A stretch of DNA of 64,000 nucleotides from Methylocystis rosea (GTDB lineage Bacteria; Pseudomonadota; Alphaproteobacteria; Rhizobiales; Beijerinckiaceae): contig NZ_CP034086.1 of the NCBI RefSeq assembly GCF_003855495.1, positions 1,835,501 through 1,899,500 on the forward strand, written 5' to 3'. The notes below the pieces were generated by a model that did no database searches, was not told the DNA's origin, and was given only the letters and a program-made list of their open reading frames with translations. The position numbers and the translations under genes are program-made. How positions within the stretch are numbered: the stretch's first letter is position 1; each line of letters opens with the position of its first letter. Shown piece after piece: positions 1 through 64,000 of this stretch.

Positions 1-219
1 CTCCCGCGAGGAGAGGGAGAATTCGTGTAGAAAGTCTTCGACGCCGCCAAGCGGATCACGTTGTGCGCGAATGCCGCGCACGAGCTTCAGCGCGGTTTCC
101 TCAACAAGTCGTTGAGTCGCAGGATTAGGGCGCGAACCGAGGAAGGCTTCAGCGAAGCTCTCGTCGGGAGGCGCGTATGGCGCCGCAAAGGGCGCCGGCC
201 GATCGTGTTTTCGATTCAT
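1..219 (-). CDS. putA: PutA-type proline dehydrogenase, N-terminal fragment (runs off window)
   Basis: Partial gene: 73 codons from an ATG at 219 stay open to the window edge. The translation contains PNPATQRLVEETALKL followed by GGVEDFLHEFSLSSRE. This resembles the helical N-terminal domain of bifunctional PutA, which in this family continues into EGLALM and the proline dehydrogenase barrel. PutA oxidises proline to glutamate in two steps (FAD, then NAD). The catalytic domains lie outside the window, so a mono- or bifunctional form cannot be told apart. The identification rests on recognising this short stretch only. Confidence 0.72.
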   Translation of the reverse strand, partial: MNRKHDRPAPFAAPYAPPDESFAEAFLGSRPNPATQRLVEETALKLVRGIRAQRDPLGGVEDFLHEFSLSSRE

Positions 220-253
220 TCGCCATCGAACCGACCGCGCCCGCAGGGCTCGA

Positions 254-469
254 TCAGATCTTGTCGCCTTCCGCTCCCGGCCGCGCGCAACGCCACTTGG
301 TAACCGTCAGTTGCGGGTGTTCGCCGCACCATTGAGCGATATATGGCATCGCCTGCATCATGCAATTGCTGGTCGAGCCCGTGGTCGATTCGAAGACGAG
401 CTTGCGCTCGTCGCAGGCGGCGGGCTGCGCCAGCGTGCAGACAGTAAGGATGAGTTCGACGAAATTCAT
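254..469 (-). CDS. Small exported protein of unknown function
   Basis: 71 residues. A short hydrophobic start (MNFVELILTVCTLAQPAA) looks like a signal peptide, followed by a compact body with three more cysteines (NCMMQAMPYIAQWCGEHP, then WRC). This pattern recalls small periplasmic proteins of rhizobia and relatives that have no assigned function. An AGGAGA ribosome-binding site sits 6 bases before the ATG, which supports a real gene. It follows fhcC on the same strand after a 62-base gap and could be cotranscribed with the fhc operon. Confidence 0.6.
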   Translation of the reverse strand: MNFVELILTVCTLAQPAACDERKLVFESTTGSTSNCMMQAMPYIAQWCGEHPQLTVTKWRCARPGAEGDKI

Positions 470-531
470 CGCAATCTCCTTGCTAAGCGCCCGCTCCAGG
501 GCGTTTCGCTTTCTAGCAAGGGTAATGCCCG

Positions 532-1341
532 TCAGTCGGGGGTCAATATCTCGCCCTTGCCATAGACCGCCGTGTCGCCGCCATAGCGGCGCAGCTTGCG
601 CGACAGGAGATCGGCGGCCGGGGCGCTATGATTCCTCAGAGAACGTGCGAAAAGCCGTGCGAACGTCAGCTCATGCGCGCCGCAGTCGACATAGGTCGAA
701 CCGAAGCAGCCGCCGCGGGCGAGCACAATCGAGCCGCGTTTGTTGAGATAGCCGATGCGCCCCTTGGCCTCCCCCAAAACCAGGATCGTGCCGGCGATGA
801 CGCGTGCGCCGAGATCTTCGCCGGCGTCGCCTTCGATGACGAGAATGCCGCGACGCAGCCGGTCGCCGGCGCGTTCGCCCGCCTTGCCGCGCACGATGAC
901 GCGCCCGCCAGCCATGCCGGCGAGTTCGCCCGCGAGCGGTCCGGCGAGGAAATCGCCGACGTCGCCTTTGATCTCCACCTCGGCGCCGAGGTTGCCCGAG
1001 GCGGCATGCGGGCCGGCGTTTCCGGAGACGGTGATCTTGCCGCCCTTGGCCAAACGGCCGCATTGCGCCCCGACGTCGCCTTCGACATGAATCTCAAAGC
1101 CAGGCAGAAGCTTCGCGCCGAGAAGATCGAAGCGCGCTGAGCCGCCCTCGAAGCGAACAGTCTTCAGATCGCCTTCCGAAACATTGAAGAGGTCGCCGAC
1201 TTTCGTCGAAATGCGCGTCACGCCGATCTCGATCGCTTCGATCTGCGCGACGGATTTTCCCGCCAGGCGGTCGGGCGTCAGCGCCGAAAGATCGACGCGC
1301 TGCGGCGGCTCCTGGCGAAGCGTGAAGGTAAAGGGCTTCAC
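532..1341 (-). CDS. fhcC: Formyltransferase/hydrolase complex subunit FhcC
   Basis: 269 residues, homologous to subunit C of archaeal formylmethanofuran dehydrogenase. In methylotrophic bacteria FhcABCD is a cytoplasmic complex that transfers the formyl group from formyl-H4MPT to a methanofuran-like carrier and hydrolyses it to formate. The middle of the protein shows the glycine-rich repeats of this fold (for example GDVGAQCGRLAKGGKITVSG, then GDAGEDLGARVIAGTILVLG), also found in the C-terminal domain of glutamate synthase. Its ATG overlaps the fhcD stop by four bases (ATGA), so it is the last gene of a translationally coupled fhcBADC operon. Confidence 0.95.
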   Translation of the reverse strand: MKPFTFTLRQEPPQRVDLSALTPDRLAGKSVAQIEAIEIGVTRISTKVGDLFNVSEGDLKTVRFEGGSARFDLLGAKLLPGFEIHVEGDVGAQCGRLAKGGKITVSGNAGPHAASGNLGAEVEIKGDVGDFLAGPLAGELAGMAGGRVIVRGKAGERAGDRLRRGILVIEGDAGEDLGARVIAGTILVLGEAKGRIGYLNKRGSIVLARGGCFGSTYVDCGAHELTFARLFARSLRNHSAPAADLLSRKLRRYGGDTAVYGKGEILTPD

Positions 1342-2246
1342 GGCAGCAATTCCTTCAGGTGATAGTGAAACGGTCCGAGCTTGCCGCCGTAATTGCCGGC
1401 GCCGACGCGCTTGGCGCCTTGCTCCGGCCCCATCTCGATGATGGCGTGAAGCCCCGCGCGCATCGCCTCGCGCACGGCGTTGTCAGTCAAGCCGTCGATG
1501 ACGATTTCGAGCACGCAGCCGATATCCGCGTCGAGCTCGCTTTTGGTGACGCCGCGCAATGTCGGGCAATAAGCGTCATTGGTCGACGCGCTCATGCCCT
1601 TGTATTTCGAACCGACCTTTGAGCCCGAGCGCACGATGCCGCCGGGGAACGGCGCAATGGCGTCGGCGACGCCGTCGATCGCCGAGACGGCGGCCTCGGT
1701 GGCGCGCATGGTCTTGTCCCAGTCCGCGCCCATGATCAAAAGATTGCCGCCGCCCACGGATTTTTTGGTCAGGCCGACCTTGCCTTCGCAGAAAAACTCT
1801 CCGTCCATGACGGGCACGCGCCAGTAGCGCCGGTCGTCGACGACCTTGGACATCTGCCACTTGTCGCCGAACTGGCGCAGCGCGTCGCCGACCTTGATCT
1901 CGAATTCGCCGGCGACCGTCGAATAGACCGCGGAGCCCGGGCAGGTCAGCACGCATTGGCCGAGTCGGTTGACGAGCTGCTTCTCCGCGTCTTTCGACGA
2001 CATGGCGAAGAGCAGCGCGCGCACGCCCGGGCGTCCGTCCGGCGTTTCCTCCGGCGGCACTTCGCGATCGATTCCCGCCTCGCAGCCGCAGCCGATGACC
2101 GACGTTGCAAAACCTGTCATCGTCAACGCCGCCTGCCGCGCCCATTTGGCGTTCGGCGCAGTGATCAGAATGCCCGTCCCGCTCATGGGGAAGGCTTCGG
2201 CGAAATTGTCGTCTATCGTCACGCCGTTGCGAATTAAATCCGGCAT
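1338..2246 (-). CDS. fhcD: Formylmethanofuran--tetrahydromethanopterin formyltransferase FhcD
   Basis: 302 residues, the usual length of the Ftr family. The protein moves the formyl group between H4MPT and the methanofuran-like carrier inside the Fhc complex. Recognisable blocks are the N-terminal VTIDDNFAEAFPMSGTGILI, the glycine-rich CGCEAGIDREVPPEETPDGR, and a C-terminal MEMGPEQG-like segment (IEMGPEQGAKRVGAGNYGGK). The start codon overlaps the end of fhcA by 13 bases and its stop overlaps the fhcC start. The gene order B-A-D-C is the one known from Methylobacterium. Confidence 0.96.
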   Translation of the reverse strand: MPDLIRNGVTIDDNFAEAFPMSGTGILITAPNAKWARQAALTMTGFATSVIGCGCEAGIDREVPPEETPDGRPGVRALLFAMSSKDAEKQLVNRLGQCVLTCPGSAVYSTVAGEFEIKVGDALRQFGDKWQMSKVVDDRRYWRVPVMDGEFFCEGKVGLTKKSVGGGNLLIMGADWDKTMRATEAAVSAIDGVADAIAPFPGGIVRSGSKVGSKYKGMSASTNDAYCPTLRGVTKSELDADIGCVLEIVIDGLTDNAVREAMRAGLHAIIEMGPEQGAKRVGAGNYGGKLGPFHYHLKELLP

Positions 2247-3871
2247 GGAACCTCCGCAAAGGCGTCCTTGTGCGGCAGCGCCGCGTCGGGCACGTCGAAA
2301 ATGCTGCGCGGCAGGCCGTAAAGCTCGTCGTAATAGGAATCGAGACGCTTCGTGATCTGCTGATCGTAACGCGGGCGAATATGCAACGTCTTGCCACGCG
2401 TGTAATGCGAGACTTGGCCGTCGCGCACGACGAGAGCGCCATCCTTGAAGACCAGCGCCGCGCGTCGGAACATGCCGGCGACGTCGCGTCCGGGCTTGTA
2501 AACGGCGATGTCGGCGATGGCGCCGGGACTGAGCCGGCCGCGATCGACAAAGCCAAAGAGCTTCGCGGCGCCGGAGCGGCTCATCTGCGCGATTTCGTAA
2601 AGCGTGTATTCGCGCGAAATCGACGGCAGCGTCGTGTGCTCCAGCACCTCGGCCGGAAGGCGCGCAAGATGCTGCGCGCGAAGATCGGCGCTCATCAGCA
2701 ACGCGAAGAGCTCCGGATAGGTCGTGAACGGACCGCCGTTCGGATGGTCGGTGGTGAAGAACACCTGCTCGGGATTTTCAATGAGCAGGAAGAGCTCCAG
2801 ACCCGCCGCCCATTGGATGGCGTTATAATAATTCGAGATCTTGTAGACGTAGGGAACGATGCCGCCGCCATTGGCGTCGCCGTCGAAGATCGCGCCCTTC
2901 TTCGGGATCGCGCCCGGCAGGCTGTTGAACTGTTTCAGAACGTCGGACGAAATCGTCACCGTGTCCGAGAACATCACCTGGCCGACGTCGACGCTGACAT
3001 TCGGATTCGCGTTGATCTTCTCGGCGAAGAGCGCGCCGGCTGACGAGAAGCCGTTCTTGCCCTCCTTGCCATAGGCGTAGAATTGCACATGCGCGAGATG
3101 AAGCGGCAATCCCTGCGCGGCGTCTATGGTCGCGAGCGCCGTGTCGATGTTGCCGGCAAGGCCGAGATTGTTCATGTGCAGATGCAGCGGATGGGCGATG
3201 CCCAGCGCCTGAGTCGACTTCTGCAGCGACTGGAAGATCTGGCGCGACGTCAGCCCGTAAAAGGGCACGACATCGTCGAGCCCGAAGGCGCGCATGTTCT
3301 CCTTGAAGGCTTCGACCCCGCCCGGATTGATGCACTTTAAGCCGAGCGAACGGGTGTTTTCGACGGTCTGCGCGACATAATCGTTGATCGCGCCGTCCTT
3401 CTCACCGTCGCGCAACATGCCGAGCAGAAAGTCGTCATTGCCGAGCACGGTGAGTGCGCCCTTGTCGATGATCGGCACGTCGTTGAATTCGAGATGGGTC
3501 TGCAGCGCGTGATGCGGCGCCATCGCCGGCTCGACGACAGTGGTGAAGCCCATCTGGGCGTAGAGACGGCCGGTCTCGTAGCTCGACCATTTGGCCGTCG
3601 ACAGCGGCGTGTCGGCGAGCCGCGCGCGAATCGCGCGATGCAGCTCCGGCAGCAGCAGTCGCGCCGTGTTCACATTGCCGCCGGCGATGTGCGAATGGAT
3701 GTCGATTGCGCCGGCCATGACGATATGGCCGGAGACGTCGATCTCCTTGTCGGCGCTGCGCCCGTCGGGCCGCTCGACGATGCGGCCGTCCTCGAACCAC
3801 ACGTCGCCGATCGCGTCCTGGCCGGTCGCCGGATCGACGATATGGCCGCCGCGCAAAACTGTCAGCGCCAT
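2234..3871 (-). CDS. fhcA: Formyltransferase/hydrolase complex subunit FhcA
   Basis: 545 residues, amidohydrolase superfamily. FhcA hydrolyses the formyl-carrier to formate in the Fhc complex. The metal-binding HxH is visible at about residues 59-61 (DIHSHIAGGN), further histidines occur in LHLHMNNLG and HLAHVQFYAYG, and the conserved aspartate lies in FFTTDHPNGGPF. The start overlaps fhcB by 10 bases. Length and motifs agree with the bacterial FhcA family, and nothing looks damaged. Confidence 0.96.
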   Translation of the reverse strand: MALTVLRGGHIVDPATGQDAIGDVWFEDGRIVERPDGRSADKEIDVSGHIVMAGAIDIHSHIAGGNVNTARLLLPELHRAIRARLADTPLSTAKWSSYETGRLYAQMGFTTVVEPAMAPHHALQTHLEFNDVPIIDKGALTVLGNDDFLLGMLRDGEKDGAINDYVAQTVENTRSLGLKCINPGGVEAFKENMRAFGLDDVVPFYGLTSRQIFQSLQKSTQALGIAHPLHLHMNNLGLAGNIDTALATIDAAQGLPLHLAHVQFYAYGKEGKNGFSSAGALFAEKINANPNVSVDVGQVMFSDTVTISSDVLKQFNSLPGAIPKKGAIFDGDANGGGIVPYVYKISNYYNAIQWAAGLELFLLIENPEQVFFTTDHPNGGPFTTYPELFALLMSADLRAQHLARLPAEVLEHTTLPSISREYTLYEIAQMSRSGAAKLFGFVDRGRLSPGAIADIAVYKPGRDVAGMFRRAALVFKDGALVVRDGQVSHYTRGKTLHIRPRYDQQITKRLDSYYDELYGLPRSIFDVPDAALPHKDAFAEVPCRI

Positions 3872-4962
3872 GCGCCCTCCGAAACTTCCGCCATAATGGC
3901 GCCGATCGCCTGCGCCACGCTCGGCGCGTCCGTCGGCGCGCTTGCCCTGCGCAGCGTCATGCCGCCGGTTTCCTGACCCATCAGCACCGCGTCATGCGTG
4001 ACGCCGGGCTGACCGACTTTAATGAACAGCCCGCGAGACGGCGCCGCCTGCGCCGGCGCGAGCGTGATGAGCGGGATGTCGGCGCGGGACCAAGCAGGCT
4101 TTTCGCCGTCGAAGGCGGAAATCCACAGCGCCGCATCCGCCTCGCCGCTGTCGACGAGCCGCGAGGACTCGAAACGCCACGGGTCGTGCTCCGGATAACC
4201 ACGGCCAAAACCCGTGCGCGGCGGAAAGCCCGTCATCCAGCCCGCCGTCTGGGTCACGCCCGAAGCGCCGCTGCGGCCGCCGATATGAACGCCCGTGAAT
4301 CGGGTCGTGGCGTTAAGCTCGATCACCAAAGCCTGCAGCATTTCGATCGCCAGCGGATCGAGCGTCGACGCCGACCAGACGAAGACGCCAAAGCGCGCGT
4401 TTCGCAGCGTCTCCACGAGAGCGTCAATAAGAGTGATTTTTTCGGCGTCCAGCGCCACCGGCCGTCCGCCGAAGCGGGCGCGCCACGCCGCCAGCACGCC
4501 GGAAAGTTCCTGCACAGAGGCCGGAATGACCTTTGCGCCTGGGACAGCCTTCGCTTCGTCGCCGTCCGGCCCGACCCAGATCACCTTGCGCGGCTGCTGC
4601 GCTTGCGCTCCGCGGCGTGGCGGCTCGGCAAGCGCAAGGCGCTCCAGCATGCCAGGCCAGGCTTGAGTCAGTCCCGGGCCGATCAGCACGACGCAGTCGC
4701 CGCGAAGGCGCGCCTCGTTCGCCGTCGTCGTGAACATGCCGAAGGAACGCTTGACGTCGATATCGGCAAGCGTTTCGCGCGACGCGAGATGGTCGAAGGC
4801 GCCCTTCAGCTGCTCGGCTAAGAGGATCGCGGCGCGCGCGCCGGCGACGTCGGCGCCAAGGCCGGCGATGAGCGGAAAGGCCGCTTCCTTGAGAATTTTG
4901 CCGGCATGTCGATAGGCGTCGCCAAGCGCAATCGCCTTGCCGTCGAGCGTTGCTGTCTCCAT
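3862..4962 (-). CDS. fhcB: Formyltransferase/hydrolase complex subunit FhcB
   Basis: 366 residues, the degenerate bacterial relative of the molybdopterin/tungstopterin subunit of formylmethanofuran dehydrogenase. I see no N-terminal iron-sulfur cysteine cluster. The only cysteine I can find is in ARLRGDCVVLIGPG, consistent with the known loss of redox activity in bacterial FhcB, where the complex works as a transferase/hydrolase. It is the first gene of fhcBADC. A tandem AAGCTT-GA-AAGCTT (4993-5006) lies about 30 bases upstream of its ATG and may be part of the operon's control region. Confidence 0.93.
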   Translation of the reverse strand: METATLDGKAIALGDAYRHAGKILKEAAFPLIAGLGADVAGARAAILLAEQLKGAFDHLASRETLADIDVKRSFGMFTTTANEARLRGDCVVLIGPGLTQAWPGMLERLALAEPPRRGAQAQQPRKVIWVGPDGDEAKAVPGAKVIPASVQELSGVLAAWRARFGGRPVALDAEKITLIDALVETLRNARFGVFVWSASTLDPLAIEMLQALVIELNATTRFTGVHIGGRSGASGVTQTAGWMTGFPPRTGFGRGYPEHDPWRFESSRLVDSGEADAALWISAFDGEKPAWSRADIPLITLAPAQAAPSRGLFIKVGQPGVTHDAVLMGQETGGMTLRRASAPTDAPSVAQAIGAIMAEVSEGAWR

Positions 4963-5310
4963 TCCTACCCCGATTTGCGACCTGCCCTGGCCAAGCTTGA
5001 AAGCTTAACGGCGAAGTGAGCGCTATCCATTTGTTTTTTAGCGCCTACTCGCCGAGCCGGGCGGCTCCTCCCGCGTTTTGCTTATGCCTATCAGCCGTCA
5101 CGGCGACTGTCGAGACGTTCGGCTGCGTCATTTGCATTAGAGGCCCCACAGAAGCGTTCGGCTGTCGTCGCCAGCGGCCGATATTGTGCGCCGCATCCCA
5201 TTTGCGAAGCAGCGGCGATCATGTTAAATGCTGCGCCGAGCTTAAACCTGCGGGCGTGACACGCCACATAAGCAGGCAGAGCCGTAGAGAGTCCTAATAC
5301 GGAGGAAAAA
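4963..5310. promoter_or_regulatory. Divergent control region between fhcB and pqqA
   Basis: 348 bases without a convincing gene; the short reading frames here have no family resemblance or ribosome-binding site. It must carry the promoters of the fhc operon (leftward) and of pqqA (rightward). Visible items are the AAGCTTGAAAGCTT element at 4993-5006, an AT-rich patch near 5030-5042, and a GGAGG Shine-Dalgarno at 5301-5305, six bases before pqqA. I could not define -35/-10 boxes with confidence. Confidence 0.45.
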
Positions 5311-5388
5311 ATGGCCTGGACGACTCCCGTGATTGTCGAAGTCTGCGTCGGCATGGAAATCACCAGCTACGAGTCCGCCGAGATCTAA
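5311..5388 (+). CDS. pqqA: PQQ precursor peptide PqqA
   Basis: A 25-residue peptide starting MAWTTPVIVEVCVGMEI and ending TSYESAEI. It has the MxWxxP opening and the Glu-x3-Tyr pair (E16 and Y20) that PqqE cross-links to build pyrroloquinoline quinone, the cofactor of methanol dehydrogenases. A strong GGAGG lies six bases before the ATG. pqqB, C, D and E do not follow: the next gene is a di-heme peroxidase. It is therefore an orphan or extra pqqA copy; methylotrophs often carry several. Confidence 0.93.
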   Translation: MAWTTPVIVEVCVGMEITSYESAEI

Positions 5389-5394
5389 TTCGGC

Positions 5395-5419
5395 GCGGCT
5401 TTCGCTGTGCCGAAGCCGC
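5395..5419 (+). terminator. Hairpin after pqqA
   Basis: GCGGCTT (5395-5401) pairs with AAGCCGC (5413-5419) around an 11-base loop, starting six bases after the pqqA stop. There is no clear run of T afterwards, so it may serve as an mRNA-stabilising or attenuating hairpin rather than a full terminator. Confidence 0.4.
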
Positions 5420-5436
5420 CAACGAATTCCAAAAAT

Positions 5437-5493
5437 CGAGCCGGCAAGAAGAGCGCTGCGCAAAGCGGTAGCGCTTTTCGTTTCGCCGGCTCG
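5437..5493 (+). promoter_or_regulatory. Nested hairpin in the leader of the peroxidase gene
   Basis: CGAGCCGGC (5437-5445) pairs with GCCGGCTCG (5485-5493). Inside it AGCGCT (5452-5457) pairs with AGCGCT (5470-5475), giving a two-tier stem. The structure ends 29 bases before the ATG of the di-heme peroxidase. It may be a second termination point after pqqA or a leader that tunes expression of the next gene. Confidence 0.35.
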
Positions 5494-5522
5494 AATCATT
5501 TTGGCCAGAGTCGGCGAGGCTA

Positions 5523-6584
5523 ATGGCCACGAACAGGAGCGTCGACTTGCGCGCGCCTTCTTTCCTCATCGCTCTCGTTGCTCCCCTCTTCATCGCTGCG
5601 ATCGCCCAGGCGGAACCTCCGAACGCGAAGACGCTTCTCGAGGACGCGAAACAAAATTTCCAGCCGATCGTCGTTCCCTCCCCTGGCAATGATTCGGTGA
5701 CGGCGGCGCGAATCGAGCTTGGTCGCCGATTGTTTTTCGAAAGCCGCGTGTCGATGGACGGCAACGTCAGTTGCGCGCATTGCCATTTGCCGGAGAAGCA
5801 GGCGAGCGACGGGCTGCCGAAGGCGATCGGCGTGTTCGGCAAGGAAAATCCGCGCAACGCGCCGTCGATCTTCAACGCCGCGCTGAATTTCAAACAGCAT
5901 TGGCGCGGCGATCGCGAGTCGCTCGAAGACCAGGCGGAGAAATCGCTGCTCGGCCCTGCGAGCTTCGGCAATCCCGATCAAGCGACGGCGATGAGCAAGC
6001 TCAAGGCGATTCCCGCCTATGCCGGCGCCTTCGCCAAAGCGTTTCCCGGCGACAAGGACCCGATCAATTCGAAGAATTGGGGCGTCGCGGTCGGCGCCTT
6101 CGAGCGCACGCTGCTGACGCCCTCGAAGTTCGACGCCTTCCTCATGGGCGACGCTTCGGCGCTGACGAAGCAAGAGGCGGCGGGGCTGCGCAAATTCATC
6201 GATCTTGGCTGCGCCTCTTGCCACAATGGCGCGGGCGTCGGCGGCAACTCCTTCCAAAAATTTGGCGTTGTGAGCGACTACTGGAAAGAAACCGGAGTCA
6301 CGACGCCCGACAAGGGTCGCGCCGACGTCACCAAAAATGATGCGGACCTCTATGTCTTCAAGGTCGCGAGTCTGCGCAACGTCACGCAGACGGCGCCCTA
6401 TTTCCACGACGGGTCCGTCGCCGACCTGACCAAAGCCGTGAAAATCATGGGCAAGACGCAGCTCGGGCAGGATCTGTCGGAGAAGGATGCGGCCGACATT
6501 GTCGCCTTTCTCGGCGCGCTGACCGGACCGGTTCCGGCGAGTTATACTGCGCCGGAACTCTATCCGGACGCGCAAGGAAATTAG
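5523..6584 (+). CDS. Di-heme cytochrome c peroxidase / MauG-family protein
   Basis: 353 residues with a signal peptide (hydrophobic stretch about 14-30, ending AIAQA). Two c-type heme sites are visible: CAHCH at residues 84-88 and CASCH at 230-234, the arrangement of bacterial CcpA/MauG proteins. These periplasmic enzymes reduce peroxide or perform oxidative maturation of quinoprotein partners. Its place directly after pqqA and before the lanthanide-transport genes suggests a role tied to periplasmic PQQ enzymes, but that is inference. Peroxidase and MauG-like oxidase cannot be separated by reading alone. Confidence 0.88.
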   Translation: MATNRSVDLRAPSFLIALVAPLFIAAIAQAEPPNAKTLLEDAKQNFQPIVVPSPGNDSVTAARIELGRRLFFESRVSMDGNVSCAHCHLPEKQASDGLPKAIGVFGKENPRNAPSIFNAALNFKQHWRGDRESLEDQAEKSLLGPASFGNPDQATAMSKLKAIPAYAGAFAKAFPGDKDPINSKNWGVAVGAFERTLLTPSKFDAFLMGDASALTKQEAAGLRKFIDLGCASCHNGAGVGGNSFQKFGVVSDYWKETGVTTPDKGRADVTKNDADLYVFKVASLRNVTQTAPYFHDGSVADLTKAVKIMGKTQLGQDLSEKDAADIVAFLGALTGPVPASYTAPELYPDAQGN

Positions 6585-6593
6585 GCGTGGACG

Positions 6594-6646
6594 CACCCTC
6601 CCCTTGAGGGGGAGGGTCGCATTGCAAAGCAATGCGGGGTGGGGTG
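6594..6646. repeat. REP-like palindromic element, left copy
   Basis: Begins CACCCTCCCCTTGAGGGGGA and ends GCGGGGTGGGGTG. It is internally palindromic and matches, in inverted orientation, the element at 6721-6768. It lies just after the stop of the peroxidase gene. Such elements are common between genes in alphaproteobacteria. Confidence 0.75.
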
Positions 6647-6720
6647 ACGACGCAAAAACCATTTGAGAAAGAATGCGTCTCGCCTCCCGAACTCAACTGC
6701 GAGGACTTGCGGCCCTGCGC

Positions 6721-6768
6721 CACCCCACCCCGCGCTTCGCGCCGACCCTCCCCCTCAAGGGGAGGGTG
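6721..6768. repeat. REP-like palindromic element, right copy (inverted)
   Basis: Begins CACCCCACCCCGCGCTTCGC and ends CCTCAAGGGGAGGGTG, the reverse of the copy at 6594-6646, with about 75 bases between them. The pair could fold into one large stem between the convergent peroxidase and response-regulator genes and act as a bidirectional transcription end. Confidence 0.75.
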
Positions 6769-6778
6769 AATGCGCGTC

Positions 6779-7399
6779 TTACGTCAACTTGTGTTCGAGC
6801 GCGATGCGCATCAGCTCCATCGGCGTGCGGGCGCCAAGCTTTCGTTTCATGATCGAGCAGCTGTTGGCGATCGTCTTGTAGGAGACTTGAGTCGCATCGG
6901 CGATCTCGGCCATCCCGAGCCCGCGCCCGAGCATTCGCAAAATCTCCAATTCACGCGCGGTCAACGCGGAGAGCGGACTGGCCGCCGCGCCGCTCTTTTC
7001 GAAGGCGAGCTGATTGGCGATTTTAGGCATCAGAAAAACGCCGCCGGAAGCTACCTCGCGCACGGCTGTGAGCAAGAGATAGGGATCGTCGTTCTTCGTC
7101 ACATAGCCCTTTGCGCCCATCTGAATCGCGCGCGCGGCAAAAATCGGGTCGTCGTTCATGCTGAAGACGACGATGCGGGCATGTGGATCAGTCTCGAGAA
7201 TCCGCCGCGTCAACTCAAATCCCGAAACCCCCGGCAGGCCGATGTCGACGACTGTCACGTCGGGCTTTTGCGCCACGAAAACGCTAAGACCCGTCTCCGC
7301 GTCTCGCGCGTCGACGACGTCGATGTCGCCCTCACCGGCGAGCATCGCTGCGCAGCCGGAAACGATGATCGGATGGTCGTCGACGATAAGAACGCGCAT
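6779..7399 (-). CDS. LuxR/NarL-family response regulator
   Basis: 206 residues. The receiver domain spans about 1-120, with the acidic pocket VDDHP and the phospho-acceptor Asp52 in VVDIGLPGVSG. A LuxR-type helix-turn-helix lies at about 140-200 (LTARELEILRMLGRG, then IADATQVSYKTIANSCSIMK). The partner kinase is encoded divergently next door. Systems of this type (FlhSR-like) control formaldehyde and methanol oxidation genes in some methylotrophs. The position inside a PQQ/lanthanide cluster makes a similar role plausible but unproven. Confidence 0.9.
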   Translation of the reverse strand: MRVLIVDDHPIIVSGCAAMLAGEGDIDVVDARDAETGLSVFVAQKPDVTVVDIGLPGVSGFELTRRILETDPHARIVVFSMNDDPIFAARAIQMGAKGYVTKNDDPYLLLTAVREVASGGVFLMPKIANQLAFEKSGAAASPLSALTARELEILRMLGRGLGMAEIADATQVSYKTIANSCSIMKRKLGARTPMELMRIALEHKLT

Positions 7400-7506
7400 A
7401 ATCGGTCATGGCTCCAAGTATCCCGGGCCTGCCAACGGCAGGCGGCAAAACATTGCAGGCATTGGGGCCTATCGTAAAGTCGCACGCTTCTCTAGAGAAT
7501 TGGCCC

Positions 7507-8847
7507 ATGCTTCGAAGGCTCTCCCTGCGCCTTCGCCTGTCGCTGCTGCTCGGCGTCGTGCTCGCGCTGGGACTGGCGCTCGGCGTCGGCCTGCTCGTAT
7601 TGCATGCGGGCGCGCGCGTTCGCGCCGAAGCCGACGGCGCGACGCGCCTTGCGCGCGAACTCGTAGAAGCGACGCTAACGCGACTTGACGCGGCGCCAGA
7701 CCCGGAGGCGGAGATCGGGCGACTTCTCGCCGACGCGCGGCGGCTGCGCCATGTTCGCGTCACGCTCGCCGGAGAGGAGACGCACGCGCGGGAGGACGTC
7801 GACCGCGCGCCGCAGTGGTTCACCCGGCTCGTGCTGCCGAACGCCGCTGTGACCCGAATCGAAACCGGCCGGGGGGCCGCGATCATGATCGCTTCCAATC
7901 CCGCGGATGAGATCGCCGAAATTTGGCAGGAGATCGTTTGGCTCGCGATCGGCGGCGCGGGAATCGCCGTCGCCGCCTTCGCGCTCGTTTCACTCGCCGT
8001 GTCGCGAACGCTGCGTCCGGTCGCCACGCTCGCGGAGGGCCTGCAGCGTCTCGAGCGCGGCGAACATTCGATGCGCGTTCCCGCCGATGGTTCTCCGGAG
8101 TTCGTCATCATCGCCGAACGGATCAACGCGTTGGCGGCGACGCTGCAACGGCTCGACGACGAAAATCGCAGGCTCGTGCGGCGCATGATCCATGTGCAGG
8201 ACGAAGAGCGCAAAGACATCGCCCGCGACCTGCATGACGAGATCGGCCCTTTTCTTTTCACTGTGCGCGCCGGCGTTGGCGCATTGGCGCGCCGGGCGAC
8301 CGCGCCGGGCGCAGACCCGATCCGACTCGCAGAAGATTGCGCCCGCATCGACGCACAGATCGCCGCTCTGCAACAGGTCAACAGACGCATTCTGGGACGG
8401 CTGCGTCCCGCCGCCCTCGAGGAGATGGGACTTGCCGACGCGTTAGAGGCGCTGGCGCAAGGCTGGCGCGACGCCAATCCGAAGGTCGCCATCGCACTTT
8501 CGCTCGACGGCGCCTCCGGGGACATCGAAGAAGCGACCGCGCTCACCGCCTATCGCATCGTGCAGGAAGCGCTCGCCAATGCGTTAAAGCATTCGGGCGC
8601 CAATCGGGTCGAGGTTGCCGTCATGCGGTCGACGGGCGCATTGCATATTGTCGTGCGGGACAATGGGGCCGGCCTCCAAACGACGCGTTCCGCGTCCTCG
8701 AGCGGTCTCGGTTTGCGCGGCATGAGCGAACGAGTCGGCGCGCTCGGCGGCGCGCTCACGCTTGCGAACGACGCAATGGGCGGCGCGCGGCTGACCGCGT
8801 CGCTGCCGATGCGCGAGGGCGGAACGGCGCAGCACGACCCGCTATGA
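7507..8847 (+). CDS. NarX-type sensor histidine kinase (HisKA_3)
   Basis: 446 residues from the ATG at 7507. An in-frame ATG at 7408 would add 33 poorly conserved residues and nearly abut the divergent regulator start. Two membrane segments (about 10-33 and 142-165) flank a periplasmic sensor of about 110 residues. A HAMP linker (166-218) follows, then a HisKA_3 dimerisation domain with His243 in RKDIARDLHDEIGPF, then a HATPase domain with ANALKHSGAN, RDNGAGL and SGLGLRGMSER. It pairs with the LuxR-type regulator on the opposite strand. The sensed signal is unknown. Confidence 0.9.
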   Translation: MLRRLSLRLRLSLLLGVVLALGLALGVGLLVLHAGARVRAEADGATRLARELVEATLTRLDAAPDPEAEIGRLLADARRLRHVRVTLAGEETHAREDVDRAPQWFTRLVLPNAAVTRIETGRGAAIMIASNPADEIAEIWQEIVWLAIGGAGIAVAAFALVSLAVSRTLRPVATLAEGLQRLERGEHSMRVPADGSPEFVIIAERINALAATLQRLDDENRRLVRRMIHVQDEERKDIARDLHDEIGPFLFTVRAGVGALARRATAPGADPIRLAEDCARIDAQIAALQQVNRRILGRLRPAALEEMGLADALEALAQGWRDANPKVAIALSLDGASGDIEEATALTAYRIVQEALANALKHSGANRVEVAVMRSTGALHIVVRDNGAGLQTTRSASSSGLGLRGMSERVGALGGALTLANDAMGGARLTASLPMREGGTAQHDPL

Positions 8848-8967
8848 GGTCAAGCCAAGGGGCGCGCAACGTCTCGCTTGAGCTCGCCAATGTTCGCCTA
8901 TGTGCGCTCAACTCGACCAGCGTCGCGTCGCCCCTATATGCGCCTTGACGGTCAACGCACCGCATCC

Positions 8968-9708
8968 ATGGGGTCGCGCGTGTACTCACAACATGTTGAC
9001 TATCTCCCGCTGCCGCCCATCCTCTACGCGGTCTTCACGGGCGCGCTCATCGCGCTGTTCCTGCTGATCCAGTTTGGCGTGCTTCGCTATGCTTTCGGCC
9101 GCATCGGCCTGAGTTCGAAATATGCGACGCTCCTCTTGCTCGCGTCGCTTCTGGGAAGCTATGTGAACATTCCGGTTGCGCATTTCACCCAGGAACGCGT
9201 CGTTCCTCAAGAAATGGTCGACGATTTTGGCGGGCGCTATGTCGTCCCAGAGGTCGTCAACTGGCCGGGAATGATATTGGCCGTCAATGTCGGCGGCGCC
9301 GTTATTCCACTGTTGCTTTCGATCTATTTGCTCGCCCGTAATCGCATCTGGATCGTGGCGGCGCTTGCGACGGCGATCGTCGCTGTGGTCGTCCATTACT
9401 TTGCGCGGATTGTGCCCGGCGCCGGCATTAGCGTGCCGATCCTGGCGCCGCCGCTGGTGTCGGCGGCTCTCGCGATTTTGCTGTCGCGCGATTTCGCCGC
9501 GCCGGTCGCCTATGTCAGCGGCAGTCTCGGCACGCTCATCGGCGCCGACTTGCTCAATCTTGATAAGATAGAGGGCATCGGGACGCCGATCGTTTCGTTT
9601 GGCGGCGCCGGAACATTCGACGGCATTTTCGTCACGGGAATTCTTGCCGTTCTGATCGCGAGCCTGCCCTTGCGGCGGAAAGCCACTGGCGTTTCGGCGA
9701 CGACATAA
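8968..9708 (+). CDS. DUF1614 multi-pass membrane protein
   Basis: 246 residues from the ATG at 8968. The reading frame is open back to 8878, so the start is uncertain and no strong ribosome-binding site is visible. It shows six or seven hydrophobic segments and the family's conserved DYLPLPPILYAVFTGAL and LLGSYVNIPVA blocks. DUF1614 proteins are membrane proteins of unknown function found in methylotrophs and archaea. It sits between the two-component system and the TonB receptor, on the same strand as the latter. Confidence 0.8.
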   Translation: MGSRVYSQHVDYLPLPPILYAVFTGALIALFLLIQFGVLRYAFGRIGLSSKYATLLLLASLLGSYVNIPVAHFTQERVVPQEMVDDFGGRYVVPEVVNWPGMILAVNVGGAVIPLLLSIYLLARNRIWIVAALATAIVAVVVHYFARIVPGAGISVPILAPPLVSAALAILLSRDFAAPVAYVSGSLGTLIGADLLNLDKIEGIGTPIVSFGGAGTFDGIFVTGILAVLIASLPLRRKATGVSATT

Positions 9709-10028
9709 TCTGATCTGCGCGAGCCGATGCCAGCCTGCGAGCCAGCGTGTTCGACGCGCTCGACGGCGATTTTGCGCCGGACAAACACATTATCCCACCG
9801 GTATTCGGCTGTTGACGCTGGCGCGCGCGGCCATTCGCGCTCGTCGCGCGGTCGGGATATCTTCCCGAAACATACGGGAATGTATCCGCAGATTTCCGTT
9901 ATTTTTCAGAAGTGTAGCCGTCGCGCAACAGACGGGAAATATTGCCGGTTTGTCGCCTTGCGCCACTACCGGCCGCGAGCCTCATAGCTATAAGTCGTTC
10001 AACAGGATTGAATGTTCCAGGGCTCTCA
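9709..10028 (+). promoter_or_regulatory. Upstream region of the TonB receptor gene
   Basis: 320 bases with no supported gene. It contains an imperfect 33-base palindrome (9855-9887, listed separately), a further CGGGAA half-site at 9933-9938 and a moderately AT-rich stretch around 9890-9945. This is the likely promoter and operator region for the lanthanide-uptake genes that follow. Confidence 0.45.
9855..9887. promoter_or_regulatory. Imperfect 33-bp palindrome, candidate operator
   Basis: The left arm GGATATCTTCCCG (9855-9867) and right arm CGGGAATGTATCC (9875-9887) are complementary except for two positions, around a 7-base spacer. It is centred about 158 bases before the TonB receptor ATG. 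Size and symmetry suit a dimeric DNA-binding protein; a hairpin in RNA is the alternative. No regulator can be named from sequence. Confidence 0.45.
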
Positions 10029-12428
10029 ATGCGCTACGTCAAGCAGGTCTCGCTCATCGCTCTTTGCGCTTCTCTCGCCACAACAGCCCGCGCGCAGCAG
10101 GCATTGCCGACGATCGAGGTAGGAGGCGCGCCTCTGCGTTCGACCGCGCGGCCGCCTGTGCAGACGACGCCCTCGACCCAGCGCGCGCCGGCAGGTCGTG
10201 CGTCGGTGACGTCAGCGCCTGCGACGCCTGCTCTGCCGGCGTCTCCCATCGTGCGTTACGCTGTTCCAGCGGCGACCTATACGATCACCGGCAATGAGCT
10301 GCAGAACACGCGCGCGTTCAATCTCCCGGAGAACCTTGTTCGTCAGGCGCCCGGAGTCACCGTCAATGACGTGGCAGGCGGACCGTTCCTGCCGGAAATC
10401 GATTTCCGCGGCTTCGTCGCCTCGCCCATCGCCGGAACGCCACAAGGCCTCGCCGTTTATCAGAACGGCATTCGCATCAACGAAGCCTGGGGCGACAACG
10501 TCTATTGGGACATGATCCCGAGCGTGGCGATTGATCGCTTCACGCTCGTGACCGGCAACCCGCTGTTCGGCCTCAACGCCATCGGCGGCGCCGTTACGCT
10601 CGACATGAAAAACGGCTTCACGTGGCAGGGGTTCGAGCTCGACGGGCGCTTCGGCAGCCGCGGCCGCCGCCAAGCATCGATGCAGCACGGCCTCATCTCT
10701 GGGCCGTTCGCCACCTACATGGCGATGGAGGCGCTTGGCGACGACGGCTACCGCCAGTTTTCCGGCGCGCACATCAAGCGCTTCTATGGCGATGTCGGCT
10801 ACCGCGGCGAGAGCGGCGAGATCCACGCCAATGTGACGCTCGCCAATAATAAGTTCGGCGTTTCAGGTCCGGCGCCGGTCGATCTCACCAATCTCGACGA
10901 AAGCGCGGTCTTCACAACGCCGCAGACGATCAAGAACACGCTCTCGATGTTCGACATCAATGGCGTGTTTCAGGCGACGCCGACCTGGAAGCTCTTCGGC
11001 GACATGCATTACCGCGCCTTCGATCAAGCGAGGGTCGACGGCAATACGACGGAATTCGAATGCGAAGTCGACGAGTCGCTGTGCGAGAGCGACGCCGGCG
11101 ACACAAACATCCCCAATTTCTTCAACGGGCAGGTCGCTCTGGGGGCGATCGATAGAACCTGGACGCGGTCGCGCACCGTCGGCGGCACGGTGCAGGTCAC
11201 GAACGAGGATCTCTATTTCGGCTTCCACAACAAGATCACCTTTGGCGTCAGCTACGATCATGGCTGGACCGCCTTCTCCGCCAATGAGGAACTGGGCATC
11301 ATTCAGCCCAATCTCGTCGTCGGGGGTTTCGGCTACATTGTCGAAGAGCAGGCGACCGGCATCTCCAGCGTCTCTGTGCGTGCGGCGAACGATTATCTCG
11401 GCGTCTATGCGCTCGATTCGCTGGATTTGACCGACGATCTAAAGGTCACAGCGGGCGCCCGTTTCAACCGCGCCAACATCGCGCTCTACGACATGAGAGG
11501 AACGACGCTGAACGGCAATGGCGTCTTCACCCGCATCAATCCAGTCGCGGGCCTGACCTACAAAATACTGCCGAACGTCTCCGCCTACGCCAGCTACTCC
11601 GAGGCGAACCGCGCGCCAACGCCGCTCGAACTCGGCTGCGCCGATCCCAACCGGCCCTGTCTTATCGACAACTTCCTCGTCGCCGATCCGCCGCTGAAGC
11701 AGGTGGAGGCGCAAACGATCGAAGCCGGATTTCGGGGGGATATTGCCGTTCCGACGATCCTGCCCGCCTATGCCGATGCGCTGCCCGGCAATCTCAACTG
11801 GAGCCTTGGCGTCTTCCGCACCTATAGTTTCAATGACATTCTGAGCGTGCCGAGCGCGATCAACGGCCGCGGCTATTTCACCAACGCTGGCACGACTCTA
11901 CGCCAGGGGATCGAATCGTCCTTCCGCTACACGACCGAACGGGTGAACGCCTTTTTGAACTACACGCACACGGACGCGACATTCCGCTCGACGATCGTGC
12001 TCGGCGCGCCCGATAATCCGCTGACCGGGACTTTTGGGACCGGCGGCTCCATCCTGGTGACGCCTGGCGCAAATCTGACCTCAGTGCCGCGTCACCGCTT
12101 CAAGGCCGGGATTGATTTCGCCGTGACCCCGCTGTGGAAAGTCGGCGCCGACTTCCAATATTCGTCCGGTCCGTATATTCGCGGCGACGAAATCAACCTC
12201 GCCGGAAGGTTGCCGTCGTACGGCATTCTCAATTTTCGCACGTCGTATCAGCTTGGCCCGAACATCCAGGTCTACGGCCTGCTCGAAAATGTCACCAACA
12301 CCCGAGCGCGCAGCTTCGGCACGTTTTTCGACACGAATGACATCTCCTTTCTCGCCTTCAACAATCCGCGCATGGTCTCGATCGGCCCGCCGCTGGGCGT
12401 CTATGGGGGCGTGAAGATCACCTACTGA
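10029..12428 (+). CDS. lutH: TonB-dependent outer-membrane receptor, probable lanthanide (lanthanophore) receptor
   Basis: 799 residues. The ATG at 10029 is chosen because a signal peptide follows at once (SLIALCASLATTARAQQ). A low-complexity Pro/Thr linker precedes a plug domain (about 80-220, with FNLPENLVRQAPGVTVNDV and GNPLFGLNAIGGAVTL) and a 22-strand-type barrel ending in an aromatic-containing C-terminus (GVYGGVKITY). In Methylobacterium, LutH brings chelated lanthanides across the outer membrane and lies beside lanM, exactly as here. The substrate is inferred from this gene neighbourhood; an iron or copper chelator receptor cannot be excluded from the protein alone. Confidence 0.85.
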   Translation: MRYVKQVSLIALCASLATTARAQQALPTIEVGGAPLRSTARPPVQTTPSTQRAPAGRASVTSAPATPALPASPIVRYAVPAATYTITGNELQNTRAFNLPENLVRQAPGVTVNDVAGGPFLPEIDFRGFVASPIAGTPQGLAVYQNGIRINEAWGDNVYWDMIPSVAIDRFTLVTGNPLFGLNAIGGAVTLDMKNGFTWQGFELDGRFGSRGRRQASMQHGLISGPFATYMAMEALGDDGYRQFSGAHIKRFYGDVGYRGESGEIHANVTLANNKFGVSGPAPVDLTNLDESAVFTTPQTIKNTLSMFDINGVFQATPTWKLFGDMHYRAFDQARVDGNTTEFECEVDESLCESDAGDTNIPNFFNGQVALGAIDRTWTRSRTVGGTVQVTNEDLYFGFHNKITFGVSYDHGWTAFSANEELGIIQPNLVVGGFGYIVEEQATGISSVSVRAANDYLGVYALDSLDLTDDLKVTAGARFNRANIALYDMRGTTLNGNGVFTRINPVAGLTYKILPNVSAYASYSEANRAPTPLELGCADPNRPCLIDNFLVADPPLKQVEAQTIEAGFRGDIAVPTILPAYADALPGNLNWSLGVFRTYSFNDILSVPSAINGRGYFTNAGTTLRQGIESSFRYTTERVNAFLNYTHTDATFRSTIVLGAPDNPLTGTFGTGGSILVTPGANLTSVPRHRFKAGIDFAVTPLWKVGADFQYSSGPYIRGDEINLAGRLPSYGILNFRTSYQLGPNIQVYGLLENVTNTRARSFGTFFDTNDISFLAFNNPRMVSIGPPLGVYGGVKITY

Positions 12429-12447
12429 CGCCAGAGCGCAGGAATGT

Positions 12448-12480
12448 CGCGGGCCGCTAGCCGGCTCGGCGGCGCCCGCG
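12448..12480. terminator. GC-rich hairpin between lutH and lanM
   Basis: CGCGGGC (12448-12454) pairs with GCCCGCG (12474-12480), with further pairing inside. There is no T run, so at most partial termination or mRNA stabilisation that would let lanM be expressed at a different level from lutH. Confidence 0.3.
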
Positions 12481-12519
12481 CTATATTGGGTGCGATGGCC
12501 TTACTCAAAGGAGTCGCAC

Positions 12520-12921
12520 ATGAAGAAAGCATTGCTATTCGGCGCGCTCGCGCTTGCTGGCGTCACGGCGTTGCCGGCGACGTCCGCGCTCGCCAAGGCG
12601 GCCGGCCCCGTCGCCGCGCTCGACACCGACGATGATGGAACTGTCGATCTCAAGGAAATCAACAAGTCTGCGACTGATCTCTTTGCGAGTCTCGAGAAGG
12701 ACGCTGACGGAACGGTCGACCTCAAAGAGATGAAAGGCCGCGTCTCGAAGAAGGACTTTAAAACAGCCGATCCGGACAATGACGGCACGCTTTCAAAGGA
12801 CGAATTTCTGACGATGGTCTCCGTCATGTTCAAGGATGCGGATCCCGACAATGACGGCACGCTCGACGCCAAGGAGCTCGCATCCAAGAAGGGTAAGGCG
12901 CTGCTGCGCGTGACACGGTGA
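12520..12921 (+). CDS. lanM: Lanmodulin: periplasmic lanthanide-binding EF-hand protein
   Basis: 133 residues, starting at the ATG behind an AAGGAG site. A signal peptide (about 1-25) is followed by four EF-hand loops at 35-46, 59-70, 84-95 and 108-119. These are the same positions as in the Methylobacterium extorquens lanmodulin precursor, including the short 12-13 residue spacing between loops that sets lanmodulin apart from calmodulin. The segments MKGRVSKKDF and KELASKKGKALL also match. Loops 3 and 4 have the diagnostic second-position proline (DPDNDGTL). Loop 1 has Thr36 there, and loop 2 starts with Glu59-Lys60. It should bind lanthanides in the periplasm with high affinity; the variant loops may change selectivity. 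It lies directly downstream of the TonB receptor. Confidence 0.9.
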   Translation: MKKALLFGALALAGVTALPATSALAKAAGPVAALDTDDDGTVDLKEINKSATDLFASLEKDADGTVDLKEMKGRVSKKDFKTADPDNDGTLSKDEFLTMVSVMFKDADPDNDGTLDAKELASKKGKALLRVTR

Positions 12922-12986
12922 ATCCAGGAAGGCGCGCGGGCTCTGAAGAACTTGATCCTGCGCGCCAAAGCGGCCATCTAGGCAAT

Positions 12987-14165
12987 ATGAAAAGCTTGGT
13001 CGTCGCCGTCTGTTTCGTGCTTTTCGCCGCGCCGGTCGCGGCTGAAACGGTCAACGTCAAAGTCGGCGTCCTACGCGAAACGCACGCCCGAGAAACCCTC
13101 TCTATTCTCGATATTCCGGCCGCCGACGATACGCTCGCCGGGGCGCTGATGGGCGCAGCCGACAACAACACCACAGGCAAATTCACCAACCAGACGTTCG
13201 AGGCGATCGACGCCAGGCTCGAGGACGGCGAGGACGTCATGGCGGCCCTCGACGCGCTTCTGGACAAGGGCGCCCTGTTCATCATCGCCGATCTTTCGCC
13301 CGATCGTCTGCTTGCCGCTTCCGAGCGCGCGAAGCCGAAAGGCGCCCTGCTTTTTAATGTCTCCGCGACGGATGACAGGCTTCGCGAAAATGACTGCCGC
13401 GCCAATGTCATCCATGTCGCGCCGACGCGTTCGATGCTCGCTGATGGCCTCGCGCAATATCTCATCTGGAAGCAATGGCGCCGCTGGCTCCTCATCAAGG
13501 GCTCGCATCCCGAAGACGAACTTTTGGCGCAAGCCTTCCGCAACAGCGCCAAGAAATTCGGCGCAAAGATCGTCGAGGAACGCGTCTATGAAGACACCGG
13601 CGGCGGACGCCGCAGCGACTCCGGTTCGGTGCAGACCCAGCGGCAAATTCCTGTCCTGACGCAGAACGCGCCAGCCTATGACGTGCTGGTCGCCGCGGAC
13701 GAGACCGAGGTCTTCGGGGGCTATCTTCCCTACCGCACCTGGGACCCGCGTCCTGTGGCAGGGTCAGGCGGACTTATGCCAACAAGCTGGAACGCCTCCC
13801 ATGAGCAATGGGGCGCGCTTCAGCTGCAGAACCGTTTCACCCAGACGTTCAGGCGCCTGATGAATGTGCGAGACAATGCGGCGTGGCTCGCCATGCGGAT
13901 GATTGGCGAAGCCGCAACGCGCACCGGGTCGAACGACCCCGAGAAGCTCCGCCTCTACCTGCTCGGCAACGACTTCTCCATCGCCGCATTCAAAGGCGTG
14001 CGGCTTACGTTGCGGCCCTGGAACCAGCAATTGCGCCAGCCGATACTGCTTTCCGACGGACGGATGATCGTCTCGGTTTCGCCGCAGGAAGGCTTTCTCC
14101 ATCAAACGAGCGAACTCGACACGCTTGGAGCCGATCAGCCGGAGTCGAAATGCAAATTGCAGTGA
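12987..14165 (+). CDS. lutA: Periplasmic ABC binding protein of the PQQ-dehydrogenase/lanthanide system
   Basis: 392 residues from the ATG at 12987, which opens straight into a signal peptide (SLVVAVCFVLFAAPVAAETV). The open frame reaches back to 12918, overlapping lanM. The body is a type-1 periplasmic binding fold of the kind annotated as substrate-binding protein of the PQQ-dependent alcohol dehydrogenase system. LutA of Methylobacterium belongs to the same gene set and is needed to carry lanthanides to the cytoplasm. It is followed by the propeller protein and the ABC ATPase and permease on the same strand. Substrate assignment is by synteny. Confidence 0.82.
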   Translation: MKSLVVAVCFVLFAAPVAAETVNVKVGVLRETHARETLSILDIPAADDTLAGALMGAADNNTTGKFTNQTFEAIDARLEDGEDVMAALDALLDKGALFIIADLSPDRLLAASERAKPKGALLFNVSATDDRLRENDCRANVIHVAPTRSMLADGLAQYLIWKQWRRWLLIKGSHPEDELLAQAFRNSAKKFGAKIVEERVYEDTGGGRRSDSGSVQTQRQIPVLTQNAPAYDVLVAADETEVFGGYLPYRTWDPRPVAGSGGLMPTSWNASHEQWGALQLQNRFTQTFRRLMNVRDNAAWLAMRMIGEAATRTGSNDPEKLRLYLLGNDFSIAAFKGVRLTLRPWNQQLRQPILLSDGRMIVSVSPQEGFLHQTSELDTLGADQPESKCKLQ

Positions 14166-14171
14166 AGAACG

Positions 14172-14296
14172 CCCCCTCCCCACCCCTCCCCCGCTGCCGC
14201 GGGAGAGGGAGCAGATTCGGCCTCTCGCTCCTTTTCGCGAAACGCCGATCGTTAGCGTCCCCTCTCCCGCGAAGCGGGGGAGGGACAGGGAGGGGG
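14172..14296. repeat. REP-like palindrome at the start of the beta-propeller gene
   Basis: The left arm (14172-14212, CCCCTCCC...GGGAGAGGGAGC) and right arm (14255-14296, CCCCTCTCCCGCG...GGGAGGGGG) are close inverted repeats. The element begins seven bases after the lutA stop and ends exactly at the TTG start proposed for the next gene, so its last bases (GGGAGGGGG) may supply that gene's ribosome-binding site. Confidence 0.75.
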
Positions 14297-15250
14297 TTGT
14301 GGGTCGCGGCGCTGCTCGCAACTTTGATCGCGCCCGCCCACGCCTATAAGGCGTACGTCAGCAACGAGAAGGGCAATTCCATCACCGTCCTCGATACGGA
14401 GAAGCTGGAAGCGACAGCGACCGTGAAGGTCGGCCGACGCCCGCGCGGCATTGCGCTCAACAAGGACGGCTCCGAACTCTATATCTGCGCCGGCGACGAC
14501 GACGCCATTCAAGTGCTCGACACGAAGACGCTCAAGGTCACCGGAAAGCTGCCCTCGGGCCCGGATCCCGAGCTCCTGGCGCTCAGTCCTGATGGCGACG
14601 TGATTTATGTCTCGAATGAAAACGACAATCTCGTCACGCTGATCGACGTGAAGAAGAAAGAGATGATCGGCGACATTCCCGTGGGCGTCGAACCCGAGGG
14701 CATGGCGATCAGTCCCGACGGCAAGCTGCTCGTCAACACATCGGAAACGACCAATATGGCGCATCTGATCGACACGCAGTCGAAGCAGATCGTCGCGAAT
14801 ATTCTGGTCGATGCGCGGCCGAGATTTGCGGAGTTCAAGAAGGACGGGTCGGAGCTTTGGGTATCCTCGGAAGTCGGCGGGACGGTCGCGATCATCGACC
14901 CCGCGAAACGCGAGTTGAAGCAGAAGATAAGCTTCGACATTCCGGCGATGTCGAAAGAAGCGATACAGCCGATCGGCATTTCGTTCACGCGCGACGGAAA
15001 ACGCGCCTTCGTCGCGCTGGGGCCGGCCAATCGCATTGCGGTGATCGACGCCGAGACAAAAAAAGTCGAAAAATATCTGCTCGTCGGTCAGCGCGTCTGG
15101 CACCTCGCTTTCACGCCGGACGAAAAATATCTGCTCACCGCCAATGGCGTCTCAAACGACGTCTCGGTGATCGACGTCGCATCGCTCAAAGTGGTGAAAT
15201 CGATCCCGGTCGGCGCTTTCCCTTGGGGCGTCGTCGTGGCGCCGCAATGA
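14297..15250 (+). CDS. YVTN beta-propeller protein of the PQQ-dependent catabolism cluster
   Basis: 317 residues if translation begins at TTG 14297, which gives a clean signal peptide (WVAALLATLIAPAHA before YKAYVSN). An in-frame ATG at 14150 overlaps lutA but would put 49 repeat-encoded, Pro/Arg-rich residues before the signal sequence. The mature part is a periplasmic propeller with repeated motifs such as ITVLDTEKLEATATVKVG, VTLIDVKKKEMIGDIPVG and VSVIDVASLKVVKSIPVG. The family is regularly found beside PQQ alcohol dehydrogenases and this ABC transporter. The function is unknown; a scaffold or binding role in the periplasm is likely. Confidence 0.85.
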   Translation: MWVAALLATLIAPAHAYKAYVSNEKGNSITVLDTEKLEATATVKVGRRPRGIALNKDGSELYICAGDDDAIQVLDTKTLKVTGKLPSGPDPELLALSPDGDVIYVSNENDNLVTLIDVKKKEMIGDIPVGVEPEGMAISPDGKLLVNTSETTNMAHLIDTQSKQIVANILVDARPRFAEFKKDGSELWVSSEVGGTVAIIDPAKRELKQKISFDIPAMSKEAIQPIGISFTRDGKRAFVALGPANRIAVIDAETKKVEKYLLVGQRVWHLAFTPDEKYLLTANGVSNDVSVIDVASLKVVKSIPVGAFPWGVVVAPQ

Positions 15251-15268
15251 GTGTAAACCTTCGCGCCT

Positions 15269-15376
15269 GTCATTCCCGACGCGCGGAGCGCGATCGGGAA
15301 TCCAGAGCCGCGATCGGCGCTGTTGGCCGCGGCTCTGGATTCCCGGTCATTCGCTTCGCGAATGCCGGGAATGACA
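15269..15376. repeat. 108-bp imperfect palindrome between propeller and ATPase genes
   Basis: Starts TGTCATTCCCGACGCGCGGA and ends in the reverse complement GCCGGGAATGACA. Inner arms GGAATCCAGAGCCGCG and CGCGGCTCTGGATTCC also pair. It could form a long RNA stem inside the lut transcript and lower expression of the downstream ATPase and permease, or protect the upstream mRNA. Confidence 0.8.
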
Positions 15377-15395
15377 ATCCTGTCGGAGCGCCGCA

Positions 15396-16142
15396 ATGAC
15401 CCCCGCGCTCGCAATCAGAAACGTCAGCCACGCCTATGGGGCGCGCAAGGCGCTCGACGACGTCAGCTTTTCCGTGCCGGCCGGCAGCTTCACGGTGCTG
15501 CTTGGATTGAACGGCGCGGGCAAGAGCACGCTGTTCTCGCTGATCACGCGGCTCTATGCCGCGCGCCACGGCGAGATCGAGATATTTGGCCACAATGTCA
15601 TGCGCGAGCCCGGCGCAGCGCTGCGCCAGCTTGGCGTCGTCTTTCAGGCGCGCACGCTCGATCTCGAACTCAGCGTGATGCAAAATCTCCTCTATCACGC
15701 AGCCCTGCACGGCATCGGCCCGATCGACGCGCGCCGCCTTGGACAGGCGGCGCTATCGCGCGCGGGCCTTGCGGACCGCGCCAAGGACAAGGCCCGCTCC
15801 CTGTCTGGGGGACAGATGCGCCGCGTCGAAATTGCGCGCGCGCTGCTGCATGATCCGCGGCTGCTGCTTCTCGATGAGCCGACAGTCGGGCTCGACATCA
15901 AAGCCCGCGCCGATCTCCTCGCGCTTGTCCGCGGTCTGGTGCGCGATCAACATCTCGGCGTTTTGTGGACCACGCATCTCGTCGACGAGATCGCCGACGA
16001 TGATCAGGTGATCATTCTGCATCATGGTAAGGTTCTGGCGACGGGACGCGCCGCCGAGATCGTCGCGGCGCAAGGCGCGGCAAATATCGGCGACGCTTTC
16101 GCGCGCATCGCCGGGATCGGCCAGGAGAAGCTTTCGGCATGA
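15396..16142 (+). CDS. lutE: ABC transporter ATPase of the PQQ-dehydrogenase/lanthanide system
   Basis: 248 residues with Walker A (GLNGAGKST, residues 37-45), signature LSGGQMRRVEIARALL, Walker B (LLLLDEP) and the H-loop (TTHLVDE). It energises the inner-membrane transporter formed with the permease next door, whose start overlaps this stop by four bases. In Methylobacterium, LutE and LutF with LutA move lanthanides into the cytoplasm, and mutants are impaired in lanthanide-dependent growth. The match to that role is by family and synteny. The domain type is otherwise that of ABC-2 drug/polysaccharide ATPases. Confidence 0.88.
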   Translation: MTPALAIRNVSHAYGARKALDDVSFSVPAGSFTVLLGLNGAGKSTLFSLITRLYAARHGEIEIFGHNVMREPGAALRQLGVVFQARTLDLELSVMQNLLYHAALHGIGPIDARRLGQAALSRAGLADRAKDKARSLSGGQMRRVEIARALLHDPRLLLLDEPTVGLDIKARADLLALVRGLVRDQHLGVLWTTHLVDEIADDDQVIILHHGKVLATGRAAEIVAAQGAANIGDAFARIAGIGQEKLSA

Positions 16143-16969
16143 GCGAAATTGCTACGCCAAGAGGCTTCACCCTTCGCCAATATCTCATCTGTCTCTCGGG
16201 AGTCGTCTGGCGCGAGGGCCTGCGCTTTCTGCATCAGCGCGAACGCTTCGTCTCGGCGCTGGTGCGCCCGCTCGTCTGGCTCTTTATTTTCGCGGCGGGC
16301 TTCCGGCAGGTGCTCGGCGTTTCGATCATCCCGCCTTACGAAACTTACGTTCTCTACGAGGTCTATATCGCGCCCGGCCTGATGGCGATGATCCAGCTCT
16401 TCAACGGCATGCAGTCTTCGCTCTCGATGGTCTACGACCGCGAAATGGGCAGCATGCGCACGCTGCTCGTCTCACCCTTTCCGCGCTGGTTTCTGCTCGG
16501 CTCCAAACTTCTGGCCGGCGTCGCCGTCTCGATACTGCAGGTCTACGCTTTCCTGGTGATCGCCTATTTCTGGGAAATCGAGCCGCCGACGAAATGGGGC
16601 TATCTCACCCTGCTGCCGGCGCTCGCGCTCAGCGGCCTGATGCTCGGCGCGCTCGGCATGCTGCTGTCATCGCTGATCAAACAGCTCGAAAACTTCGCCG
16701 GCGTGATGAATTTCGTGATCTTTCCGATGTTCTTCGCGTCCTCCGCGCTCTACCCGCTGTGGCGCGTGAAGGAGTCGAGCCCCTGGCTCTATTACGTGTG
16801 CGAGGTTAATCCGTTCACGCATGCGGTCGAACTGATCCGCTTCGCCTTTTATGAGAAAGTCGAGTGGACGTCGCTCGCGATTGTCTTCGCCTACACGAGC
16901 GCGTTCCTGGTGGCGGCCATACTCGCTTATGATCCAGGACGCGGCATGTTGATGCGCAGGGGCGGTTGA
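16139..16969 (+). CDS. lutF: ABC-2 type permease of the PQQ-dehydrogenase/lanthanide system
   Basis: 276 residues, six predicted membrane segments (for example LVWLFIFAAGFRQVLG, VSILQVYAFLVIAYFW and FVIFPMFFASSALYPLW), typical of ABC-2 permeases. ATG overlaps the ATPase stop (ATGA), so the two are translated together. ABC-2 permeases are usually exporters, yet this subgroup accompanies a periplasmic binding protein and is reported to be needed for lanthanide uptake. It ends the plus-strand cluster; the next gene converges on it. Confidence 0.86.
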   Translation: MSEIATPRGFTLRQYLICLSGVVWREGLRFLHQRERFVSALVRPLVWLFIFAAGFRQVLGVSIIPPYETYVLYEVYIAPGLMAMIQLFNGMQSSLSMVYDREMGSMRTLLVSPFPRWFLLGSKLLAGVAVSILQVYAFLVIAYFWEIEPPTKWGYLTLLPALALSGLMLGALGMLLSSLIKQLENFAGVMNFVIFPMFFASSALYPLWRVKESSPWLYYVCEVNPFTHAVELIRFAFYEKVEWTSLAIVFAYTSAFLVAAILAYDPGRGMLMRRGG

Positions 16970-17002
16970 ACGATGATTTAGTCTGGCGCGTCGGCGCCGC
17001 GA

Positions 17003-17920
17003 CTATTTCTTCTCGTCCTTCTTCGTGTTCTCCGCCGCGGCCTCTTCGACCACCCCAGGCGGCAGTTTGACGCCAGTGGCGAGCTGCGCGCCAAGCGCGA
17101 TGGCGCGGGCTTCCGTCAGTCTCAAGGCGCAATAGCCGAAATCCGGCTCGCGCGCATAGGACCGGCACACTTCCTCGCGCCAGGAGGAGAAGCCCGCCTG
17201 CTCCTTCACAATGAAGTTGCGGATGGCTTTTTCCTTCTTGTACTGATCGTAAAGCGCGCGGAACGTGCTTCGTAACGTCTTCTCGACGCGCGCGCGGGCG
17301 CCGAGCATCTCTTCGCCCTTCTTGGGGTCGATTTCATCCGCGCTCATTCCCCAGAGACCCTCGGGATCGGCGCGGCAACCCGCGTCCTTCAGTTCACAGG
17401 CCTTGCCCTCGTTGGTGACGAGAATCGCGCCGTCGAGAACGTCGAATGTGAAGGCGCAGGCTGGAAATGCGATCTGATAGCGCCGCAATCCGGTCTCGCT
17501 CTGGCGGGCCGTGAGCTTCAACGGCGTTCCGGCCACTTCGACTCGGCAGGCTTCGCCGGAGCGCCGCAAATCATCCCCGACGAGCGTCAGCTTGGCGACC
17601 TGCAGGTCTGCTCCGGCGCGGGAGAATTCTATGGCGCTGCCCTCGCCGTCGCGTTTGATGATTTTTCCGACGATCGCGTCTTCGGCGGGCGCCTTGGGCA
17701 TGATGGCCGGCCCTGCGGCCGCTCCCATCTCGCCGCCGACGCTTCTTTTCTTTGTGGGACTGGCGACCGTCCCTTCGGGAGTCGGCGCGACCGCCCCCGG
17801 GAGCACAAGCTGCGCTCTGGCCGTCGGGACGGCCGCAGCGATCAGCGCCGCCACGCCGAGAACGCAAGCGTGACGCGCGGTCAGAGTGCGAAACCAAGAT
17901 TCAAACATAGCGATCGCCAC
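17003..17920 (-). CDS. Exported protein of unknown function, LprI-like C-terminus
   Basis: 305 residues. A signal sequence (HACVLGVAALIAAAVPTARAQ) is followed by a Pro/Ala-rich linker, a central domain with paired cysteines (EACRVEV, FPACAF, GKACELKDAGC), and a C-terminal helical region (FSSWREEVCRSYAREPDFGYCALRLTEARA). The helical region resembles DUF1311/LprI-type lysozyme-inhibitor domains, with a charged Lys/Glu tail. It sits downstream of infC on the same strand. No specific function can be assigned; a periplasmic location is likely. Confidence 0.7.
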   Translation of the reverse strand: MAIAMFESWFRTLTARHACVLGVAALIAAAVPTARAQLVLPGAVAPTPEGTVASPTKKRSVGGEMGAAAGPAIMPKAPAEDAIVGKIIKRDGEGSAIEFSRAGADLQVAKLTLVGDDLRRSGEACRVEVAGTPLKLTARQSETGLRRYQIAFPACAFTFDVLDGAILVTNEGKACELKDAGCRADPEGLWGMSADEIDPKKGEEMLGARARVEKTLRSTFRALYDQYKKEKAIRNFIVKEQAGFSSWREEVCRSYAREPDFGYCALRLTEARAIALGAQLATGVKLPPGVVEEAAAENTKKDEKK

Positions 17921-17964
17921 CCCTCGGGCCGCAGCCCGGCCCTGCCCTTGCGGCGAGACGCGCG

Positions 17965-18504
17965 CTATCGAGGCGCCAGCACCATCACCATCTGCCGTCC
18001 TTCCATGGACGGTTCGAGTTCGACCTTGGCCAGCGTGGCGGTCTCAGCCTTCACGCGCGACAAAAGCCGATAGCCAATGTCCTGATGCGCGATTTCGCGG
18101 CCGCGAAAGCGAAGGGTGACCTTGACCTTGTCGCCTTCTTCGAAGAAGCGGCGCACGGCTTTCATTTTCACGCCGTAATCATGGTCGTCGATGCCGGGCC
18201 GAAGCTTTATTTCCTTAACCTCGACGACTTTCTGCTTTTTGCGGGCCTCGGCGGCCTTCTTTTGCTCGGCGAAGCGAAAACGCCCGTAATCAAGAATTTT
18301 GCAGACGGGGGGCGTGGAATTGGGCGCGATCTCGACGAGATCGAGTCCCGCCGCTTCGGCGATGCCCAGCGCGTCCGGCAATTGGATGACGCCGTGATTT
18401 TTCCCCTCGGAATCGATTAGCTGCACTTCTCGCGCGCGAATTTCCCGATTGATGCGCGGCCCTTCCTTCTGGGGGGCTGCGATGCTCTTCATTGGACGGC
18501 GAAT
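17965..18504 (-). CDS. infC: Translation initiation factor IF-3, probable ATT start
   Basis: 179 residues if started at the ATT at 18504. IF-3 binds the 30S subunit and proofreads the initiator tRNA. The N-domain contains [15 protein letters not shown] and [24 protein letters not shown]; the C-domain contains [20 protein letters not shown]. An AAGGAG (18512-18517) lies 7 bases before ATT-CGC-CGT-CCA (I/M-R-R-P), which fits alphaproteobacterial IF-3 N-termini beginning RRP. It is 19 bases before the first ATG (18492), too far. An AUU start is the known basis of IF-3 self-regulation. If ATG 18492 is used the protein has 175 residues. Confidence 0.93.
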
Positions 18505-18672
18505 GGATCATCTCCTTCTCTTGGTCAAAAGCCGGCCGCTGAGCCAAAGACGCAAAAAGCGACCGCCGGACGCAGGGGTCCGGGACCATTGAACAGATTC
18601 CCACGCCAGCGCGCCAAGTCAACCGTTACTGGCCCCGGCACGCTGCTTTTTGCGACAGGAAGGTCGAATATT

Positions 18673-19575
18673 TTAAACAAAGTCCAAAATCAGCTCGTTA
18701 ACTTTTTCCGGCGCGTCTTCGGGCGTCCAATGCGACACGCCTGGCAGCCGTTCGATCCGGAGATCGCGAACATAGCATTCCGTGCCGTCAAGACAGGACT
18801 CGCCAAGCGCCACATCCTGCATCCCCCAGACCACAAGCGTCGGCGCATCTATCGGTTCATCGAGGTCTTCCGCCGCCAGAATGTCACGTCCGGCGGCGCG
18901 ATACCAATTGAGCATGGCGCTGGCGGCGCCCGGCGCCGCGACATTGGCGCGGTAGATGTCCATCGCCTCTTTTGAAAAGACGCCGTCCCGGCCTGCGGCC
19001 CGTTGCATCAGCCACGCGGCGCCGGCGCCGCGCCGCGCGGACATCAGTCGTTCAGGCAGCCAGGGCAGCTGGAAGAAGGCCGCATAGGCGGACTTCAGCT
19101 TCTGTCTCCATTCCTGTTCGAGCGCGCGCCGGAAGCACAGGGGATGCGGAATGTTCAGAACGACGAGAGCGTCGATCGGCCGCAGCTTGCGAATGGCGAC
19201 GACCCAGGCGACGAAACCGCCCCAGTCATGGCCGACAAGCGAGACCGAGGCGGGATTGGCGGCGTCGATCAATCCGGCGACGTCGGCTGTGAGCGCCTCT
19301 AGGGAATAGGCGTCTTTCTCCACGGGGCGCGTTGTCGCGCCATAGCCGCGCTGATTGACCGCCCAAACGCGATATCCGGCGGCCGCGAGCGGTCCGATGA
19401 GATGACGCCACATGACGGCGTGCTGGGGAAAGCCGTGCAGGAGCAGCGCGAGCCGATCGCCCGCGCCGGCCTCGAAAACCTCGAACTCAATTCCGTTGGC
19501 TGGAACGACCAGGCGACGCGCCCCGAGCAGAGTCGCCGCCGCGGACGTCACACCTGTCCCGCCAACGCGGGGCAA
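18673..19575 (-). CDS. Alpha/beta hydrolase, epoxide-hydrolase-like
   Basis: 300 residues. Oxyanion-hole HGFPQ, nucleophile elbow VGHDWGG (Asp nucleophile, as in epoxide hydrolases and haloalkane dehalogenases), a late acid in LVVWGMQDVALG and the catalytic His in PGVSHWTPEDAP. An Asp nucleophile argues for epoxide hydrolase or dehalogenase chemistry rather than an esterase. The natural substrate is unknown. The start overlaps the FmdB-like gene by 28 bases, suggesting translational coupling; a later start would shorten the disordered N-terminus. Confidence 0.85.
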   Translation of the reverse strand: MPRVGGTGVTSAAATLLGARRLVVPANGIEFEVFEAGAGDRLALLLHGFPQHAVMWRHLIGPLAAAGYRVWAVNQRGYGATTRPVEKDAYSLEALTADVAGLIDAANPASVSLVGHDWGGFVAWVVAIRKLRPIDALVVLNIPHPLCFRRALEQEWRQKLKSAYAAFFQLPWLPERLMSARRGAGAAWLMQRAAGRDGVFSKEAMDIYRANVAAPGAASAMLNWYRAAGRDILAAEDLDEPIDAPTLVVWGMQDVALGESCLDGTECYVRDLRIERLPGVSHWTPEDAPEKVNELILDFV

Positions 19576-19772
19576 CTTGGACAGGGCGCGCCGCCCGCCA
19601 TCGCGGCGCAGCTCTCCGCAGGCTCGCCGCCAGCGGCGGGTCGCGCGATGAGCGACAACTGGCGCTCAACATGGGCGCCGCCGCACGCGGGGCATTCGGG
19701 AATCTCATCGAAACGCGACAGAGTCTCGAACTGATGCGCGCAGTCACTGCAGCGATAGGCGAAAAGCGGCAT
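19548..19772 (-). CDS. FmdB-family zinc-ribbon protein
   Basis: 74 residues from the ATG at 19772, preceded by GAGGG at good distance; the open frame extends upstream without a start signal. It opens with MPLFAYRCSDCAHQFETL and has CPACGG, giving two CxxC pairs for one zinc, the FmdB fold. A third pair (CPSC) lies near the C-terminus. FmdB-like proteins are thought to be regulators or assembly factors; the name comes from a formamidase locus. The gene overlaps the following hydrolase. Confidence 0.85.
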   Translation of the reverse strand: MPLFAYRCSDCAHQFETLSRFDEIPECPACGGAHVERQLSLIARPAAGGEPAESCAAMAGGAPCPSCPALAGQV

Positions 19773-19810
19773 TTGTCCCTCGGATCCGCCGAATTGATGA
19801 TCCGCCGATT

Positions 19811-20371
19811 TTACCGGCCGGCGCGCCTCGCGCAAGGCGGCGATTCGACATAGGCGAGCATCCAGCGCGCCCGCCGCGCAACGGCGGGATCGCCGTGCGC
19901 CGCTCGACTCCGCAGCTCCTCTCGCAAGCCCGGGTGGTTGACCTTTGCGGCCAGTCGGCAATAGCGCCGAAATTCCTGCGACGCGCGCCGCTCGACGATC
20001 GCGAGAGCAACCGCGCGCAGGCGCTTCGCCTGATGCTCGGTCAGCGCCATGCGGTTGATGAAACGAATGAGATCGGCCTTGGCGTAGCCGGAGCCAAAAA
20101 ACATCGGATCGGCTTCAAGAAAGCGAATCACGCCCTCGAGCCCACGCGCGTCGCCTGCTTTCAGTCGTTCGAGATCCTCTCCGAAATCACCCGGATAGGC
20201 GAGGCGCAGTGCGTCACGAAAGCGGGCGATCGCCGCCTTCCAGGCGATGGTCGCAGGATCGTTCTCGTCATTGCGATTCTCGAGTCGCGCGAAAGTGCGG
20301 CCGATTTCCTGATGCGCCGCGCGCGCCGCCGCCGCCCGCTCCTCGTAATTGAAGCTCCATTTCTTCCCCAT
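19811..20371 (-). CDS. Conserved protein of unknown function
   Basis: 186 residues from the ATG at 20371 (MGKKWSFNYEERAAAAR). The frame is open to an ATG at 20422, which would add 17 residues. It is highly charged and helical with no signal peptide, membrane segment or cysteine pair motif that I recognise. A central segment reads IRFLEADPMFFGSGYAKADL, and Arg-rich helices follow. It ends 38 bases before the FmdB-like gene on the same strand. I cannot assign a family. Confidence 0.65.
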   Translation of the reverse strand: MGKKWSFNYEERAAAARAAHQEIGRTFARLENRNDENDPATIAWKAAIARFRDALRLAYPGDFGEDLERLKAGDARGLEGVIRFLEADPMFFGSGYAKADLIRFINRMALTEHQAKRLRAVALAIVERRASQEFRRYCRLAAKVNHPGLREELRSRAAHGDPAVARRARWMLAYVESPPCARRAGR

Positions 20372-20493
20372 ACTTCTGTGAATGCCGGACCCATGAGGCG
20401 AAATATGCGTTTTGACGCACATGGAGGAGATGGCCCGCGCGTTCGCACTGGCGCGCTAGATTCCGTGCAACGATTCGGATTGGAGAATATCGG

Positions 20494-22233
20494 ATGACCT
20501 ACCGCGCGCCGCTCGACGACATTGTTTTCGCGCTTCGCCTCGCGGCCGGCGAAGGCGCCATCGAGGCCGACGGCGTCTACCGCGACCTCGCCGACGGCGT
20601 CGCCGAACAGACGCTGGCCGAGGCGGCCAAATTCGCCGAACAGGTTCTGCTGCCGCTCGATCAGATCGGCGATCGCGTGGGCGCGACATACGCCAATGGC
20701 GCCGTCACGACGCCTCCCGGCTGGCGTGAAGCCTATGCGCAATGGAGGGATGGCGGCTGGAACGCCATCGCGGCCGGCGAGAACTATGGCGGGCTGGATC
20801 TCCCTGCCCTGCTCAACGCTGGCTGCACGGAGATCTGGAACGCCGCCAACATGGCTTTCGCCGTCTGCCCGCTGCTCGGGCATGGCGCGACCGAGGCGAT
20901 GGAGGCGCATGCGAGCGACGCGCTGAAGGAGACCTATCTGCGCAGAATCGTCAGCGGCGAATGGACCGCGACGATGAATCTGACGGAGCCCGGCGCCGGC
21001 TCAGATCTCGGATTGATGCGCACCCGCGCTGAACGCGCGCCCGACGGCTCCTATCGTCTCTTCGGCCAGAAGATCTTCATCACCTATGGCGAGCATGATC
21101 TTGCGCCCAATATCGTGCATCTCGTCCTGGCGCGCCTTCCCGACGCTCCCGCCGGCACGCGCGGCATTTCGCTGTTCCTGGCGCCGAAATTCCTGCCCGA
21201 CGAGACGGGCAGCTTCACGCGGCGCAACGATGTGCGGTGCGCCGGCATCGAACACAAGCTCGGAATCCATGGCTCGCCGACCTGCACGATGATCTATGGC
21301 GATGAAGACGGCGCCGTCGCCTATCTCCTTGGCGAGGAGAACAAGGGCCTCGCCTGCATGTTCACCATGATGAACAACGCCCGCCTCTCCGTCGGGCTGC
21401 AAGGCGTGGCGCTCGCCGAACGCGCGACGCAAATGGCGCTCGGATACGCGCGCGAGCGCAAGCAGGGGCGCACGCCCGGCGCCAAGGAGACCAGCGCGAT
21501 CATCGAGCATCCGGACGTCGCGCGCATGCTGCTGACCATGGCGAGTTCAACGGCGGCGGCTCGGGCGATCTGCTACGAGACGGCCGCCGCGATTGATCGC
21601 GCGCATCGTGAAAGCGATCCCGCACGCGCATCGGCGGCGCATGAACGCGCCTCTCTCCTGACGCCCGTCGCCAAGGCGTTTTCGACCGATATCGCCAATG
21701 AGACGACGTCGCTCGCGGTGCAGGTCTTCGGCGGCATGGGCTATATCGAGGAGACCGGCGTCGCGCAGCTGATGCGCGACGCGCGCATCTGCGCCATCTA
21801 CGAAGGCACGAACGGCATTCAGGCGATTGATCTCGTCACGCGCAAGATCCGCGGCGGCGACGGCGTGGCGCTCGCGCGCGAGATCGACGACATGCGCGCC
21901 ATCGCCGGCGAAGCCGATGTCGCGCGCGAGGCGCTGCGCAAGAGCGTCGAGGCGCTGGCGGAGGCGAGCGCGTTTTTGACGAAAGCCGAACTCGCCGGCG
22001 CGCTTGCCGGCGCCACGCCCTATCTGCGCCTCTTCGCGCTGGCCCGCGGCGCGACGCTGCTCGTGAAGGGGGCGACGCGCGCGAAGCGCGAAGCCGATCC
22101 GAATGCGGCGCGCTACGCCGCGCTCGCCCGCTTCTTCGCCGAAAACGTCGCGGTCGCCGCGCCGGGATTGGCGAAGACCGTGATCGACGGCGGCGCATCG
22201 GTGAACGAGTCGCATGCGGCGCTTGGGGAGTGA
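20494..22233 (+). CDS. Acyl-CoA dehydrogenase (long form with C-terminal extension)
   Basis: 579 residues, longer than the usual 380-400, as in FadE/DmdC-like members that carry a C-terminal helical extension. It shows the N-terminal helical domain, the middle domain with MNLTEPGAGSDLGLMRTRAE and HKLGIHGSPTC, and the C-terminal domain with AVQVFGGMGYIEE and the YEGTNGIQAIDLVTRK block that includes the catalytic glutamate region. It oxidises acyl-CoA to enoyl-CoA with FAD and electron transfer flavoprotein. GGAG lies upstream of the ATG. No other beta-oxidation gene is adjacent, so the substrate is open. Confidence 0.92.
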   Translation: MTYRAPLDDIVFALRLAAGEGAIEADGVYRDLADGVAEQTLAEAAKFAEQVLLPLDQIGDRVGATYANGAVTTPPGWREAYAQWRDGGWNAIAAGENYGGLDLPALLNAGCTEIWNAANMAFAVCPLLGHGATEAMEAHASDALKETYLRRIVSGEWTATMNLTEPGAGSDLGLMRTRAERAPDGSYRLFGQKIFITYGEHDLAPNIVHLVLARLPDAPAGTRGISLFLAPKFLPDETGSFTRRNDVRCAGIEHKLGIHGSPTCTMIYGDEDGAVAYLLGEENKGLACMFTMMNNARLSVGLQGVALAERATQMALGYARERKQGRTPGAKETSAIIEHPDVARMLLTMASSTAAARAICYETAAAIDRAHRESDPARASAAHERASLLTPVAKAFSTDIANETTSLAVQVFGGMGYIEETGVAQLMRDARICAIYEGTNGIQAIDLVTRKIRGGDGVALAREIDDMRAIAGEADVAREALRKSVEALAEASAFLTKAELAGALAGATPYLRLFALARGATLLVKGATRAKREADPNAARYAALARFFAENVAVAAPGLAKTVIDGGASVNESHAALGE

Positions 22234-22257
22234 GGGAATCCGGAAGGCAGTCCAACG

Positions 22258-22367
22258 ACGTCATGGCCGGCCTTGTGCCGGCCATCCACGCCAGGACATC
22301 GCGGAGCGATCGTCACAGGACCGTGACGGCGACGCGTGGATGGCCGCGACAAGCGCGGCCATGACGT
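22258..22367. repeat. Palindromic intergenic repeat after the acyl-CoA dehydrogenase gene
   Basis: Starts ACGTCATGGCCGGC and ends GGCCATGACGT, with inner arms CCATCCACGCC and GGCGACGCGTGGATGG. It is a 110-base imperfect palindrome lying between convergent genes, so a bidirectional mRNA end is likely. This is a repeat type seen widely in alphaproteobacterial genomes. Confidence 0.78.
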
Positions 22368-22375
22368 GGGAATTG

Positions 22376-23854
22376 TCAGGCGCCGATGAATTCCCGCAGC
22401 GCCCGCTGCTGCGCGGCGCTCATATGGAGGCCGAGCTTGGAGCGGCGCCAGAGAATGTCGTCAGCCGTGCGCGCCCATTCCTTCTCGCGCAGATAGGCGA
22501 TCTCCGCCTCGGTGAGGCCGCAGCCGAAATCACGGCCAAGATCGCTCAACTCCCGGGCATCCTTCAATATCTCGAAGACTCGCGTTCCATAGGCGCGCGC
22601 AAGGCGCAGCGCCAACGCATCTCCTAAAAAGGGCTTGTCGCGTTTGAGATCGGCAAGAAAGCTGTCGAAGCCCTCCGGCATGTCGCCGCCGGGAAAGATC
22701 GCGTCGGCCGTCCAGGCGTCGCCATGCGCGGGAAGAAAGCGCGAGAGTTCACTCAGCGCATGTTCGGCAAGCCGGCGCGCGGTGGTGATCTTGCCGCCAA
22801 AGATCGACAGCGACGGCGCCGCATCTTCGGACGCGTCGAGATCGAAAGCATAGTCGCGCGTCACGACCGAAGCTTTCAGCGCCCCGTCGTCGTAAAGCGG
22901 CCGAAGCCCGGCGTAGCTGGACACAATGTCGTCGCGGGTCGCTGGAACGCGCAAGAAATGATTGAGCGAATTGAGGAGATAGTCTGTCTCCGCGTCGCTG
23001 ATCGCCACGGCGCCGGGCGGACCGTCATAAGAGACGTCCGTGGTGCCGACGAGCGTGAACTCGCGCTCATAGGGGATCGCAAAGACGATGCGCCCGTCGG
23101 GGTTCTGCAGAATATAGGCCTGCGCGCCTTCGAAGAACTTTCTCAGAACGAGATGCGAGCCCTTCACGAGCCGCACATGTTTGCGCGAAGGGATGCGCAG
23201 CGCGTCTTCGATCACCTGCGACACCCAGGGGCCGGCGGCGTTGACCAGCGTGCGCGTTTGAATCGTCTCGCCGTCCGCGAGCGTTGCGCGCCAGCCGTCG
23301 CTGCGCCGTTCTGCGTGAACGAGCCTTGCGCCAACGCTGATCGTCGCGCCGCGTTCCGCCGCGTCGCGCGCGTTCAACACGACGAGGCGCGAATCATCCA
23401 CCCAGCAATCGGCGTAAGTGAAGCCGACGCGGTAAGCGTCGCGTAGCGGCGCGCCGAGCGCATCCTGCGAAAGCGTCACCATATGCGAGGCTTCGAGCTG
23501 TTTGCGGCGCGCAAGGTGGTCGTAAATGAAAAGTCCGAGACGCAGCAGCCAGACGGGCCGCAGCCCTTTTTCATAGGGCAGAACGAATTTTAACGGCCAG
23601 ATGATGTGCGGCGCGGCGGCGAGCAGCAGTTCGCGTTCGGCGAGCGCTTCATGCACCAGGCGAAATTCGTAGAGCTCGAGATAGCGCAGACCGCCATGGA
23701 TGAGCTTCGTCGAGGCGGACGAGGTGCCTTGCGCGAGATCGCCCTGCTCGACGAGCCTGACGGCGAGGCCGCGGCCGGCGGCGTCGCGGGCGATGGCGCA
23801 GCCGTTAATGCCGCCGCCGACAATGAGAAGATCGTAGATCATGGCCGTCCTCAA
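22376..23854 (-). CDS. glpD: Aerobic glycerol-3-phosphate dehydrogenase
   Basis: 492 residues. The N-terminal FAD-binding motif is DLLIVGGGINGCAIARDAAG; further family blocks are TSSASTKLIHGGLRYLE, LVNAAGPW and ATRDDIVSSYAGLRPL. The C-terminal helical domain ends in WRRSKLGLHMSAAQQ. The enzyme oxidises glycerol-3-phosphate to dihydroxyacetone phosphate at the inner membrane and feeds quinone. An internal ATG at 23842 (MIYDLL) is an equally good start. No other glp gene lies nearby. Confidence 0.95.
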   Translation of the reverse strand: MRTAMIYDLLIVGGGINGCAIARDAAGRGLAVRLVEQGDLAQGTSSASTKLIHGGLRYLELYEFRLVHEALAERELLLAAAPHIIWPLKFVLPYEKGLRPVWLLRLGLFIYDHLARRKQLEASHMVTLSQDALGAPLRDAYRVGFTYADCWVDDSRLVVLNARDAAERGATISVGARLVHAERRSDGWRATLADGETIQTRTLVNAAGPWVSQVIEDALRIPSRKHVRLVKGSHLVLRKFFEGAQAYILQNPDGRIVFAIPYEREFTLVGTTDVSYDGPPGAVAISDAETDYLLNSLNHFLRVPATRDDIVSSYAGLRPLYDDGALKASVVTRDYAFDLDASEDAAPSLSIFGGKITTARRLAEHALSELSRFLPAHGDAWTADAIFPGGDMPEGFDSFLADLKRDKPFLGDALALRLARAYGTRVFEILKDARELSDLGRDFGCGLTEAEIAYLREKEWARTADDILWRRSKLGLHMSAAQQRALREFIGA

Positions 23855-23878
23855 TTCGGAACGGCCATGACTATAGCG

Positions 23879-25228
23879 TTAAACCTGCGGACGGCTCGCT
23901 TGCTTATGACGCGCGCCGCCATTTGCGGGGCGCTTTTGACCATTGAAAGAGGCGCCCGGTCGCTTTGCCGCAGGACGCTGTCCCTCGCGACGCGGATGCT
24001 GCGCGCCGTTTCGATGCGCCGCCGGCGAATTCGGCCTCTTGGACGCCGGGCGCGCGGTGTCGCCGTCATCCTGGCGGGCGCCTTCGGCGCGCCGGTCAGT
24101 GAATTCAAGCGTCTGACGCGTCAGCTTTTCGATCGCGCGCAGCAGCGGCCGCTCGCCATTGTCGCAGAGCGAAATCGCCTGGCCGGTCGCGCCCGCTCGC
24201 GCGGTGCGGCCGATGCGATGCACATAGGCTTCCGCGACTTCCGGCAATTCGAAATTGACGACATGCGTCACGCCGTCGACGTCGATGCCGCGCGCGGCGA
24301 TGTCGGTCGCGACAAGCACCCGCGTGCGGCCCTTGCGGAAACCGTCAAGAGCGCGCAGCCGCTGGCTCTGGCTCTTGTTGCCGTGGATCGCGTCGGCGCC
24401 GACGCCGGCGCTCTCCAGATGCTGCGCGACGCGATCGGCGCCGCGCTTGGTGCGCGTAAACACGATCGCGCGCGAAATCTCGCGGTCGTTCAACAGCTCG
24501 ACGAGCAGGTCGCGCTTCGCGCCGCCCGAGACCAGATAGACATGTTGCGCGACACGCTCGGCGGTGGTCGCCGCCGGCGTCACCGAAACTTTCGTCGGAT
24601 CGCGCAGCATGTCGTCCGCGAGCGCGGAGATCTCCCGCGGCATTGTCGCCGAGAACAGCAGCGTCTGGCGTTGCTTCGGCAATTTCGCGACGATCTGGCG
24701 GATCGGAACGATGAATCCGAGATCGAGCATATGGTCGGCTTCGTCGAGAACGAGCACTTCGGTCGTCCCGAGCTTCAAACGGCCGCTGCCGAGATGGTCG
24801 AGCAGACGCCCAGGCGTCGCCACCAGAACGTCGAGGCCGCGCGCCAGCATTTCATTTTGCGGACGATGCGACACGCCGCCGACGATGACGCCGACGCTTG
24901 GCCGAAAGAAATGGCCATAAGAACGGAAACTGTCGGCGATCTGCGCCGCGAGTTCGCGTGTCGGCGCGAGAATCAGCGCGCGCGCCGTGTTGGGCGCCGG
25001 GCGGCGCTTGTCGGCCAGCAGACGGTGCAGAATCGGCAGAGCGAAAGCCGCCGTCTTGCCGGTGCCGGTCTGGGCCACGCCGAGAAGGTCGCGACCTTGC
25101 AGAAGCGCAGGAATAGCCTGCGACTGGACCGGGGTGGGCGTGGTGTAGCCTTCGCGCTCAAGCGCGCGGAGCAGGATCTCGTTCAAGCCGAGATCGGAGA
25201 ATGTCATCACTTCAGTTGTTGCTTTCAT
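23879..25228 (-). CDS. DEAD-box RNA helicase (RhlE-like)
   Basis: 449 residues with all helicase motifs: Q-motif ([10 protein letters not shown]), motif I (AQTGTGKT), Ia (PTRELAAQI), motif II (VLDEADHML), motif III (SATMP), motif V ([14 protein letters not shown]) and motif VI ([12 protein letters not shown]). A basic, disordered tail of about 75 residues follows, of the kind that binds RNA. Such helicases unwind structured RNA in ribosome assembly and mRNA decay. The first ATG ([14 protein letters not shown]) or the one at residue 8 could be the start. RhlE subfamily is the best guess. Confidence 0.93.
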
Positions 25229-25512
25229 TTGTCGATTCGAGCCACGAGGACCGGCGAGGAGAGCGCCAGCTCAGGACCAAAAAAGAGTCGGCCCCGCGTA
25301 ACGGGCCTCGGCGTGGGAAAAGGGGGCGCTCGACAGCTCGTCGACGAAAACGTCAACCTACGCGGCTGGAGCGCCTCATGCTGCGGCGCAGCGCAGTCTT
25401 CATACAGGAGCGACGCCTCAGGGTCAACTTCCGCAAGACCGCGGCGTCGGCCGCGACAAGCTTCGTCCCGCCTTCTATAAGCCGAGCAGCGGAACGCTGG
25501 TGGATCTAGCCC

Positions 25513-26226
25513 ATGAACGCCATTGCAAATTTCGACAGCGTGGAAATTCTCAATACGTTTGTGTCGCTGCTCGTGGCGTTCGCTCTCGGGACCGCGATCG
25601 GCGCGGAGCGCCAGTATCGGCAGCGCACCGCCGGGTTGCGCATTAACGCTCTCGTCGCGCTCGGCGCGTCCGCTTTCGTCGATCTCGGCATGCGGCTCAT
25701 GGGCAATCAGGGCGCGACTCAGGTGCTGGCCTATGTGGCGTCGGGCGTCGGCTTTCTCGGCGCTGGCGTGATCATCAAGGAAGGCATGAATATCCGCGGA
25801 CTGAGCACGGCGGCGACCGTTTGGTGCTCGGCGGTGACCGGCGGCTTCGCCGGCGCCGATCGTCCGGCGGAAGCCTTATTGCTCGCGGGTTTCGTGCTCG
25901 CTGGCAACACGCTCCTTCGACCGCTCGTGCGTCTGATCGAACGTTCGCCCATCGACGAAACCGCGACGGAAGCGATCTATGACGTCCGCGTCACCGCGAG
26001 CGGCGCCCGACGCGACGCCATTCGGGACACTTTGATCGAGCGGCTCGAAGCCGCCTCTTATCCGATCCAGGACATTGCTGAGAACGAACGCGAAGACGAC
26101 GTCGAGATCGTCGCGACCCTCGCGACGTCCAGCGCGACGGGCGGACAGCTTGACGCCGTGGTCGAGGCGCTCGCCGCCCTCGACGGCGTCTCGCACGCAA
26201 CCTGGTCCTCCCGTACAAGCGACTGA
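25513..26226 (+). CDS. MgtC/SapB-family membrane protein
   Basis: 237 residues. Four or five N-terminal membrane segments with the family signature LGTAIGAERQYRQRTAGLRI and GFLGAGVIIKEG, then a cytoplasmic ACT-like C-terminal domain (about 155-237). MgtC proteins help bacteria cope with low magnesium and modulate the F-type ATPase. The 284-base gap before it holds no convincing gene. Confidence 0.88.
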   Translation: MNAIANFDSVEILNTFVSLLVAFALGTAIGAERQYRQRTAGLRINALVALGASAFVDLGMRLMGNQGATQVLAYVASGVGFLGAGVIIKEGMNIRGLSTAATVWCSAVTGGFAGADRPAEALLLAGFVLAGNTLLRPLVRLIERSPIDETATEAIYDVRVTASGARRDAIRDTLIERLEAASYPIQDIAENEREDDVEIVATLATSSATGGQLDAVVEALAALDGVSHATWSSRTSD

Positions 26227-26401
26227 AACCGCGCCGCGAGCAAGCAGCGCCGTCATCGCCCCCTGGCGAAGATCTTGACCCAGAGCGGACGTTTCCCGTC
26301 GAGGCTTAGGCAACGCTGTTTGCGGTTCGGAATGCTCTTCCGCTGGCGCGCCGCATGGCCTAATGGCTACCCAAACTTTCCTTCCCGGGCCCCCTGCACA
26401 C

Positions 26402-28024
26402 ATGATTCGTCTCGAAAACATCAGCAAACAGAACGGTCATCAGATCCTTTTCATCGAGGCCTCCGCGACGCTCCTCAAGGGCGAGAGGGTCGGCCTCGTC
26501 GGTCCCAATGGGGCCGGCAAGACGACGCTTTTCCGGATGATTGCGGGACAGGAGCATCCCGACGAGGGTCAGGTGGCCGTCGATCGGGGCGTGACCATCG
26601 GCTACTTCAATCAGGACGTCGGCGAGATGTCTGGCCGCAGCGCCGTGTCTGAAGTGATGGACGGCGCGGGTCCGGTCAGCGCGGTGGCTTCCGAGCTGAA
26701 GCAGCTGGAGGACGCCATGGTCGATCCTGACCGGGCGGACGACATGGAAGAAATCATCGAGCGTTACGGCGAGGTGCAGGGGCGCTTCGAGGAATTGGAC
26801 GGCTACGCCCTGGAAGGCCGCGCGCGCGAAATCCTGGCGGGCCTGAGCTTCACTCAGGAGATGATGGACGCCGATGTCGGCGCCCTGTCGGGCGGCTGGA
26901 AAATGCGCGTGGCGCTCGCCCGCATCCTCATCATGCGCCCCGACGCCATGCTTCTCGATGAGCCGAGCAACCATCTGGATTTGGAAAGCCTGATCTGGCT
27001 GGAGGAATTCCTCAAAGCCTATGACGGCGTGCTGCTGATGACCTCGCACGACCGCGAGTTCATGAACCGCATCGTCACCAAGGTGGTGGAAATCGACGGC
27101 GGCGCGTTGACGACCTATTCGGGCAATTACGTGTTCTACGAGCAACAACGCGCGCAGAACGAGAAGCAGGCGCAGGCGCAATTTGAGCGTCAGCAGGCGA
27201 TGCTCGCCAAGGAAATCAAGTTCATCGAGCGGTTCAAGGCGCGCGCATCGCACGCCGCGCAAGTGCAGAGCCGCGTGAAGAAGCTCGAGAAAATCGACAG
27301 GGTGGAGCCGCCCAAGCGCCGCCAGACGGTTTTGTTCGAATTCCCGCCAGCGCCGCGCTCCGGCGACGACGTGATCACCCTGAAGAACGTGCACAAGAGC
27401 TACGGCGCCAGGAGAATCTACGAGGGACTGAATTTTCAAGTGCGCCGCAATGAGCGGTGGTGCGTCATGGGCGTCAACGGCGCCGGCAAGTCCACGCTGT
27501 TAAAATTGGTGGCGGGCTCCTCGCTGCCGGACGACGGCGCCGTCGCGCAGGGCGGCAGCGTCAAAATGGGCTACTTCGCGCAACACGCGATGGAGTTACT
27601 GGACGGCGAGCGCACCGTGTTCCAGTCGCTGGAGGACTCGTTCCCTCAGGCAGGACAGGGCGCGCTGCGCACGTTGGCGGGCTGCTTCGGCTTCTCCGGC
27701 GACGATGTTGAGAAGAAATGCCGGGTGTTGTCAGGCGGCGAAAAAGCGCGACTCGTCATGGCGAAAATGCTTTACGACCCGCCGAACTTTCTCGTGCTGG
27801 ACGAACCCACGAACCATCTCGATCTGGCGACCAAGGAGATGCTCATCACGGCGCTGTCGCAATATGAGGGCGCCATGCTGTTCGTCTCGCACGATCGTCA
27901 CTTCCTGGCCGCGCTATCCAATCGGGTGCTGGAACTGACGCCCGACGGCGTTCATGTTTACGGCGGCGGCTACACCGAATATGTGGCGCGCACGGGCCAT
28001 GAGGCGCCCGGTCTCCGGAGCTGA
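26402..28024 (+). CDS. ABC-F family ATPase (ribosome-associated)
   Basis: 540 residues from ATG 26402, where the family's usual opening MIRLENISK begins; an upstream ATG at 26363 would add 13 unlike residues. Two complete ABC cassettes: Walker A GPNGAGKTT and GVNGAGKST, signatures LSGGWKMRVALARIL and LSGGEKARLVMAKML, Walker B LLDEPSNHLD and VLDEPTNHLD. A charged linker of about 80 residues (the P-site tRNA interaction motif) joins them. There are no membrane segments. ABC-F proteins act on stalled ribosomes; YbiT/Uup-type is likely, but a precise subfamily needs a tree. Confidence 0.93.
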   Translation: MIRLENISKQNGHQILFIEASATLLKGERVGLVGPNGAGKTTLFRMIAGQEHPDEGQVAVDRGVTIGYFNQDVGEMSGRSAVSEVMDGAGPVSAVASELKQLEDAMVDPDRADDMEEIIERYGEVQGRFEELDGYALEGRAREILAGLSFTQEMMDADVGALSGGWKMRVALARILIMRPDAMLLDEPSNHLDLESLIWLEEFLKAYDGVLLMTSHDREFMNRIVTKVVEIDGGALTTYSGNYVFYEQQRAQNEKQAQAQFERQQAMLAKEIKFIERFKARASHAAQVQSRVKKLEKIDRVEPPKRRQTVLFEFPPAPRSGDDVITLKNVHKSYGARRIYEGLNFQVRRNERWCVMGVNGAGKSTLLKLVAGSSLPDDGAVAQGGSVKMGYFAQHAMELLDGERTVFQSLEDSFPQAGQGALRTLAGCFGFSGDDVEKKCRVLSGGEKARLVMAKMLYDPPNFLVLDEPTNHLDLATKEMLITALSQYEGAMLFVSHDRHFLAALSNRVLELTPDGVHVYGGGYTEYVARTGHEAPGLRS

Positions 28025-28096
28025 CACAGCGCGCACGGCGACAAGAACTCGCACGGCGCTCAGCCGATGTGAATCTTGACGCCCCGCCTCATCTGC

Positions 28097-29677
28097 TCAG
28101 GTTAGTAACTCCGAGGCGAACAAATTTTCCAATTCCGAGATCTTGATCGGTTTGACGAAATGCCGGTCAAATCCAGCCTCGGCGCTTCGCTTAAAGTCCT
28201 CGGCCTGGCCCCAACCCGACAACGCTGCGACGAATAACGAATCTCCGCCGGGAAGCTGTCTGACCCTGCGCACAGTCTCGTAACCATCGATCCCGGGCAT
28301 GCCGATATCGACAAAGACGATGCGGGGCTTGAATTTCGGCATGACTTCCAGCGCCTCGGCGCCGCCAGCGACGACTTGGACCTCCATCCCGAATGTGGCG
28401 ATCAGCTCGCCAGTGAGTTTGCCGACAAGGAGGTCGTCGTCCACAACCAACACCTTCGTCCGAGATGCGCGGCGCTCCCTTTTATCTTTCGCAGGTTCAA
28501 TGTTCGGGGCGACGGGCGCTTCACTCAACGGAAGCCGAACGATAAACTCGCTGCCCGTATCCGCGCCAGCACTATGAGCGTCAATCGTGCCTCCGTGCAG
28601 CCTTACGAGGCTGCTGGCGAGCGAGAGCCCGACGCCAATACCGCCTTGAGCCCTGCCGAGACTGTGGTCGACCTGGGTGAAGATGTCGAAAACCCGCGTC
28701 AGCATTTCGGGCGGAATTCCGACGCCGGTATCCTTGACGGAGACAACGGCGCAGTCCCCGTCCCGCGTCACCGTCACATCGATCGCGCCAGCATCCGGCG
28801 TGTATTTTGCTGCGTTGTTAAGGAGATTTGAAAACACCTGACCGAGCCGAACCGGATCGCCATCGATGAAAAGCTCTGTTGATTGTATAGAAAGCTGCTT
28901 GCGATGTTTCCCGCCCCGAAGTTTGTCGGCCCCATGTTCGAACACTTCGCGCACCAGCGAGACAAGATCCAAGCGCTCCGACTGGAGTTCTATTTTGCCG
29001 CGGGTGATGCGTGAAACATCGAGGAGCTCATCGATAATACGCGTGAGCTGCACGGTCTGCCGTTCGATCGCCGCGAGCATGTCGTCGTCGCCGCCCCCGT
29101 CGGCTGAGCGCCGCCTCTTGATGTGAACCGCGGCGCAAATCACAGCCAAAGGATTGCGCAACTCGTGGGCCAGCACCGCAAGGAACTCGTCCTTGCGACG
29201 ATTAGCGGTCTGCAGCGCGTCCAGCGCGTCGCGAATGGCGTATTGCAGATGACGGGATTCAATCGCGTTCTTGAGCGCGCTGATCAGCGAGCGCTTTCGC
29301 GCAGGCCGTTCGACAAAGCCGATATTAGGACGCTTCTCAATCGTTCGCAGCGACTTCAATTCTTTTTGCGAGTGGCCGCGGGCGAGAAGCAGCACGATGG
29401 GCAGCTTGGACCACGCCGGTTCTGGACCGATCAAATCGTCCCAGGCCACTGCGCCATCGTGCGGCAATGCCTCCTCCGCTATCAGAACGCAGCCAGCGCC
29501 TTTCGCGATCTCCCGGCGTAGCTCTTCTTCGTCGCCGCAAATGAAGGTGGAGAGACCGCTTCGATTGAGCGCGTCTTCGGCGAGGGCGGCATCGCGTCCC
29601 GTTGGCGTCATAATCAGAACGCGCAGGCTATCCTCGACTCTCGGGACGACCTGCGCTGCGCCATCCGCCGCCATCAT
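28097..29677 (-). CDS. Hybrid histidine kinase/response regulator coupled to KaiC
   Basis: 526 residues. The N-terminal ~130 residues look like a degenerate receiver (LRVLIMTPTGRDAALAEDAL). A HisKA domain follows with the phospho-His in LAVLAHELRNPLAVI. A HATPase domain shows NLLNNAAKYTPDAG, VKDTGVGIPPEML and GGIGVGLSLASSLV. A full C-terminal receiver contains KVLVVDDDLL and the phospho-Asp in VFVDIGMPGIDGYE. No membrane segment is present, so the input is cytoplasmic. The ATG overlaps the end of the kaiC-like gene by four bases, so KaiC is the likely upstream partner. Confidence 0.9.
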   Translation of the reverse strand: MMAADGAAQVVPRVEDSLRVLIMTPTGRDAALAEDALNRSGLSTFICGDEEELRREIAKGAGCVLIAEEALPHDGAVAWDDLIGPEPAWSKLPIVLLLARGHSQKELKSLRTIEKRPNIGFVERPARKRSLISALKNAIESRHLQYAIRDALDALQTANRRKDEFLAVLAHELRNPLAVICAAVHIKRRRSADGGGDDDMLAAIERQTVQLTRIIDELLDVSRITRGKIELQSERLDLVSLVREVFEHGADKLRGGKHRKQLSIQSTELFIDGDPVRLGQVFSNLLNNAAKYTPDAGAIDVTVTRDGDCAVVSVKDTGVGIPPEMLTRVFDIFTQVDHSLGRAQGGIGVGLSLASSLVRLHGGTIDAHSAGADTGSEFIVRLPLSEAPVAPNIEPAKDKRERRASRTKVLVVDDDLLVGKLTGELIATFGMEVQVVAGGAEALEVMPKFKPRIVFVDIGMPGIDGYETVRRVRQLPGGDSLFVAALSGWGQAEDFKRSAEAGFDRHFVKPIKISELENLFASELLT

Positions 29678-31158
29678 GGAAATGGAACGATGGATTCAGC
29701 CTGATACACAGGCGTCCCCGTTAGGACGCCTGTAAAGCTGGTAAGCGGCTCGCTGACGTCGACGCCGCCCGCTCTCATCGTCAGTTTCCGGATCGTGTGC
29801 TCATGTGGGCCGCTACGCTTTTTGACGATCGACAAGGCCTTGTGCAGCGCGCCGCTAAGCTCGAAAAAACGAAGCAGGAACACATTGTCGGCCAGGAAGC
29901 TGAAGTCCAGCGGCGAAAAGAGCTCCGTTCCGAAAATTCCGTGCTGTGTCAGCGTCATGATGGTGACAATCTGACGACGGCTCAGAAAGGAGAGCAACTC
30001 CCGGATGTGAAGAATAACACTTGGTTCTTCCATCGCGGATTGCAGATAGCCGTTCAGCGTGTCGATCACGACGAGCTTCACGCCCTGCTTCTCGACTCGA
30101 TCCACGACCAGGTCGGCAATCTCGCCGACGCTCAGTTGAGCCGGATCAAGATGCCTGAGTTCAATGCGGCCGGCTTCAACTTCGACGCGCATGTCCAAGC
30201 CCAACCCTTCGCTGCGCCCTATATAGCTCTCCTCGCTCTCATCGAACAGAAAAACGGCGCATTTCTCGCCGCGCTTGGCCGCGGCCATCACGTAGAGCGC
30301 TGATATAGTAGATTTTCCAACGCCCGCAGGCCCAGCGATGAGCGTGTTCGAACCTCTCGGAAGCCCGCCGCCGACAAGCGCGTCGATCTCTGAATTGCCG
30401 GAGTCGAGCGCCGTCGCCGTCACGAGGCTCGGAAAGCTCTGCGCGACGAGGCGAGGGTGCACGGTCAGCCCTCCGGCGGCGAGCGTTACGTCGTGCGAGC
30501 CGCTCATATAGCTGCAGCCGCGCAGTTTACTCACGCGTAATGCGCGTCGGTCGGCCCCGTACGAAGACGGTTTTTGCCGCAATTCGATGATGCCGTCAGA
30601 CAAAGTTTTGCTGCGGAGATCCTTTTCCGTCGTCGACGCTTCATCCAGCATCACCGTCGTGCAGTCGCGCGCCGCCATGAAGTCGCGAATACGTTTCAGT
30701 TGGCGCCGATGGAAGGCCGCCGTCGGCGCCAAAACGCGCAGACTCGAGATCGTATCGAGCACGAGCAGCTTCGGTCTCAACCGTTCGACTTCGGAAAAAA
30801 GATGGTCGAACGTCTCGCCGATCTCGACCTCGGCTTCCGGGAAGAGCGTGTAATCGAGCCCTTCTTCCGCGCTGGGTGGCTCCGACAGGCCCGTGATATT
30901 GATCCCGGCGAGACTCCATCCGTGCGATGCGGCGATCGAACGTAACTGTTGCGGCGACTCGGCGCTCGTCGCAAGCAGACAGCTTTCACCTGCGCGAACC
31001 GCCTGGATCAGGAACTGGAGCGCCACGGTCGTCTTGCCGCTGCCGGGCGCACCTTCGACGAGAATAAGAGCGCCGCGCGGAAGTCCGCCGTGAAGAACCC
31101 TGTCCAGCCCCGGAACGCCTGTCGCAAAACGCGGGGTTGTCTCTATCGGCACGGACAC
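29674..31158 (-). CDS. KaiC-like double RecA-domain ATPase
   Basis: 494 residues with two RecA folds. CI has a P-loop at residues 36-44 (GAPGSGKTT) and CII at 276-284 (GPAGVGKST). The catalytic acid pairs of cyanobacterial KaiC align here with A66-E67 in CI and D307-E308 in CII. By my alignment the CII autophosphorylation pair Ser-Thr corresponds to S420-F421, so only the serine remains. No kaiA or kaiB is present. Outside cyanobacteria such KaiC proteins work with histidine kinases in stress and signalling, which fits the coupled downstream kinase. A circadian role should not be assumed. Confidence 0.9.
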   Translation of the reverse strand: MSVPIETTPRFATGVPGLDRVLHGGLPRGALILVEGAPGSGKTTVALQFLIQAVRAGESCLLATSAESPQQLRSIAASHGWSLAGINITGLSEPPSAEEGLDYTLFPEAEVEIGETFDHLFSEVERLRPKLLVLDTISSLRVLAPTAAFHRRQLKRIRDFMAARDCTTVMLDEASTTEKDLRSKTLSDGIIELRQKPSSYGADRRALRVSKLRGCSYMSGSHDVTLAAGGLTVHPRLVAQSFPSLVTATALDSGNSEIDALVGGGLPRGSNTLIAGPAGVGKSTISALYVMAAAKRGEKCAVFLFDESEESYIGRSEGLGLDMRVEVEAGRIELRHLDPAQLSVGEIADLVVDRVEKQGVKLVVIDTLNGYLQSAMEEPSVILHIRELLSFLSRRQIVTIMTLTQHGIFGTELFSPLDFSFLADNVFLLRFFELSGALHKALSIVKKRSGPHEHTIRKLTMRAGGVDVSEPLTSFTGVLTGTPVYQAESIVPFP

Positions 31159-31441
31159 TGCGGCGCTCCAGACAATCGTGAGTGTTCAGCTTACAGCATA
31201 GCAAGTATTCGACAATGTTGCTTTCCGCAATGCTCCCACTTTCCGCGGCCGAAAAGAGCATCGCAACCGTGGCCACAATGGCGTTGAATAGGTATTCGGA
31301 AGATAAAACTCGGCTTCGCGCCTTCAACCCATCTTGCCCCCAAACCTTTTCCCGCTTAGCCTTTCGTCTGAGTGCCGGTCGATTCGTCGAGTCAGCTGTC
31401 GCGAACGCTGTCAAAAGTTCGCGCTTCCGAGGGATCAGAAC

Positions 31442-32512
31442 ATGGATCGGGACACGCTCAGCGATATCGCCGAATCCGCCCCATTGCCGGACGCAGGGGC
31501 CGAATTACGCAGTTCCTCCGTCGCCGCCAGCAAATCGTCGATCAGCGTTCCAGCGCAACTCGTTTCTCAAGGCGCGCACCGCTTTTACGCGCTGGTGCTG
31601 CCGAGCAGCCTGCTCGCCGAAACCTGCACGGTCGAACCGCGGGTCGAGAATCCGGAGGAAGGCTTCCAGCGCCTGCTCGATCCAAAGCGCGCGAAGTCCA
31701 TCGCCAAATATATCGACGCCGGATTCGGAACGGTTCCCGGCGCCGTCGTGCTGTCGGCGCAGTCGCGCGCGCATATGCATTATGACCGCGCCACGGGAGC
31801 TCTGACATTCCGGCAGGACCCCCGCGCGTTCCTGATCATCGACGGGCAACATCGGATTTTCGGCTTCAAGCTGGCGAAGCGCGCCGTCGACGTGCCGGTG
31901 GTGATCTACAACAAGCTGAAGCGTTCGGAAGAATGCCGGCTGTTCATGGACATCAACACCAAGCAGCGGCCGGTGCCCAATGAGCTGTTGCTCGACATCC
32001 GTCGCCTCTCGGAAGTCGAGACGAAAGCCGACGCGCTGTTGCACGACGTCTTCGATCTTTTTCACACACGCGACGACAGCGCGCTCAAGGACCTGCTCAG
32101 TCCGGCGGAGCGGCGCAAGGGCACGATTTCGCGCGTCACCTTCAACGCCGCGCTGCGCTCGATCAAGGGCGCATTCGTCGATGCGCGGGCCGAGGAAGTC
32201 TATGCGGTGCTCAACGCCTATTTGCGCGCCTGCCGGCATGGTCTCGGATTGCACAACGCCGATGAGCAGATCACGCATCCGGCGCTGTTCAAGGCGCTGG
32301 CGCTGCTGTTCGCCAATGTCGCCGAGCGCGTCGCCGATCGCCACGGCGGAAAATACACGGTGACGAACTTCGAGGACGTGCTCATTCCCTTCTTCAAACG
32401 ATTGAAGAAATCGGATCTGCCGCGCGCCGGCATGAGCCATGTCGCGCTGCATGAGCATTACGGCAAGGCGCTAAGCGCCGGCTTCCTGATCAAACAGTGG
32501 CTGTTCTCTTGA
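31442..32512 (+). CDS. DGQHR-domain protein (DndB-like), orphan
   Basis: 356 residues from the ATG at 31442, which follows GAGGGA at normal spacing; the frame is open to 31334. The family signature DGQHR is at residues 134-138 and the second block FMDINTKQRPVP at 168-179. The domain occurs in DndB, the regulator of DNA phosphorothioation, and in related ParB-like proteins of defence islands and plasmids. No dndA, C, D, E or restriction gene is visible on either side, so its target is unknown. Transcribed divergently from the KaiC-like gene across 283 bases. Confidence 0.82.
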   Translation: MDRDTLSDIAESAPLPDAGAELRSSSVAASKSSISVPAQLVSQGAHRFYALVLPSSLLAETCTVEPRVENPEEGFQRLLDPKRAKSIAKYIDAGFGTVPGAVVLSAQSRAHMHYDRATGALTFRQDPRAFLIIDGQHRIFGFKLAKRAVDVPVVIYNKLKRSEECRLFMDINTKQRPVPNELLLDIRRLSEVETKADALLHDVFDLFHTRDDSALKDLLSPAERRKGTISRVTFNAALRSIKGAFVDARAEEVYAVLNAYLRACRHGLGLHNADEQITHPALFKALALLFANVAERVADRHGGKYTVTNFEDVLIPFFKRLKKSDLPRAGMSHVALHEHYGKALSAGFLIKQWLFS

Positions 32513-34480
32513 GACGAATGGGTTGACGTCTTTTTCCGCTTCGACAACGCCGCGTATGGTCAGCCCATGCTCGGTTTTTTCCCAATGGAAGGGACGCCGC
32601 CAGAGTTCATAAAGCGCGCGCCAGGCGGCGATGCTCAGCATCATCAGCCACAGCGGCAGATAGAGAAGCGCGCGGCGAAACCGCGTCAGGCCGCGCCGGC
32701 GCATCCCCATGGCAAGCGGCAAGATCAGGGAGACGGCGCCGGCGATCGCCAGACAGCACCACAGCGTGCTCAAGGCGACTTCTAATGGCGCAACCGGCGC
32801 CAACAGAGCCCCAAAGATCGCGTCAGAGGCCATGCGCGCCGCCAAGAACGGGCCGAGCAAAGGACCAAACAATCCGCTGGCGAACATGGCGAGCACCGCG
32901 ATCGCGCGCCGCGAGCCGAGATCGACGAAAAGCCGCATAGGGCGGCGGCAATGCACGATGAATGTCTGCATCCAGCCTTTGAACCAGCGCGTGCGCTGCT
33001 TCACCAGCGCGCCGAAGACCGCGGGCGCCTCTTCGAAAGTTTGCGAGGCGAATGTCCGCACCTCAAATCCCGCACGGGCGAGCCGCAGGCCGAGATCCGC
33101 GTCCTCGGTGACGTTGAACGCATCCCAGAAGCCGATGTCGCGCAAAGCCTCGATGCGGAAATGGTTCGACGTGCCGCCAAGGAAGAGCGGCATGCGCATC
33201 GCTGCGAGGCCCTTGTTGTAGACGTCAAAAAGCGCGGCGTATTCAAGCGCGAACAACGCCGTCATCCAATTTAGCTCGCCGTTGTCGATGGCGAGGCTCG
33301 CCTGCAGACAGGCGACGCTCGGCGGCGAGGCGGCGAAGAGCGTCGCGGCGCGGCGCAATTGGCGTGGCTCGGGCAAATCCTCCGCGTCGAACACCGCGAC
33401 GAGCGATCCGCGCGCGAGCGGCATGGCGACGTTGAGGGCTCGCGGCTTGGTGCGCGGAGCGCCCTCGGGCGCAACCACGATCTCATGCGGCGCGTGCGGC
33501 GGATGCGAGCGCAACGCCGCAGCCGTTGGTTCATCGTCGGCTTCGATAACGAATTTTATGTCGAGCTTGGCTCTCGGATAATCCAAGCGGTCGATCGCCC
33601 GAGCGAGCTGGCGCGCAACGGCGGCTTCTTGATAGAGCGCAAGCACGATCGTGTAGATCGGCAGTTGCGCCTCGCTTTCGAGCGGTTGGGCGTCTGCGCA
33701 GCGTTGAAGGCTCGCCGCGCAGGCGAAAAGCCTCAGAAACGCCCCGCAAAAGAACGCGCTTGCAAGGAGCAAGGCCGATGCAAGGCGTAGAAAGAAGAAG
33801 GGGGCGTAAAGGCTCGCCGCCAGTCCGATCAGCGCGACGAGCAGCAGTCCCACCTGTCCGCGCCGCAAGCCGCCGCGGGCGCATAGGTCCCTGTCGACGC
33901 GCTCGACGAGAAAGGCCGCGTCGCGCGCGGCGTTGGCGGGATCGGCGCGACGCACCGCCTCCAAGAACCGTGTTCGGGTGGTGATCGCGAAGAGCGGCCG
34001 GCCTTTTGCCGCACGCCGCGCGCTCATCAACCGGAAGACGCCGCTGCCGCTCGGCGCGAACAGCCAAAGAAACCCGCTCGACGGATCCCGAACCCGCGCG
34101 TAGCCGCATTCGGCCGTCGCAACGCCTGACGGGGCGACGTCGACTGGACTGTCGACGAAGTCGACGTTGAGATGCTTCGCCAGCGCCCGATAGTAGACAT
34201 CCTCGCAGACGAGCCCTTCGGCGAGCAGCGCTTCGTCGGCGCAAACGCCTTGGCGGCGCGCCGTCGCAGCGGCGAATTGCAGCACCTGCTCCGGCACGCC
34301 GTACGCCGAAAGAAAGGCGATTTCGACGGGAATGGATCTCGACGCGGTGGCGCGCGACGGCGACATCCGGCGAATGGCCGAGGAGTCAGCGAGCGCCCGG
34401 CGTTTGAAAGGCTGAGGAGGAAGTTCGTCCTTGATCTGCGAAGCAGAGGAAGCAACACTATCGATCGGCACAACATTCAT
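32471..34480 (-). CDS. Membrane glycosyltransferase family 2 with MshEN-like N-terminus
   Basis: 669 residues. The segment about 60-115 (PEQVLQFAAATARRQGVC, then LAKHLNVDFVDSP) resembles the MshEN/T2SSE-N fold that binds cyclic-di-GMP in some proteins. Two membrane helices follow, then a GT-A domain with DIKFVIEADDEPT, the DxD-like FDAEDLPEP, TEDADLGLRLARAG and the processive-enzyme motif KQRTRWFKGW, then several C-terminal membrane segments. It probably polymerises or transfers sugar for an exopolysaccharide, possibly under c-di-GMP control. The last 42 bases overlap the convergent DGQHR gene. Confidence 0.87.
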   Translation of the reverse strand: MNVVPIDSVASSASQIKDELPPQPFKRRALADSSAIRRMSPSRATASRSIPVEIAFLSAYGVPEQVLQFAAATARRQGVCADEALLAEGLVCEDVYYRALAKHLNVDFVDSPVDVAPSGVATAECGYARVRDPSSGFLWLFAPSGSGVFRLMSARRAAKGRPLFAITTRTRFLEAVRRADPANAARDAAFLVERVDRDLCARGGLRRGQVGLLLVALIGLAASLYAPFFFLRLASALLLASAFFCGAFLRLFACAASLQRCADAQPLESEAQLPIYTIVLALYQEAAVARQLARAIDRLDYPRAKLDIKFVIEADDEPTAAALRSHPPHAPHEIVVAPEGAPRTKPRALNVAMPLARGSLVAVFDAEDLPEPRQLRRAATLFAASPPSVACLQASLAIDNGELNWMTALFALEYAALFDVYNKGLAAMRMPLFLGGTSNHFRIEALRDIGFWDAFNVTEDADLGLRLARAGFEVRTFASQTFEEAPAVFGALVKQRTRWFKGWMQTFIVHCRRPMRLFVDLGSRRAIAVLAMFASGLFGPLLGPFLAARMASDAIFGALLAPVAPLEVALSTLWCCLAIAGAVSLILPLAMGMRRRGLTRFRRALLYLPLWLMMLSIAAWRALYELWRRPFHWEKTEHGLTIRGVVEAEKDVNPFVSREQPLFDQEAGA

Positions 34481-34551
34481 GCAATAAATCCGGCAAGCGC
34501 TAGCAGCCTGCAGCGACTATCGACCTCCAACAAGGGCCAAGCAATCCTTTT

Positions 34552-35463
34552 ATGCGCCGTCTCCCTCAGCCGCGCCGAACCGGTCTTCTCGCCTCCATTC
34601 GTGCGGCGCTCGCCGCGCTGTTCCTAACGTCCTGCTTCACGGCTGCGGCGGCTGACGGCGCGCCGCCCGCGCCGGCGCCCCCCGCGTCGGCGCCGCCGGC
34701 CACGAATGCGCCATCATTTTGGGACCCCAACCGCACGCCGGAAAAGCCCGACGTCTCGGGACTGCGCCAGATCCGCTTCCTGACCGAGGACGACTATCCG
34801 CCGTTCAATTTTCTGCTCTCGGATGGGCAGGTCGCCGGCTTCAACGTCGATCTGGCCAAGGCGATCTGCGTCGAACTCGACACCACCTGCACGATCCAGC
34901 GGCGGCGGTGGGATCTGCTCATTCCGTCGCTCAACGACAATAGCGGCGACGCCATCATCGCTTCGCTCGCGATCAACGATGAAACTCGAAAACAGGCCGA
35001 TTTTTCTGGACCTTACATGCTGACGCCCGGCCGGTTCGCCATGCAGGCCGACACCACCCTGACGTCGGCGTCTCCCGCCGCCCTCGCCGATCGCCCGATC
35101 GCGGTGGTCGCGGGCTCGCGACACGAGGCGTTTCTGCAAGCCTTCTATCCGCGCTCGACCTTGGTGACGTTCGAAACGCCTGCCCTCGCCCGCAACGCGC
35201 TAAAGAACGGCCGCGTTCAGGCGGTTTTCGGCGACGCCATCGCCCTTTCCTACTGGCTGAACGGCGCCGAGGCGGCGGGCTGCTGCGTCTTTCGGGATGG
35301 CCCCTTCACCGATCCGAAATATTTCGGCGAGGGCGTCGGCATCGCCGTGAAAAAAGGCAACGCGCCGCTGCGCCGGGCGCTCGATTATGCGCTCTCCCGC
35401 CTCGCCCAGCGCGGCGTTTTCGCCGAGCTTTATTTGAAATATTTCCCGGTGGGGCCGTTCTGA
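34552..35463 (+). CDS. Periplasmic solute-binding protein, family 3
   Basis: 303 residues. Arg-rich signal sequence with a hydrophobic core (LAALFLTSCFTAAAADG), a Pro/Ala linker, then a type-2 binding fold (IRFLTEDDYPPFNFLLSDGQ, GFNVDLAKAICVEL, and a C-terminal YFGEGVGIAVKKGN). The family usually binds amino acids or opines for ABC import. No permease or ATPase is adjacent; it may work with a distant transporter or as a sensory partner. Its stop lies inside the 3' end of the convergent Hpt gene. Confidence 0.85.
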   Translation: MRRLPQPRRTGLLASIRAALAALFLTSCFTAAAADGAPPAPAPPASAPPATNAPSFWDPNRTPEKPDVSGLRQIRFLTEDDYPPFNFLLSDGQVAGFNVDLAKAICVELDTTCTIQRRRWDLLIPSLNDNSGDAIIASLAINDETRKQADFSGPYMLTPGRFAMQADTTLTSASPAALADRPIAVVAGSRHEAFLQAFYPRSTLVTFETPALARNALKNGRVQAVFGDAIALSYWLNGAEAAGCCVFRDGPFTDPKYFGEGVGIAVKKGNAPLRRALDYALSRLAQRGVFAELYLKYFPVGPF

Positions 35464-35879
35464 GCCGCGCCGCCCAGCAATAGAGCGATGGCGCTACGCG
35501 CGCGTCCAATGGCGGCGCCGAGGATCTCGGACTTCTCGGCGGCGCTCGCATCCTCGCCGCGCAACGCCTGTTCGTAGGCCTCCGCCGCGCGCCCCACCTC
35601 AGTTGCGCCGACTGCCCGCGCTGAGCCCTTGATGGTATGCGCAAGCGCGATGCGCCAGTCGGCGTCGCCCTGCCCGCCCGGCGCGCGCAAGCGTTTCGCA
35701 AACTGCGCCGCCTGTGCGTCGAAAAGTCCCAGCAGCTCGCGTTCGAGATCATGATCGCCAAAGGTCTGCCGGGAGAGATGGACCAGGTCGATCGGCGACT
35801 CTCCGTCGGCCACGGAAAACGGCTGCGGCTGAGCTTGGCAATTTAGAAACGTGGAGTCCGCCAGTTTCGCCATCCCCAT
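35430..35879 (-). CDS. Histidine phosphotransfer (Hpt) domain protein
   Basis: 149 residues forming a single Hpt four-helix bundle with the phospho-accepting His81 in IALAHTIKGSARAVGA. It would relay phosphate between a hybrid kinase and a response regulator; none is adjacent. It lies just before, and divergent from, the giant GPR-like gene. The last 34 bases overlap the end of the convergent solute-binding protein gene. Confidence 0.85.
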   Translation of the reverse strand: MGMAKLADSTFLNCQAQPQPFSVADGESPIDLVHLSRQTFGDHDLERELLGLFDAQAAQFAKRLRAPGGQGDADWRIALAHTIKGSARAVGATEVGRAAEAYEQALRGEDASAAEKSEILGAAIGRARSAIALLLGGAAQNGPTGKYFK

Positions 35880-36141
35880 TCCTGTTCCCCTTGATATCTA
35901 TCGCAAAGCGGTTCGTTTTGCAGCCCGCCGGAAAAGGACTGTCAAATCTCGCCCAGCGTCGAGACTGCCGCGTCGATCCTGAAGGGCGCGTTAACGAAGT
36001 TTCCCGATACGGCCCGCGCGCATGTTTCAATTGCCCGGATTGGGCTGTAAAGTTTGGTTAATCTTTATTCAATGGCGGTCGCTGAGCGGTGGGCCGTGAA
36101 ATCGGCCGGGCGAAACGCGTCTGCGCCGCTGGAGAGGGCGA

Positions 36142-39100
36142 ATGGCGACATCGGGAAAGATCCAGGACGCGGCGTCCGCCGCTCTGTCGGCGATCGAGGA
36201 GGCGCTGGATATCGGCGCGCCGCCGGACGCCGCAGGCGCTGCGGATGAGGCGAACAACCGGTCCGGCCCGGCCCAGAGCCCGAGAGGAGAAGCGCACGCC
36301 GGGGACCAGAGAAGGCCGGCCTCGGCTTACGGCGAGCAGCAAGGCCGCGTCCAACCGCAGCCCGGAGCGATGGCGCCCGCCCTTGCGCCCGCGAACGACG
36401 ACCGCCGCACGGTCGGCGAGTTGCGGCAGGCGCTGCAGATCAAGCCCAACCGCTCGATCATGGCGGTCACCTTCGCCTCCATGGGGCTGTGGGCGGCCTG
36501 CTGGGCCCTGTATGTTTATTTCCATCAAGGCGAAATCCTCGACGCCGACGGGTTGACGCTCGCGCCGAAGCCGGTTTTGACGCTCGCCGCGCTGATCGCG
36601 CCTCTCGTCTTTCTCTTCCTCACGGGATTGATGGCGCGCCGCGCGCATGAGATGCGGCTCATCGCCAACTCCATGACCGAAGTGGCCATTCGGCTGATCG
36701 AGCCGGAAACGGTCGCCACCGAGCAAGTCGTCTCGCTCTCTCAGGCGATCCGGCGCGAAGCCGCCTCCATGGGAGACGGCATCGAACGCGCGCTGGCAAG
36801 GGCCGGCGAACTTGAAGTGATCGTGCGCACCGAGGTGACCAACCTCGAACGCTCCTACACCGAGAATGAACGGCGCATTCGGCTTCTCATCGACGAGCTG
36901 ACGCGCGAACGCGAAGCGATTGTCGTCAACGCCGACAACGCCCGTACGGCGCTCTTTGGCGCGCGCGAGACGCTGTCTCAGGAACTCGCCACGACCTCGG
37001 TCCATCTCGCCGAAGCGGTGAGCCAGGCCGGAGCGCGCGTCACCTCCTCGCTCGGCTCCAAGGGCGAGGAGATCCGGCTCGCGCTGGACGAAGCGGGCGA
37101 CGCCTTTGAATCGACTTTGGCCAGTCACGGCGAAAGAGTGCTGATCGCCCTCACCCAGACCGGCGAAGAAGTCGCGCAGAAAGTGACCGGCGCGAGCGAG
37201 GACGTCAGCCGCCGTTTCGCCGACGGAGTCGAGGAAGTTGGCCGCAAGCTGGAAGCCGCGAGCGAAGCGATCGCCGGCGATTTCGGCGCGCGCGGCCAAG
37301 ATGTGCTCGAACGATTCGAAGAGCTCGGCGCAAGTTTTTCCGAAGCGATCGGCGGCCAGGGGGAGCGGATCGTCGCGCAGCTCACGGAGACCGGCGGGGC
37401 GCTTCGCGAAACAATCGAGACGCAGGGCGGAGCCTTTGAGCGCTCGCTCGCCGAGACCCAGGAACGGCTCACGACGCGCGTCGCCGAACATGTCGAAAAC
37501 GCCAAAGCGACACTCGAAACGGCGGAAACCCGAATCGTCGGCCTGCTCGAAGACACGCATCAGAAGGCGCAGAATGAATTCGAGCTGCGCGGACAAGCGC
37601 TTCATGAATCAATCTCGCGCAGCCTGAACCAGAGTTCAACGGCGCTTGTCGAACAGGTCGACGCCGTGCAGGCGCGTTTTGTCGCCGCCGCCAGCGATGC
37701 GGTGTCGGCGATCGGGGAGCATGGCGACCGAGTCAATGAAACGCTCGCCGACAACTTCCAGGCCTTCGAACAGACCGTGCTCGGCCGCGGCGGCGAAGTG
37801 GCGGAACGGATCGCCGAACGAGGGCTGCAGATCGAGACCACTCTCGCCGAGCGGCTTGCCGCCTTCGAAGACGCCGTGGTGCGCAACAGCGCGGAAGCGG
37901 CCATGCGCGTCGCTGAACATGGCGACCGTGTCAGCTCCGTCATTTCGGACGGTCTCGCCGCCTTCGAAGACACGTTCGCGCGCCACGGCGAGGACGTCGT
38001 CTCGCGCGTCGCCGAACACAGCGAGAAGGCCGCGACGACCGTCGCGACGCAGCTCGCCGCCTTCGAAACGGTGGTTGCGCTGCGCAGTGAGGAACTTGCG
38101 CAGAGCGTCGGCGAACACAGCGCGCGCGCAACGTCGGCGCTCTCCACGCAGCTCGCCGCATTCGAAGAGTCGGTCAATAGCCGCAGCGGCGAAATCGCCG
38201 AACGAGTCAGCGAACAGAGCGAGCGCGCGACGGCGACACTGTCGGCTCAGCTCGCCGCATTCGAGGAAGCAGTCACGCAGCACAGCGACCACGTCGCGAC
38301 GCGCGTAACCGAACATGGCGGACGCGCAACGTCCACACTTGCAACCCAGCTCGCCGCCTTTGAGGACACGGTTGCGCGCCACAGCGAGGAAATCGCGCAG
38401 CGCGTCAGCGAACATGGCGAACGGGCGACGTCGACGCTCGCGGCTGAGCTGGCCTCGTTTGAAGACGCCGTCACGCGCCACGGAGAACAGATCGCGCAGC
38501 GTGTGGGCGAGCAAGGCGAACGCGCAACATCGACGCTCTCGGCGCAACTCACCGCCTTTGAGGACTCCATCAGCCGCCATGGCGATGAAATTGCCGAGCG
38601 CGTCGGCGAGCGTGGAGAACGCGCCGCATCGACCCTCTCGGCGCAGCTCGCCGCTTTCGGAGAAGCCGTCGAGCGTCACAGCGCAGAAATCACCCAGCGC
38701 GTCAGCGAACATGGCGAACGCGCCACGGTGGCCTTTTCGCAGGGCCTATCGACGTTCGAAGACGTCGTTGCGCGCCAGGGCGAAGATTTGGCGGCCCGGG
38801 TCGCGGCCCGCACCGAGCGCGCCGCCGCAGAACTTGGCGACAAACTCGTCGCCTTCGAAGACAGCCTCGCCCGCAACAGCGGACAGGTCAGCGACGCTGT
38901 CGCTCAGAGTCTTGAAGCGATCGAAAACGTGCTCGTGCGCCAGGGCGACGAGATCGCGCAGCGCCTGGCGGAGCACGCCGGTAGCGCCGAAGTCGACCTC
39001 GCCGAAAAGCTCGGCTCCTTCGAAGACGCCGTTAAGCGTCACAGTGAAAGCGTGGCGTCCGTCGTCGGCGAACATGCGATGCGCGTCGACCAATTGCTCG

Positions 39101-42096
39101 ACGAGCGGCTCAACGCGCTCGAGACGGCGGGAATGCTCGTCGCCAAAACCATGGAGACGACGCGCGAACTAGCGCTGCAGGAATTCGAGACCCACGGCGC
39201 GGCGTTGCGCGACAAGCTTCGCCAAAGCGTCGCGGACGCCTCCTCGGCTCTCGCCGAAAACGCCGCCACGATGCATGAGCGTTTCGCCAATACGGCGAGC
39301 GACGCCGTTCTGGCGATCGCCACGCAGGGCGAGCGGCTGCATGAATTGGTGAACGATCGATTCGGCGCCTTCGAGAACGGCGTCCTATCAGAAAGCAAAG
39401 ACGTCGTGGCCTCGCTGGCCGATCATGGCGAGCGCATCGCAGTCACGCTCGGCGAACAGCTCACCCAATTCGAGAATGCGCTGCTTCGCGACGGCGGCGA
39501 ACTCGCCGACCGGGTCGGCGCGCAGGCCGAACGCCTCAGCGCCGAACTCACGCAGCGTTTCGCTGTCGTCGAGGACGTGATCGGCGGCAAGGGAACGCAG
39601 CTTGTCGACAATCTGACGACGCGGACGATGGACGCGGCCGCGCGACTCGACGCGCAGGCGCAAGAGATCACGCATCGGATCGACGACCAGCTGCAGTCGC
39701 TCGACGAGACCATCCGCCTGCAGGGCGGCGCGCTTGTCGAAAGGCTCTCGGCGCAAGTCGACCATTACAACGCCCGGATCGGCGACAATTCTCGCCATTT
39801 CGCTGATGAGATCGACGCGAGACTGGCCGAAATCGATGGCGCGATCGAGAGCAAAGGCGGCCATCTGGTCGAAAAGCTCGGCGCGCGCGCGATCGACATC
39901 GCATCGACGATGTCGAACAAGATCGAAGCCTTCGAGAACGTCGCCAACGCCAGAACGATGGAGGCGGCGGACCGCATCGACGAACTGGTCGGGCGCGTTG
40001 ACGCGGGCCTGGGCGTTGGCGGCCAGATGCTGCAGGAAGCGCTCTCCAAACACGCGGCTGAAGTCGCGCGGGTGATGGAAGACGGCGGGCGCCAAGTCAT
40101 GCAAACGCTCGACGCGAAGATCAAAGACGTCGACTGGGTGCTGCTGTCGCGCTCGAGCGAACTTGCCCATACGATCGCCTCCAGAACAGAGGAAATCAAC
40201 GAAGCGCTGGGCGGACACGCGAAGGAGCTGGAAACGACCCTCGACGGGCGCATCGCGCTGCTCGAGAACAATGTGATCAGCCGGCTCGGCGCCGTCTCTT
40301 CGGAAATCGACGAAGGAGGCCGACTGGTCGTGGACACGATCGGCGCCCGTCTGCAGGACATCAAAGACGTTCTGGCCGTCGCGCGGCGCGAATTCGATAC
40401 GACGCTTCATGCGCGCACCGGCGATCTCGGCCAGTCGCTCGCCGAACGCGTCGCGGAGATCAGCGGCGCGCTGGATGAGCGCCTCACGCAAATGCAGACC
40501 GTGCTCGACGCGCGTGGCGGAGCCGTCGCCCAGGAATTGACGACGATCGGCGATCTCGTGGCGACCGCCGTTGAAAATAGCAGCGCCGCCCTTGTCTCGC
40601 GCCTCGGCGACAAGCGCGACGAGCTGACGAACGCGCTGGACGCCTCCCGCGAGGCGCTGGCGCTGACGCTGGAGACCAGCGCGCAGACCTCGATTGCGGC
40701 GCTGCTGGAGACAAACGAAAAGATCCGCGCCGAGCTGCCCACCCTGCTCGACACGCTCGGCGAGACAAATGCCTCGCTCCATGCGGTCATCGACAAGACC
40801 GGCGGGAATCTGGTCACGCTCGAACATGAACTCGGCAGACGCCTCGCCGAGTTCCATGGCGCGCTCAACGAGGCTTCGACGCAAGTTGAACATATCAGCG
40901 CAGTGGCCGGCGGAACGATGCAAGACGCCAACGCCATCGTCGCGGCGCTGGACGAACGACAGCACACGCTGGCGCAGAGCGCGGAAAAACTGGCCCAAAG
41001 CCAGGAGGCGCTCGACGCCGTGATGGCCGCCCGCCGCCGTTCGCTCGAAGACTTGGTGCGGCTCATCGAAGGCCGCGGCGCCGAGATGGAAAGCGCCATG
41101 ACAAGATTCAGCGAGCTGATGGATCATTCGTTCCGCTCCATCGAAGCGCGGTCGCGCGACCTTGGAGGAGAGCTGAGCGAAACCTCCCGGCAAACCGCCG
41201 ATTTGATCGACACGCGCTTTGCGGCGGTGCGGGCCGCTGCGGAAGGCGAACGCGAGCAGACGTCGGAGGCGCTGCGCGCCGCCTTCTCGGAAGCCAATGA
41301 AGAGATCACCCGTCTCTTCGGCGACGCGCGCTCGAAATTCGACGCCGCGACAGACGAGCTTCGCGGTCTCGCGCGCAACATTCATCGCGAGATCGAGGAG
41401 ACCCGCGAAGAGGTGCGCCGCGGCGCGACTGAAATTCCGCGCGAAACCGCCGAGCAGGCGGCGGCGCTGCGGCGGGTCGTCGGCGATCAGGTGAAGGCGC
41501 TGAACGAGCTCACCGACATCGTGGCGCGTTCGGGCCGCGTCTATGACATCGCCGAACAAAGCGCGCCTCCGCTCCGTCAGCCAGTTGTGGATCAGGCGAA
41601 GCGCGCCGAGCACGCAGCGCCGCGCGTCGCGCAGAATCGCGCAGCGGAGCCGACACGCGAGCCGCAAGGCGGCTGGCTGAGCAACCTGCTTGCGCGCGCC
41701 TCCTTCGACGACGCCGCGCCGCAACCGCCGCGCCAGGCGCGGTCCTTGGCGACGGCGGGCGCCCTCGACAGCCTGACGCTCGACATTGCGCGCATGGTCG
41801 ACAACGCCGCCGTGGCGGAGCTATGGCGCCGCTATCAGCGCGGCGAGAAGGGCGGACTTTTCGGTCGCCGTCTCTACACCGCGCAAGGCCATCAGACCTT
41901 CGAGGAAATTCGTCGCCGCTATCGCGTCGATCAGGCGTTTCGCGCGACCGCCGATCGCTACATCCAGCACTTCGAGGATCTGCTCATCGAGACAAGCCGC
42001 GGCGACCACGACGGCTCGAAAGCGCTCGACCTGCTGACGGGCGACGCCGGCAAGGTCTACACCATGCTCAGCCACGCCTCCGGACGCTTCGAATAG
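36142..42096 (+). CDS. Giant coiled-coil membrane protein, GPR/RgsE-like polar growth factor
   Basis: 1984 residues, the longest gene here. An acidic Pro/Ala-rich N-terminus (1-100), two membrane helices (about 105-127 and 144-165), then some 1650 residues of charged helix resembling apolipoprotein repeats. These include ten units of exactly 33 residues with the theme LAAFEDxVxRHxEEIAxRVxEHGERATSTL. A compact C-terminal domain (about 1870-1984) contains AELWRRYQRGEKGGLFGRRLY and DKYIQHFEDLL-like segments. Size, topology and repeat type match GPR of Agrobacterium and RgsE of Sinorhizobium, which ring the growing pole and are needed for unipolar growth. GGAGAGGG precedes the ATG. Homology is judged by architecture, so a different long helical scaffold is possible. 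Confidence 0.85.
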   Translation: MATSGKIQDAASAALSAIEEALDIGAPPDAAGAADEANNRSGPAQSPRGEAHAGDQRRPASAYGEQQGRVQPQPGAMAPALAPANDDRRTVGELRQALQIKPNRSIMAVTFASMGLWAACWALYVYFHQGEILDADGLTLAPKPVLTLAALIAPLVFLFLTGLMARRAHEMRLIANSMTEVAIRLIEPETVATEQVVSLSQAIRREAASMGDGIERALARAGELEVIVRTEVTNLERSYTENERRIRLLIDELTREREAIVVNADNARTALFGARETLSQELATTSVHLAEAVSQAGARVTSSLGSKGEEIRLALDEAGDAFESTLASHGERVLIALTQTGEEVAQKVTGASEDVSRRFADGVEEVGRKLEAASEAIAGDFGARGQDVLERFEELGASFSEAIGGQGERIVAQLTETGGALRETIETQGGAFERSLAETQERLTTRVAEHVENAKATLETAETRIVGLLEDTHQKAQNEFELRGQALHESISRSLNQSSTALVEQVDAVQARFVAAASDAVSAIGEHGDRVNETLADNFQAFEQTVLGRGGEVAERIAERGLQIETTLAERLAAFEDAVVRNSAEAAMRVAEHGDRVSSVISDGLAAFEDTFARHGEDVVSRVAEHSEKAATTVATQLAAFETVVALRSEELAQSVGEHSARATSALSTQLAAFEESVNSRSGEIAERVSEQSERATATLSAQLAAFEEAVTQHSDHVATRVTEHGGRATSTLATQLAAFEDTVARHSEEIAQRVSEHGERATSTLAAELASFEDAVTRHGEQIAQRVGEQGERATSTLSAQLTAFEDSISRHGDEIAERVGERGERAASTLSAQLAAFGEAVERHSAEITQRVSEHGERATVAFSQGLSTFEDVVARQGEDLAARVAARTERAAAELGDKLVAFEDSLARNSGQVSDAVAQSLEAIENVLVRQGDEIAQRLAEHAGSAEVDLAEKLGSFEDAVKRHSESVASVVGEHAMRVDQLLDERLNALETAGMLVAKTMETTRELALQEFETHGAALRDKLRQSVADASSALAENAATMHERFANTASDAVLAIATQGERLHELVNDRFGAFENGVLSESKDVVASLADHGERIAVTLGEQLTQFENALLRDGGELADRVGAQAERLSAELTQRFAVVEDVIGGKGTQLVDNLTTRTMDAAARLDAQAQEITHRIDDQLQSLDETIRLQGGALVERLSAQVDHYNARIGDNSRHFADEIDARLAEIDGAIESKGGHLVEKLGARAIDIASTMSNKIEAFENVANARTMEAADRIDELVGRVDAGLGVGGQMLQEALSKHAAEVARVMEDGGRQVMQTLDAKIKDVDWVLLSRSSELAHTIASRTEEINEALGGHAKELETTLDGRIALLENNVISRLGAVSSEIDEGGRLVVDTIGARLQDIKDVLAVARREFDTTLHARTGDLGQSLAERVAEISGALDERLTQMQTVLDARGGAVAQELTTIGDLVATAVENSSAALVSRLGDKRDELTNALDASREALALTLETSAQTSIAALLETNEKIRAELPTLLDTLGETNASLHAVIDKTGGNLVTLEHELGRRLAEFHGALNEASTQVEHISAVAGGTMQDANAIVAALDERQHTLAQSAEKLAQSQEALDAVMAARRRSLEDLVRLIEGRGAEMESAMTRFSELMDHSFRSIEARSRDLGGELSETSRQTADLIDTRFAAVRAAAEGEREQTSEALRAAFSEANEEITRLFGDARSKFDAATDELRGLARNIHREIEETREEVRRGATEIPRETAEQAAALRRVVGDQVKALNELTDIVARSGRVYDIAEQSAPPLRQPVVDQAKRAEHAAPRVAQNRAAEPTREPQGGWLSNLLARASFDDAAPQPPRQARSLATAGALDSLTLDIARMVDNAAVAELWRRYQRGEKGGLFGRRLYTAQGHQTFEEIRRRYRVDQAFRATADRYIQHFEDLLIETSRGDHDGSKALDLLTGDAGKVYTMLSHASGRFE
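37855..38844 (+). repeat. Ten tandem 99-bp coding repeats in the GPR-like gene
   Basis: Units begin at 37855 and then every 99 bases (37954, 38053, 38152, 38251, 38350, 38449, 38548, 38647, 38746), each encoding 33 residues that start Leu-x-x-Phe (mostly LAAFE). The next unit at 38845 is degenerate after its first third. The strict period with few or no indels indicates recent duplication or selection for a helical register of three 11-residue turns. Confidence 0.9.
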
Positions 42097-42104
42097 CTCG
42101 AACC

Positions 42105-43658
42105 CTATTCGATCGATTCCGGCGGCTCGGCGCCGATGCGCGCTTCAAAAGCGACTTCGGCGCGCAGATTGTCGAGGTCGCGACCGATCGTCGCGACGGC
42201 CAGCAGCCGGTCGCCTTTGAAGTAGGAAACGGCGCAGTCGGCGGCGGCCGGATCGCCCGACATCTCCAGCCGGTCCCACGACGCGGCGTTTCCGATATAG
42301 GAAATCGCCTCGTCGTAATGCTGGCTCCAAAAGAAGGGCGCGGCGTCGAACTTTTCCTTGCGACCAAGAATGTTGCGCGCGGCTGTTTGGCCCTGACGCT
42401 CAGCGACCACCCAATGTTCGACGCGTATCCGCTCCCCCGTGATCTTGTCGGGCCAGCTGGCGATGTCGCCGGCGGCGTAAATATCGGGCGCGCTTGTTTG
42501 CAGATATTCGTCGACGAGCACGCCGCGGTCCACCGCGAGCCCGGCGGATTGGGCGAGCGAAAGATCCGGCTTCACGCCGACGCCGATGACCACGAGATCG
42601 GCGTCCAAGGTTGCGCCGCTTTTCAATGTGAGCGTGCGTTCGCCGATTTCCGTCGCCGTGTCCCCGAGGTGGAAGATGACGCCGTGGCTCTCGTGGAGGG
42701 TTCTCACATGCGCGCCGATTTCGGGTCCGAGAATGCGCGCCATCGGTATCTCCTCGGGCGCAATGACGCGCACGTCGAGACCGCGGGCGCGCAGCGACGC
42801 CGCCACCTCAAGGCCGATGAAGCTCGCGCCGATCACGGCCACGCGGCGGACCCCGGCGCAGGCCGCGATGAGACGGTCGGCGTCGGCGAGCGAGCGCAGA
42901 TAATGGACGTGGCTCCGTTCGGCTCCCGGCGTCGGCAGCTTTACGGGAAAAGCGCCCGTCGAGAGAAGCAACGCGTCGTAAGACAGCGCCGCCCCGTCAG
43001 CGAGCGTCAGCCGCTTGCCCGCCGGATCGAGCGACTCGACGCGCTGCCCGAGACGTAGCTGCACGCCATTGTCTCGATACCAGGCTGGGTCGCGCAACGG
43101 CAGCCAGTCCGCCTGCGCTGTTCCGGCCAAATAGTCCTTCGAGAGATTGGGCCGATCGTAGGGTTCGGCCAAATCGGCGCTGATCAGCTCCAGAATGCCG
43201 TCATAACCCTCCGCCCTGAGCATCTGCGCAGCGGCGAAGCCCGCGGCGCCGCCGCCGACGATGACGACTCCGCGCGGCTCGGCGGCGCCCTTACGCTCAG
43301 GGCGCGCCGGGTCCGGCAGCCTTTCGCGCGCAAACACCCTTCCATCGACCTGCTCGACCCGCCAGCGCGGCAGCGGATCAAAGGCTGGCGCGCGCAACGC
43401 GCGGCCGCTGCGCAGGCTGAAACAGGCATGGTGCCAGGGACACCGGATCGAGCCGCCGACCACGAGGCCCTCGGCCAAGGGCCCGTGATAATGCGTGCAA
43501 TGAGCGCCGATTACGAAGAACGCATTCCCCTGTCGCGCCATCACGGCGTCCTCGCCGGCCACATGACCAAGCAACGGGCAGCCTTCGGAAATCTCGGCCG
43601 GAGCGACTCCCTGCGTGAAGTCGGGGCCCTCGGGTTGACTGCGCCCCTCTTCCGTCAT
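42105..43658 (-). CDS. Rieske-domain FAD-dependent pyridine nucleotide-disulfide oxidoreductase (AIF-like)
   Basis: 517 residues. An N-terminal Rieske [2Fe-2S] domain (about 15-110) has ligands C54-x-H56 and C73-xx-H76 (CTHYHGPL, CPWHHACF). The reductase part has FAD-binding VIVGGGAAGFAAAQMLR, NAD-binding VAVIGASFIGLEVAASLR and the C-terminal YAAGDIASWPD. The fusion resembles AIFL/ferredoxin reductase proteins that pass electrons from NAD(P)H to ferredoxin-type partners. No oxygenase gene is next to it, so its partner is unknown. It converges with the giant gene, eight bases apart. Confidence 0.9.
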   Translation of the reverse strand: MTEEGRSQPEGPDFTQGVAPAEISEGCPLLGHVAGEDAVMARQGNAFFVIGAHCTHYHGPLAEGLVVGGSIRCPWHHACFSLRSGRALRAPAFDPLPRWRVEQVDGRVFARERLPDPARPERKGAAEPRGVVIVGGGAAGFAAAQMLRAEGYDGILELISADLAEPYDRPNLSKDYLAGTAQADWLPLRDPAWYRDNGVQLRLGQRVESLDPAGKRLTLADGAALSYDALLLSTGAFPVKLPTPGAERSHVHYLRSLADADRLIAACAGVRRVAVIGASFIGLEVAASLRARGLDVRVIAPEEIPMARILGPEIGAHVRTLHESHGVIFHLGDTATEIGERTLTLKSGATLDADLVVIGVGVKPDLSLAQSAGLAVDRGVLVDEYLQTSAPDIYAAGDIASWPDKITGERIRVEHWVVAERQGQTAARNILGRKEKFDAAPFFWSQHYDEAISYIGNAASWDRLEMSGDPAAADCAVSYFKGDRLLAVATIGRDLDNLRAEVAFEARIGAEPPESIE

Positions 43659-44012
43659 GTCGCTCGCTCCTGTTCCGCGCCGTCGCGCCCTGCGCGCCAG
43701 CCTATTGCCACGCTTACTAAAGAGGGCGGCGCCTGAAGAGAGGCAAGCCTCGATCTGGACGGAAGCGATCGTGATTCGTCAAGAAACGAACATTTGTCAC
43801 CTTTTTAACGACGAGAGGCGCTTGCGAAACCAGCATCGACCGCCTTGGAACCATCGAAAATTGTGACATTGCCGCCACACTAATTAGAACAATTATTCGT
43901 CAGGGCGTTTTTTGCTTAACAATTAAGCAGGTGCGCGGACGTTGGGCTTGAACGGAACTCGGCGCACGAGTGATATCAATCAGATCTCGCCTCCCAGACG
44001 GAGTTCCCAGCT
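43659..44012 (+). promoter_or_regulatory. AT-rich region upstream of the porin gene
   Basis: 354 bases with no supported gene. From about 43770 to 43935 it is clearly more AT-rich than its surroundings (TTTTTAACGA, CTAATTAGAACAATTATTCG), as expected for a strong promoter and UP-like element before an abundant outer-membrane protein. It contains the perfect dyad at 43913-43929. Confidence 0.5.
43913..43929. promoter_or_regulatory. Perfect dyad TGCTTAA-CAA-TTAAGCA
   Basis: Seven-base arms around a three-base centre, 84 bases before the porin ATG, in the AT-rich control region. This is the form of an operator for a dimeric regulator. There is no T run on the gene strand after it, which argues against a terminator. 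Confidence 0.4.
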
Positions 44013-45653
44013 ATGAAGTGGCCCTATCTTTCGACCGTCGCTGCACTCTCGCTAGCAACCAGCGTCACGAGCGCTGCTTATGCTCAGTCGAAATTGATGG
44101 AGGTCGACCCGACTCTCATCGAAGAGAATCAACCCGCGCCTCCGTCCGCGGCCAAGCCCGTCAAAAAAGGCCGGATGATCGTCAAGGGTCCGGCCGTGGC
44201 GCCGACGCCGGGATGGCTCGACACGCTGACCATCGACGGCTACGTCGAAGGCGGCATTGCGCTCAACTTCAATCAGCCGTTCAACAAGCTGAACTGGGGC
44301 CACCTCTACACGGACCGCGCCAACTGGCCGACGTTCAACGGCGCCCTCCTGACCGTGCAGCGTCCGCTCGATCCGAAGGCCGTAGGCTATGACTTCGGCT
44401 TCAAGTTTCAGGGCATGATCGGCGAGGACATGCGCTACAATCACTACCTCGGCGTTCTCGATTATGCGATCGCCTCGCGCACGCAGATCGGACCGATCGA
44501 GGCCAACGTCCAGGCGCATCTTCCCTGGATTAGCCCGATCAGCGAAGGCGGCGTCGACGTCAAGGTAGGCATGTTCGCCACCTACAACGGCGCGGAAGTG
44601 ATCCCGGCGAAAGACAATCTGTTCTACAGCCACTCCTACATCTTCAACTTCGGTCCGTTTATTCACACCGGCGCGATGGTCACCACCCACGTCAAGCCCT
44701 GGCTCGACGTTTATACCGGCGTGACCAGCGGCGTGAACACGAGCCTCGGGTGGCCTGGGGACAACAACGCCGCTGCGTCCTTCCACGGCGGTTTCGGCTT
44801 CAACCTGCTCGACGGCAATCTGACCATTATGGCGATCACCCATACCGGTCCCGAGAACCAGAGGCAGACCGATCCGCTCGGCGTGGGCTGGCCCGTCGGT
44901 TTCGCCAACGGCTTCCCCTTCACAGCGACCGGTTGGCCAAACGTCCTGACGGCGGGCTGGCCCGTCAACCAGGGCGGCTTCGGCGCCCCTGGCCTCTGCG
45001 CGTGCGACGTCAACACGGCGATCCGTTCGTTCAACAACCTCACGACGACCTGGAAGGCGACCGAGAATCTGACGTTCATCACCGACATCAGCTTCATGCT
45101 GGAAAGCGGCTGGAACAATAGCTCGTTCGGCCTGCCGCAAAAGGCTTGGGGCGCGGCCAACGCCATCGTCGGCGGCTTGGGCGGCAATGGCGCCTTCTGG
45201 GGAACGGCGCCGGCCTATCCGATGGGCGCGCGCGCCTTCGGCATCGCGCAATATTTCTCCTATAAGATCAACGATATCTTCAAGCTCAACGGGCGCGCCG
45301 AATTCTATCGCGACAACAACAACTTCTTCGTCAGCGCCTATCCGGGCTATTACGACGCGGTCAATCTGGCGCACGGCTTCTGGTGTCCGTCCTGCATCAA
45401 CCAGAACCTGGGAACGGGCCTATACGCAAACAGGCCGCTCTATTCCGGCACGAGCTATCTCGCCTTCACGCTCGGTATGACGATCACCCCGGAACTGCCA
45501 AAGATGCCATTCATCACCGGCCTGATCATCCGGCCGGAGCTGCGTTGGGACACGACCGTCAATGGCACCACGCCGTTCTTCAGCCGCAACGGCCTGAGCT
45601 CAAACCAGGGCATGTTCAATATGGACGTGATCATTCCCTTCACGCTCCTCTAA
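44013..45653 (+). CDS. Outer-membrane beta-barrel porin (BBP2 family)
   Basis: 546 residues. Signal peptide (STVAALSLATSVTSAAYAQ), a linker, then alternating amphipathic strands rich in Gly, Asn, Trp and Tyr (LTIDGYVEGGIALNFNQPF, GVDVKVGMFATYNGAEVIPA) ending in the aromatic/hydrophobic terminus MDVIIPFTLL. The conserved opening fits the beta-barrel porin-2 family, common in methylotrophs and Planctomycetes. The protein likely forms a diffusion channel; the substrate is unknown. It has its own strong terminator, so it is probably transcribed alone and abundantly. Confidence 0.85.
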   Translation: MKWPYLSTVAALSLATSVTSAAYAQSKLMEVDPTLIEENQPAPPSAAKPVKKGRMIVKGPAVAPTPGWLDTLTIDGYVEGGIALNFNQPFNKLNWGHLYTDRANWPTFNGALLTVQRPLDPKAVGYDFGFKFQGMIGEDMRYNHYLGVLDYAIASRTQIGPIEANVQAHLPWISPISEGGVDVKVGMFATYNGAEVIPAKDNLFYSHSYIFNFGPFIHTGAMVTTHVKPWLDVYTGVTSGVNTSLGWPGDNNAAASFHGGFGFNLLDGNLTIMAITHTGPENQRQTDPLGVGWPVGFANGFPFTATGWPNVLTAGWPVNQGGFGAPGLCACDVNTAIRSFNNLTTTWKATENLTFITDISFMLESGWNNSSFGLPQKAWGAANAIVGGLGGNGAFWGTAPAYPMGARAFGIAQYFSYKINDIFKLNGRAEFYRDNNNFFVSAYPGYYDAVNLAHGFWCPSCINQNLGTGLYANRPLYSGTSYLAFTLGMTITPELPKMPFITGLIIRPELRWDTTVNGTTPFFSRNGLSSNQGMFNMDVIIPFTLL

Positions 45654-45680
45654 AGCGCGGTTTTCAAGAGCATCCGAAGC

Positions 45681-45709
45681 AAGCCGCCCGGTCCGCCGGG
45701 CGGCTTTTT
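45681..45709 (+). terminator. Intrinsic terminator of the porin gene
   Basis: AAGCCGCCCGG (45681-45691) pairs perfectly with CCGGGCGGCTT (45696-45706) around TCCG, followed by a T run. It begins 28 bases after the porin stop. It overlaps the very end of the convergent gene. Confidence 0.93.
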
Positions 45710-46703
45710 ATTGTGGAGGTTCGTCGTTTGCGTGATTGCGCGGCTGATCGCGCATGAGAATTTCGACGTCCGAATCCTTGGTCGACTGCACGCGGAAAGT
45801 GCCCTGATAGGTTTTGCCCTCGTGGCGCGCGATGGCGACATATTCGCCTTCGGCCAAAACGAGGGAAGGGAAGGCGCCGATCATCTCGCGGATGACGTCG
45901 CCGCCCGGCGTGAGCACCGAGAAGCTCGTATTGGCGAGCGCCTCGCCGCCCGGCTGCTTGACGAGTTTCAAGGTCATGGTCGCCGCGCGATGGCGCAGGG
46001 TCGCCTCGATCAGCTTTCCGGCCGGGATTTTCAAATCCGCCGTAACCACGGAGTTGGTCTGGTTCGTCCCGCCCTGAGCGCCCTGCCCCGTGTCGAGCAA
46101 AGTGGAGACGACGTGATAGGCGCCCTCGGGGAGGCAGATCACTTCATCGGAGTTGGCGTTGGCGAGAATGAGCTTCGCTTCGGAATTGCCGCGTTCCGGC
46201 ACATAGATCGAAATTGACAGCCGTTGCGCGGGAATTTGCGCGTCCCCCAGCTTATCGATGAGCTTGAGCCCGCCGGCGTTCAGAACGATCCGCTCGGAAA
46301 CATTGCCGCCCTCTATGGCGACGCGGCGCGTGACGCCGGCAAGCCCATAGGCGGCATGGACGATATAGGAACCGTCCGGCAGCGGCAGCGTCGGAGTCGC
46401 CTCTTCCGATTGCGCAACAAGCTTGTGCGATCCGTCCGGCTGGGCGCTCTCCTCGAAGACACGCCAAACGAGGCCCGAGTGGACCGGCTGCTGGTCATTG
46501 GCTGCAAGCGTCGCGCTTAGCCGCAGCGCTGCTCGTCTTTCGGTCGGCGGCGCGGTGGGTCCGGCCGCTTCGCCGGCGCTATGCGGCGGATGGGGACGGC
46601 GCGGCGGCTGTTGCTGCGCTTGCGTCGGCTCGGGGAGCAGCGCTGCGCCGGCGAGCGCCGCTGCGGCGGCCCGGCCAAGCGCGTCCAATCGGACTTTTTT
46701 CAT
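45708..46703 (-). CDS. Exported protein of unknown function
   Basis: 331 residues. Signal peptide (GRAAAAALAGAALLPEPTQAQ), a Pro/His-rich linker, then a domain made of beta-strand repeats of the type GSYIVHAAYGLAGVTRRV, GAYHVVSTLLDTG and GEYVAIARHEGKTYQGTF. These look like carboxypeptidase-regulatory (Ig-like) folds, each preceded by a 'pleasing-shape' Pro-Asp/Glu-Gly turn. No catalytic motif. A periplasmic or surface location is likely. It converges with the porin gene, and its stop sits in the porin terminator. Confidence 0.72.
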   Translation of the reverse strand: MKKVRLDALGRAAAAALAGAALLPEPTQAQQQPPRRPHPPHSAGEAAGPTAPPTERRAALRLSATLAANDQQPVHSGLVWRVFEESAQPDGSHKLVAQSEEATPTLPLPDGSYIVHAAYGLAGVTRRVAIEGGNVSERIVLNAGGLKLIDKLGDAQIPAQRLSISIYVPERGNSEAKLILANANSDEVICLPEGAYHVVSTLLDTGQGAQGGTNQTNSVVTADLKIPAGKLIEATLRHRAATMTLKLVKQPGGEALANTSFSVLTPGGDVIREMIGAFPSLVLAEGEYVAIARHEGKTYQGTFRVQSTKDSDVEILMRDQPRNHANDEPPQ

Positions 46704-46711
46704 CGACCTGT

Positions 46712-47458
46712 CTATGCCGAGGATTGCGGTCTTTGTCGATTCTGGCCCGCCGGGAAGACCTCGTGGATGGCAGCGATCTCTCCGGGAAAAAGCGCCATCG
46801 CCCCCCGAAAACCGTCGCGGCGCGCCGCCGCATAGGCAGCCTCTTCCCCGGTTCGCACGGGCGCCGCGAGCGCCGGAACGCCGGCCGAAGCCGCCGCAAG
46901 CACGACAGCCCCGCGCGCCATTTGGACAGCGGCCCCGTCGCCGCAGGCGAGGCCCAGCGCCGCCCGCAGCCCGGCTTCGTCAAATGCCAGGGCCGCGAGA
47001 CGCGGCGACGCGCCCGCAAGTGAACGCAACGCCAACGCGGCGGCGGGATCGCCCCCGGCGAAGGCGCCGATCCTGGTCGCGCCGTCGGCGAGGCCGGCTT
47101 GCGCCTCGCGCACGGCGAGCTTCACCGAAACGCGCTGCAAGCTCGCGGCGCCGTCGCAGGATGGCAGAAAGACGCCGTCCGGTCCCGGACCGAACAGCGC
47201 GTCGAGGTCGGCCTCGATGAGTTCGTTCACGAGCGGCGCGACTTCCACGAAGAGTTTCGGCGCCGCGCTCTTGCCTCGCGACCACCCCTTGCCTCGCGCC
47301 TCATTGATCAGCGCGCAGGCGCGCGCGCGGGCGCTGCGTCGCGCCGCGTCTTCCACGCAGGGGCCGAGCCGCAACAGGAGCGCATCGGCTCCGCAATCGA
47401 GCGCCGCCGCGACATCCTCATCGCTGGCGTCGGACTCAAGGATCAAACAGGAGCGCAT
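46712..47458 (-). CDS. CitE/HpcH-like aldolase-lyase
   Basis: 248 residues from the ATG at 47458 (MRSCLILESDASDEDVAAAL); the frame is open to 47644 but the extra part is Arg/Gly-rich and runs into the ferredoxin gene. The fold is that of the HpcH/HpaI/citrate lyase beta family: ADALLLRLGP, a strand-ending KLFVEVAPL, DGVFLPSCDGAASLQRV and the C-terminal RDGFRGAMALFPGEIAAIHEVF, which matches the 'G..GK..iHP.qi..in..f' block. Several usual acidic metal ligands are hard to find, so activity is uncertain. In methylotrophs relatives include malyl-CoA lyase, but this protein is shorter and divergent. Confidence 0.72.
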   Translation of the reverse strand: MRSCLILESDASDEDVAAALDCGADALLLRLGPCVEDAARRSARARACALINEARGKGWSRGKSAAPKLFVEVAPLVNELIEADLDALFGPGPDGVFLPSCDGAASLQRVSVKLAVREAQAGLADGATRIGAFAGGDPAAALALRSLAGASPRLAALAFDEAGLRAALGLACGDGAAVQMARGAVVLAAASAGVPALAAPVRTGEEAAYAAARRDGFRGAMALFPGEIAAIHEVFPAGQNRQRPQSSA

Positions 47459-47520
47459 GCGAGCTGGGCTTGTTCCGGGAGACGTCGGATCCCTTCTAGC
47501 ACGCCCAGCCCGGCCGCTGA

Positions 47521-47820
47521 TCAGTCCGGGGCCTCGATCGCCTCCAGAACGAAGCGGATCAGCTCGTCGGCCGACGAGTAGCTGATCCATTTCCCGCCAG
47601 GATAGACGACCGCGACAGGACCGTGCTCGCATTGGCCGAGGCATCCCGACTGCGACAGGCGCACGCCGTCGCGCTTGGCGAAGGGCAGCGCCTTGAGCGC
47701 TTCCTTCACCTTCGCCAGCGCCTCCCTCGCGCCGTGGTCCTCGCAGGCGGATCGGCCGTCGCGCGTGTTGACGCAGACGAAGACGTGGCGGCGGAAGGGT
47801 TTGATCGCTGATTCAGTCAT
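47521..47820 (-). CDS. Thioredoxin-like [2Fe-2S] ferredoxin
   Basis: 99 residues. The pattern FVCVNTRDGRSACEDHGA followed by SGCLGQCEHGPVAVVYP supplies the four cysteines of the thioredoxin-fold [2Fe-2S] family (Shethna/FdII-like, also found in NuoE and hydrogenase subunits). It is a small soluble electron carrier. It lies directly downstream of nadK with a five-base gap, so the two are probably one transcript; its redox partner is unknown. Confidence 0.9.
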   Translation of the reverse strand: MTESAIKPFRRHVFVCVNTRDGRSACEDHGAREALAKVKEALKALPFAKRDGVRLSQSGCLGQCEHGPVAVVYPGGKWISYSSADELIRFVLEAIEAPD

Positions 47821-47825
47821 TGTCC

Positions 47826-48629
47826 TTAGTATCCGAACTGCTCGCGCAGGATGCGTTCTTCCAGCGAATGGCCCGCATCGTGGAGCAGGATCAGACTGGT
47901 GGCGTGGTCCATCACAACGTCCACATAAGCAAGGTCGCGGAATTCGTCATGATCGGCGACGACGGAGACGGGCCGCTTCGCCGCTTCGAGGACCTCGATC
48001 CGCACCTTGGCGAGGTCGGGCAGCAAAGCGCCATGCCAGCGGCGCGGGCGGAAGGCGGAGATCGGCGTCAAGGCCATCAGCGGCGCATCCAGCGGCAGGA
48101 TCGGACCATTGGCGGAAAGATTATAGGCGGTTGAGCCGGCGGGCGTCGACACCAGCACGCCGTCGGTGACGAGCTCCGGCAGGCGCTCCTGGCCGTTGAC
48201 CAGAATGCGCAGCTTGGCGATCTGCGAGGTCTGGCGCAACAGCGACACCTCATTGATGGCGTGCGCCGAAAACTCGTCGCCGCGCACATTGACGGCATGC
48301 ATCAGCAAAGGGTGAATGATGGAAGGCTTGGACTCGGCGATCCGCTTGCGCAGCCCCGTCTCGCGATACTGGTTCATCAGAAAGCCGACCGAGCCGCGAT
48401 TCATGCCGTAGATCGGCTTGCCGGCGTCCATGAACCGATGCAGCGTGCGAAGCATGAGGCCGTCGCCCCCCAGCGCGACGATGCAATCGGCCTCCTCAGG
48501 CGGGCAGTCGCCGTATTTTTCAATCAGGCGCTGGCGCGAGTCCTCCGCCTCCGGCGCGCCAGAGGCAAGAAAAGCCAGATGGGCGCAAGGTTTCTTCCCG
48601 TGATTCTGCTGATCTCCGGCGGCGCCCAT
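47826..48629 (-). CDS. nadK: NAD kinase
   Basis: 267 residues. Makes NADP from NAD and ATP. The catalytic GGDG is at residues 54-57 ([15 protein letters not shown]), followed by [14 protein letters not shown], the NE-type [12 protein letters not shown] and the glycine-rich [17 protein letters not shown]. Length is normal for the alphaproteobacterial enzyme. The exact ATG is uncertain because the first 15 residues are poorly conserved. Confidence 0.95.
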
Positions 48630-48737
48630 CGCAAACTCCCTCTCACGCTCGCCGCAGCCGCCGCGATGCCTTCCGCATACACCGGCGCGAGGCCGGAGGG
48701 AACGGCGCCTGAGCCGCGCCCAGGGCGATCGGCCCGC

Positions 48738-49661
48738 TCAACCTGTCTCGCCGGCGCCCCATAGCCATGCGGCGCCGCGCACGCCGCCCGAGTCGCCATG
48801 CGCATTCGGCAAGATTTTCGTATCGAAGGCGTCGGTGACGGCGTTCTTCCCCGCGCGCGCCGCGAGTCCCTCATAGAGGCGCGCGATGTTGGAAAGTCCG
48901 CCGCCGAGCACGATGACGTCAGGATCGATGAGATCGACGACTACGGCGAGCGCCCGCGCCAGACGATCCTGATAGCAGTCGAGGCTTGCGCGCGCAGCGT
49001 AGTCGCCGGCTTCCGCCAGCGCAGCGATATCGCTTGCAAGGCGGCGCTCACCGGAGCGCTTCTCATAGTCGCGCGAAAGGCCAGCGCCGCAAAGAAACGT
49101 CTCGACGCAGCCGCTGTGCCCGCAAAAGCAGGGGCTCCCGGGATATTCCTCCAGAGTCATCCACGGCAGCGGCGTATGGCCCCATTCCCCAGCGACGCGA
49201 TTGCGCCCCTCGAGGATCTTTCCGTTGACGATGACGCCGCCGCCAACGCCCGTGCCAAGGATGACGCCGAACACCACTCCGGCGCCGCGGCCGGCGCCGT
49301 CAATCGCCTCCGACAGCGCGAAACAATTGGCGTCATTGGCGACCCGCACCGGGCGTCCGAGCGCCTGCGCGAGATCGACGTCGAGCGGCTTGCCGTTGAC
49401 GACGGCCGTGTTGGAGTTTTTCACGAGGCCGGTATGCGTCGAGATCGCGCCAGGCGCGCCGACGCCCACGACGCCACGCCGCCCGATATTCGATTCGATA
49501 TCATTCACGAGGGTCGCGACGGCGTCGATGATCGCCGCATAATCATCCGCCGGCGTCGCGACGCGGCGACGCACCAGCGTCTCGCCGGCCGCGTCGAGCG
49601 CGATCGCCTCGATCTTGGTGCCGCCGAGATCGACGCCGATGCGGATAACGTCGCGCGTCAT
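48738..49661 (-). CDS. ROK-family sugar kinase (fructokinase-like)
   Basis: 307 residues. The ATP-binding DLGGTKIEAIAL is at the N-terminus, GVGAPGAIS and NDANCFALSEA follow, and the ROK zinc site is GHTPLPWMTLEEYPGSPCFC plus GHSGCVETF. Such kinases phosphorylate fructose, mannose, glucose or N-acetylglucosamine; Mak-type fructokinase is the closest guess. Its start overlaps the pentapeptide-repeat gene stop by four bases, an odd partner. No sugar transporter lies nearby. Confidence 0.9.
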   Translation of the reverse strand: MTRDVIRIGVDLGGTKIEAIALDAAGETLVRRRVATPADDYAAIIDAVATLVNDIESNIGRRGVVGVGAPGAISTHTGLVKNSNTAVVNGKPLDVDLAQALGRPVRVANDANCFALSEAIDGAGRGAGVVFGVILGTGVGGGVIVNGKILEGRNRVAGEWGHTPLPWMTLEEYPGSPCFCGHSGCVETFLCGAGLSRDYEKRSGERRLASDIAALAEAGDYAARASLDCYQDRLARALAVVVDLIDPDVIVLGGGLSNIARLYEGLAARAGKNAVTDAFDTKILPNAHGDSGGVRGAAWLWGAGETG

Positions 49662-50449
49662 TTCACGCGGGCGCGATCGATGTTCTGCGCGCCTGCGAGC
49701 GCGGCCACGGCGGCGACGTCGATTTGCGCCGAATCGAGATCAAGACCGTCAGTCCTGGCGCCGGTCCAGTTTGCGCCGGTAAAATCCGCGCCGGCGGCGT
49801 CGGCGCCCTTCAGATTCGCCTGCGAAAAATCCGCGCCCGCGGCGCGCGCGAAGCGCAGGTCGGCGCTCGCGAGATTGGCCTTGTAAAAACGCGCGCCTTC
49901 GAGCACGGCCGAGCGCAGCACCGCACGCATCAATCCCATCGACTGGTTCTTCATGTCGGCGGAGAGATCCGCCTCGCTGAAATTGGCGCCGCGCGCCGAT
50001 GCGCCGGTCAGATCGCCGGCAAGACGCGCATGCGCGAAGTCTGCGCCGTCGGCCTTTATACGCTGCATCTGCGAAGCGAAAGCGTGCGCCCCCTTCAGCG
50101 ATGCGCCGGTGAGGTCGGCTTCGATCAGCCAGGCCTGATCGAGGATCGCGTCGTCGAGCCGTGCGCCGGCGAGCGTGGTCTTATTCATGCGGGCGGCGTG
50201 AAAGTCGACGCCGCGCAGATCGAGTCCGGAAAGATCGAGGCCGTTGAGGCTTTTTTCCGAAAGATCGATCTTATGTCCGCTCTCGCGATGCTGCAGCGCC
50301 GCTTCGACATCGGCGCGCGTCAATTCAGCCTTGGAATAAGCCGGCTGCGCAAGATCGACGCCTTGCAGCATATCCTGCGCGCGGAGGTCTTGAGCGGACA
50401 ATGTCGCGACGCAGATGAGGACGAAGCTCAGACCCATACGCATACGCAC
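49658..50449 (-). CDS. Exported pentapeptide-repeat protein
   Basis: 263 residues. A short signal peptide (LSFVLICVATLSAQDLRAQD) is followed by about 18 runs of the A(D/N)LxX pattern (LNGLDLSGLDLRGVDFHAAR, then LKGADAAGADFTGANWTGAR) that wind into a right-handed quadrilateral helix. Function cannot be read from such repeats. The signal peptide places it in the periplasm, unlike gyrase-protecting Qnr proteins. It is coupled (ATGA) to the ROK kinase. Confidence 0.87.
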   Translation of the reverse strand: MRMRMGLSFVLICVATLSAQDLRAQDMLQGVDLAQPAYSKAELTRADVEAALQHRESGHKIDLSEKSLNGLDLSGLDLRGVDFHAARMNKTTLAGARLDDAILDQAWLIEADLTGASLKGAHAFASQMQRIKADGADFAHARLAGDLTGASARGANFSEADLSADMKNQSMGLMRAVLRSAVLEGARFYKANLASADLRFARAAGADFSQANLKGADAAGADFTGANWTGARTDGLDLDSAQIDVAAVAALAGAQNIDRARVK

Positions 50450-50470
50450 GAACTCGTTTTTTGCCGGCGC

Positions 50471-51256
50471 TTATGCCGCGTCGGCGTTGCGATCAGCCGA
50501 GGCGGCGCTCAGCGCTTGCGCCTGCTCGACCCACCCGTTGCGCTTCACCCGCCCCGCCGCGCCGATCGCCGCCTCGATCCATTTGACGTTGTCGTCACTC
50601 CAGCCGGCGATCTGATCATAATGGAAAACCCCGAGCGCGTGCAGCTTCTCGACGCTCTTGGGTCCGACGCCCTTGATTTTTGCAAGATCGTCCGCCGCGC
50701 CGTTGCGTGGCGCGGGAAGCGCGGCAGGCGGAGCGCCCGGCGCCATCTTGCCGGTCGGCGCGCGCATTTGCGCGGCTTTTTCATTCAGCGCCTTGACGGC
50801 GGAAGCCGCCGCCTCTAGCGCCGGCTCAACGCTCTTCGCCGTCTCTAGCTGCGCAGTCGCGACGATCTCATCTTGCTCATCTTGCGGTTCGGGCGACGGC
50901 GCGACGGTCGATCCGTAATCGTCGCGCGTCGCGCCGCGCAATACAACGATCGGCCGCTTGGCGGCGTAAGCGGGCGCGGCCTGTGTCGTCTTGAGCGCGC
51001 CGCCAACCGGCAGACCGACGAGATAAGCGAGCGCGGCGATCAGCAACACGTCCATCGTCAGCGCCGCGCGCCCGTCAAGGAGCCCCAGCCAGGAGGCGGC
51101 CGCGCCCGCGCCGAGCGTCACGGCGATCGCGATAACGTTCCAGCCGGGCGCCGCAGGGGCGTCCTTCGCCGGCGAGGTCGTCACATAGCCGGCGAGCGCG
51201 CCAAGCCCGCAGGCGGCGGCGAACCAAGGCCAGCCAAGCGTCAGCAAGTAGGACAT
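50471..51256 (-). CDS. Membrane protein with C-terminal helix-hairpin-helix domain
   Basis: 261 residues. Three N-terminal hydrophobic segments (about 4-24, 39-60 and 66-85), a Pro/Ala/Glu-rich middle, then a C-terminal HhH-like domain (DDLAKIKGVGPKSVEKLHAL, GVFHYDQIAGWSDDNVKWIE). The C-terminus is the 'helix-hairpin-helix in ribosomal protein L21-like' type seen in many Rhizobiales NADH dehydrogenase-associated proteins. Its role is unknown. It follows the OmpA/BON gene with 21 bases between and may share its transcript. Confidence 0.8.
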   Translation of the reverse strand: MSYLLTLGWPWFAAACGLGALAGYVTTSPAKDAPAAPGWNVIAIAVTLGAGAAASWLGLLDGRAALTMDVLLIAALAYLVGLPVGGALKTTQAAPAYAAKRPIVVLRGATRDDYGSTVAPSPEPQDEQDEIVATAQLETAKSVEPALEAAASAVKALNEKAAQMRAPTGKMAPGAPPAALPAPRNGAADDLAKIKGVGPKSVEKLHALGVFHYDQIAGWSDDNVKWIEAAIGAAGRVKRNGWVEQAQALSAASADRNADAA

Positions 51257-51277
51257 GAGCCGTCTCCTTCTCTGGCG

Positions 51278-53029
51278 CTACTTGACGATGATTTCGACGC
51301 GGCGATTGCGCGCGCGATTTTCGTCACCGTCATTGGAAGCGATTGGGCGCTCGCCGCCATAGCCGACGGCGCTTATTCTGAACGGGTCGACTCCGGCCTT
51401 CGCCAAGCGTTCGACGACCGCCTGCGCGCGACGCTTGCTGCGCCCCAGATTCACTTCGGCAATGCCGAGGCTATCGGTGTGCGCCGCGATTTCGAGAGCA
51501 GCGCCCGGGCAGCGCAGCGCCGTCGCGGCGATCGCATCGATGAGAGGCGCGGATTCAGCGGCGATCGCTGAATCGTCGGACGCAAAGACGATTGGCGATT
51601 TGGCGAGAAGCTCGGAGAGCGCCGCGCCACATTGGCTTGCAACAAGCGGAGAGCCGACGATGCGAGTCGACAGCTGCGCCTCGCCGCGGAAACTCTGCGG
51701 AAGCGCATCGGCGAAGCTCGCCGCGATCTCGGCGCGCGCGCTCTGATGACGCGCGACGCCGGCGAGCGAGATATTCGAGTCGCTGATCGCGAGCTTGCCT
51801 TCGTCGAGCCGCGCGAGCGCAGCAAGGGAATGATCCGTCGCTTCCGCGAAGTTCTGCGGCGCGCCTTTCGCGATGACGAGCCGATCGACGACTTTCGCGT
51901 CGAAGAAATTCCTGCGCGCTGTTTCGACGAGGCGATTACGGACAGCCTCATCTGGCGCATAGCCGGTGAGCGTAACCTCTCCGCCGGCGCGCTGGGCGCT
52001 AAAAACATACGGCGTTATCGGACCCGCCATGACGTCGAGCCGCGCGATCTCAAATCCCGAAGGCAACCGCGCTTTCGCGTCGGCGCGGATCGTCTCGCCC
52101 AATATGTTCTGGCGCCCCTGCCCTTCGATGATGATCTTGCCATCGGATACCGCGACTTTGCCTTGCGACAATTTGCCGAGTTCGCCGACCGCGAACGCAA
52201 GCGCTCCGGCGAAGTCTCCGGCCGGCGCGCCGGCGCCGAGCTGAATCGCATCGCTGACCGCAGCGCCGGCGCCGGCCGCGGCCGCCATGGCGACGACCTG
52301 TTTGCGCAGATCGTCGCTGGGCAGGTGGCCAGAGAGGCTGATGACGCCATCACGCGCGGCCGCTGAAAACACGTAGGGAGAAACACGCGGCGGCGATACG
52401 TCGACCTTTACCCCGCTCGCGCCGAACGGCGACGCCTTGAGCGCGGCGAGCGCCTTGTCGTAATCGGCCGCGCTGCGCGCTTCGCCGGAAACAGCCAGAG
52501 TCGCGTCGGTCATCGTCGTCGATGCGGGATCGAGTTCAGCGAGGCGGCGCACGGCGAAGGACGCGAGATCGGGGAAGGATTGCGGCGCGCCGTCGGCGTA
52601 GGCGGCGGAGTCCGACACTTCCAGGCCTAAGGCGGCGATCTCCGCGCGCAACCTTTCGCGCGCGCCCGCCGGCGGGACGTTGCCCGAGATTATGGCCTTG
52701 CCGCCGCGGCGTTCGAGTCTCAGCACGAAGGGCGTCGCGCGCGAGAGAGGCTGCGTCGCGTCGATGATACGCCGCGCCGGCGTTTCAACGCCCAGCGCCG
52801 TCAAAAGCCGAGCTTTCACATCAGGCGACAGCGAAATGCCGGCAAGAACGACATCACGGCCCGCGACGCGGACCTCCGGCCTGTCGATCGCGTCAGGCGA
52901 CCGCGCGACTCGCGACAAGATCGCGGCGCGCAGATCGTCCTCTAGACGAGGCGTCAACGCGTCCTGCGCAAAATAGGCCAGTCCAAAAAGGACCGGCAGT
53001 CCAATCCACCATTTTTTGGGAAGGTGCAT
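51278..53029 (-). CDS. BON- and OmpA-domain envelope protein
   Basis: 583 residues from the ATG at 53029 (MHLPKKWWIGLPVLFGLAYF, a signal anchor); ATG 53047 would add six residues and the open frame reaches 53164. Repeated BON-type modules follow (GKAIISGNVPPAGARERLR, GVISLSGHLPSDDLRKQV, GEVTLTGYAPDEAVRNRLV). A C-terminal OmpA domain has IAAHTDSLGIAEVNLGRSKRRAQAVVE split by a variable loop and the NRARNRRVEIIVK end that binds peptidoglycan. It probably links inner membrane and cell wall. No partner is evident besides the HhH protein next to it. Confidence 0.87.
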   Translation of the reverse strand: MHLPKKWWIGLPVLFGLAYFAQDALTPRLEDDLRAAILSRVARSPDAIDRPEVRVAGRDVVLAGISLSPDVKARLLTALGVETPARRIIDATQPLSRATPFVLRLERRGGKAIISGNVPPAGARERLRAEIAALGLEVSDSAAYADGAPQSFPDLASFAVRRLAELDPASTTMTDATLAVSGEARSAADYDKALAALKASPFGASGVKVDVSPPRVSPYVFSAAARDGVISLSGHLPSDDLRKQVVAMAAAAGAGAAVSDAIQLGAGAPAGDFAGALAFAVGELGKLSQGKVAVSDGKIIIEGQGRQNILGETIRADAKARLPSGFEIARLDVMAGPITPYVFSAQRAGGEVTLTGYAPDEAVRNRLVETARRNFFDAKVVDRLVIAKGAPQNFAEATDHSLAALARLDEGKLAISDSNISLAGVARHQSARAEIAASFADALPQSFRGEAQLSTRIVGSPLVASQCGAALSELLAKSPIVFASDDSAIAAESAPLIDAIAATALRCPGAALEIAAHTDSLGIAEVNLGRSKRRAQAVVERLAKAGVDPFRISAVGYGGERPIASNDGDENRARNRRVEIIVK

Positions 53030-53129
53030 CGACGTCTTGCCCCCCATCGAAGAGAGAATCAGCAAAGACGCGCTTAACTCAACCGCACATGGTCCTTTTG
53101 CGCGGCGACGTGTCAATATGATGGCAAAC

Positions 53130-53163
53130 AAAAATGGGGAACGCGGCCGCGCCGCGCTCCCCA
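53130..53163 (-). terminator. Intrinsic terminator after rnhA
   Basis: On the minus strand TGGGGAGCGCGGC and GCCGCGTTCCCCA form a 13-bp stem with one G-T pair and a three-base loop, then a run of five T after one A. It lies 59 bases past the rnhA stop and would end the ispH-thrB-rnhA transcript. Confidence 0.88.
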
Positions 53164-53221
53164 AAGTCGAAGAAGAGTCCTGGTCGATTCTGAAATAGGA
53201 TTCGTCCGCTCTTCGACAAGG

Positions 53222-53698
53222 CTATTTTGATGAAAAGCGTGCGCTTGCAGGCGGCCTGCCGGGGAGAAAAGGCGCCATGCCGGCGCGCGCCAATTCGTCG
53301 GCGCGCTCGTTCATGTCATGGCCCGAATGGCCTTTGACCCAATGCCAGTCAACGTCATGGCGCTCCGCCGCCGCTTCCAGCCTTTGCCACAGATCGACGT
53401 TCTTAACCGGCTTTCGGTCGGCGGTGCGCCAGCCGCGCGCTTTCCAGCCGGCGATCCATGAAGTGACTCCGCTGCGCAAATATTGCGAATCGGTATGGAG
53501 GTCCACCGCGCAAGCACGAGTCAGAGTCTCAAGCGCCACGATCGCCGCCATCAGCTCCATGCGATTATTGGTGGTGAGCGGCTCGCCGCCGTTGATCTCT
53601 TTTTCGCGATCGCCAAAGCGGAGAATCGCGCCCCAACCGCCCGGCCCCGGATTTCCCGAGCAGGCGCCATCCGTCCAGATCTCGACGCCGCGCGTCAT
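53222..53698 (-). CDS. rnhA: Ribonuclease HI
   Basis: 158 residues. Cleaves RNA in RNA-DNA hybrids. All catalytic acids are visible: Asp in [20 protein letters not shown], Glu in [15 protein letters not shown], Asp in [12 protein letters not shown] and the late Asp in [14 protein letters not shown], with the handle [10 protein letters not shown]. Its start overlaps the thrB stop by four bases. The ispH-thrB-rnhA order is usual in Hyphomicrobiales. Confidence 0.97.
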
Positions 53699-54660
53699 GA
53701 GCCGAGGCCATAAGCACGCGCGTCAGGGACGGATTGGTGAAACCGAAGCTTGGCGAGATATTCGCGGGGATCCTTGGGACGCACCAGCGCGCCTGCCGGC
53801 ACATTGAGCCAGTCGACGTAGCGGGTGAGCAGAAAACGCAGCGCGGCGCCGCGTACGAGCGTGGGAAAGGCCGCGATCTCGGCGGCTGAAAGCGGCCGGA
53901 GCCGCCGGTAAGCGTCGAGCAGCGCGGCGCCCTTGTCCGGTTGATAGCGGAGTTCGGCGTCAAAGCACCAGGCGTTGAGGCAGATCGCCAGATCGTAGGC
54001 ATAAGCGTCGGTACAGGCGAAATAGAAGTCGATCAGGCCTGAGATGCGCTCGCCGAGAAAGAAAACATTGTCGGGGAAGAGATCGGCGTGAATGACGCCG
54101 CTCGGCAGATCCCGCGGCCAGTTGCGCTCTAGATGATCGAGTTCCGCGTCGACGAGCGCGCCCAATCCGGTCGCGACCTCTTCCGCGCGCGACGCGCACG
54201 TCGAAAAAAGCGGCCGCCATCCCTCGATGGAAAGCGCGTTGCGGCGCCGCTGCGCGAAATCGGCGCCGGCGAGGTGCAGTTGCGCGAGAGTCGCACCGAG
54301 CGCGGCGCAGTGCGCCGTCTCCGGGTGGTGGATCGAATAGCCGTCCAGAAAAGTGACGATGACCGCAGGTCGGCCGGCCAGGCGCCCCAGCGCAAGCCCG
54401 GCGCGGTTCTTTACCGGCAGCGGGCAGGTCACGCCCCGCGCCGCGAGATGTTCCATGAGGTTCAGGAAGAAGGGCAAATCGGCTTCCGCGACGCGCTTCT
54501 CGTAAAGCGTGAGGATGAAGCTGCCGCCTCCGGTATGGAGATAATAGTTGGAGTTTTCGACGCCCTCGGCGATGCCTTTGCAGGAGAGCAGCGGCCCGAG
54601 ATCGTACGTCGCGAGGAACGCGATCAGCTCCTCGTCGTCAACCAGCGTGTAGACGGCCAT
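53695..54660 (-). CDS. thrB: Homoserine kinase, APH-fold type
   Basis: 321 residues, kinase fold of the aminoglycoside phosphotransferase type used for ThrB in alpha- and gammaproteobacteria. It opens with [20 protein letters not shown], has [24 protein letters not shown], the catalytic loop [16 protein letters not shown] and the metal-binding [20 protein letters not shown]. It makes O-phosphohomoserine for threonine. Located between ispH and rnhA. Confidence 0.95.
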
Positions 54661-54689
54661 GGGCGCCGACCGTTCACTGCGGGCCGCCC

Positions 54690-55658
54690 TCAGGCGATCG
54701 CCCGCAGCTCCTTGGGCAGAGGGAAGGACACGTTCTCGTCGGCGCTGGAGATGGTCTCGACGACAATGTCATAGCGTTCGGCAAATGCGTCCATGATCTC
54801 CTCAACCAGAACTTCGGGCGCGGACGCGCCGGCGGTAATGCCGAGCGACGATATGTTGCCAAAAATCTCCCAGTCGATCTCACCCCGGCCTTGCACGAGC
54901 TGCGCCGGCGCGCCAGCGCGCTCGGCCACCTCGCGCAGCCGCTGCGAGTTTGACGAATTGGGCGAGCCGACGACGATCACGGCCTCGACATGCGGAGCGA
55001 CCTCCTTCACCGCAGCCTGGCGATTCGTCGTCGCATAGCAGATGTCTTCCTTGTGCGGGCCCATGATCTTTGGAAAGCGCCGCATCAGCGCGCTGACGAT
55101 CTCCTGCGAGTCGTCGAGCGAGAGCGTCGTTTGCGTCACATACGCCAGATTCGTTTCGTCATCGAGTTTGAGCCGCCCAATGTCCTCCACGGATTCGACC
55201 AGCACCACCGCCCCTTCCGGCAGCTGTCCCATGGTGCCCACGACCTCAGGATGGCCGGAATGTCCAACGAGCAACACCCGGCGGCCGCGCCGCCAGTGAA
55301 TTTCCGCCTCTCGATGCACTTTGGTGACGAGCGGACAGGTCGCGTCGATGGCGAGGAGTCCGCGTCCCGCCGCTGCAGCCGAAACTGCTTTGGCGACCCC
55401 ATGCGCCGAGAAGATCACCGGCGCGTTCGTGTTTGGAATTTCGTCGAGCTCCTCGACGAAAACCGCGCCCTTCGCCTTCAGCGATTCGACGACGTAGCGA
55501 TTGTGAACGATCTCATGGCGCACATAAACGGGCGGCCCAAACTTGGCCAGCGCCCGCTCGACGGCGTCGATTGCGCGCACGACGCCGGCGCAAAATCCGC
55601 GCGGCGAGCAAAGCAGTATCTTAAGCGGCGGCTTGGTCGGCCGGGGGTGAACGTTCAT
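54690..55658 (-). CDS. ispH: 4-hydroxy-3-methylbut-2-enyl diphosphate reductase
   Basis: 322 residues. The last step of the MEP isoprenoid pathway, giving IPP and DMAPP by a [4Fe-4S] enzyme. The three cluster cysteines are in [14 protein letters not shown] (C23), [17 protein letters not shown] and [11 protein letters not shown]. The family [15 protein letters not shown] and C-terminal [16 protein letters not shown] are intact. It heads the ispH-thrB-rnhA group. Confidence 0.97.
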
Positions 55659-55955
55659 CTTCCCGCCTTTTGGCAGAGGCGGCGCGAGGCGGCGAGCCGC
55701 TCAAGCGCCAAACGCGGCCATCCGGATCACCCGGCTGAATGCCGGCAAGCAATGTCGCGCATGCGCGACGGTGTCAAGCCGCCGGCGCTGCGCCGATCCG
55801 CTGCGGGAGACCCATCGGCGAACGCCGTCAATGCGTTGCTAACGGCGGTGCGCCGCAACACGTTTCCTGCGCCGCAGTCGATTGGCGCGACCGCCGGACT
55901 GTGACACCATGACGGCGGGCTCGGCGTCCGGGCTCGCGTGAACGGAGCTGCGCGC

Positions 55956-56825
55956 ATGTCCTATCTCGACGAGATTTTGCAGTCCGCGCAAGGCGGCCAG
56001 TTGGTCTCCAATCTGGCTCAGCGCTTCGGCCTCTCCGACGAACAGATGGACCGCGCCATCAAAGCCCTCGCTCCCGCGCTCGAAGTCGGCCTGAGCAACG
56101 CCGCCGAACAGCCGGCGCTGTTCGAAAAGGTTTTGGGCGATATCGCGTCCCCGCTGCGCGTGGCCGCCTTCGAAGACCCCAGCGCTGCGCAGGACGTGGA
56201 CTCTCTGGCCCAGTCGCGACAGCTGCTCGCCGATCTCTTCGGCTCTCCGGCGGCCGCCGGGCGCGTCGTTCAGGTCGCCTCTCGCGAGTCGGGGCTGCGT
56301 CCGGATATTCTCTCGCAACTGCTGCCGGTGCTCGTCTCGGTGCTCATCGGCGGACTATTCAAAAATGTGAGCAACCGGGGCCTCGGCGGCGTTCTCGGCC
56401 AGCTCGTCAGCTCAGGCGCGCTCGGCTCCATTTTGGAGCAGATGCTCGGCGGCGGCGCGCGCACGCCGCAGCCCGAACCCGCGCCGACGCCTCGAGGCGG
56501 CGCAACAGGCGGCGGCGGCCTGCTTGGCGGCCTCTTGGGATCGATCCTGGGCTCTCTGCTCGGCGGCGGCCGCCGCACCACGCCGGATTCTTATGGCGGA
56601 CCCACAAATGACGCCGGCGGCCTGGGCCGCGGCGGCCCGCTTGACCTCGACCGAGGCGCTGGGCGCTCTCAAGGCCTGCCCGAGGACATGGATCAGGCGT
56701 CGATTCAGCAGGCGATCGAAGAGATCAAGAAGACGCTGCAGATCGGACGCAGCGGCGGCGGCGAAAAAGCCGGCGCTCGCTCGGACTTCGAAAGCATTCT
56801 CGGCCAGATGTTCGGCAAGCGCTGA
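55956..56825 (+). CDS. DUF937 protein with glycine-rich region
   Basis: 289 residues from ATG 55956, which has GGAG ahead of it. The N-terminal two thirds is the helical DUF937 (LAQRFGLSDEQMDRAIKALA, then LLPVLVSVLIGGLFKNV). It is followed by a low-complexity Gly/Pro/Arg section with LLGGLLGSILGSLLGGG and a charged C-terminal helix. DUF937 proteins of the YidB type have no firm function. The 297 bases before it carry only the divergent promoter with ispH. Confidence 0.82.
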   Translation: MSYLDEILQSAQGGQLVSNLAQRFGLSDEQMDRAIKALAPALEVGLSNAAEQPALFEKVLGDIASPLRVAAFEDPSAAQDVDSLAQSRQLLADLFGSPAAAGRVVQVASRESGLRPDILSQLLPVLVSVLIGGLFKNVSNRGLGGVLGQLVSSGALGSILEQMLGGGARTPQPEPAPTPRGGATGGGGLLGGLLGSILGSLLGGGRRTTPDSYGGPTNDAGGLGRGGPLDLDRGAGRSQGLPEDMDQASIQQAIEEIKKTLQIGRSGGGEKAGARSDFESILGQMFGKR

Positions 56826-57018
56826 GAGGCTGGCCGGCCAAGCTCGGAACGGGGCTCGCCCAAGTTCTAAACGCCTGACGCCCTTCGGATCGCGCGGGCT
56901 CGGCCGCAGGCTTGCGCAACGCCCGCTTTCCTGCAATCCATCGGCGCGATTCCTGCACCCGCGAGTCGCGTCCGCGCCGCGATCGCGCCTCTCCTCTAAC
57001 ACGGAAAACTCCCCGTAG

Positions 57019-58407
57019 ATGGCCCGCGACGTATCCGACACGACGCCGATCACGTCGCGCAACATGTTGGTCGAATGGCTCGAAGCCGGCTCCAAGACGA
57101 GCGGCGCGCCGCTGCTTATCGGCACGGAGCACGAGAAGATCCCCTTCTATGCGGCCGACGATTCGCCGGTCCCCTATGAGGGCGCCGGCGGCCGGGGCGG
57201 CGTGCGCGCGCTGCTTGAGGGCTTGCGCGACACGCTCGGCTGGGCGCCCATCCTCGACCGGGATACGCTGATCGGCCTCTACCAGTCCGATGGCGGCGGC
57301 GCGATTTCGCTCGAGCCCGGCGGACAATTCGAACTCTCCGGGGCGCCGCTGGCCGACGTTCACGCCACGCATGACGAGCTTGACGCGCATTTCGCGGCCC
57401 TTGCGCCCGTGGCCCGCGCGCTTGGCGTGCGCTTCCTCGATCTGGGCGCAAGCCCCAAATGGTCGCGCGCGGAAACGCCGACCATGCCCAAGCAACGCTA
57501 CGCCATCATGCAAGCCTACATGCCGAAAGTCGGCGCGCTCGGGCTCGATATGATGTTTCGCACCGCAACCGTGCAGGTCAACATCGACTTCGTCGACGAA
57601 GCCGACATGGTTCAAAAAACGCGTGTCGGCCTCGCTTTACAGCCGCTCATCACCGCGATGTTCGCCAACTCGCCATTTCTCGACGGCAAACCGACCGGCC
57701 GGTTGTCGCAACGGTCCTATATTTGGCTCGACACAGATCCTGACCGAACCGGCATGCTGCCCTTCGCCTTCGAGAAGGGATTCGGATTCGAACGCTACGT
57801 CGACTATGCGCTCGACGTGCCGATGTATTTCGTCAAACGCGGCGACGTCTATCACGACGTGGCGGGAGCGAGCTTTCGGGACTTGATGGAGGGCCGGCTT
57901 CAGCAGCTGCCTGGCGAGCGCGCCACAATGTCCGACTGGGCCAATCACCTCTCGACGATCTTTCCGGAGGTGAGGTTAAAGACCTATCTCGAAATGCGCG
58001 GCGCGGACGCAGGGCCTCGCGCCCATTTCACCGCCCTTCCCGCGCTTTGCGCCGGTCTCTTCTATGACTCCGCCGCGCTCGATCAGGCGCGCGAACTGAC
58101 GAAGGGGTGGAGCGCCGCCGCGCGTCAGGCGCTACGCGCGGATGTGCCCGGTCTGGCGCTCGATGCGAGGATCGAGGGCCGTAGCTTGCGCGACGTTGGG
58201 CGCGACGTTCTCGCGCTGGCGAAAGGCGGCTTGCGCCAACGCGCCCGCCTCGACGCCAAAGGGCGCGACGAAAGCGTTTTTCTCGCGCCCCTGGAAGCGA
58301 TTATCGAAGACGGACGCACTTTGGCCCAGCGGCGCTTGGACGCCTATTACGGCGGGTGGGGACAGTCGATCGACGCCGCCTTCACCGATTGCGTGCTTCC
58401 GCAATAG
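57019..58407 (+). CDS. gshA: Glutamate--cysteine ligase (plant/alphaproteobacterial type)
   Basis: 462 residues. First step of glutathione synthesis, ATP-dependent joining of Glu and Cys. The family-specific segments are LLIGTEHEKIPFYAAD, DGGGAISLEPGGQFELSGAP, TATVQVNIDFVDEADM, HLSTIFPEVRLKTYLEMRGAD and RRLDAYYGGWGQ near the end. This is the GCS2/GshA type used by alphaproteobacteria and plants, unlike the E. coli type. gshB is not in the window. Glutathione also supports formaldehyde detoxification in some methylotrophs. Confidence 0.96.
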   Translation: MARDVSDTTPITSRNMLVEWLEAGSKTSGAPLLIGTEHEKIPFYAADDSPVPYEGAGGRGGVRALLEGLRDTLGWAPILDRDTLIGLYQSDGGGAISLEPGGQFELSGAPLADVHATHDELDAHFAALAPVARALGVRFLDLGASPKWSRAETPTMPKQRYAIMQAYMPKVGALGLDMMFRTATVQVNIDFVDEADMVQKTRVGLALQPLITAMFANSPFLDGKPTGRLSQRSYIWLDTDPDRTGMLPFAFEKGFGFERYVDYALDVPMYFVKRGDVYHDVAGASFRDLMEGRLQQLPGERATMSDWANHLSTIFPEVRLKTYLEMRGADAGPRAHFTALPALCAGLFYDSAALDQARELTKGWSAAARQALRADVPGLALDARIEGRSLRDVGRDVLALAKGGLRQRARLDAKGRDESVFLAPLEAIIEDGRTLAQRRLDAYYGGWGQSIDAAFTDCVLPQ

Positions 58408-58433
58408 TATGGGAGCCGGCGCCGACGCGATGG

Positions 58434-58757
58434 TTAGCGTGGGAAGAGGTCGTGCAGCCCGAAGGGCGCCATCGGCGGCAGCGACGAGCGCGCAGCGGCA
58501 TGCTGCATGCCGTCACGACGCATATCCGTGTAACCCAATGGGGCGACGGGGGTGCGGGGCATAGAGACGCGGACGTGGCCGCCGAGCCGAACACAACCGT
58601 TTGACCCCGCGACCGCGACATAATCGGCGCCATATCGCGCGCATTGGCTGACATTATCGGCATGCGCCGGCGCAACGGCGATGACCGTGAGCGCGATGGC
58701 GCCGAAAAAGCCCGCCGGCAGAAGACGGTTACTGCGGCTGATGTTGTCTAGGGTCAT
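58434..58757 (-). CDS. Short exported protein with porin-like N-terminal motif
   Basis: 107 residues. A signal peptide (FFGAIALTVIAVAPAHA) is followed by CARYGADYVAVAGSNGCVRL then GGHVRVSM. This matches the spacing of the opening of alphaproteobacterial porins (Cys...Tyr/Phe...PGTDTCLxxGGYVR) but then stops after about 45 more residues with no barrel. It could be a shortened relic of a porin gene or a dedicated small secreted protein with the same disulfide loop. It converges on gshA. Confidence 0.6.
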   Translation of the reverse strand: MTLDNISRSNRLLPAGFFGAIALTVIAVAPAHADNVSQCARYGADYVAVAGSNGCVRLGGHVRVSMPRTPVAPLGYTDMRRDGMQHAAARSSLPPMAPFGLHDLFPR

Positions 58758-58977
58758 GAGTTTTGGGCCTCATTTCCGAAAGTTCGCGCGCGTCGCGCGA
58801 GATTTCAGGAGCCTTGCGATCCCGACAATGTCTCGATACGCCGTAAATGCGCTGGCGGCGACGAGAACCTCCTCGCCTTCGAGCGGCGCATTCCCGGCGC
58901 TGCAATCCAACTAGAGCCAAACATCGTGGCAGGATCGTGTCTTGGACGCTCACTGGCGAAACCTGTCGGCGCCATGT

Positions 58978-59015
58978 GAGAATTACGCTTTATTTTCTAT
59001 TTATTTATTTTTCGT
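58978..59015. other. AT-rich stretch downstream of rsmE
   Basis: A short run of strongly AT-rich sequence (TTTATTTTCTATTTATTTAT at 58990-59009) in otherwise GC-rich DNA, directly after the rsmE stop. No stable stem precedes it on the rsmE strand, so a classical terminator is not shown; it may be a promoter for the minus-strand gene at 58757 or a protein-binding patch. The remaining 58758-58977 holds no supported gene. Confidence 0.35.
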
Positions 59016-59774
59016 TTAGACGGCGGCCGCCGCGACCCAATCGCCGATTGCGGCCTGGACGATCGCCAGAGCCGCGACGGCGGCGGTGTCCGCGCGCAAC
59101 ACGCGCGGTCCGAGCGAAAGCCGCGCGACGTTCGGCAGACCGGCGATGGCGGCGCGTTCGGCGTCATCGAAGCCGCCTTCTGGTCCAATGAGCACGCTCA
59201 CGCCCTCTCGCGCCGTGCGGCCCTTAAGCGCGTCCAGCGGATTGGCGAGCGCGGCGCGTTCGTCACAAAACACGAGGAGCCGACTCGCCGGCCAACGGGC
59301 TATAAAATCAGGGAGTTCGACGGCGGCTGCGACTTCGGGCACGGCCAGCACGCCGCATTGCTCGGCGGCCTCGATGACATTGGACTCGAGCCGCCCCGAA
59401 TTGAGCCGGCGCACCTGCGTTCGGCGCGTCATCACCGGCAGGAGACGGCCGGCGCCCATCTCAGTGGCCTTCTGCGCCATGTAGTCGAGCCGCGCCTGCT
59501 TTAGAGGAGCGAAACAATAATCGAGGTCGGCGCGTTCGGTCTGGGGGCGTAGCCGCTCGCCGACGCGTAATCTTGCGGAACGTCGCGAGACATTCGCGAG
59601 CGTCGCGCGAAATTCGCCGTCGCGGCCGTTGAAGACATGGATCGCGGCGCCCTCCCGCATGCGCAGGACATTGAGCAGATAGTTCGCCGCCTCAGCTGAA
59701 GGCGCGAGTTCGACATCCGGCGCGAGATCGTCACGAACGAACAAGCGCTGCGCAGAAAAATCGTAAGCTGACAC
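59016..59774 (-). CDS. rsmE: 16S rRNA m3U1498 methyltransferase RsmE
   Basis: 252 residues from the GTG at 59774, preceded by GGGAAG. This start makes the protein begin at the usual SAYDFSAQRLFVRDDL and gives the family length. ATG 59819 adds 15 residues, and the most upstream start (59909) would overlap the divergent gene at 59897. The SPOUT knot is visible in VLIGPEGGFDDAERAA and LSLGPRVLRADTAAVAAL, with the PUA-like RNA-binding part in front. It methylates N3 of U1498 in 16S rRNA using S-adenosylmethionine. Confidence 0.93.
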   Translation of the reverse strand: MSAYDFSAQRLFVRDDLAPDVELAPSAEAANYLLNVLRMREGAAIHVFNGRDGEFRATLANVSRRSARLRVGERLRPQTERADLDYCFAPLKQARLDYMAQKATEMGAGRLLPVMTRRTQVRRLNSGRLESNVIEAAEQCGVLAVPEVAAAVELPDFIARWPASRLLVFCDERAALANPLDALKGRTAREGVSVLIGPEGGFDDAERAAIAGLPNVARLSLGPRVLRADTAAVAALAIVQAAIGDWVAAAAV

Positions 59775-59896
59775 AATGGCTTCCCAAGCGGAGACGCGAG
59801 CGCGAGGCGCGCTCGCCATGAAGCCGCCGCTTTGTTGCGTGCAGGTTCGCCAAAACTTGCGTCGCCGGCAAGCCTGCTGGTAATGCTGCGAGCCTG

Positions 59897-60361
59897 ATGA
59901 GCGGACCAAAACACATGATCATCGGCGCTGTCGATATTTCCCGCGCTGTCGCGGGGCTTTCGCTGTTTGCGATGCTGCTCGCCTCGACCGGCGCGCATGC
60001 GCAAGCTTGTCAAGAAGACTTCAGGAAGCTCACCGAGAAGCGCATGGCGGGAATCGAGGCGCTCAACAATCTGGGAAAGGCTGGCAAGGGCAAGATGGAT
60101 CCCGAAGCCGCCTGCCCCGCGGCGAAACGTCTCGTCGCCGTCGAAACCGAGATGATGAATTACATCACCAAGAACAAGGAATGGTGCAACATTCCTGACA
60201 ATGTCGCCGATGGCTTCAAGGAAGCGCGCGCCAAGACTCAGGGCTTCGCGTCGCAGGCCTGCGCGGCCGCAGCGAAGATGAAAGAGATGCGCGATCAAGC
60301 GGCGGCTGGGGGCGGCGGCGGTATGATGGCGCCGCCAAAGTTGCCTGCCGGACCGCTGTGA
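59897..60361 (+). CDS. Exported protein of unknown function
   Basis: 154 residues. A signal peptide (AVAGLSLFAMLLASTGAHAQ) is followed by a helical body with four cysteines (QACQEDF, EAACPAAKRL, NKEWCNIPDN, SQACAAAAKM) and a glycine-rich C-terminus. The four cysteines probably form two disulfides in the periplasm. It resembles small secreted proteins common in Rhizobiales without a named function. Its stop overlaps the GTG start of ubiA, so the two are coupled. ATG 59915 is an alternative start. Confidence 0.75.
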   Translation: MSGPKHMIIGAVDISRAVAGLSLFAMLLASTGAHAQACQEDFRKLTEKRMAGIEALNNLGKAGKGKMDPEAACPAAKRLVAVETEMMNYITKNKEWCNIPDNVADGFKEARAKTQGFASQACAAAAKMKEMRDQAAAGGGGGMMAPPKLPAGPL

Positions 60362-61314
60362 GCGTAAGGCGAAGCGGCGATTCGGCGGGGACGACCGCGC
60401 TGCCCGACGCTATCGCGAATCATCCGTTACTGCGCCGCGCGCCGCCAGCATTCCTGCCCTATGTCCAGCTTGCGCGCCTCGACCGGCCCATCGGCTGGTG
60501 GCTGCTGCTGCTTCCCTGCTGGGAATCGAGCGCGCTCGCCTCCGCGTCGATGCGCGAAGGCCCCAACGTCTGGCACTTGGCGCTCTTCTTTATCGGCGCT
60601 GTCGCCATGCGCGGCGCGGGCTCGACCTATAATGATTACGTTGATCGCGAGATCGACGCCAAAGTCGAGCGCACGCGTCTACGACCGCTCGCCAGCGGGC
60701 GCGCGACGCCTGCGGCGGCGGTGCGCTTCCTCGTCGCCCAATGCCTCGTCGGGCTCGCAGTGCTTTTGTCGTTCAACGGCCTCACGATCGCGCTTGGGCT
60801 GATATCTCCGCTGATCGTGCTGATTTATCCCTTCGCCAAGCGCTTCACGTCCTGGCCGCAGGCGATCCTCGGATTAGCCTTCGCCTATGGCGCGCTGCTC
60901 GGCTGGACGGCGCGCATGGGCGAACTCGGCGCGCCGGCGCTTTTTCTCTATGCGGCGGCGATCTCATGGACGATCGGCTTCGACACGATCTATGCGCTTC
61001 AAGATCTGCGTGACGACGCGATCGTCGGCGTGCGCTCCACGGCGAGATTGTTCGGTCCGCGCGTGCAATTGGCGGTCGGCGCGCTCTACGCCGTGTCCGC
61101 CGCATGCGCCGCCTTCGCCGTTTTTCTGGCGGGCGGCGGATGGCTCGCCTACGTCGGGGTCATCGCCTATGCGGCGCATCTCGCCTGGCAGACCGCGCAG
61201 ACCCGACAAGATGTCGCGCCGATCACCGCGCTGCGCCTGTTCCGCTCAAATCGCGACGCGGGTCTGCTGCTGTTCGCAGGTTTTTTTGCGCAGAGCCTCG
61301 CCTTTCTTTTCTAG
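60358..61314 (+). CDS. ubiA: 4-hydroxybenzoate polyprenyltransferase
   Basis: 318 residues, GTG start overlapping the previous gene by four bases. It is an integral membrane prenyltransferase that attaches the polyprenyl tail to 4-hydroxybenzoate in ubiquinone synthesis. The two Asp-rich Mg-diphosphate motifs are NDYVDREIDAKVERTRLRPL and YALQDLRDDAIVGVRSTA, set among eight or nine hydrophobic segments. It begins with LDRPIGWWLLLLPCWES, as in the family. Confidence 0.95.
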   Translation: MSVRRSGDSAGTTALPDAIANHPLLRRAPPAFLPYVQLARLDRPIGWWLLLLPCWESSALASASMREGPNVWHLALFFIGAVAMRGAGSTYNDYVDREIDAKVERTRLRPLASGRATPAAAVRFLVAQCLVGLAVLLSFNGLTIALGLISPLIVLIYPFAKRFTSWPQAILGLAFAYGALLGWTARMGELGAPALFLYAAAISWTIGFDTIYALQDLRDDAIVGVRSTARLFGPRVQLAVGALYAVSAACAAFAVFLAGGGWLAYVGVIAYAAHLAWQTAQTRQDVAPITALRLFRSNRDAGLLLFAGFFAQSLAFLF

Positions 61315-61344
61315 AGGTCGGGCGACGCGCGATGCGGAACTGCT

Positions 61345-61548
61345 CTACTTCTCGAGTTCCTTTTTCCTGTCGAGACAGGAATCGATTTGTTTTTTGTCGA
61401 GCTCCCAATAAGAGCCGCCGCAGAGCGCCTCGTAGCGACTGCTGACGAAGAAGGACCAGACATAATAGACGGTCAGCACCACCGCGGCGACGGCGGCGAT
61501 TTTCATGATGATGTTGAATCGCGTTTCCGCGTCTTGGGTTTCCGACAT
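61345..61548 (-). CDS. Small single-pass membrane protein
   Basis: 67 residues from ATG 61548 (GGAG eight bases before it; the frame is open to 61566). One membrane helix (IIMKIAAVAAVVLTVYYVWSFFV) is followed by a short exposed tail with two cysteines (EALCGGSYWELDKKQIDSCL) ending in Lys/Glu. No family recognised. It lies at the 3' side of ubiA in the opposite direction. Confidence 0.6.
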   Translation of the reverse strand: MSETQDAETRFNIIMKIAAVAAVVLTVYYVWSFFVSSRYEALCGGSYWELDKKQIDSCLDRKKELEK

Positions 61549-61597
61549 TGTTTGTCTCCGCGCCAATGTTAAGCCGCCGAAAATTGGGCCGTCAACG

Positions 61598-62785
61598 TCA
61601 GTCCAGCGTCTGCCGGAAGCGCATCACCGCGACGCTCATCGCAACAAGCGTGAAGGCCGCAAGCGCGCCGGCGTCAACGGCGAGATCGCCGAAGTTAGAG
61701 CCCTTCAACATCACCGAGCGCACAATGCGCAGATAATGGGTGAGCGGCAGCGCCTCACCCGTATATTGCGCCCACATCGGCATCCCGTGGAAAGGAAAAA
61801 GGAAGCCCGACAGAAGCATGCTCGGCAGAAAAAAGAAGAAGGTCATCTGCATCGCCTGCAGCTGATTTACCGCGACGGTCGAGAAAGTGTAGCCCACCGA
61901 CAGATTGGCGACGATAAAAAGCAGAGTCAGCACGCTGAGCGTAAAGAGCGAGCCGACCACCGGCACCTGAAACAACAAGGAAGCGACGATGAGGATCGTC
62001 GACATCTGCACGGCGCCGACGACGACATAAGGAGCGATCTTGCCGAGCATGATCTCGACCGGGCGCACCGGCATGGCGAGCAAGGCCTCCATCGTTCCGC
62101 GCTCGATTTCGCGCGTCACCGACATCGCCGTATACATCAGCATCGTCATGGTCAAAATCGTGCCGATCAGTCCGGGCACGATATTGCGGCGCGTCTCTCC
62201 AGCCGGATTGTAGCGCCGATGCACGCGGATCTCGTAAGGCGGCGCATTCTGCGCAAGCGACGCCAGCGGTCCGGTCAGTTCACGGTCGAGCGCCTGATTC
62301 GCGGCGCCGAGCGCGGCGGCGACCGCGCCCGAGGTCGCCGTCGGGTCCGTGGCGTCGGCGATGAGAAGCAGTGCCGGTTTTTCGCCGCGGACGAGCTGGC
62401 GAGAGAAATCGGGCGGAATTTGAATGACGAATTGCACCCTGTTCGAGAGGATCAATTTGTCGGCGTCGGCCTCGCCGCGCGCGACATATTTGATGTTGAA
62501 ATAATCGGTGGCGCGCAACGCGCCGATCAGCGCGCGCGCGATCGGACTATCATCGCCCGTCAGCACGGCCGTCGGCAGATGTTTGGGATCGGTGTTGATC
62601 GCATATCCAAAGAGCATCAGCTGAATGATCGGAATGCCGACGATCATCGCAAAGGTCGGCCGGTCGCGCCGAAGCTGAATGAATTCCTTGACGAACATCG
62701 CGACGAAACGCTGCCAGGACTGGGCGAGCGCGCCGCGTCGCGCCGGACGGGGAACGACGCTCGGCAGGCCTTCCTGCGTGCTCAC
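61598..62785 (-). CDS. ABC-2 type export permease
   Basis: 395 residues. One N-terminal membrane helix (FAMIVGIPIIQLMLFGYAIN), a large periplasmic loop of about 150 residues and five C-terminal helices including GLIGTILTMTMLMYTAMSV and FFFFLPSMLLSGFLFPF. This is the topology of YhhJ/YbhR-like export permeases. ATG overlaps the ATPase stop by four bases. With the ATPase and the HlyD-type adaptor it forms a tripartite exporter for drugs or lipophilic compounds; the substrate is unknown. Confidence 0.92.
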   Translation of the reverse strand: MSTQEGLPSVVPRPARRGALAQSWQRFVAMFVKEFIQLRRDRPTFAMIVGIPIIQLMLFGYAINTDPKHLPTAVLTGDDSPIARALIGALRATDYFNIKYVARGEADADKLILSNRVQFVIQIPPDFSRQLVRGEKPALLLIADATDPTATSGAVAAALGAANQALDRELTGPLASLAQNAPPYEIRVHRRYNPAGETRRNIVPGLIGTILTMTMLMYTAMSVTREIERGTMEALLAMPVRPVEIMLGKIAPYVVVGAVQMSTILIVASLLFQVPVVGSLFTLSVLTLLFIVANLSVGYTFSTVAVNQLQAMQMTFFFFLPSMLLSGFLFPFHGMPMWAQYTGEALPLTHYLRIVRSVMLKGSNFGDLAVDAGALAAFTLVAMSVAVMRFRQTLD

Positions 62786-63711
62786 TGGTCGGCTCCAGCG
62801 CGCGTCATCAAATCAATGAACACGTCTTCGAGCGACGGCTCGTCGCGTCTCCAATGATGAAGCCCTTCGGCGCTATAGCGCTCCGCGACGCGTTCCATCG
62901 CGGCTTCATCGCGCCCGCCGACGTGCAGCGCCGAGCCGAAGCGCGCAACCATGTCCACGCCGGGTTGACGTTTCAATTGGCTGCTGAGCGGATCGAGACC
63001 CTCGCCCGTCACCACCCAAGTCGAGAGAATCGCGCTGGCGATGATCTCCGGAATCGTGCCCGAAGCGAGCAGCCGCCCATTGGCGATATAGGCGATCCGG
63101 TGACAACGCTCCGCTTCGTCCATGTAGTGCGTCGAGACGAGCACCGTTAAGCCTTGCGTCGCCAGATGATGGATCTCGTCCCAGAAGTCGCGTCGCGCCT
63201 TGGGATCGACGCCCGCGGTCGGCTCGTCGAGAAGGAGCAGCGACGGGCCCGGCAGAATGCACGCGCCAAGCGCCAGCCGCTGCTTCCAGCCGCCGGACAG
63301 TTCGCCGGCGAGCTGATCGGCGCGCGCGACGAGCCCCAGCCGCTCCAGCGCGCCCTGAGCCGCATCCTCCGGCGCTTCGAGGCCGTAAACCCGCGCCACA
63401 AATTCCAGATTTTCGCGAATAGTGAGATCGCGATAAAGCGAAAAGCCCTGCGTCATGTAGCCGACGTAACGCTTGATCTCCTCCTGCTGGCGGCGAATGT
63501 CGTAGCCAAGACACCTCCCCTCGCCCGAATCGGGCGTCAGCAGGCCGCAGAGCATGCGGATCGTCGTCGTCTTGCCGCTGCCGTTCGGGCCGAGAAAGCC
63601 CTGGATGTGACCGCGCGCCACCTGCAGCGTGAAATTGTCGACGACCTTTTTGGCGCCGAAGAATTTGGTCAGCCCGCGCACGTCGATCGCGATGTCGCTG
63701 TCGACGCTCAT
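62782..63711 (-). CDS. ABC export ATPase
   Basis: 309 residues. Walker A FLGPNGSGKTTTIRML, signature LSGGWKQRLALGACIL, Walker B SLLLLDEPTAGVDPKARR and H-loop VLVSTHYMDEAERC. The C-terminal extension (about 235-309) is the DUF4162-like domain of drug-export ATPases. It energises the permease downstream and overlaps the adaptor gene upstream by four bases. Confidence 0.94.
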   Translation of the reverse strand: MSVDSDIAIDVRGLTKFFGAKKVVDNFTLQVARGHIQGFLGPNGSGKTTTIRMLCGLLTPDSGEGRCLGYDIRRQQEEIKRYVGYMTQGFSLYRDLTIRENLEFVARVYGLEAPEDAAQGALERLGLVARADQLAGELSGGWKQRLALGACILPGPSLLLLDEPTAGVDPKARRDFWDEIHHLATQGLTVLVSTHYMDEAERCHRIAYIANGRLLASGTIPEIIASAILSTWVVTGEGLDPLSSQLKRQPGVDMVARFGSALHVGGRDEAAMERVAERYSAEGLHHWRRDEPSLEDVFIDLMTRAGADQ

Positions 63712-64000
63712 TGCGCCGTTCCCGTCGGCTCGGGCGCCGGCCTGACGGCGACCGGCATGCCAAGGGGCAGCGCGCGCGCCGCGCCTTCCAGCCGCGCTTC
63801 GGCCTTAAAAACGAGTTTCGCGCGCTCCTTGTCGCTAAAGATCACGGGGGGCGTATATTCCTGCCGGCTGGCGATATAGCTAACGCGCCCAAAGAGGTCG
63901 TCGGCGCAGCCGTCGCAGGTGACGCGCATCCGTTCGCCCAGCGAGATCTTCGGCAGCTCCGGCTCGGAAACGAAGAAGCGCACCTTGCGATTCTCGGGCG
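63708..64000 (-). CDS. HlyD-type membrane-fusion adaptor, C-terminal fragment (runs off window)
   Basis: Partial: the frame is open to the window's right edge, starting with PENRKVRFFVSEPELPKI. The visible 97 residues match the C-terminal part of HlyD/YbhG-like adaptors (VRFFVSEPELPKISLGERMR, a CDGC insert, GRVSYIASRQEYTPPVIFSD, LPLGMPVAVRP). It would bridge the ABC exporter to an outer-membrane channel. The start codon and coiled-coil hairpin lie outside the window. Overlap with the ATPase gene shows one operon. Confidence 0.88.
   Translation of the reverse strand, partial: PENRKVRFFVSEPELPKISLGERMRVTCDGCADDLFGRVSYIASRQEYTPPVIFSDKERAKLVFKAEARLEGAARALPLGMPVAVRPAPEPTGTAQ

Follow-up and report, generated by a model that had tools for sequence, protein, structure and literature searches.

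A lut/lanM locus of Methylocystis rosea with its own MxaY/MxaB-paralogue pair and a candidate operator upstream of lutH

We analyzed a 64,000-nt stretch of the Methylocystis rosea genome (NZ_CP034086.1), hereafter the window. Profile searches recovered every gene named in the original prediction, in the order given there (Table 1). The LutA, LutB, LutE, and LutF families all scored above their cut-offs within a single run of genes and are accompanied by a TonB-dependent receptor and a lanmodulin, which bears out the assignment of the second half to a lut/lanM locus. The EF-hand loops of the lanmodulin start at residues 35, 59, 84, and 108, and position 2 is a proline in loops 3 and 4 only; proline at this position is a feature of M. 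extorquens LanM. Within the window, no Rfam family matched at gathering scores and a tRNA scan found none, and a plasmid search returned 11 records with short partial matches, each covering at most 6% of the query. The locus is made of two modules docked together, one comprising pqqA and the peroxidase gene and the other comprising the two-component system, (lutH), lanM, and lutABEF.

Table 1. Features of the lut/lanM locus and its surroundings in the window
Feature	Position	Strand	Evidence or remark
fhcCDAB, formylmethanofuran dehydrogenase/formyltransferase complex	532..4962	-	TIGR03122, TIGR03119, TIGR03121 above cut-off; TIGR03129 below cut-off
pqqA, orphan, 25 aa	5311..5388	+	PF08042, 36.3 bits (cut-off 21.1); TIGR02107, 37.0 (cut-off 20)
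Predicted di-heme bacterial cytochrome c peroxidase (CCP_MauG), not MauG/MbnH	5523..6584	+	Profile and structure-family comparison
LuxR/NarL-type response regulator (Response_reg+GerE), MxaB paralogue	6779..7399	-	55% identity
Sensor histidine kinase (HAMP/HisKA_3), MxaY paralogue	7507..8847	+	41% identity
Kinase codons for periplasmic motif D134-E135-x-x-E138-x-W140, adjoining second membrane helix	7906..7926	+	Candidate metal-sensing carboxylates
DUF1614 membrane protein	8968..9708	+	187.8 (cut-off 23.9); start uncertain, frame open from 8878
lut box, perfect palindrome TCGGGATATCTTCCCGA	9852..9868	+	160 bp 5' of lutH start
lutH-type TonB-dependent receptor	10029..12428	+	PF00593/PF07715
lanM, lanmodulin, four EF-hand loops	12520..12921	+	NF053806, 153.5 (cut-off 135)
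lutA, periplasmic binding protein	12987..14165	+	TIGR03863, 472.9 (cut-off 413.6)
lutB, YVTN beta-propeller protein	14303..15250	+	TIGR03866, 513.6 (cut-off 287.3); start codon uncertain
lutE, ABC ATPase	15396..16142	+	TIGR03864, 334.2 (cut-off 302.25)
lutF, ABC permease	16139..16969	+	TIGR03861, 398.9 (cut-off 241.35)

The first module has fhcCDAB as its neighbor. PqqA carries the E-x3-Y pair of the precursor, in addition to its profile scores. The adjoining enzyme had been described as "MauG/CcpA-type"; a di-heme protein of the CCP_MauG kind is indeed present, but it is not MauG. In a comparison to solved structures, it was nearest to CcpR-type peroxidases (267 bits versus 63 for MauG), with a match spanning residues 38 to 346 that includes two CxxCH motifs and an IMGK-QLG stretch, the Met of which we take to be a heme ligand. 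Its scores of 147.3 with the MauG family TIGR03791 (cut-off, 443.85) and 173 with the MbnH family TIGR04039 (cut-off, 362.85), together with the nearest structures, rule out a MauG/MbnH maturase. The enzyme thus resembles, and is predicted to be, a bacterial cytochrome c peroxidase, which differs from CcpR by its gene neighborhood (fhc and pqqA).

This assignment bears on the proposal that pqqA, the di-heme enzyme, and DUF1614 invariably belong to a single lanthanide module, where they would supply cofactor and quinoprotein maturation to lut. The three genes are contiguous in many Methylocystis. In addition, of 65 loci examined, 14 from Bradyrhizobium and 4 of Methylobacterium type have an orphan pqqA at a distance of 0.3 to 0.9 kb from lanM, with no pqqB, pqqC, or pqqE found in the fetched stretch of these 18 loci. 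However, pqqA occurs without lut in four genomes (G083, G106, G185, and G040), and its promoter core is largely unchanged there, which weakens the case for pqqA as a lut component. In two of them (G106 and G040), fhc-pqqA has a peroxidase gene nearby and no lut, and a regulator-plus-lut block lies elsewhere. DUF1614, of which we found no mention in the literature searched, was rejected as a lut component since half of the Methylocystis-group genomes in which it was detected (5 of 10) have it away from lut. Quinoprotein maturation is unsupported because the enzyme is nearest to CcpR-type peroxidases, and neither this peroxidase-like enzyme nor DUF1614, so often apart from lut, is established as a lanthanide gene. 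We therefore consider the single-module proposal very improbable; judged by gene order, pqqA and the adjoining putative peroxidase gene are a separate module, able to stand without lut.

We found two TIGR03075 matches in the whole genome, both above the cut-off and both on contig 1 outside the window. The match at 2.70 Mb has the motif DYD and is presumably xoxF, and the match at 3.38 Mb has DYA and is presumably mxaF. The original prediction that the window lacks both genes and that the locus acts in trans thus holds in M. rosea, with a single xoxF and a single mxaF elsewhere on the same chromosome. A search with E values up to 1 yielded two pqqA genes, the window copy and one beside mxaY. 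Both are orphans, as had been proposed for the first, since neither is located at the pqqB/C/E genes, which lie about 33 kb upstream.

We then examined the regulator and the HisKA_3 kinase, which are adjacent and divergent as in MxaYB-type pairs. The mxa-linked copy is a different gene pair, to which the identities given in Table 1 refer, and falls in a separate clade. The window pair is not at the mxa cluster; it is expected to work like MxaYB but is not MxaYB: by sequence, it is a paralogue of the MxaY/MxaB lanthanide switch, and the true MxaYB sits beside mxa. The helix letters SYKT(I/V)AN are identical in both Methylocystis regulators. The kinase scores 19.5 bits with the LapD/MoxY domain PF16448 (cut-off, 25), and precomputed annotations assign this domain to many of the listed MxaY homologues and to few of the listed lut-kinase homologues.

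Linkage of the pair to lut is conserved across genera; lack of such linkage in related genomes was what the original prediction had named as its refutation. Of the 10 Methylocystis-group genomes having a lut-type regulator (64% or more identity to that of the window), 9 carry it no more than 7 kb from lutA; in G040, one with 75% identity is within 3.1 kb of lutA. In Bradyrhizobium-type genomes (f33), a regulator 55.2 to 59.1% identical is found at 14 loci; each of these has an adjoining kinase and, no more than 8 kb away, lutA, lutB, and lutF, and lutH is also in the fetched stretch of 13. The other f33 regulator copy (52.2 to 54.7% identical) has 12 loci, none with that lut linkage. The 20 lower-scoring regulators taken as controls are themselves often encoded next to mxa, xox, or lut genes and provide no neutral control, so position and box statistics were used instead.

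The kinases of these loci share a periplasmic acidic motif, DExxExW, found in 35/35 lut-linked, 17/18 mxa-linked, and 2/27 unlinked kinases, and in just 6/10 kinases of lut-plus-xox loci. Its carboxylates, adjoining the second membrane helix, are a candidate lanthanide-sensing site. The E147G variant of MxaY is reported to be always active and blind to lanthanum (PMC5018670); this serves as a precedent, and E147 of M. buryatense MxaY may correspond to a glutamate of DExxExW.

The 17-bp palindrome TCGGGA-N5-TCCCGA upstream of lutH is new here and a candidate operator. The pattern TCGGGAWNTNTTCCCGA has a single perfect match in the 4.2-Mb genome, at lutH, and the same genome has no box at lanM, lutA, pqqA, xoxF, or mxaF. 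The one-mismatch boxes elsewhere in the genome (L242 to L244) fall inside unrelated genes or next to them, including one that sits in the start of a further TonB receptor-like gene. Among 3.27 Mb of fetched loci, we counted 31 perfect palindromes, 30 of which precede a match to lutH, lanM, or a PQQ dehydrogenase, at most 420 bp from its start. In these loci, half-site spacings of 0 to 12 other than N5 gave 1 match altogether, and among 120 half-site permutations, the second-ranking one gave 6 matches (median, 0). At four loci without lutH (L011, L013, L014, and L015), a box with 1 to 2 mismatches is 5' of DUF1614; none was found at the corresponding locus of L006 or L016.

Order-wide, the palindrome occurs in 22/347 genomes: in 12/20 with a regulator scoring >200 bits (roughly ≥49% identity) and in 10/327 without. 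These counts come from at most nine regulator and two lutH candidates scored per genome, such that second copies may be missed, and they overstate independence because the genomes are related, representing about three or four lineages. Seven of the 23 order-wide box sites are not 5' of a TonB receptor. Regulators below 200 bits accompany a box at a LutH-like receptor in G483 and G494 and at another TonB receptor, not LutH-like by tblastn, in G494 and G472. G502 has the regulator and a box with 3 mismatches only.

We consider it probable that the region from 6779 to 16969 is a lut/lanM locus whose own MxaY/MxaB-paralogue pair controls lanthanide uptake via the palindrome at lutH. This reading builds on directly observed gene content, conserved linkage, and paralogy, and on the positions of the palindrome and its association with the regulator lineage. 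Alternatively, MxaB, or both paralogues, could use the palindrome as operator; lut would then be a further member of a common MxaB-type regulon, and the main role of the lut-linked pair would be to modulate the methanol dehydrogenase switch. Regulator genes in lut loci might also be lut neighbors whose targets are mxa/xox. The shared helix letters fit a common regulon, as do a half-site TTTCCCG(A/G) conserved in three mxaF promoters, TCGGGAAATTTTGGAA at the mxa-side pqqA promoter, and two genomes in which the best regulator is MxaB and the lutH box is kept, perfect in G185 and as two 2-mismatch boxes in G083. However, the full palindrome, allowing up to 2 mismatches, is missing from the mxaF, xoxF, and pqqA promoters of M. 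rosea. Moreover, the box at the lutH promoter (≤2 mismatches; one locus each for 30 of 56 lutH genomes) sorts with the close regulator, being present in 15/16 genomes with it and 0/14 without, although 13 of these 14 still carry a more distant MxaB-like regulator; G483 is counted among the 14 by a lutH copy without box, and its second copy has one. We thus find a shared regulon rather unlikely.

Less likely still, the box is the target of an unrelated factor governing TonB receptors, for instance a metal repressor, and the linkage of the pair to lut is historical. The tie between box and regulator is one of association, and the non-LutH receptors bearing a box in G472 and G494 are of the siderophore type. 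Nevertheless, among lutH genomes, too, the presence of the box follows that of the regulator (12/18 with a regulator >200 bits versus 4/38 without), and G014, whose lutH is 59% identical to that of the window, has neither a regulator at the threshold used nor a box.

In the favored reading, control by the pair, the kinase would sense the lanthanide state in the periplasm, possibly through the DExxExW carboxylates. By analogy with MxaY and PedS2, scarce lanthanide would lead the kinase to phosphorylate the regulator, which would then bind the palindrome 5' of lutH and turn uptake on; with plentiful lanthanide, this activation would stop. In M. extorquens, La is reported to repress lutH promoter activity (PMC7391723). 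As the same pair and box recur in distant relatives, control of rare-earth uptake becomes testable both in methanotrophs and in Bradyrhizobium: the gene pair is named, the candidate operator spans 17 bp, and mutations can be directed at three carboxylates. Rare-earth biosensors and recovery strains would also benefit from a lanthanide-responsive promoter whose operator is compact.

Several known systems resemble this one. MxaY/MxaB of Methylotuvimicrobium buryatense and Methylocella silvestris combine the same kinds of kinase and LuxR-type regulator, and the window pair is divergent and has the acidic periplasmic motif, like the mxa-linked copy of the same genome; it differs as a separate paralogue in a lut/lanM locus with a palindrome 5' of lutH, an arrangement of which we found no account in the literature searched. 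The lut cluster of Methylorubrum extorquens AM1/PA1 has lutA, lutB, lutE, lutF, lutH, and lanM counterparts in the window, whereas the window locus has an internal two-component system and another gene order and, judging by gene layout, no long gene space for lutC, lutD, lutG, or lutI between lutH and lutF. PedS2/PedR2 of Pseudomonas putida, described as rare-earth responsive, is likewise a LuxR-type system beside a lanthanide ABC transporter, PedA1A2BC, with a binding protein and a PQQ-associated beta-propeller protein (PMC12997753, PMC6115532). In contrast to the window locus, strain KT2440 is described as having no LutH homologue (PMC12997753), the periplasmic region of PedS2 is described as unlike the LapD/MoxY domain of MxaY (PMC6115532), and the studied targets of PedS2/PedR2 are pedE/pedH.

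A broader possibility, which we put forward tentatively, is a dedicated Hyphomicrobiales lanthanide-uptake regulon, in which the kinase would bind lanthanide directly via DExxExW and the regulator would act only via TCGGGAAWTWTTCCCGA in the promoters of lutH, lanM, PQQ-dehydrogenase genes, and perhaps further TonB receptors (for lanthanophores). Two sister two-component systems would then divide the work, one running uptake and the other the dehydrogenase switch, and in Methylocystis each would have an orphan pqqA nearby; the mxa-linked pair is accompanied by the second orphan pqqA, beside mxa. The promoter of that copy carries direct repeats GAAATTTTG, which recur just once in the four M. rosea stretches scanned, within the peroxidase gene. 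In the M. rosea stretches scanned, the only exact copy of the leader block GCCGAGCT-N2-AACCTGC lies 5' of pqqA.

The regulator pair upstream of lutH, a LuxR/NarL-type response regulator and a sensor histidine kinase, is a constant part of the lut locus and is paralogous to the known lanthanide switch. In the Methylocystis rosea genome, the mxa cluster closes with a second regulator and kinase, which share 55% and 41% identity, respectively, with the window pair; PMC9291206 names the pair at this position in Methylocystis MxaYB. Among 103 regulators placed in a maximum-likelihood tree, with unsettled bootstrap, those of the lut type from Methylocystis and its close relatives formed one clade (21 sequences, 100/99), which included an unlinked copy from genome G054, and Methylocystis MxaB formed another (9 sequences, 92/91); a larger group of 57 sequences, with moderate support (87/82), contained the lut-type Methylocystis and the Bradyrhizobium-type regulators. 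Linkage in related genomes, the check attached to the original prediction, proved conserved: the pair accompanies lut in Methylocystis relatives, and in Bradyrhizobium-type genomes lutA/lutB/lutF are near the regulators of 55.2 to 59.1% identity in 14/14 fetched loci, with lut near the other copy (52.2 to 54.7%) in 0/12. Regulators also adjoin lutH or lanM in G031, G019, Bradyrhizobium (L066 and L075), Hyphomicrobium (L082), and a Methylocystaceae contig (L019); the majority of the 65 lanM loci not of the Methylocystis type (L018-L082) had no such regulator near lanM.

Among the exceptions, G083 and G185 have MxaB plus distant regulators only, and G145 has no regulator at the threshold used. 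In the first two, both without the lut-type regulator, lanM and lutH lie at the opposite end of the mxa cluster (L173 and L172, respectively). The G054 regulator (64%) is on a contig without lut (L165), away from its kinase. The adjacent pairs in G040 possibly represent the ancestral layout of two paralogous switches.

Features of the window (contig 1, 1,835,501-1,899,500, of the 4.2-Mb M. rosea genome, G000) and of fetched loci (L numbers)
Feature	Sequence	Position	Strand	Remark
fhcCDAB	window		minus	upstream of the other genes
Two inverted repeat arms rich in CCCTCCCC	window	6590-6770		by eye; between convergent peroxidase and regulator genes
Response regulator	window	6779-7399	minus	
Histidine kinase	window	7507-8847	plus	
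Perfect box, TCGGGA-N5-TCCCGA	window	9852-9868		160 bp upstream of lutH start
lutH	window	10029-12428	plus	
KaiC-like ATPase gene	window	28097-31158	minus	adjoins hybrid histidine kinase with receiver domain
Open frame of 1984 aa	window	36142-42096		apolipoprotein-type (PF01442) repeat match
Direct repeats GAAATTTTG x2, 23 bp apart	L090	16640-16675		mxa-side pqqA promoter; candidate MxaB sites
pqqA, peroxidase, kinase, lutABEF	L094 (G054)	9004-15443		consecutive, regulator missing between
MxaYB-like and lut-type pairs, adjacent	L163 (G040)	8050-12412		beside lanM-lutABEF
Perfect boxes	L302 (G494)	7369 and 10448		before siderophore-type TonB receptors
Perfect box	L303 (G472)	7783 onward		before siderophore-type TonB receptor

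Alignment of promoters revealed an inverted repeat before lutH (the box). A scan of the M. rosea genome for TCGGGAWNTNTTCCCGA returned one perfect match, at lutH, and three with 1 mismatch (reversed control, 0). We then found 31 perfect boxes in 183 loci (3.27 Mb), which had been chosen for lanM, pqqA, or regulator and include some strains twice; 30 of them lay at most 420 bp upstream of a match to lutH, lanM, or a PQQ dehydrogenase (one of the 30 also precedes a regulator gene), and the remaining one was within a kinase gene. All other spacings from 0 to 12 gave 1 match in total over the same loci, and the best of the other permutations of the half-sites gave 6. Across the order, TCGGGAWNWNWTCCCGA occurred in 22/347 genomes at 23 sites (reversed control, 5 genomes), 14 of which were upstream of a LutH-like receptor (G000, G015, G278, G483, G494, and nine Bradyrhizobium-type genomes), 2 upstream of other TonB receptors (G472 and G494), and 7 upstream of neither. 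The genes behind the G472 and G494 boxes before siderophore-type receptors are candidate lanthanophore uptake genes; near the G472 box are another receptor and a divergently placed ABC ATPase and Peripla_BP_2 gene.

The box goes with the regulator. Taking a close regulator as one above 200 bits (∼49% identity or more), boxes were present in 12/20 genomes with it versus 10/327 without, and, among 56 lutH genomes, in 12/18 versus 4/38, counts that come from related and hence nonindependent genomes. When 30 lutH promoters were compared, one per genome, a box with at most 2 mismatches preceded lutH in 15/16 cases with a close regulator and 0/14 without (Fisher 2e-7, kinship ignored); the latter include G014, whose lutH is 59% identical to that of the window. 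In shuffled promoters, the best site had 3.3 to 3.8 mismatches on average, reaching 2 and, rarely, 1. Against the association stand a perfect box in G185 and two 2-mismatch boxes in G083, where the best regulator is MxaB, and the boxes of G472, G483, and G494, which occur alongside more distant regulators.

Both kinase paralogues carry a DE-x-x-E-x-W motif just before the second membrane helix, and D134, E135, and E138 were invariant in a chosen set of 46 aligned homologues. Among 240 matches listed, the pattern was found in 118/119 proteins of at least 400 aa for the MxaY query and 114/117 for the lut-kinase query. By linkage, it was present in 35/35 lut-linked, 17/18 mxa-linked, 6/10 lut-plus-xox, 2/5 xox, and 2/27 unlinked kinases, counts that omit entries without a detected kinase (2, 0, 4, 3, and 3, respectively), and in 1/2 of the mixed classes, plus one entry without kinase. 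According to PMC5018670, the E147G variant of Methylotuvimicrobium buryatense MxaY shows constitutive activity, and a role for E147 in responding to lanthanide was proposed there. Since the motif of Methylocystis MxaY begins at residue 151, E147 and this motif may represent a single site.

We consider a MxaYB-type pair dedicated to lanthanide uptake, acting through the box before lutH, to be probably the best explanation. The regulator would bind the box, and the DExxExW carboxylates would sense lanthanide. When lanthanide is scarce, the kinase would be on, the regulator phosphorylated, and lutH on; when it is plentiful, the kinase would be off, the regulator unphosphorylated, and lutH off. 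This sign of control is expected because MxaY (PMC5018670) and PedS2 (PMC6115532) are active in the absence of lanthanide and lutH-type genes or proteins drop upon its addition in M. extorquens (PMC7391723), RH AL1 (PMC8316094), and Methylosinus OB3b (PMC12482762). The lut genes, lanM, MxaYB, and PedS2R2 adjoining a lanthanide transporter are already known; a lut-dedicated MxaYB paralogue with a palindrome common to lutH, lanM, and PQQ-dehydrogenase promoters was not met in the literature searched, which includes a minority of subscription papers.

The original prediction had one lanthanide block also comprising pqqA, a di-heme enzyme, and DUF1614. All its genes are present in the window, and the gene order is the same in the closest named lanM loci, those of a Methylocystaceae MAG (99% identity) and of Methylocystis sp. 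H62 (95%). As a single module, the block did not hold. We mapped 20 pqqA neighborhoods, a subset of the copies (19 from 11 genus genomes, 1 from G040). The order fhc-pqqA-CCP-regulator-kinase-(DUF1614)-(lutH)-lanM-lutABEF was contiguous in L003, L004, L006-L011, L013-L016, L093, L098, L100, L102, L104, L106, and L110, some of which end at contig or fetch borders or lack DUF1614 and/or lutH. Without lut, we found fhc-pqqA in G083 (L095, the stretch beyond being partly N), fhc-pqqA-CCP in G106 (L097), fhc-pqqA with CCP 2 kb further in G040 (L112), and pqqA-CCP with a single fhcA-like gene 6 kb off in G185 (L108); the lut-plus-regulator block is whole elsewhere in G106 (L164) and G040 (L163). DUF1614 is at lut in G000, G122, G166, G176, and G193, is apart from it in G083, G106, G134, G156, and G185, and was not found in G015, G054, and G145. 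With pqqA lacking lut in four genomes and DUF1614 apart in five, neither these nor the peroxidase is constant in the lut locus; pqqA and the peroxidase form a module of their own. The di-heme protein, predicted to be of the MauG/CcpA type and possibly to act in quinoprotein maturation, is by similarity a CcpR-type peroxidase (267 bits over residues 38 to 346 to solved members versus 63 bits to MauG); MauG and MbnH were ruled out, as it falls below both family cutoffs.

The predicted absence of xoxF and mxaF from the window was borne out, both TIGR03075 matches of the whole genome (PQQ methanol-type dehydrogenases) lying elsewhere; one carries DYD and the other DYA, and we take them to be xoxF and mxaF, respectively. 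The window pqqA is indeed an orphan: pqqB, pqqC, and pqqE are ∼33 kb upstream, with no pqqA beside them. Among the 13 genus genomes in a 199-genome family survey, 11 have two pqqA copies, G054 has one, and G145 has none. The promoter core ATTGC...CATGnTA...GCCGAGCTnnAACCTGC is largely preserved with or without lut alongside. In 14 Bradyrhizobium loci (L023, L026, L028, L031, L033, L034, L036, L040, L046, L056, L063, L071, L073, and L080), an orphan pqqA lies 0.3 to 0.4 kb past lanM, with a PQQ dehydrogenase on the opposite side, and four Methylobacterium/Methylorubrum loci (L052, L064, L078, and L079) have 2 or 3 tandem pqqA genes on the opposite strand, 0.5 to 0.9 kb from lanM; no pqqB, pqqC, or pqqE was found in the stretches of these 18 loci. 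Three mxaF promoters share a conserved TTTCCCG(A/G)...CC(G/A)ATAAATC block, a further candidate for MxaB sites.
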